This document shows, in pieces, positions 1 to 37,310 of a DNA stretch of 37,310 bases. This stretch comes from Bacteroidales bacterium UBA4284 (GTDB taxonomy: Bacteria; Bacteroidota; Bacteroidia; Bacteroidales; UBA932). The translations under genes were made by a program, and so were the position numbers. The notes below the pieces were generated by a model that worked only from the letters and a program-made list of their open reading frames with translations, ran no database searches and was not told where the DNA came from. Position 1 is the first letter of the stretch. Each line of letters begins with the position of its first letter. The DNA is taken from contig DGVM01000114.1 of the NCBI GenBank assembly GCA_002395925.1, positions 1 to 37,310 on the forward strand, in the 5' to 3' direction.

Positions 1-41
1 ACTGGCAAAGTTTCCAGAACTTCCGGTAACGAAGTCCCAAT

Positions 42-84
42 AAAAAACAGCCACTGGAGAATGACTCTTCAGTGGCTGTTTTTT
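42..84. terminator. Bidirectional hairpin terminator
   Basis: A 15-bp perfect inverted repeat (42-56 with 70-84) has stem CAGCCACTG / CAGTGGCTG flanked by six A on the left and six or more T on the right. It therefore gives a stem followed by a U-run on either strand. It lies just past the end of the leftward glmM unit. A short rightward frame, open from the window edge and stopping at TAA 41-43, could be the end of a convergent gene, but 13 codons are too few to judge. Confidence 0.8.
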
Positions 85-86
85 TG

Positions 87-287
87 CTACAACGACAAGA
101 CCGTGCTCTCATCGAAGCCGGTTGCCGTGCAGATTGTCTCCACAGGCACGCCCAGTTCCTTTAGCTTCTTGGCGAGTTCGGTTTTCCCTTCTTCGCGACC
201 CATGTTGCGGGCTGTCCGCAACTGGCTCCTGCGGTCTATCTCCCACATCATTTCGTGGACATATTGCATTTGATCCTTCTCGTTCAT
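87..287 (-). pseudogene. C-terminal remnant of PD-(D/E)XK family transposase/nuclease (Rpn/PDDEXK_2 type)
   Basis: This 66-residue frame resembles the C-terminal tail of the Rpn/PDDEXK_2 proteins that are abundant in gut Bacteroidales. It has a charged linker with a GREEGK motif, then KKLKELGVPVETICTATGF, a pattern typical of the end of these proteins. Full-length members are about 300 residues, and the catalytic nuclease domain is absent here. The start codon is 10 nt beyond the stop of the NamZ-like gene, so the fragment could be co-transcribed, but no own promoter is visible. I infer a decayed remnant; a functional small protein is possible but less likely. Family assignment rests on recalled motif similarity. 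Confidence 0.55.
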
Positions 288-297
288 GGCAGCGAAG

Positions 298-1356
298 CTA
301 CTTAATCCGATAAGGAGCGTCGTCGTAAAGCAGGAAGCGTTTGGCCTTGCGTATCCATTTCTGTTCCTCGCCTTTTACGTGTTCCTGTACTATGTCGAAG
401 GTTATGTTCCCTCGCAGGTACTCGCTGACTACGGGGTCGCAGATGCGGTCGAGGAGTGCAGCGCTTATCTCGAATTGCGAGCTGCGGTCGGCTATCCAGC
501 GCATCAGCTGAACGGCATGCAGGAAAGAATTGTACTGGGCGCCGGGAAGAAGGATAATCTGCCAGCCATGGCAAACCTGCCCTGCGTACGTTCCATACGC
601 CGGTTCGAAGCTGCAGGGCCTCATGAGAACGCCCGGAGGGCTTGGCGGGATGCCCCACTCCCCTATGTACGGCGCACCTATATATTCGTATGGCCTCGGG
701 GTTCCGATGCCGGCACACACGCTGGTCTTGCACCACAGTCCCCCGCCGCCAAGCATGTCGCAGCTGAAAAGGCCGGTCACATCGGGAGAAGGAGGAATTG
801 CCCACGGCAGCAGGTCCCGCCCGGCCACGGAAGTCAGCGCCGATATTACATGGAGCGGGAAATGAGCCCCTATCTCGCTGCAATGCAGGTTGCAGAGTTC
901 GCCGAGAGTAAGTCCGTGACGGTGAGCCACCCGCGGTGTCCATGGGTCGCCGTCGGTCACAGGAATGGTTCCTTCCACGATGCGGCCCGCCGGATTGATA
1001 TGGTCTATGATGTATATCGCCGGGCCCTCTTCCATGCGTGCACGGAAGCTCAGAAGACGCATGACGTCGCGGGTGTAGCCAAAATAGCGTACCCCAACAT
1101 CCTGAATCTCGACCACCACAGCATCCAGGCCCTCCAGGTCGGAGGCGTCGAAATCGATGCGGCCGGCTCCGGGAGAGAATTCGGCTCCGGAGGGTTCGAA
1201 CACCCGTGCCAGATTGCCCCTGCGGCGGAAGATTTCCGTCAGATACTCCTGCGATGCGGCGTTCCAGCAGCCAGGTGTGCAGAAGCATGCCACCCGGCCG
1301 TCCAGAAGCGCCTTGTCAAGCTGGTCCCCTATGGGCGTAGTACGGAAGCTGAACAT
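298..1356 (-). CDS. DUF1343 / NamZ-like exo-beta-N-acetylmuramidase family protein
   Basis: This 352-residue protein belongs to the DUF1343 (YbbC/NamZ) family, whose studied members remove terminal N-acetylmuramic acid from peptidoglycan fragments. Visible family motifs are EIQDVGVRYFGY (residues 83-94), DHINPAGRIVEG (118-129), RHGLTLGEL (146-154), a PPSPDV segment and GIGTPRPYEYIGAP. The start is ATG 1356-1354, which overlaps the glmM stop as TGATG and has a GGAGGGG stretch just upstream. A longer frame to 1491 would lie inside glmM. There is no signal peptide, unlike secreted members. The region where most members have an SPEHG motif reads EPSGAEFSPGAG here, and the segment after it is short, so catalytic activity is uncertain. 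Coupling to glmM suggests a role in amino-sugar or cell-wall metabolism. Confidence 0.8.
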   Translation of the reverse strand: MFSFRTTPIGDQLDKALLDGRVACFCTPGCWNAASQEYLTEIFRRRGNLARVFEPSGAEFSPGAGRIDFDASDLEGLDAVVVEIQDVGVRYFGYTRDVMRLLSFRARMEEGPAIYIIDHINPAGRIVEGTIPVTDGDPWTPRVAHRHGLTLGELCNLHCSEIGAHFPLHVISALTSVAGRDLLPWAIPPSPDVTGLFSCDMLGGGGLWCKTSVCAGIGTPRPYEYIGAPYIGEWGIPPSPPGVLMRPCSFEPAYGTYAGQVCHGWQIILLPGAQYNSFLHAVQLMRWIADRSSQFEISAALLDRICDPVVSEYLRGNITFDIVQEHVKGEEQKWIRKAKRFLLYDDAPYRIK

Positions 1357-2777
1357 CAGCGCCCCTCCCCGATAATCCCGTGGGCGAGGGCTATGACCTC
1401 GTCGGCAAGAGCCTGAGCCTCCTCCATGGTGGGAGCTTCTGAATATATGCGGATGATGGGTTCGGTATTGGACCTGCGCAGGTGCACCCACTTGCGAGAA
1501 GCCTCGAAGTCTATCTTGACACCGTCTATAGTATTGATTTTCTCTGACTTGTAGTGCTCTTTAAGAGCTCCGAGTATGCGGTCGATGAGTGCGGGATCCG
1601 ACAGGTCGATACGGTTCTTCGCGATGGCGTACTGAGGCAGGGTCGCCTTGTACTCGCTGACCTTCATGCCGCAGCGGGCAAGTTTGCTGAGGAAAAGGGC
1701 CACGCCTACCATGGCGTCGCGTCCGCAATGGCTGGCGGGATAGATGACGCCGCCGTTGCCCTCGCCGCCTATGAGCGCACCCACCTTATGCATGAGCGTG
1801 GTTACGTTGACCTCGCCAACGGCAGAAGCATAGTAGGTACCGCCGTGCGCCTCGGTCACGTCGCGCAGGGCCCTGCTGCTGCTGAGATTGGATACGGTGG
1901 CAAGAGGGGTCACCCCGCGCTGTACCGCATCGTCAAGCAGATAATCCGCCACCGCCACCAGGGTATATTCTTCTACGAACGGGTCGCCGGTCTCGCATAT
2001 AAAGGCAAGACGGTCGACGTCGGGATCTACGCTTATGCCAAGGTCGGCCCGTTCCCGTACCACGGTCTGCCGGAGATCCACCAGATTTGCGGGAAGCGGC
2101 TCGGGATTGTGGGCGAAGTCGCCGGTGGGCTCGCCGTTGAGCGTGATGCACTCCACCCCAAGACGCTCCAGCAGGCGGGGCATAATGATGCCGCCCACGG
2201 AATTGATGGCATCGAGCACAACCCGGAAGCCGGCGGCCTTGATGGCGGAAACGTCAACCGAAGGCAGCGCAAGCACGGCGTCTATATGCTCATCGGTAAA
2301 ATCGTGGTCCGTCACCTTACCGAGTTCGTCCACCGGAGCAAAGTCGAAGTCGCCCTTCTCGGCGCAGTCGAGGATTGCCTGCCCCTGTTCGGCGGTAAGG
2401 AACTCTCCCCTCTCGTTCAGAAGCTTGAGGGCGTTCCACTGACGGGGGTTATGGCTGGCGGTGAGGATAATGCCTCCGTCGGCATGAGAAAACGTTACAG
2501 CGAGTTCCGTTGTGGGGGTGCTGGCAAGTCCGCAGCGCACTACGTCAACGCCGCATGCGACCAGAGTGCCGACGACCAGCTGCTCCACCATGGCGCCGCT
2601 CAGGCGGGCGTCGCGGCCGACCACGACCTTGTATCGGGAGCCGAACGGAGCCTTGCGATCGCGCAGACACTTGCAATAGGCGTACGTAAAGTTGACAATA
2701 TCGACCGGGGTCAGATTTTCCCCGACGCATCCGCCGATGGTTCCCCGGATGCCGGAAATGGATTTTATGAGTGCCAT
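1356..2777 (-). CDS. glmM: Phosphoglucosamine mutase (alpha-D-phosphohexomutase family)
   Basis: The 473-residue protein has all four signatures of alpha-D-phosphohexomutases. The phosphoserine loop is TASHNP with Ser108, the metal loop is DPDVDR (251-256), the sugar-binding loop is GGEGNGG (337-343), and the phosphate-binding loop is RRSNTEPIIRIY (434-445). The N-terminus, with an SISGIRGTIGG motif, matches Bacteroidetes proteins annotated as GlmM, which convert glucosamine-6-phosphate to glucosamine-1-phosphate for UDP-GlcNAc synthesis. A phosphomannomutase or phosphoglucomutase specificity cannot be excluded from sequence alone. It is the first gene of a leftward unit, with a TAAATTTG -7 box 19 nt before the ATG, and it overlaps the NamZ-like gene by one base. 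Confidence 0.88.
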   Translation of the reverse strand: MALIKSISGIRGTIGGCVGENLTPVDIVNFTYAYCKCLRDRKAPFGSRYKVVVGRDARLSGAMVEQLVVGTLVACGVDVVRCGLASTPTTELAVTFSHADGGIILTASHNPRQWNALKLLNERGEFLTAEQGQAILDCAEKGDFDFAPVDELGKVTDHDFTDEHIDAVLALPSVDVSAIKAAGFRVVLDAINSVGGIIMPRLLERLGVECITLNGEPTGDFAHNPEPLPANLVDLRQTVVRERADLGISVDPDVDRLAFICETGDPFVEEYTLVAVADYLLDDAVQRGVTPLATVSNLSSSRALRDVTEAHGGTYYASAVGEVNVTTLMHKVGALIGGEGNGGVIYPASHCGRDAMVGVALFLSKLARCGMKVSEYKATLPQYAIAKNRIDLSDPALIDRILGALKEHYKSEKINTIDGVKIDFEASRKWVHLRRSNTEPIIRIYSEAPTMEEAQALADEVIALAHGIIGEGR

Positions 2778-2795
2778 AACTTAGTTTTTTATGCA

Positions 2796-2803
2796 CAAAT
2801 TTA
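2796..2803 (-). promoter_or_regulatory. Promoter -7 box for glmM
   Basis: On the minus strand the bases read TAAATTTG, an exact match to the Bacteroidetes TAnnTTTG element. It sits 19 nt before the glmM ATG. No convincing -33 TTTG was seen. Confidence 0.55.
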
Positions 2804-2815
2804 AGGATTATTGCG

Positions 2816-2823
2816 TATATTCG
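2816..2823 (+). promoter_or_regulatory. Possible promoter -7 box for the M20 dipeptidase
   Basis: TATATTCG is one mismatch from TAnnTTTG and ends 5 nt before the ATG at 2829, which would give a nearly leaderless mRNA. It lies in the 51-nt divergent gap with glmM. Confidence 0.4.
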
Positions 2824-2828
2824 CAAGC

Positions 2829-4190
2829 ATGAAACAATACATCAGCGAAAACAAAGAGCGCTTCTTCGACGAGCTTTTCTCCCTTCTGAGAATTCCCTCA
2901 ATCAGCGCAAAATCCGAGAATAAACCCCAGATGTACGCCTGTGCACAGCGCCTGTGCGAGCTTCTTCTGGAGGCCGGTGCCGACAGCGCACACATATACG
3001 AAACGGCCGGCAATCCGGTGGTCTTCGGGCAAAGAATAATCGACCCTTCACAGAAGACAGTGCTGGTGTACGGACATTACGACGTGCAGCCGCCTGAGCC
3101 GCTCGATAAATGGCGCACCGATCCCTTCGAACCCGTAATAGCTCCCGACGCCACCGGGGCGGAGGCCATCTGGGCACGCGGCGCCAACGACGACAAGGGG
3201 CAGCTGTTCATGCACATCAAGGCCTTCGAGTACCTGGTACGCAGCGGGCAGCTCAGGCACAACGTCAAATTCCTTTTCGAAGGAGAAGAAGAAATAGGCA
3301 GCCCGTCGCTTCCCGCATGGATACGTTCCCACAAAAAGCTGCTTGCAGCCGATATCTGCCTGGTGAGCGACACCACCATGATAAGCGAAAAGGTTCCATC
3401 CATAAACTGCGGCATGAGAGGCTTGAGCTATCTGGAGGTCAAGGTTACAGGGCCGTCCAAAGACCTGCATTCGGGCCACTACGGAGGCACCGTCGCAAAC
3501 CCCATCCAGGTATTGTGCGAGATGATTTCGCAGCTGTTCGACGCCGACGGACGTGTCGCAGTGCCCGGATTCTACGACAAGGTGGTCGAGCTTTCCCGCT
3601 CCGACCGCCGCATGCTCTCCAGGGCTCCGTTCGACATGAAGGAATACAAGGATTTCCTCGGCGTACGCGAGCTGCGCGGCGAAAAGGGTTACACTCCGCT
3701 GGAACGCACCGGCATCAGGCCCTGCCTCGACGTGTGCGGCATCTGGGGAGGATACACCGGAGAGGGCGCCAAGACAGTCTTGCCTTCCGAGGCTCATGCC
3801 AAAATTTCCATGCGCCTGGTTCCTAATCAGTTAAGCTCGGAAATAACAAAACTGTTCGCGCGTTGGTTCAAGACTCTCGCGCCCAAGAGCGTACGGGTGA
3901 AGGTCACACCGTGCGAAGGCGGCGACGGCTTCCTCATCCCCATAAGCAGTCCCGCATACAAAGCCGCCAGCCGGGCTATGACAGAGGTGTACGGCACCGA
4001 GCCGGTACCCGCACGCGGAGGCGGCAGCATAGCGGTGCTCGCAGAAGTCCAGAAGATTCTGGGGATTGATCCCCTGCTGATGGGTTTCGGGCTCGAAAGG
4101 GACACAATCCACTCCCCCAACGAGAGCTATCTGCTCAGCCAGTTGTGGCGTGGGATGGAAAGCATTGCACTTTTCTACCGGTATTGGTAG
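2829..4190 (+). CDS. M20 family metallopeptidase (dipeptidase)
   Basis: This 453-residue cytosolic enzyme is an M20/ArgE/CPG2-type zinc peptidase, probably a dipeptidase of the carnosinase-like group. Visible zinc-site motifs are GHYDVQP (His83, Asp85), ANDDKGQ (bridging Asp near 121), EGEEEIGSP (Glu153/154, base and ligand) and LHSGHYGG in the dimerisation lid. GGGSIAVLAE and a C-terminal ERDTIHSPNE segment with a conserved His complete the set. The chosen start, ATG 2829 (MKQYISENKERFF), fits the family N-terminus; an in-frame start at 2811 lies inside the putative promoter. It is transcribed divergently from glmM and followed by a promoter and the AraC-type gene, so it is probably monocistronic. 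The exact peptide substrate cannot be told. Confidence 0.88.
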   Translation: MKQYISENKERFFDELFSLLRIPSISAKSENKPQMYACAQRLCELLLEAGADSAHIYETAGNPVVFGQRIIDPSQKTVLVYGHYDVQPPEPLDKWRTDPFEPVIAPDATGAEAIWARGANDDKGQLFMHIKAFEYLVRSGQLRHNVKFLFEGEEEIGSPSLPAWIRSHKKLLAADICLVSDTTMISEKVPSINCGMRGLSYLEVKVTGPSKDLHSGHYGGTVANPIQVLCEMISQLFDADGRVAVPGFYDKVVELSRSDRRMLSRAPFDMKEYKDFLGVRELRGEKGYTPLERTGIRPCLDVCGIWGGYTGEGAKTVLPSEAHAKISMRLVPNQLSSEITKLFARWFKTLAPKSVRVKVTPCEGGDGFLIPISSPAYKAASRAMTEVYGTEPVPARGGGSIAVLAEVQKILGIDPLLMGFGLERDTIHSPNESYLLSQLWRGMESIALFYRYW

Positions 4191-4210
4191 CCATTTTTAA
4201 ACATTTTTTA

Positions 4211-4218
4211 TAATTTTG
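4211..4218 (+). promoter_or_regulatory. Promoter -7 box for the AraC-type regulator
   Basis: TAATTTTG matches TAnnTTTG exactly within an AT-rich gap (4191-4230). It lies 51 nt before the GTG start at 4270. A TTG at 4184-4186 is a possible but poorly spaced -33 element. Confidence 0.5.
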
Positions 4219-4269
4219 CATTTAGGTCCGGCGTCAAAACCGGTCCAGGATAATTTCGGCCAGATAAAA

Positions 4270-5136
4270 GTGCTAAAAGGTTTCAAACTTCCCGGTTGGG
4301 TCCTTCCCGCCATCATAGCCATCCCGATGGTTGCTTCCGCAAACGGCGGAGGCAGCCAGAATCTGGATACCGAGATTGCCCGGGAAGCTTTCGCCGTCGG
4401 CGATTACGTCCTGATGCAAAACGAGTTGGACAAACTCTACCGCGACTGGGGAAGGGATACTCTGCGGCTCCGCTATGCCGACGCCCTGCTCCTTCAAAGT
4501 CAGGCGGCCGAGTCTCTGGGAGACCAGGCGGAGAGTCTTGAGTATCTCAAGCGCTACAGCTCTCTCAAAGACACCATCTTCGACAGCCACAACCGCTTCG
4601 CATTCGGAGTTTTTGTCATAATGATTCTCCTTCTCGCTCTTATCGCACACATAATATCGGCGCAGGAGACCATGCTCAAAAAGAACGAGTCACTGTCGAA
4701 ACTGCTCTCTGAGACAATGGCTTACAAGGAGAAAGAATCTGCAGAACAAGAGCGCGACGAGCCCTCGACGGGTTGGCCCGACATTCAGGAGATGAATCCG
4801 GAAGAGCTGTACCTTTTCCTGAGCAAGGCAATTACCCGCGACAAGCTGTTTCTCAATCCAAACTTCGGCCGTCAGACCCTCATGGACGACTACTCCCTGA
4901 GTAAAGAAAGGATAGGCAAGGCGTTCTCCGCGTACGGAACTTCCCTGCCCCAATTCATCAATACATGCCGTTTGGAATACGCTTGCAGCCTCATGAAGAG
5001 GGAGCGCGCCATGAGTGTGACTGACGTAGCTTCAGCCTCCGGATTCACCACCCGCGAATCTTTCAGCCGCAGCTTCAAGCAGCAATACGCCCTGACTCCT
5101 ACGGAGTACAAAGAGAATTTCGAGACCTCCGACTGA
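4270..5136 (+). CDS. Membrane-spanning AraC-family transcriptional regulator with periplasmic helical-repeat domain
   Basis: Starting at GTG 4270 the product is 288 residues; the in-frame TTG at 4216 overlaps the promoter box and is unlikely. Residues 1-25 (VLKGFKLPGWVLPAIIAIPM...) form a signal peptide or first membrane segment. Residues about 30-105 look like TPR-type helices (REAFAVGDYVLMQNELDKLY, then ADALLLQSQAAESLG). A clear membrane span, FAFGVFVIMILLLALIAHII, is at about 110-130, followed by a charged linker. Residues about 190-285 are an AraC-type double helix-turn-helix (TLMDDYSLSKERIGKAFSAY; RAMSVTDVASASGFTTRESF; SRSFKQQYALTPTEY). The layout suggests a one-component sensor that detects an envelope signal and binds DNA directly. 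The paired direct repeats at 5246, 5969, 8483 and 11249 have AraC-like spacing, so I infer that it may control the downstream units. Confidence 0.82.
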   Translation: MLKGFKLPGWVLPAIIAIPMVASANGGGSQNLDTEIAREAFAVGDYVLMQNELDKLYRDWGRDTLRLRYADALLLQSQAAESLGDQAESLEYLKRYSSLKDTIFDSHNRFAFGVFVIMILLLALIAHIISAQETMLKKNESLSKLLSETMAYKEKESAEQERDEPSTGWPDIQEMNPEELYLFLSKAITRDKLFLNPNFGRQTLMDDYSLSKERIGKAFSAYGTSLPQFINTCRLEYACSLMKRERAMSVTDVASASGFTTRESFSRSFKQQYALTPTEYKENFETSD

Positions 5137-5245
5137 ACGTCAACAGCACAGGCTCAACAGCACTTATGTGTGCGATAAGGGCGGCGCTTATCTTCATAAT
5201 CAGCCCGATCGCACGTGATAACGGGGTCATATTGGTTCATATAAA

Positions 5246-5283
5246 GACGATTTGTTACGCCGTCAAAGACAAATTGACGCGCA
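5246..5283 (+). promoter_or_regulatory. Orphan paired direct-repeat operator (site D)
   Basis: GACGATTTGTTACGCC (5246) and GACAAATTGACGCGCA (5268) are 22 bp apart. They match the paired sites in front of 6066, 8603 and 11348, although the first copy is degenerate. The other sites have a -7 box 68 bp after the first copy; here that point (5314) has none. The sequence runs straight into a truncated GLUG gene, which suggests that the promoter and 5' gene part were deleted. Confidence 0.5.
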
Positions 5284-5322
5284 CTCTTCTTTGTCCTTCT
5301 TTCAAGATTTCCGACAGGCGTC

Positions 5323-5736
5323 GTGGGCACCATGAACTCACTGGTCGAAATCGACGGCTGCATCAACCGGGGAAAAATCACCGGCAACGATGAGGTAGCT
5401 TCCGACTGCCGTCCCGCAGGAATCGTATCCGCAATGGGCAACAACACCAAAATCACGAACTGCACCAATTACGGAGACGTTGTTTACGCTGTCGCCAACA
5501 GCACCAAGGGACTGGCCGCAGGAATCGTCGGACAGACGAACGACGGCAAGAAGTTCACCGTAATCGAAGGCTGCGCGAACTACGGAGCCATTCTTTCCGA
5601 TATGTTCAAGCATCCCGACAGCGATTACTCCGTGGTAACCATTACAGCAGACAACTTCGAGCAGTACATCTGCATGGAGCCCGACGCAAGGAAGGCTAAC
5701 GTCACCTTCGAAGGCAACGTGTTCGGAAGCCTGTGA
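5323..5736 (+). pseudogene. Truncated GLUG-repeat protein (C-terminal remnant)
   Basis: The frame is open from 5278 and holds about 137 codons from GTG 5323, or an ATG at 5332. It has no signal peptide or N-terminal module. Its sequence has GLUG-type beta-helix turns of the kind found in the larger lipoproteins downstream: EIDGCINRGKITG, AGIVSAMGNNTKITNCTNYG, AAGIVGQTNDGKK and VIEGCANYGAILS. It ends with a tail (ADNFEQYICMEP...) that corresponds to the NFMDYIG and NFLNYIG tails at the ends of the 23211 and 24955 proteins. It therefore appears to be the last quarter of a once-larger paralogue. Operator site D lies just upstream but no promoter box remains. Expression as a small cytosolic protein cannot be excluded. 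Confidence 0.65.
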
Positions 5737-5752
5737 TTCCGTAAGCGTTATT

Positions 5753-5818
5753 TAACGGCATCTGTCCCGTCACAAGCGCGGTCTTCCGTGTCTTATGACG
5801 GGATATTTGTTGCCGTTA
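5753..5818. repeat. Nested inverted repeat (possible terminator or element end)
   Basis: The outer arms TAACGGCA (5753-5760) and TGCCGTTA (5811-5818) and the inner arms TCCCGTCA (5765-5772) and TGACGGGA (5796-5803) are each perfect. Their centres lie within 2 bp of each other, giving one long imperfect hairpin. It follows the stop of the GLUG remnant by 17 nt. No strong U-run follows, so termination is only possible. Confidence 0.5.
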
Positions 5819-5868
5819 CGGTACGGTTATTCTTTGCCGAGGAGCTCTTTGCATTTTTCTGTAACCGG

Positions 5869-5951
5869 AGGTCCAAGAGATGGACCGTCGGCCACAGAAA
5901 AAGGCGGGAATTGGCGATGAAGGTCCAAGAGATGGACCGTCGGCCACAGAA
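5869..5951. repeat. Two identical 31-bp direct repeats
   Basis: Copies at 5869-5899 and 5921-5951 are identical and separated by 21 bp. Each contains the inverted repeat GGTCC-AAGAGAT-GGACC followed by GTCGGCCACAGAA. The motif ACCGGAGG occurs at the left edge of copy 1 and again just after copy 2. The function is unknown; two copies are too few for a CRISPR array. Confidence 0.7.
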
Positions 5952-5968
5952 CCGGAGGCGCTATGTCA

Positions 5969-6006
5969 GACAAATTATCACACACGGGCCGACAAATTGC
6001 GCCGTA
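5969..6006 (+). promoter_or_regulatory. Paired direct-repeat operator (site A), GDPD-GlpT unit
   Basis: GACAAATTATCACACA (5969-5984) and GACAAATTGCGCCGTA (5991-6006) are exactly 22 bp apart. The first copy starts 68 bp before the -7-like box at 6037, the same distance as at sites B and C. The two-turn spacing is typical of AraC-type dimers on direct half-sites. Confidence 0.6.
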
Positions 6007-6036
6007 GCACGAACCAAATGAACGCTCAGGATTGTC

Positions 6037-6044
6037 TAAATTAG
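6037..6044 (+). promoter_or_regulatory. Promoter -7-like box for the GDPD-GlpT unit
   Basis: TAAATTAG is one mismatch from TAnnTTTG, 22 nt before the ATG at 6066. Its position relative to operator A (68 bp from the start of the first repeat) matches the better boxes at 8551 and 11317. Confidence 0.5.
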
Positions 6045-6065
6045 CATCCGTAATATTACTAAACC

Positions 6066-7034
6066 ATGAAAAGAGCACTTCTGCTATTAGCCATCCTCGC
6101 AGGCGCCGCCTCCTGCACCACAAATCAGGCGTCAAAACAAACGTTCAACAGGGCCGAGGCCATCGCCGCCCAAATTCATAACCCGGACAGCAAGTATGTC
6201 GTCGTTGCAGTGCATCGCGGCGACTGGCGCAACTACCCCGAAAATTCCATTCCCGCAATCGAGAGCGTCATCCGCATGGGTGCCGACATCGTGGAGATCG
6301 ACGTACACATGACCGCCGATTCCGTACTGGTCCTCTGCCATGACGGCGACGTGCTGCGCACCACCAACTTCTCGAAAGTCTTTAAGGACTCTCCCGGCAA
6401 GAGTGCCCGCATCTCCAACCTCACTCTGGACGAGATAAAGCGGCTCAGCCTCAAGAGGGCCCACGGTGTAGCCATCGACACCCTGCGCATGCCCACTCTG
6501 GAAGAAGCGCTGATGTGCACAAAGGACCGCATCTGCGTAAACATCGACAAGGGCTATGACTACTACGACGCGGCCCTCAAGATTACAGAGAAACTTGGCG
6601 TCACCGACCAGGTCCTCATCAAGGGCAAGAAGCCCATCGAGGTCGTTGCCGAACACGAGGCACCCTACCCTCACAACATGATGTACATGCCCGTCGTGGA
6701 CATCCAGAAACCCGGCGGCAAGAAGCTCTTCAATTCCTACCTGGAGCAGGGCGTCGTCCCTCTCGCTTACGAGGTATGCTGGCAGAACAACGACGATACC
6801 GCATTTGAGGACGCCTGCGAAGCGATTATCGCCCAAGGCTCCAAAGTCTGGGTCAACACCATCTGGGCCAGCCTCTGCGGAGGTGACGGCAACGACGACG
6901 ATGCCGCATTCCAGGAAGAGGACCCCGGAAAGGTTTACAGGCAGTATATCGACGCCGGAGTAAGCATGTTCCAGACCGACCGCCCCGAACTTCTCATCGG
7001 CTGGCTTACCAAGATAGGCCGGCATACCCTCTAA
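6066..7034 (+). CDS. Glycerophosphodiester phosphodiesterase family lipoprotein
   Basis: This 322-residue protein has a lipoprotein signal (MKRALLLLAILAGAASC, Cys17) and a GDPD-type TIM-barrel. Catalytic signatures are AVHRGD with His50, ENS with Glu59, EIDVHMTADSVLVLCHDG with Glu78, Asp80 and His92, and a C-terminal MFQTDRPELLIGWL segment typical of the family's last strand. Known members hydrolyse glycerophosphodiesters to sn-glycerol-3-phosphate plus an alcohol; some act on teichoic acids or related phosphodiesters. It should sit in the periplasm or on the outer membrane. The next gene, a GlpT-like antiporter, starts 13 nt later, so the pair would release and then import G3P. Operator A and a -7 box precede it. 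No small peptide gene precedes it, unlike the Mfa-like lipoproteins. Confidence 0.88.
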   Translation: MKRALLLLAILAGAASCTTNQASKQTFNRAEAIAAQIHNPDSKYVVVAVHRGDWRNYPENSIPAIESVIRMGADIVEIDVHMTADSVLVLCHDGDVLRTTNFSKVFKDSPGKSARISNLTLDEIKRLSLKRAHGVAIDTLRMPTLEEALMCTKDRICVNIDKGYDYYDAALKITEKLGVTDQVLIKGKKPIEVVAEHEAPYPHNMMYMPVVDIQKPGGKKLFNSYLEQGVVPLAYEVCWQNNDDTAFEDACEAIIAQGSKVWVNTIWASLCGGDGNDDDAAFQEEDPGKVYRQYIDAGVSMFQTDRPELLIGWLTKIGRHTL

Positions 7035-7047
7035 GCCATAACGAACG

Positions 7048-8460
7048 ATGAAGATACTGGATTTTTACCGCATCAGTCCCCCGTCGGCCGCCAAGGTCGC
7101 CCCGGAAAAAACTGACAAGACATACAAGAGCGCCAGGATGCAGACCTTCGTAGCTGCAACCCTGGGATACGCACTTTATTACGTCTGCCGCCTGTCGATG
7201 GGCGTCATGAAGCAGCCCATCATCGACGCAAGCCTGCTCAACGCCACCCAGCTTGGTATCGTCGGCGCATGCCTCTACTGGACCTATGCCGTGGGCAAGT
7301 TCGTCAACGGTTTCCTGGCCGACAACGCCAACATCAAGCGTTTCATGGCTACCGGCATCATCATTTCCGTGGCCATGAACTTCATAATGGGAGTCCTGGG
7401 CGTGAGCGCACTCAACGGCACAATAGCCAACGGCGCACTGTTCATCGCCTTCTGCTTTTTCTGGGCAATCAACGGATTCGCCCAGTCGATGGGAGCTCCC
7501 GCCAGCATAGTCAGCCTCTCACGCTGGTTCCCTCTCAAATCCCGTGGCACATTCTACGGCATCTTCAGCGCCTCGCACAACATCGGCGAGGGCCTTTCCT
7601 TCATCTTCGTAGGCTCCATCGTAGCAGCCTTCGGCTGGAAATGGGGATTCTTCGGAGCGGCGCTTGCCGGCCTGCTTGGGTTCGTGCTCGTGATGCTGCT
7701 GTTCCACGACAATCCCGACAGCAAGGGTCTGCCGCCCATCGAAGTCCTCTCGGGCGAGAAGACGCAGGAAGAGTACGACGCCACCCACGAAAGCGAAGCG
7801 CTTGCGGCCAAAGATGCGCAAAAAGCCCAGCGCGAAGAGACCAAGCGCATGCAAAAGGCCGTCATCAAGAACCCCGGAGTCTGGATTCTGGCCCTTTCGA
7901 GCGCATTCATGTACATGAGCCGTTACGCCATCAACGAATGGGGAACCATCTTCCTGCAGGAAGCCAAGGGCTACGACCTGGCAGGGGCCGCCGCCATCAT
8001 CGGCGTCAATCCCATATTCGGCATACTCGGAACCGTGGTTTCCGGCTGGCTGTCGGACGTCCTGTTCAAGGGTGACCGCAAGTATCCGGCGTTCGTCGCC
8101 GGGCTGCTCGAGAGCATCGCCCTCGCCCTCTTCCTCTTCGGAGGTCCGGCAAAGTGGGTCAACATCCTCGCAATGGTACTCTTCGGAATAGCCATCGGCG
8201 TACTCATTAGCTTCCTTGGCGGACTGATGGCAGTCGACCTCGTACCCCGCAAGGCCAGCGGCGCCGCACTCGGAATCGTCGGCATCGCATCTTACGCCGC
8301 GGCGGGCCTGCAGAATATCGTCACCGGCCTGCTGCTCGACAGCAACACCGTAAACGGAGTACACGATTTTACCTACGTCAGCTGGTTCTGGCTCGGAGCC
8401 GCGATAATCTCCTGCCTCCTCCCCATCCTCAACTGGAAACGCAAGCAGCAGGTCATATAG
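7048..8460 (+). CDS. glpT: MFS organophosphate:phosphate antiporter, GlpT-like
   Basis: The 470-residue polytopic protein resembles the GlpT/UhpT (OPA) branch of the major facilitator superfamily. After a 30-residue cytosolic start come hydrophobic spans such as FVAATLGYALYYVCRLSMGV, a GKFVNGFLADNANIKRFMATG loop like the family's conserved loop 2-3, a central charged linker (about 230-275, rich in Glu, Ala and Lys) and a second six-span half including LGTVVSGWLSDVLFKGDRK. The family exchanges glycerol-3-phosphate or hexose phosphates for phosphate across the inner membrane. The partner GDPD gene 13 nt upstream favours G3P as substrate, so glpT is used, but substrate specificity is inferred only from context and overall similarity. 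Confidence 0.82.
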   Translation: MKILDFYRISPPSAAKVAPEKTDKTYKSARMQTFVAATLGYALYYVCRLSMGVMKQPIIDASLLNATQLGIVGACLYWTYAVGKFVNGFLADNANIKRFMATGIIISVAMNFIMGVLGVSALNGTIANGALFIAFCFFWAINGFAQSMGAPASIVSLSRWFPLKSRGTFYGIFSASHNIGEGLSFIFVGSIVAAFGWKWGFFGAALAGLLGFVLVMLLFHDNPDSKGLPPIEVLSGEKTQEEYDATHESEALAAKDAQKAQREETKRMQKAVIKNPGVWILALSSAFMYMSRYAINEWGTIFLQEAKGYDLAGAAAIIGVNPIFGILGTVVSGWLSDVLFKGDRKYPAFVAGLLESIALALFLFGGPAKWVNILAMVLFGIAIGVLISFLGGLMAVDLVPRKASGAALGIVGIASYAAAGLQNIVTGLLLDSNTVNGVHDFTYVSWFWLGAAIISCLLPILNWKRKQQVI

Positions 8461-8482
8461 GTTCATGTCAGGCCCGCTCTAC

Positions 8483-8521
8483 GACAAATTGATACACAGG
8501 CAGCAGACAAATGGTCACGCC
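8483..8521 (+). promoter_or_regulatory. Paired direct-repeat operator (site B)
   Basis: GACAAATTGATACACA (8483-8498) and GACAAATGGTCACGCC (8506-8521) are 23 bp apart. The first copy starts 68 bp before TATTTTTG at 8551. It resembles sites A and C in both sequence and geometry. The 142-nt gap around it (8461-8602) holds no other gene. Confidence 0.65.
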
Positions 8522-8550
8522 CTGCATTCATACGCGCACAATCAAATGAC

Positions 8551-8558
8551 TATTTTTG
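8551..8558 (+). promoter_or_regulatory. Promoter -7 box for the 8603 peptide-lipoprotein unit
   Basis: TATTTTTG is an exact TAnnTTTG match, 45 nt before the peptide ATG. No TTTG -33 element is evident, which fits a promoter that needs an activator bound at site B. Confidence 0.6.
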
Positions 8559-8602
8559 ACAGCCAAACGCTTTTGAAACAACACGAAACTAAAAATATTA
8601 TC

Positions 8603-8743
8603 ATGCAAACGATGAACTACATCTCACCACTCTGCCGCATCATCCACGTCAAGATGGATGGTGTGCTGATGAACTCCGGTTTCTCCACTAACACGGAGGC
8701 GTTTAATGTTAATTCGGCAGAAGAATCTGATGACTGGATCTAG
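8603..8743 (+). CDS. 46-residue peptide of the Y-x-x-P / C-terminal W family (P1)
   Basis: This unrecognised small protein starts MQTMNYISPLCRIIHVKMDG and ends AEESDDWI. An ATG at 8612 could also be the start. It has no signal peptide or membrane segment. It is judged real because its stop is 4 nt before the ATG of a lipoprotein gene, it follows a good promoter box, and three similar peptides (11348, 24807, 27928) occupy the same position before other Mfa-like or GLUG lipoproteins. All four share Tyr-x-x-Pro near the start, a Leu-rich middle with a Ser, and an acidic end with a Trp in one of the last three positions. Possible roles are a leader peptide for translation control, an exported peptide or a chaperone-like partner; none is proven. 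Confidence 0.65.
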   Translation: MQTMNYISPLCRIIHVKMDGVLMNSGFSTNTEAFNVNSAEESDDWI

Positions 8744-8747
8744 GGCT

Positions 8748-11003
8748 ATGAAAAAGACGACTAAAATAATCGGCCTCGCATTTTTGGCCGCACTGCTTTT
8801 CTCTTGCGAAAAGAATGACATCATTGGAGACAACACTGATATAACCCAGTCAACTGACGGCAATCTGCTTACCAGCTTCGGAGCTGTCATCGAGGGAGCC
8901 TCCGCAGATGCAGCGACGAAGGTTTCTGTAGACCTCGGCGAAGGGACAACCACAATCGAGACGGATGATGAGGTCCTTGTTTTCGTCGACGAGGACAATA
9001 ATGCAATTTACAAGTACGACGGAACCGAGTTCGTGCTCAAGGAAGGCGAAACCGCAGTTTCCCTCAGCGGCACTGTGAGCGTGTTCTACCCGGCAAGCGA
9101 ATATGTGGTTTCCGGGTCTGATGTTCTGTTTACAATGCCCGCAGCCATCGAGGCAAGCGATGATTTCGGTGCCATCAACCCGATGGCCGGCATCATCACC
9201 GGTAGCGCAGGTTCCTATAGCGTAACACTTTGCAACCTGATTTCTGTGCTTCGAGTGAAGGTTACGGCAGATGTTGACATCAATTCCGTGTCGCTTGATT
9301 TTGGTTCGAAAGTCATTGCCGGCGGGTCAAAGTATAGCGTTGACGCTTCTGCCTTGGAGATGATTTTCTCTGCTGGATCCGCCTCGGAGACCGAAGAGGT
9401 TTCACTTGGGACACCGGCAACATCGGCCGACGTCCTGTTCCTGATTCCTGCCGGGATTGACCTTACAGGAGGCCTCACTTTAACGGCCAATCTGGCCGAA
9501 AATCACAACGGCGGCACCGACACCTTCTCCGTAACCAACCCCAGCACTGCCGCCCGCGCCCGGAACACCATTGCCACCATGTCCTTCTACGCCGGCCTCT
9601 TCAGCGGCGGCGAGGGCTCCAGCGAAAGCCCTTACCTCATCGCCAATGCCCGCGACGTAAAGAACATTCAGAAGTACACGACAGCTGGCTATGAGAGCAT
9701 CGCGGCTGCCGATTTCCTTGCTGCCAATTATCAGCAGACTGAGGATATCAGCGCCGGTTCCGTTACTCCCATAGGCACCAGCGACGCTCCTTTCACCGGC
9801 GTTTACGACGGCAACGGCAAGACGCTCAACGTCACAATCTCCACAACCGCTGACAATACCGGCGTATTCGGATACCTTCAGGATGCCACTGTTAAAGACC
9901 TGACCGTTGCCGGTACGGTTACGTCGAGCGGCCAGTTTACCGCAGGTATTGCAGGGCAGATGGCAGGAACCAGCAAAATCTCCGCTTGCACAAATAAAGC
10001 TGCGATAACAAACACGAACTCAAGCAATGCCTACGGTGCCGGCATCGTGGGAAGGGCACTTGGTACAAGTGAAATAGTTTCTTGCGTAAATGAAGGTGTT
10101 ATCAAGGCCAGCAAGGCTTTTGCGGCAGGTATCGTAGGAGATATGACCGGCACCATCGACATGTGCGTAAATAAAAACACAGTCACCGGAGGTGCAAACA
10201 CAGGCGGCATAGCAGGTGCTCTGAGGGCAAGCTCAACCATAAGAAGATGCTATTCCTCCAAGAGCAAAACGATTACCGGGACAAACCGTGTGGGTGGAAT
10301 TGTAGGATATAATGTAGCCGGAACCGTTGCCAACTGCTTCTCCAATTCCAATGTCACAATTTCTTCAAATACTGCTGATTACGGTGCCGGCGGCCTCGTA
10401 GGTATTCTCGGCGGACTGCTCTTCAACAGCGCAACTGGTGATATTACCGTAAAATGTTCTGCATCTTGTACCGATAAGACTAAAGCAGTTGTCAATGTCG
10501 GCGGACTTGTAGGACGTCAGACCGGTGGAACAATTCAGAACGTCTATTCACCTCTCTATGCAAAGGATATCAAAATCGGCGACATTCACGGCAGGTCCGG
10601 CTCCGGCAAAATTGGCCAGATTGTGGGTGTCGTCGCATCGGGAAACCTTTGCGCCTACTATTTCGGAGGATGTGCGACTGCAACCACCGGATGGCAGTAT
10701 TGGGGAACCAACAGCGGCTCCAATAATAATGAAGGCCAGTGGGCTTTCACTTCCGCTAACAATGTCTCCATGGATTGGACTTCCGCCGTAGCAAAGGCCT
10801 TCTCCGGTTTCGAGGTGACTTTAGCCTCCGGTGAGTACCATCTTAAAGATGTACTGAATGTCGACAAGTCCAGCGGCTCATTGTATTCTGCCTACACTCC
10901 TGTAGAGGGCGAGGTCATTACCTGGTCCGATTTGAGCGCCGCGGATTTCCATCCCATTCCCGATGCCCTTATGGCTCTCGGAACGGCTTACTACAGCGAA
11001 TAA
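8748..11003 (+). CDS. Mfa-like / GLUG-repeat surface lipoprotein
   Basis: The protein is 751 residues from ATG 8748, where a lipoprotein signal begins (MKKTTKIIGLAFLAALLFSC, Cys20); an earlier in-frame ATG at 8706 lies inside the peptide gene. Residues about 25-285 resemble the fimbrillin-like (Mfa-like) beta-domain, with ATKVSVDLGEG, TDDEVLVFVDEDN and VFYPASEY. Residues about 290-640 are a run of GLUG-type turns (TAGIAGQMAGTSKISACTNK, AAGIVGDMTGTIDMCVNK, VGGIVGYNVAGTVANCFSNS, VGGLVGRQTGGTIQNVYS), predicted to form a beta-helix. Residues about 640-751 form a C-terminal cap ending ALGTAYYSE. It is expected on the outer membrane as an adhesin or binding protein; no enzyme motif was seen. Peptide P1 is 4 nt upstream and a terminator follows at 11027. 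Confidence 0.82.
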   Translation: MKKTTKIIGLAFLAALLFSCEKNDIIGDNTDITQSTDGNLLTSFGAVIEGASADAATKVSVDLGEGTTTIETDDEVLVFVDEDNNAIYKYDGTEFVLKEGETAVSLSGTVSVFYPASEYVVSGSDVLFTMPAAIEASDDFGAINPMAGIITGSAGSYSVTLCNLISVLRVKVTADVDINSVSLDFGSKVIAGGSKYSVDASALEMIFSAGSASETEEVSLGTPATSADVLFLIPAGIDLTGGLTLTANLAENHNGGTDTFSVTNPSTAARARNTIATMSFYAGLFSGGEGSSESPYLIANARDVKNIQKYTTAGYESIAAADFLAANYQQTEDISAGSVTPIGTSDAPFTGVYDGNGKTLNVTISTTADNTGVFGYLQDATVKDLTVAGTVTSSGQFTAGIAGQMAGTSKISACTNKAAITNTNSSNAYGAGIVGRALGTSEIVSCVNEGVIKASKAFAAGIVGDMTGTIDMCVNKNTVTGGANTGGIAGALRASSTIRRCYSSKSKTITGTNRVGGIVGYNVAGTVANCFSNSNVTISSNTADYGAGGLVGILGGLLFNSATGDITVKCSASCTDKTKAVVNVGGLVGRQTGGTIQNVYSPLYAKDIKIGDIHGRSGSGKIGQIVGVVASGNLCAYYFGGCATATTGWQYWGTNSGSNNNEGQWAFTSANNVSMDWTSAVAKAFSGFEVTLASGEYHLKDVLNVDKSSGSLYSAYTPVEGEVITWSDLSAADFHPIPDALMALGTAYYSE

Positions 11004-11026
11004 TCGTATAGCTATATTATCCCCCT

Positions 11027-11058
11027 GCAGCCGCCCAGAAATGAGCGGCTGCTTTGTT
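11027..11058 (+). terminator. Hairpin terminator after the 8748 lipoprotein gene
   Basis: A perfect 8-bp stem, GCAGCCGC (11027-11034) with GCGGCTGC (11045-11052), encloses a 10-nt loop and is followed by TTTGTT. It lies 24 nt after the stop codon. Confidence 0.7.
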
Positions 11059-11060
11059 AT

Positions 11061-11248
11061 CATTCCTCACCTTCAAGTGCTACGCAAAAGCACCGGAGGG
11101 TAGAGTGCCTTCGGAAGGCATTGGCCCTTACGAACTGCCTTCCGAAGGCACTCCGGCCGGAGGCGCGGGGAAGGCGAGGAGATTTTCGGCTACGCTTCGC
11201 TCGGAATGACAGCAAACCGTCCTTTACTCAGCCCGCTTGGTGTTTTTC
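11061..11248. other. Gene-free spacer with a long inverted repeat
   Basis: The 344 bases between the 8748 gene and the 11348 peptide contain the terminator, an 18-bp inverted repeat (11103-11153), a stretch CGGCTACGCTTCGCTCGGAA (about 11187-11206) of low-complexity appearance, operator C and a promoter box. A 64-codon frame at 11121-11315 crosses these elements and shows no protein-like features. Confidence 0.6.
11103..11153. repeat. 18-bp perfect inverted repeat
   Basis: GAGTGCCTTCGGAAGGCA (11103-11120) and TGCCTTCCGAAGGCACTC (11136-11153) are exact reverse complements around a 15-nt loop. Each arm is itself almost palindromic (GCCTTC-G-GAAGGC). There is no U-run, and it sits about 100 bp upstream of operator C. 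Confidence 0.75.
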
Positions 11249-11286
11249 GACAAATTGTCACTCCGTTTCGGATAAATGGTCACACC
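11249..11286 (+). promoter_or_regulatory. Paired direct-repeat operator (site C), SusCD unit
   Basis: GACAAATTGTCACTCC (11249-11264) and GATAAATGGTCACACC (11271-11286) are 22 bp apart. The first copy starts 68 bp before the TAAATTTG box at 11317. These are the clearest copies of the repeat in the window and precede the roughly 20-kb SusCD gene run. Confidence 0.68.
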
Positions 11287-11316
11287 TATTATTACGCGAG
11301 TGCGCGAGGGGGTGAC

Positions 11317-11324
11317 TAAATTTG
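11317..11324 (+). promoter_or_regulatory. Promoter -7 box for the 11348-31208 gene run
   Basis: TAAATTTG matches TAnnTTTG exactly and lies 24 nt before the peptide ATG. No TTTG -33 element is visible where operator C ends. Confidence 0.62.
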
Positions 11325-11347
11325 TGGTGCACAATAACCGAAATGAA

Positions 11348-11470
11348 ATGAAACAAACGTATCAGCGCCCAGAGGTATGTGAAGAAACTAATCTTCCCTG
11401 CCTCGCATTCCTGGAAGCCGCATCAGGCAGAATCCAGGATTACGAAGAAATCCCCGACACCTGGAACTAA
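11348..11470 (+). CDS. 40-residue peptide of the Y-x-x-P / C-terminal W family (P2)
   Basis: This unrecognised peptide starts MKQTYQRPEVCEETNLPCLA and ends DYEEIPDTWN. The start at ATG 11348 gives the MK(Q/S)-type N-terminus shared with the 24807 peptide and follows the promoter box by 24 nt. It is acidic, has two Cys (residues 11 and 18), and has no signal peptide. Its stop is 12 nt before the start of the 1356-residue lipoprotein gene. It is the first gene behind operator C, so if it acts as a leader peptide it could influence the whole downstream run. The function is unknown. Confidence 0.65.
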   Translation: MKQTYQRPEVCEETNLPCLAFLEAASGRIQDYEEIPDTWN

Positions 11471-11482
11471 CATCAGACCGCA

Positions 11483-14400
11483 ATGAGAAAGACAACAGCA
11501 CTTGCGGCAATGTTAGCCGCGGCCGCCATCCTCGCAGGATGCAAGAAAGAAACGCCCGAACAGGTAATCACCCCGGCAAAGGAAATCAAGACCGTCCTTA
11601 CGGCAGACCTCCATCCCTTGACAAAAACGGCAATAGACGGAGTCAAGGTCAGCTGGAGCAAGGACGACGCAATCGGCGTCAACGGCAGCACGTCCGAGCC
11701 ATTGACGGAAGCAGCGGAAAAGGCCGACTTCAGCTTCACGGACGAACTCACGGCACCGTTCAAGGCAGTATATCCCGCGGCGCTTTACAAAGACGCCACG
11801 ACCGTAACGCTCCCCGCCACATGGGACGGCACAAACGCCCCCACTCCCCTCGCGGCATACGCTGAATCAGGCACCGGACTCGGATTCGCTCCCCTCACCT
11901 CCCTGCTCAAGCTCCAGGTCACAGGAGGCGCCCAGGTCCTCAAGCTGGTCAGCGTAACAGCCATCGGAGGCGAAACACTCAGCGGCGACTTCACGCTCGA
12001 CTACAGCACCCTTGAGCTCACCCCCGCAGAAGGCGGAAGCAACAAGGTCACCGTAGAGAGCGGCGCAACGCTCGGCACCGACCCCGTCACCATCTACGTT
12101 CCCCTCCCCGCCGGAGAATATACACAAGGCCTCCAGATTGATTTCGAGACCGAAGACGGCAGCACGATGCGCAGGGCCCTCAGCGCCCGTACGCTCGCAG
12201 CCGGAACGCTCCGCAGCCTTCCCGCACTCGACTTCGGCGGCGCCAAGGGCATCATGTCCGCAGCCGACTTCGCAGCCTTCGCAGCCGCAGTCAACGCAGG
12301 CGAATCAACCGAACCCTGGGAAAATTCCGAAGGCGTAGTCAACCTCCTTGCAGACATAGATTTCACCGGCGTCACTGACTGGACCCCTGTAGGAAACGCC
12401 ATAGCCCCTTGGGCATCCTATAATCCCCAGGTCACTGAAGGCCATCCATTCCTCGGCAAATTCGACGGCAACGCCCATCATATCAAGAACCTTCACCTCG
12501 TCTGCAACGAGACCACCGCAGGCAAACACTTCGGCCTCTTCGGCTACGTAGGCCCCGGAGCCCTCGTGCAGAACTTTGTAATCGAAGACAACTGCTCGCT
12601 GACCGTCAGCACCAGCGTATCCCTGAGCGCCGGCATGATAGCGGGCGTCGTTTATGACGGTCAGGTACGCGACATCACCAGTTACGCCACCATGACCTAC
12701 AACGGCGGAGCCACCGGCCTGCTGCATATGGCACTCATCGGCGGCGTCTATGCCAAGGACCAGGGAGTAACCGTCGACAGCGTCCACAACAGGGGCGCAA
12801 TCACCTGCGTCAACACAAAGAATATGAATGCAGGCGCCACAGGCATCCATATCGCAGGTATAGTCGGATTCGCAAATGCCCCTTCAGGCAACACCAAGCG
12901 CATAAAGATTGCCGATAGCAACAACTACGGCGACATGACTTCCCAGGCAGGCCGCACCTCCGGCATCGTGGCGGCGGCCAACTCCTGCACCGACATCACC
13001 GGATGCGAGAATCACGGTGACCAGCTGAACACGATGGCAAGCAAAGGCGCCGGCCGTCTGGGCAACATCACCTGCATCACCGCCAACGGCTCCACGATGA
13101 CCCGCTGCAAGAACTACGGCAACCTGATTTCAACCACTGAGGCCCGCGTAGGCGGCCTGATTTCCCTTCCCAACGCCCCTGGTGCAACTTACTCCATGTG
13201 CGAAAACTACGGAGAAGTCCTCTCAGACAGCCAGTATCGCGGCGTCTTCTTCGGATACATCAACCAGGACTGCACCTGGAGCAACTGCCACGCGTCCGGA
13301 AAGGTCGGCAAATACAACAACGGTACGCCCGAATACGACCTCTACAGCGAGGCAACCAAGATCAACTACCTCGGTCCCAACACGGCAAACGCCGGAACCT
13401 ACACCAACATCACTTACGACATCATCACAGGTGAGAAACCGGTCGCGAACCTCGACGTCGACGCCGACTTCCGCATGTTCTTCATCGGCAACAGCTTTAC
13501 CAAAGATGCAGTGGAGCACCTGCCCGGCATACTCGCCGCCGCCGGCCTGAACAAGGTCCAGATGGTCCATATGTACTACGGCGGGCGCACCATACCCGAA
13601 TACAACAACGGCTGGAGCACTGTCAGCGACTACCACTGCTATCTCTGCAATCCGGGTGAAACCAGCTGGACCGATCTCAGCGGCTATACCCTCAGCCAGA
13701 TTGCAGCAAGCCAGAAGTACGACATAGTAACCGTCCAGGAGCACACCGGCAGGCTGCTTGCATGGGGCTGGACCAACAATGAGAAGGCCGCCGTGCAGGG
13801 CATAGTCGCCAAAATCAAAGAGGCCCAGACCTCCATCGGCGGCAATCCCAAGCTCTACTATATCCTTTCCCAGGCATATCACGACCTGTCCAAGGCAGAA
13901 AATGTTTCCAAGCCCTTTACCGACCAGGCCGGTATGTGGACTGTCATCTCAGCACAGGCAAAGACTGCGGTCGAGACCTGCGGATTCGACGGAGTAATCT
14001 CCACCGGAGCCATGCTTCAGAACCTTCGCACGTCCAAGCTGAACAACGACATGGGCCTCACACGCGACGGCTACCATATGGACCTCGGAATTGCCCGTTA
14101 CGGCGCTTCCTGCACCGTATTTGAAACCATAATCGGTCCCTTCAACGGCAATCTCAAACTCGACACCAACTCCTACCGTTACAGCGCAGACGGAACTCAC
14201 GTAACCGACGCCAACGCCCCTGTGGCTCTCCAGGCCGCACGCTACGCAATCGCCAATCCTTACACGGTGACCGACATGACAGGCATCGGCGGCGATGACA
14301 CACCCGTCGAGACCAAGAAAATCAGCATCTCCAATGCAGAAGAACTGCTTGCATTCGCAGCAAGCGTAAACAGCGGCAATGCTGAAGCCATCAGTGCAGA

Positions 14401-15553
14401 AGTCACCCTTACCGCCGACATCGACTGCTCATCCATAACAGACTGGACCCCCATCGGACAATGCACACTGTCCACCTGGACCGGAACGTCGATCACCGTC
14501 TCCGGGAACATCTTCAACGGAAGCTTCGATGGCCAGAACCACACCGTCAAGGGGCTCAGGATGTCCTTCGCCCCTACACAGGCCAACTCTGTCTGCGGAT
14601 TCTTCGGAGGAATTGGCGACGGAGCAACCGTGAAGAACATCACCTTCGATTCCACATGCTCCATGAACATCTCCACCGGAGTGGCAGGATGCTTTGGAAC
14701 GCTTGCAGGGCTCGTAAGGGGGGCCACTATCGAGAACGTCAAGAGCTATGCTCCCATAACCGGCGGCGGAACTTCGTCGCTGGCCGACAACGTAGCTGCC
14801 GGCAGGGTTGCAGTGGGCGGTCTCGTCGGCTGGGTACACCCTTCAACCAAGAACGCGACCCTCACAGGACTGTATAATGCCGGAGCGCTCGGCACCCAGG
14901 AGAGCCCGTTCTCCCGCGGAGCCAACACAGGAAACGGCGGAAACGGCGTCCATCTGGGAGGCATCGCAGGCCTTTCGACAACAGTGGGCAGTGCCATAAC
15001 CACGACCTTCACCAACTGCGTAAACGACGCCGACATATACAGCACCGCCGGACGCACGTCCACCATCGTTGCCGGATTGCAGCAATATACCATTCTTAAG
15101 AACTGCACGAACAATGGAGACCTTCACTTTATGCAGTCAGGCGGTTACCGCATCGGCGGCATAACCTGCATCGCCGCCGTGGGCTGCCAGTTTGACGGAT
15201 GCGTGAACAAAGGCAACATCATCAGCCAGAGCACCAGTGCCGCCGGAATCGTATGCCTCATAAACCACGACAGCGTACAGATGAAGAGCTGCAAGAGCAT
15301 TGGCGCCGACGTGGTTTCAAGCAACTTCAACCTTTCCGGCAACCAGACCTACAACGGTGTGCTCTACGGACAGTGCGCCAAGAACAACGCAAAATTCTCC
15401 GACTGCTACATCAGCGGACGCGTCGGCAAATACAGCGCTTCCGGCACCGAGTATGTCACCCTCACCGCCGACAACTACTTCCAGTACGCGGGCCAGGCAA
15501 ACAGTTCCAACAGCACAATGACCACCGCGAATATCAAGTTCTACAGCGAATAA
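11483..15553 (+). CDS. Giant lipoprotein: Mfa-like, GLUG beta-helix, SGNH/DUF4886-type hydrolase, second GLUG beta-helix
   Basis: The protein has 1356 residues. The signal is MRKTTALAAMLAAAAILAGC with Cys20. Residues about 25-250 are a fimbrillin-like beta-domain (TKTAIDGVKVSWSKDDAIGV). Residues 258-645 are a first GLUG array that begins SAADFAAFAAAVNAG. Residues about 655-930 resemble the SGNH-hydrolase-like DUF4886 family: FFIGNSF with candidate nucleophile Ser671, TVQEH, and TRDGYHMD with Asp862 and His865 in a D-x-x-H arrangement. Residues about 947-1356 are a second GLUG array, beginning with the similar SNAEELLAFAASVNSG. Family members are presumed carbohydrate esterases, so this may be a deacylating enzyme held between two binding or adhesive helices at the surface. 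It lies 12 nt after peptide P2 and 21 nt before susC. The esterase activity is inferred, not shown. Confidence 0.83.
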   Translation: MRKTTALAAMLAAAAILAGCKKETPEQVITPAKEIKTVLTADLHPLTKTAIDGVKVSWSKDDAIGVNGSTSEPLTEAAEKADFSFTDELTAPFKAVYPAALYKDATTVTLPATWDGTNAPTPLAAYAESGTGLGFAPLTSLLKLQVTGGAQVLKLVSVTAIGGETLSGDFTLDYSTLELTPAEGGSNKVTVESGATLGTDPVTIYVPLPAGEYTQGLQIDFETEDGSTMRRALSARTLAAGTLRSLPALDFGGAKGIMSAADFAAFAAAVNAGESTEPWENSEGVVNLLADIDFTGVTDWTPVGNAIAPWASYNPQVTEGHPFLGKFDGNAHHIKNLHLVCNETTAGKHFGLFGYVGPGALVQNFVIEDNCSLTVSTSVSLSAGMIAGVVYDGQVRDITSYATMTYNGGATGLLHMALIGGVYAKDQGVTVDSVHNRGAITCVNTKNMNAGATGIHIAGIVGFANAPSGNTKRIKIADSNNYGDMTSQAGRTSGIVAAANSCTDITGCENHGDQLNTMASKGAGRLGNITCITANGSTMTRCKNYGNLISTTEARVGGLISLPNAPGATYSMCENYGEVLSDSQYRGVFFGYINQDCTWSNCHASGKVGKYNNGTPEYDLYSEATKINYLGPNTANAGTYTNITYDIITGEKPVANLDVDADFRMFFIGNSFTKDAVEHLPGILAAAGLNKVQMVHMYYGGRTIPEYNNGWSTVSDYHCYLCNPGETSWTDLSGYTLSQIAASQKYDIVTVQEHTGRLLAWGWTNNEKAAVQGIVAKIKEAQTSIGGNPKLYYILSQAYHDLSKAENVSKPFTDQAGMWTVISAQAKTAVETCGFDGVISTGAMLQNLRTSKLNNDMGLTRDGYHMDLGIARYGASCTVFETIIGPFNGNLKLDTNSYRYSADGTHVTDANAPVALQAARYAIANPYTVTDMTGIGGDDTPVETKKISISNAEELLAFAASVNSGNAEAISAEVTLTADIDCSSITDWTPIGQCTLSTWTGTSITVSGNIFNGSFDGQNHTVKGLRMSFAPTQANSVCGFFGGIGDGATVKNITFDSTCSMNISTGVAGCFGTLAGLVRGATIENVKSYAPITGGGTSSLADNVAAGRVAVGGLVGWVHPSTKNATLTGLYNAGALGTQESPFSRGANTGNGGNGVHLGGIAGLSTTVGSAITTTFTNCVNDADIYSTAGRTSTIVAGLQQYTILKNCTNNGDLHFMQSGGYRIGGITCIAAVGCQFDGCVNKGNIISQSTSAAGIVCLINHDSVQMKSCKSIGADVVSSNFNLSGNQTYNGVLYGQCAKNNAKFSDCYISGRVGKYSASGTEYVTLTADNYFQYAGQANSSNSTMTTANIKFYSE

Positions 15554-15574
15554 CCAATAACCAAATAAAAGCTA

Positions 15575-18500
15575 ATGATGAAAAAAATCTTAATCCTGCT
15601 GACGCTGCTCCTGCCGCTCTCCCTTAGCGCGGAGCTGCTGGCACAAACCCCGGCTTCCGTTTCCGGAACCGTGGTCGACAAGTTCGGAGAGCCTCTCGTG
15701 GGCGCCTCCCTCGTCGACAAGAGCGGCAAATACGCCCTCACTGACAATGAAGGAAACTTCACCCTGAGCGGCATCAGCTTCCCTGCCGACGTAACAATTT
15801 CATTCATCGGATTCGACGACAAGGTCGTCACCCTCACGGGTGCCGAGCCCAGCCCCTTCGTCATCACGCTCGATACCGAAAACACCATGCTGGATGAACT
15901 TGTGGTCGTAGGTTACGGCACCCAGAAGAAGGTCAACCTCACCGGAGCCGTCGGCGTCATTGACGGCAAGGAACTCAACGCCCGTCCCGTGACCAACACC
16001 GCCATGGCTCTCCAGGGCGCCGACCCTTCCCTCGTGCTCACTCAGACTTCCGGATCCCTCGACGGTACCAACTACAGCGTGAACATCCGCGGCAAGGTAT
16101 CGCTCAACAGCGGTTCTCCCCTTGTGCTCGTCGACGGCATCGAAGGCTCCCTCACCCAGGTGAACCCCAACGACATCGAAAGCGTGTCAATCCTCAAGGA
16201 CGCCTCCGCTTGCGCCATCTACGGCGCAAAGGCTTCTGCCGGCGTCATCCTCATCACCACCAAGAGCGGTCAGAGCGGAGACGCCAGGATTACCTACAAC
16301 GGCCGTTACAGCCTTTCGCAGAACACCACCAGCACCGACTTCATCACCGACGGTTACGACTATGTGACCCTCTGCAACAGCTTCTACCAGACCCTTGCCG
16401 GCGAAGGCGCATTCACCTACTCCGACGAGCAGATCGAGATGCTCAAGGAGCGCCATGGAGACGTCACCGAAGATCCTTCCCGCCCCTGGGTCATCCCCGA
16501 TGCCACGGGCACCAATACTTACGTTTATCTGGCCAACTTCGACTGGTACGACTTCCTGTTCAAGAAGACCCGTCCCGAGACCGAGCACAACCTTACGGTG
16601 CGCGGCGGCAACGACAAGGTAAAGTATTACGTATCCGGACGTTATCTCTATCGTGAGGGTGTATTCAACGGATATGCCTCCGACACATTCAACAGCCTGT
16701 CACTGCGCGGCAAGGTCGACGCCAAGATTACCTCCTGGCTCGATTTCTCCACCAACGTGAGCCTGCAGCGCACCGATTACGACTGGGGCGGGTTCTGGGA
16801 AATGGACGGCTCCACAGGACTCGTCAGCCAGGGCATCACCTGGAACATCACCCAGAACGTGAGTCCGACCTATGTGCCTTACAACCCCGACGGCACCATC
16901 AACATGGTACCGGGCTACATGACCGGCGCAACGTCACCCCTCATGAGCGGCCGTGTGGGTGTCTTCCTTTCAGATTCCAACAGCAACTCCAACGTCAACA
17001 ACTACTGGACCTGGACCAGCCGTCTGACCGCCCACATCGCGAAATGGCTTGACTTCAGCGCCGATTACACATATCGCCGCCGCGACCGCCAGTCCGCATA
17101 CCGCAGCAACCCCACACCCAACTGCTACGACAACGCGAACAAGAGGCTTTATCAGGGCAACGGCCTTTCGGGCGGATATTTCTCCAACGGTTCCGTCTAC
17201 GATTTCTATCGCGAGTACAACTACTATCAGGACGGCAACGTCGCCAACGCCTGGTTCAATTTCCACAATACCTTCGGCCGGGCGCACAACGTGTCCGCGA
17301 CCCTCGGCGCCAACTTTGACGATTATTACGGACGCAGCCTGACGATCCAGCAGAAAGGCTCCATGAGCGAGAACCTCGCATACATCAACATGGCCAACGG
17401 CGAAATCGAGAAGGCCTCCGGAAGCGTGTCCGCATACCGCACGCTCGGTTTCTTCGGACGTATCAATTACGATTACGACGGCCGCTACCTGCTCGAGCTT
17501 TCCGGCCGCTACGACGGTTCCTCACGCTTCCCGAAGGGCCATCGCTGGGGATTCTTCCCTTCCGCTTCCGCAGGATGGAGAGTCTCCGAAGAGCCTTTCT
17601 GGACCAACATTAAACCTGTAGTCAACAATTTCAAGATCCGTGCATCCTACGGTACCCTCGGCAACCAGCAGGTCGACAACTACTATTACTGGGATACCAT
17701 CAACACCGGTACTCTCAGCGGTTATACCTTCGACGGAGCCACTAAAGCAGGACAGGCTTATGCAAGTTCCCCCGTTTCCAGCAACCTCACCTGGGAGACC
17801 GTAATTTCCAAAAATATCGGCGTCGATCTCGGCTTCCTTCAGAACCGACTCTCCCTCACTGCCGACTTCTTCATCCGCGACACCAAGAACATGCTTACCG
17901 AAGCCATGACCCTGCCTTACGTCTACGGCGAAGAAGCCCCGAGGGAGAACGCAGCCGACCTTACCACGCGCGGTTACGAAATCGCAATCAGCTGGAAAGA
18001 CAACGTGAAGGTCGCAGGAAAGCCCATGTACTACGGACTTACCGCCACCCTGGGCGACTTCCGCACTTTCATCACCAGGTTCAACAACCCCGACAATCTC
18101 CTCAGCGACTACTATGTAGGCAAGGAACTCGGAGAAATCTGGGGCTACAAGACCGACGGTCTCTTCGCCACCGACGAGGAAGCCGCTGAATGGGAAGCCA
18201 CATACGATTCCTTCGGAACGGTAAACAAGGGCATCAAGGGCCAGGCGGCACCCTGGAACCACCTGATGGCCGGCGACATCAAATACGTCAATCTCGATGA
18301 CAACCCCGCCATCAACGCAGGAGCGAATACCCTTGACGACCATGGCGACCGCCTTGTCATCGGAAACAGCCTTCCCCGCTACAACTACGCATTCAAGGGA
18401 GATCTGAGCTGGGCCGGACTCGATTTGAGCGTATTCTTCCAGGGCGTCGGCAAGATGGACTGGATGCCTGCAGCCAACTGTATATACTACTGGGGCCCTT

Positions 18501-18892
18501 ATTCCTACCATCGTCCCACCTTCATTCCAAAGGACTTCCTGGACAAGTGCTGGTCTGCCGAACCCGGTGCCGACAACAGCAAGGCAATCTACCCCAGGCA
18601 GCGCGGCCGTATCTGCACCGGCAGCAACATCTTCGCTTCCGACTACTGGCTGCAGAGCGCGGCCTACCTGCGTCTGAAGAACCTCACCGTAGGCTATACC
18701 CTTCCTCTTCCCAAGAACAAGGTCATCGAGAAAGCCCGGATCTACTTCTCCGGCGAGAACCTCTTCTACTGGTCTCCTCTCAAAAAGGCAACCAAGTACA
18801 TCGATCCCGAAGTCGCCACCACCGGTGTCGCCGAGGATATCGTATATCCTTATTCCAAGACATTCTCATTCGGTGTTGACATTACATTCTGA
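15575..18892 (+). CDS. SusC/RagA family TonB-dependent outer-membrane receptor
   Basis: This is a 1105-residue TonB-dependent transporter with a signal peptide (MMKKILILLTLLLPLSLSAE; the second ATG at 15578 is an equal alternative). Residues about 28-110 are the carboxypeptidase-regulatory-like beta-sandwich (SGTVVDKFGEPLVGASLVDK). Then come the TonB-region and plug (LDELVVVGYGTQKKVNLTGA; YSVNIRGK; PLVLVDGIEG; ILKDASACAIYGAKASAGVI) and a beta-barrel ending in an aromatic tail (SKTFSFGVDITF). It imports large nutrients across the outer membrane using TonB energy. The SusD partner starts 5 nt downstream. The size matches the family. The substrate cannot be read from sequence; the neighbouring phosphodiesterases and esterase suggest a phosphorylated or acylated glycan. 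Confidence 0.95.
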   Translation: MMKKILILLTLLLPLSLSAELLAQTPASVSGTVVDKFGEPLVGASLVDKSGKYALTDNEGNFTLSGISFPADVTISFIGFDDKVVTLTGAEPSPFVITLDTENTMLDELVVVGYGTQKKVNLTGAVGVIDGKELNARPVTNTAMALQGADPSLVLTQTSGSLDGTNYSVNIRGKVSLNSGSPLVLVDGIEGSLTQVNPNDIESVSILKDASACAIYGAKASAGVILITTKSGQSGDARITYNGRYSLSQNTTSTDFITDGYDYVTLCNSFYQTLAGEGAFTYSDEQIEMLKERHGDVTEDPSRPWVIPDATGTNTYVYLANFDWYDFLFKKTRPETEHNLTVRGGNDKVKYYVSGRYLYREGVFNGYASDTFNSLSLRGKVDAKITSWLDFSTNVSLQRTDYDWGGFWEMDGSTGLVSQGITWNITQNVSPTYVPYNPDGTINMVPGYMTGATSPLMSGRVGVFLSDSNSNSNVNNYWTWTSRLTAHIAKWLDFSADYTYRRRDRQSAYRSNPTPNCYDNANKRLYQGNGLSGGYFSNGSVYDFYREYNYYQDGNVANAWFNFHNTFGRAHNVSATLGANFDDYYGRSLTIQQKGSMSENLAYINMANGEIEKASGSVSAYRTLGFFGRINYDYDGRYLLELSGRYDGSSRFPKGHRWGFFPSASAGWRVSEEPFWTNIKPVVNNFKIRASYGTLGNQQVDNYYYWDTINTGTLSGYTFDGATKAGQAYASSPVSSNLTWETVISKNIGVDLGFLQNRLSLTADFFIRDTKNMLTEAMTLPYVYGEEAPRENAADLTTRGYEIAISWKDNVKVAGKPMYYGLTATLGDFRTFITRFNNPDNLLSDYYVGKELGEIWGYKTDGLFATDEEAAEWEATYDSFGTVNKGIKGQAAPWNHLMAGDIKYVNLDDNPAINAGANTLDDHGDRLVIGNSLPRYNYAFKGDLSWAGLDLSVFFQGVGKMDWMPAANCIYYWGPYSYHRPTFIPKDFLDKCWSAEPGADNSKAIYPRQRGRICTGSNIFASDYWLQSAAYLRLKNLTVGYTLPLPKNKVIEKARIYFSGENLFYWSPLKKATKYIDPEVATTGVAEDIVYPYSKTFSFGVDITF

Positions 18893-18897
18893 CGATT

Positions 18898-20733
18898 ATG
18901 AAAAAGATATTTATACCTCTTGCCATACTTGCCGCGGCAGCATCTTTCTCTGCTTGCGAAGATTTCCTTACAAAGGCACCGGAGACATCGCTTTCGCCAA
19001 GTTCATTCTTCACCACGAAGGCCGAACTTGACCTCTGGGCAAACAAGCTCTATAACGATATCCTTCCCGGCGCAGAAGACCTCGCCGAACTCAGCGCCGA
19101 CGACAACGGCTCGTCAGCATCGCTGTCGGCAATCCAGAAGGGCACCCGTACGCCTTCGTCCAAATCATGGAGCGAGAACACATGGAAGCCCCTGCGAAAC
19201 ATCAACTACATGCTGGAGAACAACAAATGCCCCGACGAATCAGTAAAGGGAATGTATGACGGCGTATGCTACTTCTTCCGCGCATGGTTCTACTACAACA
19301 AGGTTCGCATGTACGGCGACATCCCCTGGTACGACCACGTCATCGGTTCCGCCGATTCGCTCGACCTCAAGAGGCCCCGCGACAACAGAGGCTACGTCAT
19401 GATGAAGGCCCTGGAAGATCTCGACAAGGCATACGAGCTCCTGCCGGCCAAGTGGTCGGAGTATCCGGTGTATCACGTTTCGAAAGACGCAGCGCTTGCC
19501 CTCAAGAGCCGCATAGCTCTGTTCGAAGGGACCTTCCGCAAGTATCATGCTGGAACCGAATATGTCCCCAACGACACAGAGACCTACGACGAGGCCACCA
19601 TCTCTTCCGAGTGGTTCCTCCGTCAGGCGGCGGATGCGGCAGGCAAGCTCCTGGGCACGCGCAAGCTCTACACCGGCAACACTTACAAACTGGCTTCCAA
19701 GGCAGCCAACGCATCATACCGCGAATACTTCATCCTCGAAGATGCAGAGACCGACGAGACCATCCTCTCCCGCCGCTACAGCGTGGACGTGCTTGTGCGC
19801 CACGGCATCCAGTTCGATTTCAAGAACCAGCACCGCAGCGCCACGGCACGCTTCGTGAACCACTACCTCCAGAGTGACGGCAGTCCCATCCAGAACCGTT
19901 CCGGCTGGCAGACCCTCTCCTATGCAGATGCATTTGCGAACAGGGACCCCCGCATGGCACAGACGCTCCACGGACCGTCCTATGTCGCTCTTGGAGAGAG
20001 CGCCCATGAACAGCTTTCCTTCGAGCGCACCTTCAACGGATACCGCATCATAAAGTTCATTTCCGACTCCAACCATGAGACGGCTACCACCTCCACCACC
20101 GACTATCCCCTCATCCGCTACGCCGAAGTGCTCCTGAACTATGCAGAGGCCAAGGCTGAACTCGGAGAGCTCACCGATGACGATGTAGCAAAGACCATCG
20201 ACGTGCTCCGCGCCCGCGTCGGCATGCCTGCAATGGGCACCGTCCCCACCGCCGAGGATGCACTGATGTCCGAATACTATCCGAATGCAAAGGGTTCCCA
20301 GAAGGCGGCGATACTCGAAATCCGCCGCGAGCGCACAGTGGAGCTCTTCTGCGAAGGCTTCCGCCAGTGGGACCTTCTCCGCTGGGGCGAGGGCAAATGG
20401 CTCACTCCCAAGGCCACCAAGGGAGTTCAGGGCATCTATGTCCCCGCCCTCGGAGAGTATGACCTTGACGGAGACGGAACCATGGACCTCCTGCTGTACA
20501 AGGGCAGCAAGCCTGCAACTACGGCCCCTGCGACCAACCAGATAGAGATAGGAGGCAATTTCACCCTGTCAGAAGGCGACAAGGGCTTCCTTACCTACTA
20601 TGCCGCCGAGGACTATGTGTGGAACGAGAGCCGCGACTACCTCTGGCCCATCCCTGCCGACCAGCGCTCCATTACCCACGGAGCCCTTACCCAGAATCCC
20701 GGTTGGGACGACGGCGTGTCCTTCGATGACTAG
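18898..20733 (+). CDS. SusD/RagB family nutrient-binding lipoprotein
   Basis: The 611-residue lipoprotein (MKKIFIPLAILAAAASFSAC, Cys20) has the SusD N-terminal pattern EDFLTKAPETSLSPSSFFTT and typical helical-repeat segments (CYFFRAWFYYNKVRMYGDIP; LEDLDKAYELLP; PLIRYAEVLLNYAEAKAELG; ILEIRRERTVELFCEGFRQW). The C-terminus, YLWPIPADQRSITHGALTQN, is a common SusD ending. It would cap the SusC barrel and bind substrate at the cell surface. The gene starts 5 nt after susC and ends 3 nt before the BACON-NAGPA gene. Length is at the upper part of the family's usual range (about 500-620). Confidence 0.94.
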   Translation: MKKIFIPLAILAAAASFSACEDFLTKAPETSLSPSSFFTTKAELDLWANKLYNDILPGAEDLAELSADDNGSSASLSAIQKGTRTPSSKSWSENTWKPLRNINYMLENNKCPDESVKGMYDGVCYFFRAWFYYNKVRMYGDIPWYDHVIGSADSLDLKRPRDNRGYVMMKALEDLDKAYELLPAKWSEYPVYHVSKDAALALKSRIALFEGTFRKYHAGTEYVPNDTETYDEATISSEWFLRQAADAAGKLLGTRKLYTGNTYKLASKAANASYREYFILEDAETDETILSRRYSVDVLVRHGIQFDFKNQHRSATARFVNHYLQSDGSPIQNRSGWQTLSYADAFANRDPRMAQTLHGPSYVALGESAHEQLSFERTFNGYRIIKFISDSNHETATTSTTDYPLIRYAEVLLNYAEAKAELGELTDDDVAKTIDVLRARVGMPAMGTVPTAEDALMSEYYPNAKGSQKAAILEIRRERTVELFCEGFRQWDLLRWGEGKWLTPKATKGVQGIYVPALGEYDLDGDGTMDLLLYKGSKPATTAPATNQIEIGGNFTLSEGDKGFLTYYAAEDYVWNESRDYLWPIPADQRSITHGALTQNPGWDDGVSFDD

Positions 20734-20736
20734 CAG

Positions 20737-23190
20737 ATGACAAGACTGAGAAACATAGTCCTTACCCTGCTGTCCGCAGCGCTTGCCACGGCCTGCACGG
20801 AGAAGCAGCCGCAGGAGGAGAAATCTCCCCTTGTGGTGTCTCCCCTCTCCGTGAGCGTGGCTGCGCTCGGAGAGCAGAAAACCATCACCCTGTCATCGTC
20901 TTCCGACTGGTACGTCCGTTCGAGCCAGCCGTGGCTGAAGATATTGACGGCCAGCGGCCAGGCTTCGGCATCTCCCCAGCAGATCACCATATCCGCCGAG
21001 GAGAACAAGACTACAAGCGAGCGCAGCGCCGACGTCACCGTCTCCAACCTTGACGGCGAATCCGCAAAGGTTTCCGTCAGGCAGGCTGCCGGGACCGGCG
21101 ACACAAGCCGCCGCGGCATCTACACTGCCGAAGACCTTGTCGCCTTTGCGAAAGCTGTAAACGGCGAAGGCCCTATAGCCCTCTACCTCGTGGACGGCGC
21201 AGTGAAGCTGATGAATGACATCGACGCGTCATCCATCAGGGAATGGATACCCGCCGGTTCCCCGTCAAGCCCACTGTCATACAATTTCGACGGCGGCGGG
21301 CACACCATAAAGAACGTCGGCTGGAGCGTCGACCTGTCCAGGTATCCTTATGCCGGACTCATCGGTTACGCCAAGGGCATTACCATCGAAAGGCTCAACT
21401 TCGGCAGCGAGGGCAGCACGGTAGAATTCAAAGGCACTTCCGCCGCAGCAGCGCAGATCGGCGGCATCGTCGGAACCGCCATATCGACAAGAATCGAGAA
21501 GGTCACGAACAACACCACCCTCATAATGAAGGAGAACGGCGGTCCCGGCAAGAACATCAGCATCGGCGGCATCGCCGGATATACCGATGCCGCATCGGCG
21601 GTCGGTTCCGAGTTGCAGGGCAAAGCCTGCGTAAACAACGGCAACCTGCTGGTCAGCATTCCATGCAAGGAAGGCGGCCTGGTCGGGCACAACGACGGAG
21701 TCATCTCAAGATGCACCAACAAAGGGGCAGTTCTCGGCAAGATATCCGGTTCCCTCGGCCCCGGCTGGGGCTGTTCCTTCAACAAAGTCAAGGAAAACTT
21801 CACCGGAAATACAGGAAACGGCCATGTCGGAGACTATGACAAATACGTCTCCAACCCGGCTGCAGCGCCGTCGGACGCCATTCTGAACTCAATGATGAAC
21901 GCGTCCAGCGGATACGTAATCGAGGATAACTACATCGACTGGACGGCGGATTCCTATTACGACTGGGAGACTGTCGAAAGCATCAGGCTGCACGAAGGAG
22001 CGACCTATTACCATTACTCCTTCTCGCAGGTCCCCCGGCACATGTTCGTACTCGAAATCGATCTCTCGGTTCCCGGCATAGAACTCGCCACAGCCGTCGC
22101 CGACGACCTGTTCCCCAATCCAAACGGAAACGGCAACATCAACAACGGATTCAACATCCGCGAGACGCTTTCGCAGCTCTGCTCCCGCAAGCGCGGCGAA
22201 GGCCAGCAGGTGCTCGCCGGCACCAACTGCTGTTTCTTCGATTCCAACAACGGCATTTCCAGGGGCTTCCACGTACAGGACGGAGAACCTGTGTACATCA
22301 ACAATCCTTCCGTCGTGAAGAACCTTGTCAATCATTCCTGGGCGTTTGCCGTCTATGCGGACGGTACAGCCGCCTGCGGCAAGAAAGCCTTCTCCGGGAA
22401 GATACGCTCAGGAGGCGCCGAGTATGCTTTCAACACGGTAAACGACACTACGCTCCGGCACTCCTCCCCTTCGGTCTCGCCCGTCAACCTGTTCACGTCC
22501 AGATATGTACGCACGCCGCACAAAGCGCATCCCGAGCTCGTCAACGATCTGGCCCGCGATGTCGTATATGTAATCTGCGAATACACCTCGGAGCCGATGA
22601 AAGTCAACGCCGGGTATGCACCGGCAAAGGTGGTCAGCGTCCTGGACGGCCGCAACAGCTACCTTTCCGACCTTCCGTACATTACCAGGAAGGACAGGGT
22701 CGGCATAGCCGTGAGCGGAAGCAATGCTTCCAGATTTGCGGCATTGAAGCCGGGCGACGCCATTGAATTCAAGTGCGACATCAGCGTCGAAGGGCATGAC
22801 ACGGCCCCGATAACGGCCCTTGCTTCCACAATGTTCATGATAATGGACGGCGGCAATGACGCCACTTCCACGATACCGGCGACCAATCAGACCATAACCA
22901 ATTACGATCCCATGACTTATCCCATCGTAAGCGAGGACGGCAAAAAGGTATGGCTGGTTGAAATAGACGGACGTCAGCTGTGGTATTCCATGGGCGTCAA
23001 GGGATATGAGATGTTCCGCATCGCCCGGAAGCTCGGCGGCTGGAACGCAACCAGGATGGACGGCGGCGGCTCCTCCTCCATGTGGATCTGGAATCCGGCG
23101 ACCTCCCGCGGAAGCATCGTAAGCCGTCCTTGCGACTCGGGCGGTGAGCGCAGTTGCCTGACATATATGATTTTACGAGAAAAACACTAA
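20737..23190 (+). CDS. BACON-GLUG-phosphodiester glycosidase (NAGPA-type) lipoprotein
   Basis: The protein has 817 residues. The lipoprotein signal is MTRLRNIVLTLLSAALATAC (Cys20). Residues about 30-120 are a BACON domain (SVAALGEQKTITLSSSSDWY; RSADVTVSNLDGE). Residues about 125-390 carry GLUG turns (YNFDGGGHTIKNVGW; IGGIVGTAISTRIEKVTNN). Residues about 420-817 resemble the NAGPA/phosphodiester glycosidase domain: AGTNCCFFDSNNGISRGF, a VEIDGRQLWYSMGV segment near 742-755, a lid-like FRIARKLGGWNATRMDGGGS and the conserved DGGGSSSM near 774. The mammalian relative removes GlcNAc linked by phosphodiester to mannose-6-phosphate; bacterial members attack other phospho-linked sugars. It is probably surface-exposed and fed by BACON and GLUG binding modules. 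It directly follows susD (3 nt), which places it in the SusCD system. Confidence 0.85.
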   Translation: MTRLRNIVLTLLSAALATACTEKQPQEEKSPLVVSPLSVSVAALGEQKTITLSSSSDWYVRSSQPWLKILTASGQASASPQQITISAEENKTTSERSADVTVSNLDGESAKVSVRQAAGTGDTSRRGIYTAEDLVAFAKAVNGEGPIALYLVDGAVKLMNDIDASSIREWIPAGSPSSPLSYNFDGGGHTIKNVGWSVDLSRYPYAGLIGYAKGITIERLNFGSEGSTVEFKGTSAAAAQIGGIVGTAISTRIEKVTNNTTLIMKENGGPGKNISIGGIAGYTDAASAVGSELQGKACVNNGNLLVSIPCKEGGLVGHNDGVISRCTNKGAVLGKISGSLGPGWGCSFNKVKENFTGNTGNGHVGDYDKYVSNPAAAPSDAILNSMMNASSGYVIEDNYIDWTADSYYDWETVESIRLHEGATYYHYSFSQVPRHMFVLEIDLSVPGIELATAVADDLFPNPNGNGNINNGFNIRETLSQLCSRKRGEGQQVLAGTNCCFFDSNNGISRGFHVQDGEPVYINNPSVVKNLVNHSWAFAVYADGTAACGKKAFSGKIRSGGAEYAFNTVNDTTLRHSSPSVSPVNLFTSRYVRTPHKAHPELVNDLARDVVYVICEYTSEPMKVNAGYAPAKVVSVLDGRNSYLSDLPYITRKDRVGIAVSGSNASRFAALKPGDAIEFKCDISVEGHDTAPITALASTMFMIMDGGNDATSTIPATNQTITNYDPMTYPIVSEDGKKVWLVEIDGRQLWYSMGVKGYEMFRIARKLGGWNATRMDGGGSSSMWIWNPATSRGSIVSRPCDSGGERSCLTYMILREKH

Positions 23191-23210
23191 TCAACCCAAA
23201 ATTATTTTTT

Positions 23211-24803
23211 ATGAAAACATTTATCCGCACCTCTTTTGCACTCCTCCTCGGAGCTGCACTGATTGCATCCTGTAAGGAAAAAGAACCAGAAGTCGTTTAC
23301 ACGATGACTGCAGACAGGACCGCCATCAGCGACATCGCGGCCAACAACCCCAGCGATGAGACCATCATTCTCAAGACCAACGCCAAAAGCTGGCTCGTCC
23401 TCACTCCCGACTGGGTGACCGCAAGCCCCAACTCCGGGGCCGGCAATGAAAACGGCACCATCATCACCCTCAAGATTGCCTCCAACTACAAGAACGAGGC
23501 GACCGACACCGCACCCCGCAGCGGCGTCCTCAAGTTCAGCGGCTCCGGCCAGACCCTCGACGTCCCCATCAGCCAGCTCGGACACACCGCCGTCATCGAC
23601 CCTAACGCAAGCATAGGCGGCATCACCGATCTAGCCGAGTTCACAGACTTCGTAAACGCCGTCAACGAGGGCAACGCAATTTCGCGCTGGCTCAATGCAA
23701 ACGGTGAAGTCGAGCTCCTCGCCGACCTGGACCTCTCTTCCTTCGGCGAGTGGACTCCTATCGGAGCTGTCGAGAGCACCGGCAACGGCAACAACGCAAG
23801 CGATCCCAAGGGTTCACCCTTCACCGGCGTTTTCAACGGTGGCGGACACACCATCAAAAACTTCAAGGCCAGCAGCGGTGTCATTGCCGACGGAAACACC
23901 TGGGGATTCTTCGGATGCCTCCAGAAAGCTACCGTAAAGGACCTCACGCTCGAAGCCGACGTCACCCTCGAGGCTGAAGCCACCGCAGACGCAGGCGTAC
24001 TCGCCGGCACCGTTTACAGCAGCACCATCGAGAATGTCAAGGTAAAGGGCAAACTCAACGTAAAGGGCACCAAGACCGAAAGCAAGCGTTTCGCCACCGG
24101 CGGTATCGCAGGATTTGCATTTGCAATCGCTGAAGAAGGCGTATCTTACGACACCGTCATCAAGGACTGCGAGGTAGACCTTGCGGTCACGGGCAACAGC
24201 GGCGCGAACACCAAGAACGGCGCAACCTGCGTACACTTCGGCGGCATCTGCGGCTTCGCCACCACTCCCAAGGACGACTCCAGGGTCAACATCGAGAACT
24301 GCACCGTAAACGGTTCCCTCGCAATCGACTGCGGCCGTTGCGCAGGTCTTGCCGGTGTCGGCAACTCCGGAACCATCTTCAAGAATTGCGTCAACAACGC
24401 AAACCAGGTCAACAACTTCGCCAACGGACGCGAGGCCGGCCTCGTCTGCGTCATTGCAGTCAACTGCGCAATCATCGACTGCGTCAACAACGGCAACCTC
24501 ACCACCACCGACTCCGCAACCACCGCAGGAGGAATGTTCGCTCTCCTGAACGACAACAGCTGCTACATCGAAGGCGGTGCCAATTACGGAACCATCCTCT
24601 GCACGAACGATCAGTACAGAGGCCTCATCGGAGCCAACTTCAGCAAGTTCGACCATGTCAGCGGCGTTACCGTCAGCGGCAAGATAGGTTCTGACGCAAA
24701 CAACCTTGAAGACGTCAACGCAAACAACTTCATGGATTATATCGGCTTCCTCGTGGACGGCGCTGCCGAAAAGATTTCCGGCCTCAGCTTCGTAGCAAAA
24801 TAA
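23211..24803 (+). CDS. BACON-GLUG surface lipoprotein
   Basis: The protein is 530 residues from ATG 23211, where the lipoprotein signal starts (MKTFIRTSFALLLGAALIAS then Cys21). Residues about 27-125 are a BACON-like immunoglobulin fold (LKTNAKSWLVLTPDWVTASP; GVLKFSGSGQTLDVPISQLG). Residues about 140-530 form a complete GLUG unit: an opening TDFVNAVNEGNAISRWLNAN, VFNGGGHTIKNF, TWGFFGCLQKATVKDLTLE, DAGVLAGTVYSSTIENVKV, GGICGFATTP, CYIEGGANYGTILC and a closing NFMDYIGFLVDG. The array is clearly paralogous to that of the 24955 protein over its whole length. No catalytic motif was seen, so a substrate-binding or adhesive role at the outer membrane is likely. It sits 20 nt after the NAGPA gene and 3 nt before peptide P3. 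Confidence 0.84.
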   Translation: MKTFIRTSFALLLGAALIASCKEKEPEVVYTMTADRTAISDIAANNPSDETIILKTNAKSWLVLTPDWVTASPNSGAGNENGTIITLKIASNYKNEATDTAPRSGVLKFSGSGQTLDVPISQLGHTAVIDPNASIGGITDLAEFTDFVNAVNEGNAISRWLNANGEVELLADLDLSSFGEWTPIGAVESTGNGNNASDPKGSPFTGVFNGGGHTIKNFKASSGVIADGNTWGFFGCLQKATVKDLTLEADVTLEAEATADAGVLAGTVYSSTIENVKVKGKLNVKGTKTESKRFATGGIAGFAFAIAEEGVSYDTVIKDCEVDLAVTGNSGANTKNGATCVHFGGICGFATTPKDDSRVNIENCTVNGSLAIDCGRCAGLAGVGNSGTIFKNCVNNANQVNNFANGREAGLVCVIAVNCAIIDCVNNGNLTTTDSATTAGGMFALLNDNSCYIEGGANYGTILCTNDQYRGLIGANFSKFDHVSGVTVSGKIGSDANNLEDVNANNFMDYIGFLVDGAAEKISGLSFVAK

Positions 24804-24806
24804 TTT

Positions 24807-24941
24807 ATGAAGTCCAACTATCAGACACCAAAGGCTGAGCTCGGAGAATTCTCTCCGGGCTTGAGCCTTCTGGAAGACTCCGTAAACATATCCGGCAGTA
24901 TCGATGACTTCGAACTCGTAGACGGTTCCTGGGACTATTAA
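24807..24941 (+). CDS. 44-residue peptide of the Y-x-x-P / C-terminal W family (P3)
   Basis: The unrecognised peptide begins MKSNYQTPKAELGEF and ends FELVDGSWDY; the middle carries LSLLEDSVNISGSIDD. It has a net negative charge and no signal peptide or Cys. The start ATG is 3 nt after the stop of the BACON-GLUG gene, and its stop is 13 nt before the next lipoprotein ATG, so the frame fills the gap between the two genes. The N-terminal Tyr-x-x-Pro and the terminal Trp-Asp-Tyr match peptides P2 (YQRP/WN) and P4 (YEMP/WDF). It was too short to be noticed by most gene callers. The role is unknown. Confidence 0.7.
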   Translation: MKSNYQTPKAELGEFSPGLSLLEDSVNISGSIDDFELVDGSWDY

Positions 24942-24954
24942 GCACTGTAAAGCA

Positions 24955-26904
24955 ATGAAAAAGTATATACTTGCCGCAGCCGTATGCGCTGCCATGCTCG
25001 CAGTGGGCTGTACCCAGAAGGATTCTGCTCCCGAGCTCCAGAAAGTGACCACGCTCCAGGCCACGCTCTCCCCTCTCACCAAGACAGCCATAAACGGAGT
25101 CAAGGTCAGCTGGGACGCTGATGATGCCATTGACGTCAACGGAGTCTGCTCCAGCGCAATCAAAATTGAAGGAGAGGGCGCCAGCTTCGAATTCGCCGAT
25201 GCCATCAGCGCCCCATTCAGCGCGGTCAGTCCCGCAATGCTGTACTACAACGCCGATGCCGTCTGGCTCAGTGAAGAACTGTTTCTCGAGCAAACGACCG
25301 ACATACCTCTGGTCGCATATTCAGAGTCGGGGACAGCCCTGTCGTTCCATCCTCTGACTGCCGTCCTGAAGATACCTGTGTCCGGAGACGACGGCTTGAA
25401 GCTGAGCACCGTAACCCTCAAGGGCAACGGCGGAGAACAGGTCAGCGGTCCTTTCGAAATCAACTTTTCGGAGTCCGTCCTCACAGGCGGCATTGACGCG
25501 TCGTACCAGACTGTCGTCATCGACTGCGAGGCAGCCGCACTCGGCTCCGCTCCAGTCGATGTCTATATCGCCATACCTTCGGGTTCTTACACGAACGGCT
25601 TCGAGGTCGAGTTCAAAACGACCGACGGCCTCAAAGTGGTAAAGGGCACCAAGGCACGTACGCTTGAGGCGGGCGAGCTGTGGCTCATGCCCGAAGTCTC
25701 CATCACCTCTGCCACCATCTCCGGAGGCATCGCTTCCGCGGAAGACTTCGCGGCGTTCAGGGATGCCGTAAATGCAGGAGAACCTCTTGACAAGTGGAGG
25801 AACAGCGACGGCCAGGTCGCCCTCCTTGCAGACATCGACCTTACTTCCTACAGCAGCTGGACTCCTGTAGGCAACGTTACAAGCACGGGGAACGGCAACA
25901 ATGCCTGCGCGCCTTCGGGAGCGTCGTTCTCCGATGTATTCAACGGCGGCGGCCATACGATAAAGTTCAGCGCCGGCAGCGGCAGCATCGCCAACGGCTG
26001 CACCTGGGGCATCTTCGGATCGCTCGTCTGCGCAACCGTCAAGGATCTCAACATCGAATGCAGCGGAGTTGTCTTCAACGCTGAATCTGCGGCAGACGCG
26101 GGAGTGCTGGCCGGAACAGTTTACGCGTCCGTCATCAGCAATGTCAACGTCAAGGGAAGCATCGAAAGCTATGGTACCAACACCGACAACAAGCGTTTCG
26201 CCATCGGCGGAATAGCCGGTTTCGTGTTCAGTGACGACGAAGACGGCGAAAGCATCATAGAAAACTGCACTGTCGAACTTACCGTGACCGGCGGAAGCGG
26301 AATGAACACGAAGGCCGGCGCAACCGGCGTGCAGTTCGGAGGAATTGCCGGATTCGCCACCACGGCCAGCGGGGCCAACGTCTTCAACAGGATAAAGAAC
26401 TGCACCGCAAAGGGAAAACTGACGCTCAACGTCGGCCGCAGCTGCGGCATCCTCGCCACCGCCAACTGCAATACTGTCATCGAGAACTGCACCAACTATG
26501 CAGACCAGACAAATGAGTTTGTCAACGGCCGCATAGGCAACGTGGTATGCTATCTCAAGACCAACTGCGGACTTGTGGGCTGCGTCAACTACGGCAATCT
26601 GACCACGAGCAACAAGCAGACTACCGCCGGCGGTCTCGCGGCTCTCCTCGACATTGATTCAGCATACATTGAAGGCGGGGCCAACTACGGCACCATAATC
26701 GGCGCTAACACTTCTTATCTCGGCCTTGTATGTGCGAATTGCAGCAAATTCGACCACATCAGCGACGTCACCGTCAGCGGCAGGATAGGTGAATACGGGG
26801 GCGAAATGTACAGCGTCGATTCCGAGAACTTCCTCAATTACATCGGAACATTCTCGGCTGCCAATGCGGCAAAGATTACAGGCCTGACTTACGTAGCACC
26901 GTAA
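24955..26904 (+). CDS. Mfa-like / GLUG-repeat surface lipoprotein
   Basis: The 649-residue lipoprotein has the signal MKKYILAAAVCAAMLAVGC (Cys19). Residues about 25-255 are a fimbrillin-like domain (SPLTKTAINGVKVSWDADDA; VSPAMLYYNADAVWL; PLVAYSESGTALSFHPLTAV), closely similar to the N-terminal domain of the 11483 protein. Residues about 260-649 are a GLUG array (SAEDFAAFRDAVNAGEPLDK; VFNGGGHTIKF; TWGIFGSLVCATVKDLNIE; GGIAGFATTASG; AYIEGGANYGTIIG; NFLNYIGTFSAAN), almost colinear with that of the 23211 protein. It thus combines the N-domain of one neighbour with the beta-helix of another. It has no enzyme motif. Its stop overlaps the next ATG (TAATG), implying translational coupling to the EEP lipoprotein. 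Confidence 0.85.
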   Translation: MKKYILAAAVCAAMLAVGCTQKDSAPELQKVTTLQATLSPLTKTAINGVKVSWDADDAIDVNGVCSSAIKIEGEGASFEFADAISAPFSAVSPAMLYYNADAVWLSEELFLEQTTDIPLVAYSESGTALSFHPLTAVLKIPVSGDDGLKLSTVTLKGNGGEQVSGPFEINFSESVLTGGIDASYQTVVIDCEAAALGSAPVDVYIAIPSGSYTNGFEVEFKTTDGLKVVKGTKARTLEAGELWLMPEVSITSATISGGIASAEDFAAFRDAVNAGEPLDKWRNSDGQVALLADIDLTSYSSWTPVGNVTSTGNGNNACAPSGASFSDVFNGGGHTIKFSAGSGSIANGCTWGIFGSLVCATVKDLNIECSGVVFNAESAADAGVLAGTVYASVISNVNVKGSIESYGTNTDNKRFAIGGIAGFVFSDDEDGESIIENCTVELTVTGGSGMNTKAGATGVQFGGIAGFATTASGANVFNRIKNCTAKGKLTLNVGRSCGILATANCNTVIENCTNYADQTNEFVNGRIGNVVCYLKTNCGLVGCVNYGNLTTSNKQTTAGGLAALLDIDSAYIEGGANYGTIIGANTSYLGLVCANCSKFDHISDVTVSGRIGEYGGEMYSVDSENFLNYIGTFSAANAAKITGLTYVAP

Positions 26905-27866
26905 TGAAACAGCATCTTCATAAAGCACTGTTGCTGGTTTCCTTTTCATTTTTCCTTCTCTCCTGCTCCGGAGCAGGAGAGAAGGATTTGAAAATCCTCT
27001 ATTGGAACATCCAGAACGGCATGTGGTCCGACCAGGGGAACGGATACGACAACTTCGTCGCATTCGTCCAGGAAATCGACCCGGACATCTGCATATGGTG
27101 CGAAGCCGGTTCCCGTTACAAGACTGCGTCCCAGGAAAAGATGCAGATGCCGGAAGAACAGTACCTTCCCTGGAACTGGGACATCCTGGCCGGGCGGTAC
27201 GGGCACCGCTATACGCTGGTGTGCGGAGTGCGTGACACCTTCCCGCAGGTCATCACTTCAAAGTACCCTCTCAGGATAGTCAAGCGCATAACCGGCGACG
27301 GAGAAGACATCATCGTAGTCCACGGAGCCGGCTGGGCGACGGTAGAGCTGGGCGGCGGAAAGGAACTGAACATCGTGACGCTCCACACCTATCCGTTCAA
27401 GTACGCCTATGGCGCAGAAGACCAGAACGCGAGCGCAGCAGCCCGCGGAGGAGACTACTTCCGCGCCGCCGAAATGAAATACATCTGCGAGCAGACCATC
27501 GGCAGCGTTCCCGGAGCGGATGGACAGATGTGGATGATGACTGGCGACTTCAATACGGTTTCGTCCGTCGACAACCACCATTACAAGCGCGAAGCATCCG
27601 ACCCCGCTTTCCTCGTCCATGACTATGTGCTGGGCAATACTCCTTACATAGACCTCATCGAGGCCATGCACAAGGGGCAGTTCTGCAAGAGCACGCTGTC
27701 GGGCAGAAGGATAGACATGGTATACGTCACTCCCCCGCTGATGGATAAGGTCAAATCGGCAGAATATCTGTACGAGGGCTTCCCCGCGGCGGAGCGTGAT
27801 TCGGTAATCCGCAAGTTCTGCCATCCTTCGGACCATTACCCTGCACTTATCACTATGACCTTATAA
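26904..27866 (+). CDS. Endonuclease/exonuclease/phosphatase (EEP) family lipoprotein
   Basis: The 320-residue protein has a lipoprotein signal ending FFLLSC (Cys21) and a full set of EEP motifs: LKILYWNIQNGMW (catalytic Asn), ICIWCEAGSRY (metal-binding Glu), TLHTYPF (His), MTGDFNTVSS (Asp/Asn), RRIDMVYVTP (Asp) and a final HPSDHYP (Asp-His pair). The EEP fold includes DNase I, sphingomyelinase C and inositol-phosphate phosphatases, all cleaving phosphodiester or phosphomonoester bonds with a divalent metal. The lipid anchor points to an extracellular or periplasmic substrate. It overlaps the upstream gene by one base and is a clear paralogue of the C-terminal domain of the 28071 protein. A 34-bp perfect palindrome (26953-26986) lies inside the signal/lipobox codons. 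Confidence 0.87.
   Translation: MKQHLHKALLLVSFSFFLLSCSGAGEKDLKILYWNIQNGMWSDQGNGYDNFVAFVQEIDPDICIWCEAGSRYKTASQEKMQMPEEQYLPWNWDILAGRYGHRYTLVCGVRDTFPQVITSKYPLRIVKRITGDGEDIIVVHGAGWATVELGGGKELNIVTLHTYPFKYAYGAEDQNASAAARGGDYFRAAEMKYICEQTIGSVPGADGQMWMMTGDFNTVSSVDNHHYKREASDPAFLVHDYVLGNTPYIDLIEAMHKGQFCKSTLSGRRIDMVYVTPPLMDKVKSAEYLYEGFPAAERDSVIRKFCHPSDHYPALITMTL
26953..26986. repeat. 34-bp perfect palindrome within the EEP gene
   Basis: The arm TCCTTCTCTCCTGCTCC (26953-26969) is followed with no loop by its exact reverse complement to 26986. It covers codons around the lipobox (LSCSGAGEK), about 50 nt after the ATG. An mRNA hairpin here could influence translation of the EEP gene, or it may be an inversion or assembly artefact. 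Confidence 0.85.
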
Positions 27867-27927
27867 CGCACTGGCAGGCCCCGCCTGACCGTGGAGCCTG
27901 TCCCAACAATCAATATTCGTCAGAACA

Positions 27928-28059
27928 ATGATCAAACGTAACAGAAGGGACTACGAAATGCCCAAGACCGAAGTGGACGCATACATCCCCGTCCTGCTTT
28001 GTGACAGCCTCATAGACGGAGGCTCGGAAGACATCGTGGATGAGAACTGGGACTTTTAA
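27928..28059 (+). CDS. 43-residue peptide of the Y-x-x-P / C-terminal W family (P4)
   Basis: The unrecognised peptide starts MIKRNRRDYEMPKTEVDAYI and ends EDIVDENWDF, with a middle PVLLCDSLIDGG. It has a basic first seven residues and an acidic end, one Cys (residue 25), and no signal peptide. It lies in the 204-nt gap between the two EEP genes: 61 nt after the first and 11 nt before the lipoprotein ATG at 28071. The 61-nt gap holds a small hairpin (CAGGC-CCC-GCCTG, 27875-27887) but no promoter box. Its position and its YEMP and WDF motifs match peptides P1-P3. Confidence 0.68.
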   Translation: MIKRNRRDYEMPKTEVDAYIPVLLCDSLIDGGSEDIVDENWDF

Positions 28060-28070
28060 ACGAGACTGCC

Positions 28071-31000
28071 ATGAAGAGATTTTGCAAAGTAACGATGCTG
28101 GCATTCGCTTCAGCCGCCGTATTCTCCTGTGGCAAGGAGAATCAGGAAGAAATAGTCATCCCTGCCGGAGAGGACACGGTCGTCGCAGTGCGCGAGGGCC
28201 TCGATCCTGCCACGCGCACCGCCGTACAGCCTGACGGCAAGAGCGTCTGGTGGAATGCCGGCGACAAGATAATGGTATTCGCCGGCGAAGGGGCCACGGG
28301 AGCGGTATTTACATCCAAGGAAACATCTGCAAGCAAGACTGCGTCGTTCGCCGGAACGGTCGGCGAGGCATCCACATACTACGGCGTGTATCCCGCCGAC
28401 AATGCCTCGGCAGTGAGCGCCGGCGGAGAGATTTCCGTTTCCGTCCCTGCCGTGCAGGAAGCCGTCGCCGGTTCCTTCGACGGCAAGGCCTTCCCCACCG
28501 TCGCCAAGTCTGAAAGCCTCACGATGACCTTCTGCAATGTTGCCGGCGGCATCAAGTTCGCACTCTCCGAAGAAGGAGTCAGCGAGATCGTCATCAAGGG
28601 AAACAACAACGAAGACATCGCCGGTACAGCCAGCGTAGCATTCGAAGGCGGTATACCCGTGCTCAAAGGCATCACCGCCGGCATCAAGGAGATTACGCTC
28701 ACCGCTCCCGACGGCGGCTTCGTTCCCGGGAACTTCTACTATGCCGTCCTGCTGCCGGCAGAACTCTCCAAGGGCCTCGACATCACCCTCAGGCACAGCA
28801 ACGGCATTCCCGACTCCGAGCTCGTATCCGCAAAGGCACGTACAATCAAGAGGGGGACCTTCGGCGTGCTTGAAGGGCTCAACTCAATCATAGCCTCCAA
28901 CGGCAAGGTCCGTTTCTACATCAATTACGACAACAGCCTGCGTGACGCACTCGGGCTCTCCGACAGCGGTTCCTGGAGCATGAGGATAAACGACGCCGCA
29001 TATCCCGTAAAGACCGACGCAAACGGCCGCAGGTATATCGAGGTCAACGAGGCCGCCGACAAGAAGTACGAGGCCGTACTGTTCAATTCCGGATCCTCCA
29101 AATGGTACGGCGCCGACGTAAAGACAGATGTCATCGTGCCGATGTCCCAGTTCTGGAACACCACGAAGTCGAACTTCACCAATTACCCCAGATATGCATC
29201 GTACAGCCCCGAAACCGGCAATATCCTCACCTTCGGCGATGCCGTTGCCGTAATCAACGTGAAAGTTTCGGGCAGCGCATCAATATCCTCCGTAAAGGTA
29301 CGTTCACTCGGAGGCAAGCCGGTCAGCGGCAAGGCATCAGTGCAGGACGGTGCTTTCAAACTCACCGAGAGCGTCGACTGGGCGGTCGTCAACTGCACCG
29401 ACAACGGCAGTTTCGTGAGCCTGCCCGCTACGGTTCCCGTCATCATTGCCTCCGGCGACTATTCCGCCGGCCTGGAGATTACCGTCTGCGACTCCGAGCA
29501 CAAAATGGTACGGCAGGCCGTTTACCCCGGTACCCTGGCAGCCGGTCAGGTATACGACGCTGCCGTGTCGTGGTCGCCTGACAGCAACCTGCTGTTTTAC
29601 GAAGGTTTCGACAACTTCGTCTGGGGCGGCGACATCATCGGCGGAGAAGGCTCCACCGGTTATGCCCCCGACGACGCCAAACTTACCTACACCGGAGGCA
29701 AGACCCGCGACGGCTACGCAGATGCATTCACGACCGTGGCTTATGACTACCCCGGCACCGGCTTCATACAGTCCAACACATGGAACGACGTGAAGGACAA
29801 GACCGTAGGGACCTCTCATATAATTTCCGACTCCTACATAACCAGCCGCAACATTGCCGACTGGAAGTGCATGTACCGCTGCCAGGAATATCACGGAGCC
29901 CTTGGAGTAGGCCTCGAGGTCAACCGCGGTGTGGTAATCCTTCCCCCGCTCAAGGGGATAGAGAGCACCTCCGACATCGTCCTGTCGTTCCGTTTCTGCC
30001 TCAAGGACGGATGCACCGACGACCTGCATTTCCAACTGCTTTACGCCGGCCATGTGAAGAATGTCACCATTGACGGCAAGACTGCCGATTTCGACGCCTC
30101 TTACCAGAACACCACTTCCAATACCATAATCAGCAGGAACAACGTAACCATTCCTGCCTCCGCCGCATCAAAGAAGGAATGGCACGACTGCGAAATACAG
30201 ATTGAAAACATCACGGACGCTACGGGCATCCGCCTCCAGGGCCAGTCCACGAAAACTGCCGACGTACATGGCTTCTACCTCGACGAAATCAAGGTTACTG
30301 CCATTCCAGGGACCGACAGGAAGGGCAACCTGAAGGTACTCTACTGGAATATTCAGGACGGCATGTGGGCCGACCAGGCCAGCAATTACAGCAAGTTCGT
30401 AGCCTGGGTCAAAAAATACGATCCGGACGTCTGCGTATGGTGTGAAGCGGCAAGCGTTTACAAGACCGGTTCCGCAGACGCACTGACCACGTCCACGAGA
30501 TATTTCCCCAACGGCTGGAGCGAAGTCGCGGCAAGATATGGCCACAACTACTCAGTCAGGGGAGGCATGCTCGGCGGCATCTGGGCCTATCCGCAGGTGG
30601 TCACATCCAAATACCCTGTCAGCGTCATCAAGCAGATAACCAGCAGCAACGTAAGCGGATGCGACATTACCCGCGGCGCAGGCATGTTCAGCCTGAACTT
30701 CAAGGGCAAGACGATTGACATTGTCACCGGGCACATGTGGCCTTTCACTTATACGAACAATGCCGCCGGCGGTTCCACCGGCGAGGAGTACCGGGCCTTC
30801 GAGATGAGGTACATACTGTCCCAGACGGTCAAAAGTTCTGACTATGCCTCGACTACGGACTGGATGCTCATAGGAGACTTCAACTCAAAATCCCCGCTTG
30901 ACATCGCCGTCCTGGGCGGAAGTGAGAACGACGCACAGTACCTTTGCCAGAATGTCGTCCTCAAGGAGACGAACCTCCAGGATGTCACCAAGATATATTA

Positions 31001-31208
31001 CAAGGCAGATGACTTCCTGGCAAGCAATTACAACGCTACAGGACGAGGAGACTTCTTCTACGTCTCTCCTTCCCTTGTCGGCAAGATTGTAAATGTCTAC
31101 ATGCTCAATGATTCATGGACTGCAGTCAACACCAAAACGACTTACGGAAGTACTACCCTGAAAGATCCATCCGACCATCGTCCGATGATAGTCGAGTTTT
31201 CATTCTAA
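28071..31208 (+). CDS. Large lipoprotein: Mfa-like domain, beta-sandwich regions, C-terminal EEP phosphodiesterase
   Basis: The protein has 1045 residues. The lipoprotein signal is MKRFCKVTMLAFASAAVFSC (Cys20). Residues about 25-285 form a fimbrillin-like domain (DPATRTAVQPDGKSVWWNAG; DKIMVFAGEG; YYGVYPADN). Residues about 290-520 have an unassigned beta-rich stretch. Residues about 520-745 look like a lectin- or CBM-type sandwich (LLFYEGFDNFVWGGD; ILPPLKGIESTSDIVLSFRF; HDCEIQIENITDATGIRLQG), seen in proteins that bind glycans. Residues about 750-1045 are an EEP domain with intact motifs: LKVLYWNIQDGMW, VCVWCEAASVY, VTGHMWP, LIGDFNSKS, GDFFYVSP and DPSDHRPM. The EEP part is a paralogue of the 26904 protein. 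Unlike its neighbours it lacks GLUG repeats. It is the last gene before the terminator at 31227. Confidence 0.84.
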   Translation: MKRFCKVTMLAFASAAVFSCGKENQEEIVIPAGEDTVVAVREGLDPATRTAVQPDGKSVWWNAGDKIMVFAGEGATGAVFTSKETSASKTASFAGTVGEASTYYGVYPADNASAVSAGGEISVSVPAVQEAVAGSFDGKAFPTVAKSESLTMTFCNVAGGIKFALSEEGVSEIVIKGNNNEDIAGTASVAFEGGIPVLKGITAGIKEITLTAPDGGFVPGNFYYAVLLPAELSKGLDITLRHSNGIPDSELVSAKARTIKRGTFGVLEGLNSIIASNGKVRFYINYDNSLRDALGLSDSGSWSMRINDAAYPVKTDANGRRYIEVNEAADKKYEAVLFNSGSSKWYGADVKTDVIVPMSQFWNTTKSNFTNYPRYASYSPETGNILTFGDAVAVINVKVSGSASISSVKVRSLGGKPVSGKASVQDGAFKLTESVDWAVVNCTDNGSFVSLPATVPVIIASGDYSAGLEITVCDSEHKMVRQAVYPGTLAAGQVYDAAVSWSPDSNLLFYEGFDNFVWGGDIIGGEGSTGYAPDDAKLTYTGGKTRDGYADAFTTVAYDYPGTGFIQSNTWNDVKDKTVGTSHIISDSYITSRNIADWKCMYRCQEYHGALGVGLEVNRGVVILPPLKGIESTSDIVLSFRFCLKDGCTDDLHFQLLYAGHVKNVTIDGKTADFDASYQNTTSNTIISRNNVTIPASAASKKEWHDCEIQIENITDATGIRLQGQSTKTADVHGFYLDEIKVTAIPGTDRKGNLKVLYWNIQDGMWADQASNYSKFVAWVKKYDPDVCVWCEAASVYKTGSADALTTSTRYFPNGWSEVAARYGHNYSVRGGMLGGIWAYPQVVTSKYPVSVIKQITSSNVSGCDITRGAGMFSLNFKGKTIDIVTGHMWPFTYTNNAAGGSTGEEYRAFEMRYILSQTVKSSDYASTTDWMLIGDFNSKSPLDIAVLGGSENDAQYLCQNVVLKETNLQDVTKIYYKADDFLASNYNATGRGDFFYVSPSLVGKIVNVYMLNDSWTAVNTKTTYGSTTLKDPSDHRPMIVEFSF

Positions 31209-31226
31209 TAGTGTGCTAGTCACGAA

Positions 31227-31258
31227 GAGCCCCCGGCGTGATGCCGGGGGCTCTTTTT
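31227..31258 (+). terminator. Strong intrinsic terminator closing the SusCD gene run
   Basis: An 11-bp GC-rich stem, GAGCCCCCGGC (31227-31237) with GCCGGGGGCTC (31243-31253), encloses a 5-nt loop and is followed by TTTTT. It lies 19 nt after the stop of the 28071 gene and between convergent genes; on the minus strand there is no comparable U-run. Confidence 0.9.
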
Positions 31259-31276
31259 GTATCATGGAGCGCAGAA

Positions 31277-32272
31277 CTACAGTTCGCGGAACTTCTCGGA
31301 ACTGATTTTTTTGTCTTTTATGGTGATGGTCTCCTTGATCTTGTCGAGCACCTTGCGGTCCTCCACCTGCTCGGAAAGCCTCTCGAGCTGGCGACGGTCC
31401 TTCATGAGATTGCCGACGGCATCCATGAGCATGTCATCGGGAACCTGGGGAAGGCCGTACATTGCGTACTGATAAGTGACATAGGCTTTCGCGGCGTCCA
31501 CGAGATCCTCGTGAGTAACGTCGAATCCGAAATCCTTCATCATCTGGCCGCGTACAAGCTGCCATTTGAAATCCTCCACGAAGCCGGGGAATTCCTTCTC
31601 AACGTCTTCTTTGGAGACCTTGCCGTCATTGGCTGCAACAAGCCAGCGCTTGAGGAACTCCTCGGGGAGCTGCAGAGCCGCCTTGGATACGTAGAAGTCA
31701 CGGATATCCTTGCTGAGACGCCACTCCGCCTCCTGGCGGTGGTTCTCCTTGAGGCGCTCGGTGACCTCTTTCTCTATATCTTCATCGCTCTTGGGCTCTG
31801 CGTCCTTGCGCTCTGCGTAGAACTTCTTCATGTTCTCCACCATCTCGCTCTTCTCCTTGGCGGAAGAGGTGATGCTGTATTTGTTTACGGTATCGCCTGC
31901 ATCGACGCTCACGGCAACCTCGGGTGAAAGGGCGGCATCGAAGATGAAGGTAAAGCTGCTGCCGTCTTCCCAGGTAAGTTCGGGCTGGCTTTCGCTTGAC
32001 AGGGGCTCTCCGAGCAGGCGGAGCTTTTTGTCGCGGATATAATCGTCGAGACTCTTGCCTATAATCTCGTTTACGGCGTCGGCGAGAGCCTGTTCGCCAT
32101 ACACCCTCTTGATAAGGGAAGCAGGTACCATCCCCTTGCGGAAGCCCTTGAATTCTGCGGTCCTGCGGCGCTCTGCAAGGCGCTTGCGCACTGCTTCTGC
32201 ATAATCTTCGGGAGCGATTTCGAGCGTAAGCTCAATGTTCAATTCGTCAATCTGTCGTTTGGTAAGATTCAT
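31277..32272 (-). CDS. tig: Trigger factor, short form lacking a recognisable PPIase domain
   Basis: This 331-residue protein carries the trigger-factor ribosome-docking signature GFRKGMVP (residues 43-50) within the N-terminal domain (AEFKGFRKGMVPASLIKRVY). After about residue 140 it passes directly into a charged helical region typical of the C-terminal chaperone arms (EMVENMKKFYAERKDAEPKS; ERLKENHRQEAEWRLSKDIR; ALQLPEEFLKRWL). Standard trigger factor is about 430-450 residues with an FKBP-like PPIase domain between these parts; that domain is not seen here. It should act as a cytosolic chaperone at the ribosome exit. Its start is 5 nt after the stop of the HD gene, at the end of a leftward block. 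Confidence 0.82.
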   Translation of the reverse strand: MNLTKRQIDELNIELTLEIAPEDYAEAVRKRLAERRRTAEFKGFRKGMVPASLIKRVYGEQALADAVNEIIGKSLDDYIRDKKLRLLGEPLSSESQPELTWEDGSSFTFIFDAALSPEVAVSVDAGDTVNKYSITSSAKEKSEMVENMKKFYAERKDAEPKSDEDIEKEVTERLKENHRQEAEWRLSKDIRDFYVSKAALQLPEEFLKRWLVAANDGKVSKEDVEKEFPGFVEDFKWQLVRGQMMKDFGFDVTHEDLVDAAKAYVTYQYAMYGLPQVPDDMLMDAVGNLMKDRRQLERLSEQVEDRKVLDKIKETITIKDKKISSEKFREL

Positions 32273-32277
32273 AATAT

Positions 32278-34308
32278 TTATTTGAAGTTTAAAAATTTCT
32301 TGCGTGCGGCGGGATATACCACCCTGCCGTGATGTGTCTGGGAAAGATAGGCCTTGATAGCCTCCTTGATTTCGCTGAGTTCCTTGATGGAAACGTCGGC
32401 GTCGGCAAACTGTTTTTCATCCATCTTGCCCTGCACTATCCTCTCCACGAAAGCGGAGATCGCCTCGGGAGAATAGTCGGAAAGTGTGCGTGAGGCAGCC
32501 TCAAGGCTGTCGCAGAGCATAAGGATGACCTGTTCCTTGGTGGACGGACTCGGACCGGGATACATGAACTTGCCGCGGTTTGCAGGATCGCTGCCGGGCT
32601 GTGCGGAATACTTGCTCCAGAAATATCCGGTGACCGAGGTGCCGTGGTGAGTGCGTATGAAATCCACGACAATGGCAGGAAGATGGTATTTCTGAGCCAT
32701 TTCCACGCCGTCAGTCACGTGTTTGATGATATCCTCAGCACTCTGCATGGGCGTGAGTCCGGAATGGTATTTCTCGTCTTCGCTCTTGTGCAGCAAGGAC
32801 TCGTTCTCCACAAAGCACTGGGGATTGGCTATCTTGCCTATGTCGTGATAGAGGGCGCCCACATGCAGCAGCAATGGATTGGCATCGACGGCACGTGCCG
32901 CAGCGTCGGCCATGTTCATTACCTGCAAAGAATGTTGGAAGGTACCGGGCGCCTTGCTCTCCAGCTCCCGCAGGAGGGGTGAAGAGGTATCGGCAAGCTC
33001 GCTGAGCCTCCAGTCGGAAACCAGGTTGAAAATCCTCTCGAAGAGATAGATGAGAGGATAGAATGCAACCGGCAGGAAGGCGGCTACGAGAATGCGCAGA
33101 AGGTCGGGGATTATAAGTCCGTTCTCGAGCCCGATGAAGCGCAGCGCAAAATACGCGATTCCCATGGACAGGAAGGTGAAGAGCGACAGCAGGAACTGCT
33201 TCCAGCCGCGGTTCAGATACTTGAATCCGAATACGGAAGTCATACCTCCGACCAGGAAGATGATGAAGAGCGACGCTCCGTGATCGGCATAAACAAGCAG
33301 AGGCAGCAAAGAGAATACGTACAGCGGTACGATAACCCTGGGCCTCACGAAAGACTGCAGGTACAGAGCCACGAGCGTAAGGGGCGCATACCTCAGGGCG
33401 CTGCCCTGGAAACGCGCGACGAGCAAGATGGCGCTTACAGCCAGAGTAAAGACAAACAGCAGGTAGTAGTAGCGGTTGTCGTTAAAAATCAAGGGATTGC
33501 CGAAGTATATGGCGAGCCAGGCCAAAGCTACAAGCAGAATGGCGAAAAGTACATTTCCGATTACGCTGAGGTAACCCGGACCAGAGTGGCCCACATTGGC
33601 TTCGTACTCCTTTTTGTAAGAGTCCAGTATCTGGACGGTCTCTGCGGTGATGATGTCTCCGGACGAAACTATCAGCTGCCCTGCGGATACGCTGCCCGCC
33701 GTGGGGGAAATACGCGATACCGCCTCGTCGCCCAGGGCCCTGGTGGCCTCGGGATCGAAGATGAGGTCGGGTACTATGCAGGCATAAACCGAGTTGGCGA
33801 GAAGCAGGGAGTCCATGCTTACGAAGTCCGTCCGCTCCTGCAGGCGCCTGAGCAGCTCCGCACGAGCGTCCGACAGGCGGTACACTTCGCTGACCGGAAC
33901 TTTGCTGGCACGCTTGTCGCGCTGCACATAAAGCAGGGTCTCTTCTCCGGTGAGGGCATCGTCGGACACCACACCCTTTTCCATGATGAAACGCATCGTA
34001 GAAACCACGAGCGGCTTGTAGTCACCCAGCGGCATGACTTCTACGGCCCTTACCTGGTCCCTCGCTACAGAAGACTTATACGTGTAACAGGGAATGCGTA
34101 CGCTGTACACACGGTCCACTTCTTCCTGGATCTGTGCGCTGGTCTTGAGTATAGGGAAATCGAATGGAGCGTAGAGGGTTTCGTAATTCCAGGTGCCCCC
34201 CTTCCTGTAATCGTAGCCCAGTTTTGCAGACCTCGGGGCGAGGAATGCAAACAAGACTGCAATGAGTAGCAAAAGCCAGATTTTATTTGAAGGGACTGTC
34301 GGTTTCAC
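32278..34308 (-). CDS. PgpH/YqfF-type 7TM-HD domain phosphohydrolase
   Basis: The 676-residue membrane protein has an N-terminal anchor (KIWLLLLIAVLFAFLAP), an extracytoplasmic region (about 30-245), a multi-span membrane region (about 248-430) and a C-terminal HD domain: APGTFQHSLQV (His459), HVGALYHDIGKIANP (His488-Asp489), HVTDGVEMAQKYHLP and DFIRTHHGT. This matches the 7TMR-HDED/HD family, whose studied members (PgpH) hydrolyse cyclic di-AMP. It would therefore lower c-di-AMP, linked to cell-wall and osmotic control. The start ATG lies 26 nt inside the end of the SDR gene and fits the hydrophobic N-terminus. The trigger factor gene follows after 5 nt. Confidence 0.86.
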   Translation of the reverse strand: MKPTVPSNKIWLLLLIAVLFAFLAPRSAKLGYDYRKGGTWNYETLYAPFDFPILKTSAQIQEEVDRVYSVRIPCYTYKSSVARDQVRAVEVMPLGDYKPLVVSTMRFIMEKGVVSDDALTGEETLLYVQRDKRASKVPVSEVYRLSDARAELLRRLQERTDFVSMDSLLLANSVYACIVPDLIFDPEATRALGDEAVSRISPTAGSVSAGQLIVSSGDIITAETVQILDSYKKEYEANVGHSGPGYLSVIGNVLFAILLVALAWLAIYFGNPLIFNDNRYYYLLFVFTLAVSAILLVARFQGSALRYAPLTLVALYLQSFVRPRVIVPLYVFSLLPLLVYADHGASLFIIFLVGGMTSVFGFKYLNRGWKQFLLSLFTFLSMGIAYFALRFIGLENGLIIPDLLRILVAAFLPVAFYPLIYLFERIFNLVSDWRLSELADTSSPLLRELESKAPGTFQHSLQVMNMADAAARAVDANPLLLHVGALYHDIGKIANPQCFVENESLLHKSEDEKYHSGLTPMQSAEDIIKHVTDGVEMAQKYHLPAIVVDFIRTHHGTSVTGYFWSKYSAQPGSDPANRGKFMYPGPSPSTKEQVILMLCDSLEAASRTLSDYSPEAISAFVERIVQGKMDEKQFADADVSIKELSEIKEAIKAYLSQTHHGRVVYPAARKKFLNFK

Positions 34309-35104
34309 GGGCGATATAAGAATAGGTTAGACGGTCGGTCAGACGGGGAAAGAGCCTGTGTGCCCATACGGTCGCGCGGCCGAGAGGAGTCAGGATAGCC
34401 TGGCTGCGGCGGCGGGCAAGGGCCTTTGCCAGCGCAAGGGCGCAATCCTCAGCACTCATGAGCTTGTCTTCCTCCAGAGGAGTCGCGCCCTGGGGTGTGC
34501 CGTCGGCGGTAAGGGCTGCGTTGCGCACGTTGGAAGAAGTATATCCGGGAGCGAACACGAGAACGCCCAGACCGTCCTTGAGATGCTCAATGCGGACTGT
34601 GTCGAGGAATCCTCTCACTGCGTATTTGGATGCGCTGTAGCCGGTCCGGGCAGGCAGCGCCGAATATCCGGCTATGCTTATCACCCCGACGACCTGCCCC
34701 TTGGTCTGGAGAAGGTACGGAAGGGCATACTTGGTGCAGTTGACGGTTCCCCAGAAATTAACGTCCATAAGGCGCCGCAGGACACTCAGGTCGAGATCCT
34801 TGAACATTGCGCGCATCGAAATGCCAGCGTTGTTTATCAGGATGTCGATGCGTCCGAAGCGCCGCACGGCAGATTCTATGAGAGACTTGCAGTCACTCTC
34901 GGAGGTCACGTCGCAGCGCACCGCAAGGACTTTGTCGGCCGAGGAAACCCCGGACGCAAACTCGCACATCTTTTCGTACGAACGCGCCGCCATGACCACG
35001 TTGGCGCCGAGGCTGCCCAGCAGACGCGCGGTCGCGAGGCCTATTCCGGAACTGGCGCCGGTGACGATGACAACCTTGTCCTTGAAGTACTCCTGCAGCT
35101 TCAT
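34283..35104 (-). CDS. Short-chain dehydrogenase/reductase, candidate 3-ketosphinganine reductase
   Basis: The 273-residue enzyme is a classical SDR: VTGASSGIGLA (TGxxxGIG, residues 15-22) for NAD(P) binding, NNAG (91-94), Ser143 in VISIAG, and YSASK (Tyr156, Lys160). A basic residue after the glycine motif (AARS) is compatible with NADPH. Its start codon overlaps the stop of the serine palmitoyltransferase-like gene (TGATG), so both are translationally coupled. Sphingolipid synthesis needs reduction of 3-ketosphinganine directly after the palmitoyltransferase step, and eukaryotic reductases are also SDRs with an AYSASKFA-type motif. The sphingolipid role is inferred from this coupling; other SDR substrates are possible. 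Confidence 0.8.
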   Translation of the reverse strand: MKLQEYFKDKVVIVTGASSGIGLATARLLGSLGANVVMAARSYEKMCEFASGVSSADKVLAVRCDVTSESDCKSLIESAVRRFGRIDILINNAGISMRAMFKDLDLSVLRRLMDVNFWGTVNCTKYALPYLLQTKGQVVGVISIAGYSALPARTGYSASKYAVRGFLDTVRIEHLKDGLGVLVFAPGYTSSNVRNAALTADGTPQGATPLEEDKLMSAEDCALALAKALARRRSQAILTPLGRATVWAHRLFPRLTDRLTYSYIARETDSPFK

Positions 35105-36369
35105 CAGTCTATCTTCATTTCGGCAATGTCGTCGCCGTCGTACTTACCGGCGTCGAGCTTGGCCTTTATTTCCTTGAATGCGTTGAGGGTATAGCGGACG
35201 TCTTCCATGGTATGGGCCGCCGTGGACACGATGCGGAAGATGATCATGCCCTTGGGAATGACGGGATAAATGACCATGGAGCAGAAGATACGGTAGTTCT
35301 CGCGGAGGTCCTTTGCGATCTTGGTTGCCTGGGCGATGCCGCCTCCGTCGATATGGATGGGGGTGACGCATGCCTCGGCCTCGCCTATGTCGAAGCCCTG
35401 CTCGCGGAAGCCTTTCTGGAGCGCATGGGTGATTTCCATGCATTTGCGACGGCGCTCGTCGCCCTCGGGCGACATTATTATCTCGAGCCGCTTGGTGTTG
35501 CTGAGCACGTAAGCCATGGGCTGGCTCTTGGCGTACATCTGCGAGCGCATATTGAGGCGGAGGTAGTTGATTATCTTGCGCGGGCCCGCCACGAAGCCGC
35601 CGATGCTGGCCATGCTCTTGGCGAAGGCGCCGATGTAGATGTCAACTTCGTCCATCACGCCGAAATGCTCGGAAGTGCCGCGTCCGTGGGCGCCCAGCAG
35701 GCCGAAGCCGTGAGCGTCGTCGATGAGGATGCGGAAAGGATATTTCTTCTTGAGCGCGGCTATCTCGTCGAGTTTGCCGAGTGCGCCGGTCATACCGTAA
35801 ACGCCCTCGGTGATGAGGAGCACGCCGCCGCCGCTCTCGTCAGCCTCCTTGCAGGCCCTGGCAAGGACCCTTTCGCAGTCTGCGATGTTGTTGTGGCGGT
35901 ATTTGTACTTGCTGCCTGTATGCAGGCGTATGCCGTCGAGCAGGCAGGCGTGAGCCTCGTTGTCGTACACGATTACGTCGTGGCGCGCAGTGAGGCAGTC
36001 TATGGTGGAGACTATGCCCTGGTAGCCGAAATTGAACAGGAAGGCGTCTTCCTTACATTCGAAGTCGGCGAACATCTTCTCCAGTTTCTCGTGGTATTTG
36101 GTATGGCCGGAGAGCATGCGGCTTCCCATGGGGGCGCTCAGGCCCCATTCGGCCACCGCCTGGGTCTCGAACTTGCGGATTTCGGGATGGTTGGCAAGAC
36201 CGAGGTAGTTGTTGAGGCTCCAGTTTAGAACCTCCTTGCCGTTGAAAATCATGTGGGGGCCGAGCTCGCCCTCCAGACGGGGATACATATAGTAGCCGAA
36301 GCCCTGCTCGAAATACTGTCCGATAGGGCCGCCGCTGTCGCGCTCTATTCTGTCAAAAATGTCTAACAT
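35104..36369 (-). CDS. spt: Alpha-oxoamine synthase, probable serine palmitoyltransferase
   Basis: This 421-residue PLP enzyme belongs to the alpha-oxoamine synthase group (SPT, KBL, BioF, HemA). Visible features are NNYLGLANHPEI, GSRMLSGHT, DNEAHACLLDGIRL (His140 stacking on PLP), ITEGVYGMTG, LIDDAHGFGLLG (Asp218, His220) and the Schiff-base Lys251 in GAFAKSMASIGGF. The N-terminus with YYMYPRLEG and the AKS(M/L)ASIGG context resemble bacterial serine palmitoyltransferases, which condense serine with palmitoyl-CoA in sphingolipid-making Bacteroidetes. 2-Amino-3-ketobutyrate CoA ligase is the main alternative. The coupled SDR downstream supports sphingolipid synthesis. gyrB ends 21 nt upstream. 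Confidence 0.78.
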   Translation of the reverse strand: MLDIFDRIERDSGGPIGQYFEQGFGYYMYPRLEGELGPHMIFNGKEVLNWSLNNYLGLANHPEIRKFETQAVAEWGLSAPMGSRMLSGHTKYHEKLEKMFADFECKEDAFLFNFGYQGIVSTIDCLTARHDVIVYDNEAHACLLDGIRLHTGSKYKYRHNNIADCERVLARACKEADESGGGVLLITEGVYGMTGALGKLDEIAALKKKYPFRILIDDAHGFGLLGAHGRGTSEHFGVMDEVDIYIGAFAKSMASIGGFVAGPRKIINYLRLNMRSQMYAKSQPMAYVLSNTKRLEIIMSPEGDERRRKCMEITHALQKGFREQGFDIGEAEACVTPIHIDGGGIAQATKIAKDLRENYRIFCSMVIYPVIPKGMIIFRIVSTAAHTMEDVRYTLNAFKEIKAKLDAGKYDGDDIAEMKID

Positions 36370-36390
36370 ACTAAGCTTCGGAATGACACG

Positions 36391-37310
<920 letters not shown>

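Follow-up and report, generated by a model that had tools for sequence, protein, structure and literature searches.

A tandem direct-repeat pair as putative operator of a candidate membrane-anchored AraC-type regulator in uncultured Bacteroidales

Gene organization of the locus

The DNA analysed (the window) comprises 37,310 bp of contig DGVM01000114.1 from Bacteroidales bacterium UBA4284, and all features described here lie on its forward strand. A candidate regulator of AraC type with 306 aa is encoded at 4216..5136 (PF12833 HTH_18, E 4.5e-16, above cut-off). Further downstream, a glycerophosphodiester phosphodiesterase (GDPD) lipoprotein (6066..7034; PF03009, E 2e-24, and PF16387, with the lipobox recognized by eye) is followed by a GlpT/UhpC-like organophosphate transporter of the MFS type (7048..8460; PF07690), which also matches TIGR00881, NF008661 and TIGR00712, each below cut-off. 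A short leader ORF of 46 aa (8603..8743) shows a third-codon-position excess and has equivalents in five of the related loci described below (L001, L002, L003, L005 and L006); it precedes a GLUG-motif lipoprotein (8706..11003; PF07581) whose start is probably at 8748. A second short leader ORF of 40 aa (11348..11470), with an equivalent in L006, stands before a DUF4886 lipoprotein (11483..15553; PF16227), the first large gene of a unit that continues with SusC (15575-18892) and SusD (18898-20733), both assigned by domain match. The remainder of this SusCD unit presumably extends over 20737..27866 and contains an NAGPA phosphodiester-glycosidase protein (20737-23190; PF09992, E 4.6e-14) and, as a weak assignment, an endo/exonuclease/phosphatase-family protein (26904-27866; PF03372, E 3.3e-5, just below cut-off).

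SusC lies next to SusD, as is the criterion for a polysaccharide utilization locus. The SusCD unit includes an NAGPA phosphodiester glycosidase domain, and Pfam matched no classical glycoside hydrolase in the 20 window ORFs submitted to it. Because of the presence of GDPD, the GlpT/UhpC-like transporter, NAGPA, the endonuclease/phosphatase-family protein and SusCD, together with a metallophosphoesterase in the related genome G004, the system, judged from domain names, probably takes up and cleaves phosphodiester compounds, either glycerophosphodiesters or phosphodiester-linked glycans. The gene content would also be compatible with scavenging of teichoic acid or glycerophosphodiesters; a link between teichoic acid and such a locus was not found in the titles and abstract beginnings of the literature searched.

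Tandem pairs in front of three units

The first-pass annotation had described a 16-bp motif occurring as tandem copies at four sites, and the starts and spacings of all copies were found exactly as it gave them. Pair B (copies 5969-5984 and 5991-6006, 22 bp apart), pair C (8483-8498 and 8506-8521, 23 bp) and pair D (11249-11264 and 11271-11286, 22 bp) are the putative operators of the GDPD-GlpT unit, the GLUG unit and the DUF4886-SusCD unit, respectively; the equivalents of C and D in L006 are L006:7752 and L006:10431, the latter lying outside the training set of the matrix used below. By eye, the sequence around B, C and D looks unrelated, also in agreement with the annotation. The fourth pair, A (5246-5261 and 5268-5283, 22 bp), read in the sequence, is degenerate and lacks a promoter box, as had been noted.

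It is the pairing, and not the motif by itself, that exceeds chance. With up to three mismatches, the single 16-mer GAYAAATKRTCACNCC matches the window 7 times against 3.74 expected, and as at least 7 matches were reached in 10 of 100 shuffles, it was dropped as a unit of significance. Missing from these 7 matches is copy 2 of pair B at 5991, which has lost its TCAC block and keeps the GACAAAT half only. GAYAAAT pairs at 22 or 23 bp, by contrast, occur 3 times in the window versus a mean of 0.002 in 1000 dinucleotide-preserving shuffles, two of which gave one such pair and none more.

A pair weight matrix built from nine training sites, three of the four window sites among them, gave scores of 39.9, 39.6 and 36.3 for B, C and D and 24.7 for pair A, with maxima of 8.3-14.8 in six random sequences generated by a first-order Markov model trained on the window. 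Leave-one-out scores of the three window training sites were 34.1, 33.9 and 26.7 (two halves summed), and five non-training sites with no close training copies (L001:18681, L002:1610, L004:3997, L006:10431 and L015) scored 25.7-37.7. Across sites, the copies are spaced by 21-23 bp.

Pair A scores below the best background match (L047, 26.1). Its place behind the regulator holds an intact operator in L001, L003 and L005, and the pair is probably a decayed operator at this usual position. It is followed by a short GLUG-like ORF of 137 aa (5323..5736), probably a gene remnant, with 35% identity over 69 aa to the window's GLUG protein (E 3e-6) and an E of 0.02 to the GLUG protein of L002. Since this similarity is weak, we can only infer that pair A and the ORF may together represent a decayed regulator-operator-GLUG arrangement.

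Promoter boxes and geometry

Promoters of Bacteroides carry a -7 element TAnnTTTG and a -33 element TTTG, according to two sources (PMC7366714; PMC12632263). In the window, the boxes TAAATTAG (6037..6044), TATTTTTG (8551..8558) and TAAATTTG (11317..11324) each begin exactly 68 bp after copy 1 of pairs B, C and D, respectively, which bears out the constant distance first claimed; the last two boxes match TAnnTTTG perfectly and the one at 6037 is imperfect, with one mismatch. Among 18 sites from the window and related loci, a -7-like box (at most one mismatch to TAnnTTTG) is found 66-68 bp after copy 1, i.e. 44-46 bp from copy 2, in 13, while the remaining 79 offsets from 30 to 111 bp hold 9 such boxes in total over all 18 sites. 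The 13 boxed sites do not all count independently: window B is a close orthologue of L002:4360 and L023, and L003 and L005 are near-identical. A box at 66-68 bp is absent from window A, L001:18681, L002:519, L015 and L004:4970, the last having its box at 76 bp. Copy 2 ends a few bases upstream of the expected -33 region, where, by eye, B, C and D have at best a poor TTTG. This geometry is the layout expected of an AraC-type activator contacting RNA polymerase, which suggests that the pairs act in activation.

The candidate regulator

The 4216-5136 protein appears to consist of an N-terminal hydrophobic segment, a short and weakly TPR-like region, a membrane helix at about residues 128-148 and a C-terminal AraC-type double helix-turn-helix (HTH), the membrane helix and the hydrophobic N-terminus having been identified by eye. 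For residues 191-300, the predicted pLDDT is 86-91 per block of ten, and the best Foldseek matches in the PDB are AraC-family domains at E 2.7e-3 or weaker, none reaching 0.001; the fold search thus confirmed the HTH half only. "TPR-like" is a weak label because the N-terminal half is uncertain, with pLDDT below 50 in places and TPR_16 at an E of 0.39 only. No kinase or receiver domain was present among the Pfam matches up to E 5, and the NCBIfam matches (best 25 of 28) were AraC-type or unrelated only. In a Pfam scan of 20 window ORFs, no other DNA-binding domain was recognized. A plasmid search with the regulator returned 26 records, all below 60% identity and none covering 80% of the query.

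Conservation and turnover in relatives

A large protein database yielded 16 proteins, the first of which was the window's own, and the query and seven others were aligned. When genome contigs were scanned with this alignment, 13 loci were obtained, namely six relatives (L001-L006), with best-segment identities to the regulator of 67, 67, 71, 49, 71 and 59%, and seven remote AraC hits (L007-L013). The six relatives all come from MAGs that carry the label Bacteroidales or Bacteroidia. The loose pattern GAYAAA-N16/17-GAYAAA, which was derived from the window alone and is thus the unbiased figure, occurred in 6/6 relative loci (8 pairs in 87 kb) and in 0/7 remote AraC loci (123 kb). Recognition helix 2 reads FTTRESF in the six aligned regulators with a GACAAAT operator, including that of L006, which is without the sensor region.

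The gene order is largely common, with an M20 peptidase, the regulator, the GLUG lipoprotein, DUF4886 and SusC, and with GDPD and GlpT in some. A lack of conservation at orthologous units in relatives, which the first-pass annotation had named as a refutation, was not observed, the pair being conserved before GDPD, GLUG, DUF4886 or SusC genes. Sites lie before GLUG in the window, L001, L002, L005, L006 and also L003, whose contig stops within the start of the GLUG gene; before GDPD in the window, L002, L004 and L023; before DUF4886 in the window and L006; before SusC in L001 and L005; and before the regulator gene in L002 and L004. In L001, L002 and L005, the search revealed none in front of DUF4886. 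The window's GLUG lipoprotein shares 75% identity with the L006 protein behind the equivalent operator. A pair is located within about 110 bp of the regulator end or just before its start in the window (the degenerate one) and in L001-L005, and in L006 some 1.4 kb separate the regulator from the nearest pair behind it. The operator thus stays with a constant set of genes but shifts in its precise position, as would be expected of an element under selection. Pair B recurs near-identically at L002:4360 and L023:1529 (reverse strand), and the stretch from pair B to GDPD must have been shared recently, as its DNA identity between the window and L002/L023 is 96%. The GDPD proteins of L002 and L023 are 99% identical to that of the window, and GlpT is there represented by a 36-aa tail only.

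Distribution of the pair across genomes

A strict version of the pair was found 1, 3, 2, 2, 2 and 1 times in G001-G006, the genomes of L001-L006 (1.9-2.6 Mb each), and the reversed pattern 0 times in all six, so that a random scatter of the motif pair over the genome, which the annotation had named as its refutation, was not encountered. One G002 site (C5:93499; score 16.7, no box) is probably due to chance. Among 400 genomes of the genus of G002, 14 carried the strict pair, namely G002-G006 and nine others with one each, and the reversed control gave 12 hits in 11 genomes. Taking the pair search and the regulator search as the same draw of 400, the strict pair is present in 5/5 genomes with a close regulator relative versus 9/395 without; the 5/5 is partly by construction and not independent of the 6/6 above, because the strict patterns were written after the L001-L006 sites had been seen. 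At E <= 1e-30, the protein search recovered 10 genomes including G002-G006, of which G002-G005 have full-length regulator relatives and G006 a 61% HTH match. The other five have open frames of 557-599 aa whose C-terminal parts match at 38-43%, and none of these five has the strict pair. The nine background sites score 8.0-26.1 with the matrix, and seven of them fall in open frames of at least 160 aa; the single one with a -7-like box at 66 bp is L048, which scores 8.0.

A second, 35-base pattern, likewise written after the L001-L006 sites were seen, gave 7 hits with up to three mismatches in G001-G006 (none from G002) and 0 in the control. Six hits are at the regulator locus and one (G004:C65) lies before a calcineurin-like phosphoesterase. 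When the matrix was run over 400 kb of G005, G001 and G002, no new site scored 16 or more; besides one shifted reading, only four known sites reached 16.

Diverged relatives with different operators

A profile of the C-terminal half of the regulator matched in 39/398 family genomes at E <= 1e-25. Several diverged relatives possess a different tandem pair, with copies 21-23 bp apart, adjoining their own stop codon: L027, L058, L066 and L067 (the CAATTCGTCC type), L059, L029/L061, L030/L062 and L071. In addition, L057 has a weak pair at 21 bp (12/16) with a box at 58. When at least 12/14 identical positions within 160 bp after the stop were demanded, 60 distinct regulator ORFs, L007-L013 being among the loci scanned, gave a spacing of 22 in 6, of 23 in 1, and of 17, 20 and 31 once each, whereas 260 other ORF ends (mechanical ORFs of at least 250 aa) yielded 10 hits, none of them at 22 or 23. 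Four of the six spacing-22 cases (L027, L058, L066 and L067) form a single group in which the operators are near-identical. The GACAAAT operators were missed by this criterion because their copies are less alike, and so were the pairs of L030 and L057; a weak pair of L036 (11/14), without box, was excluded from the counts.

Of the regulators with E <= 5e-50, 15/19 have some pair beside the stop, counting the window's degenerate and L057's weak one; L056, L070 and L072, also in this closer range, have none, and the pair of L006 is 1.4 kb distant. Most of the more distant regulators showed no such pair by the 12/14 criterion, and no pair at 21-23 bp was found in the 570-aa relatives L031-L035, L039 and L042, nor in L037. 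Each of the four genomes that have this regulator contains exactly one CAATTCGTCC pair, while G002 and G005 contain none; the control gave 0. Recognition helix 2 reads FAS(I/L)KTF in L027 and L058. Of 24 clade operators, hand-chosen as window B-D plus the non-redundant sites of the loci, 15 have a -7-like box 41-46 bp from copy 2; L027, L058, L066 and L030 are among those without.

A CGCG or GCGC stretch lies between copy 2 and the box in 14 of the 24 clade operators, and in 0/16 and 1/20 other promoter-like boxes of the fetched DNA, in a comparison of partly related operators with small background sets. The -33-like TTG often falls inside such a stretch (TTGCGCG).

Considered jointly, it seems somewhat probable that the window's regulator belongs to a clade, in uncultured Bacteroidales, of membrane AraC-type regulators lacking a kinase, most closer members of which sit directly before a private operator, with a shared grammar (head-to-tail copies 22 bp apart, often a CGCG stretch, and a -7 box at 64-68 bp) and with half-sites that change with the recognition helices. 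If so, the clade would be a natural collection of orthogonal regulator-operator pairs that could reveal an AraC recognition code.

Proposed mechanism and alternative explanations

The pair, its spacing, its near-restriction to regulator-bearing genomes and its conservation at orthologous units are established by computation. That one regulator acts on the GDPD-GlpT, 8603 and SusCD units, as suggested at first, is supported as the best reading, with the 4216-5136 protein as the candidate; its connection with the pair is one of association in sequence. We regard it as quite likely that the tandem pair is the operator of this membrane-anchored, one-component AraC-type protein, which would activate the units listed. 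Each 16-bp copy would offer two contact blocks, GACAAAT and T-C-A-C, to be read by the two HTH motifs of a single AraC-type DNA-binding domain, and two monomers would be bound head-to-tail, two helical turns (22 bp) apart on the same face of the DNA. As copy 2 ends just before the -33 region and the -7 box stands at a fixed distance, the bound dimer may touch RNA polymerase and so activate transcription in the class II manner. The targets would be the GDPD-GlpT unit, the leader with the GLUG lipoprotein and the leader with DUF4886-SusCD and, in some relatives, the regulator itself, which may sense a product on the periplasmic side. Binding, stoichiometry, the sign of regulation, inducer and substrate are all presumed in this account.

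Binding by a different regulator encoded elsewhere, e.g. a hybrid two-component system or another AraC protein, with the 4216 gene merely nearby, is unlikely. AraC-type HTH domains are certainly common, 101/101 genomes matching the regulator at E <= 0.001; however, in the 400 genus genomes the pair rises above background only with a close regulator relative, it adjoins the regulator end or start in the window (degenerate) and L001-L005, diverged relatives have their own, different pair at the same place (one of them exactly once per genome), and Pfam offers no other DNA-binding domain among the 20 window ORFs. It is also rather unlikely that the 4216-5136 protein binds but represses, or activates only some units. 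AraC-type direct-repeat sites can repress too, and the expected box is missing from 5/18 sites, but the sites are placed upstream of the -33 region and do not cover the -7 box, B, C and D have a poor -33 TTTG or none, and the spacing to the -7 box is fixed in 13/18.

Three further explanations all appear very improbable: Pho-type boxes read by a PhoB-like response regulator, two palindromic sites for an ordinary dimeric repressor, and chance or copied promoter DNA from a recent duplication instead of selection. The phosphate-related GDPD and GlpT and the TGTCAC-like words in the copies would suit Pho boxes, whose copies recur every 11 bp; no 11-bp repeat could be read in A-D, for which the idea was dropped, and the strict pair is at background level in the 395 genomes without a close AraC regulator relative. 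A perfect 5-1-5 palindrome, GACAAATTGTC, exists in copy 1 of pair D, and in that copy alone. The symmetry is lost in most training sites, where position 9 of copy 1 is A in 6/9 and position 8 of copy 2 is G in 5/9, and the palindrome was abandoned on this ground; the half-sites of diverged regulators, by eye, are not palindromic either. Duplication might be suspected as the units share one locus and the pair B-GDPD stretch is 96% identical between the window and L002/L023, yet the flanks of B, C and D look unrelated by eye and the sites precede different genes (SusC in L001 and L005; DUF4886 in the window and L006), while the shuffles (mean 0.002 pairs against 3 seen) exclude chance.

With activation by the 4216-5136 protein as the preferred account, uncultured Bacteroidales would gain a defined regulon of sensor-regulator, operator, promoters and surface genes rich in phosphodiester-cleaving functions. 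Because several related regulators adjoin their own, different operator, regulator-operator pairs can be predicted from the DNA nearby, and such pairs could be used to test which residues of the recognition helices set specificity. Once the inducers are known, they may also be a source of distinct inducible promoters for Bacteroidota.

Comparison with known systems

Class II activators of the AraC/XylS family (AraC at araI1-I2, XylS and RhaS) bind two half-sites in head-to-tail orientation at a spacing of about 21 bp; each half-site has two contact blocks, and the downstream one adjoins the -35/-33 region. The window pairs are alike in half-site spacing and in layout by the promoter, and the family features, a PF12833 double HTH and direct half-sites of about 21 bp beside -35/-33, are present. 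They differ in the Bacteroidota -33/-7 promoter, in the membrane-anchored regulator and in the position of copy 2, which we estimate to be some 7-8 bp further upstream than araI2. The HTH of SusR is not of AraC type. SusR likewise governs SusC/SusD units through a direct-repeat operator, but with motif copies 67 or 77 bp apart, compared with 22-23 bp here (PMC3878776).

The closest architecture is that of the AraC-type hybrid two-component systems (HTCS) of Bacteroides, the direct-repeat operators of which average 21 bp, with copies of 12-16 bp in the examples given and an interpretation as a dimer on one DNA face (Ravcheev et al. 2013, PMC3878776). An AraC-type DNA-binding domain, two direct copies and the control of SusC/SusD units are shared (PMC3878776), and the spacings of 22, 23 and 22 bp are HTCS-like, which denotes a common architecture and not membership. 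The regulator described here has 306 aa, and as no kinase or receiver domain was found in it, it does not belong to the HTCS; furthermore, a fixed distance to the -7 box is documented here, in a comparison that concerns architecture. A kinase-less membrane AraC regulator with such operators was not met with in the literature searched, the letters of the motif not being among the search terms. The pair architecture as such is therefore already known from the HTCS, and what is new is its extension to kinase-less membrane AraC-type proteins.

Short leader ORFs of the GLUG and DUF4886 units

The GLUG units, and in the window and L006 the DUF4886 unit too, are headed by conserved short leader ORFs of 40–49 aa; those of the GLUG units have the pattern YxSP...G-LM-S...D-x-W-[FNI], and those of the DUF4886 unit end in DTWN. 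The window leaders lie at 8603–8743 and 11348–11470, and their equivalents at L001:11023, L002:1725, L003:10987, L005:10987 and L006:7867 and 10527. These ORFs are probably translated, since third-codon positions are the most divergent in 14 of the 15 pairs of the GLUG-unit leader set, and likewise in the single pair of DUF4886-unit leaders. Comparison of the scanned leader ORFs with Pfam and NCBIfam gave no credible family; the first leader ORF has two database relatives.

Variation in regulators, operators and the GDPD-GlpT unit

The relative of the AraC-type regulator at L006:5810–6367 (185 aa) consists of a helix and an HTH, the periplasmic region being absent. Since this locus retains the same operator, its regulator may do without the sensor part or have a substitute for it. 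In L062, a diverged clade member, a second pair (reverse complement, position 2487; box at 64 bp) lies in front of the regulator itself, making self-regulation probable.

In 14 of the 24 clade operators (for example, window 11286–11317), a CGCG/GCGC block lies in the interval that separates copy 2 from the -7 box; among other boxes, 0 of 16 in one set and 1 of 20 in a second have such a block. A perfect 31-bp direct repeat (5869–5899 and 5921–5951, 52 bp apart) lies immediately before pair B, which precedes the GDPD-GlpT unit.

Only the last 36 residues of the GlpT gene are left at L002:5419–5526 and L023:363–470, directly 3' of a GDPD 99% identical to that of the window. This points to a recent deletion or transfer.
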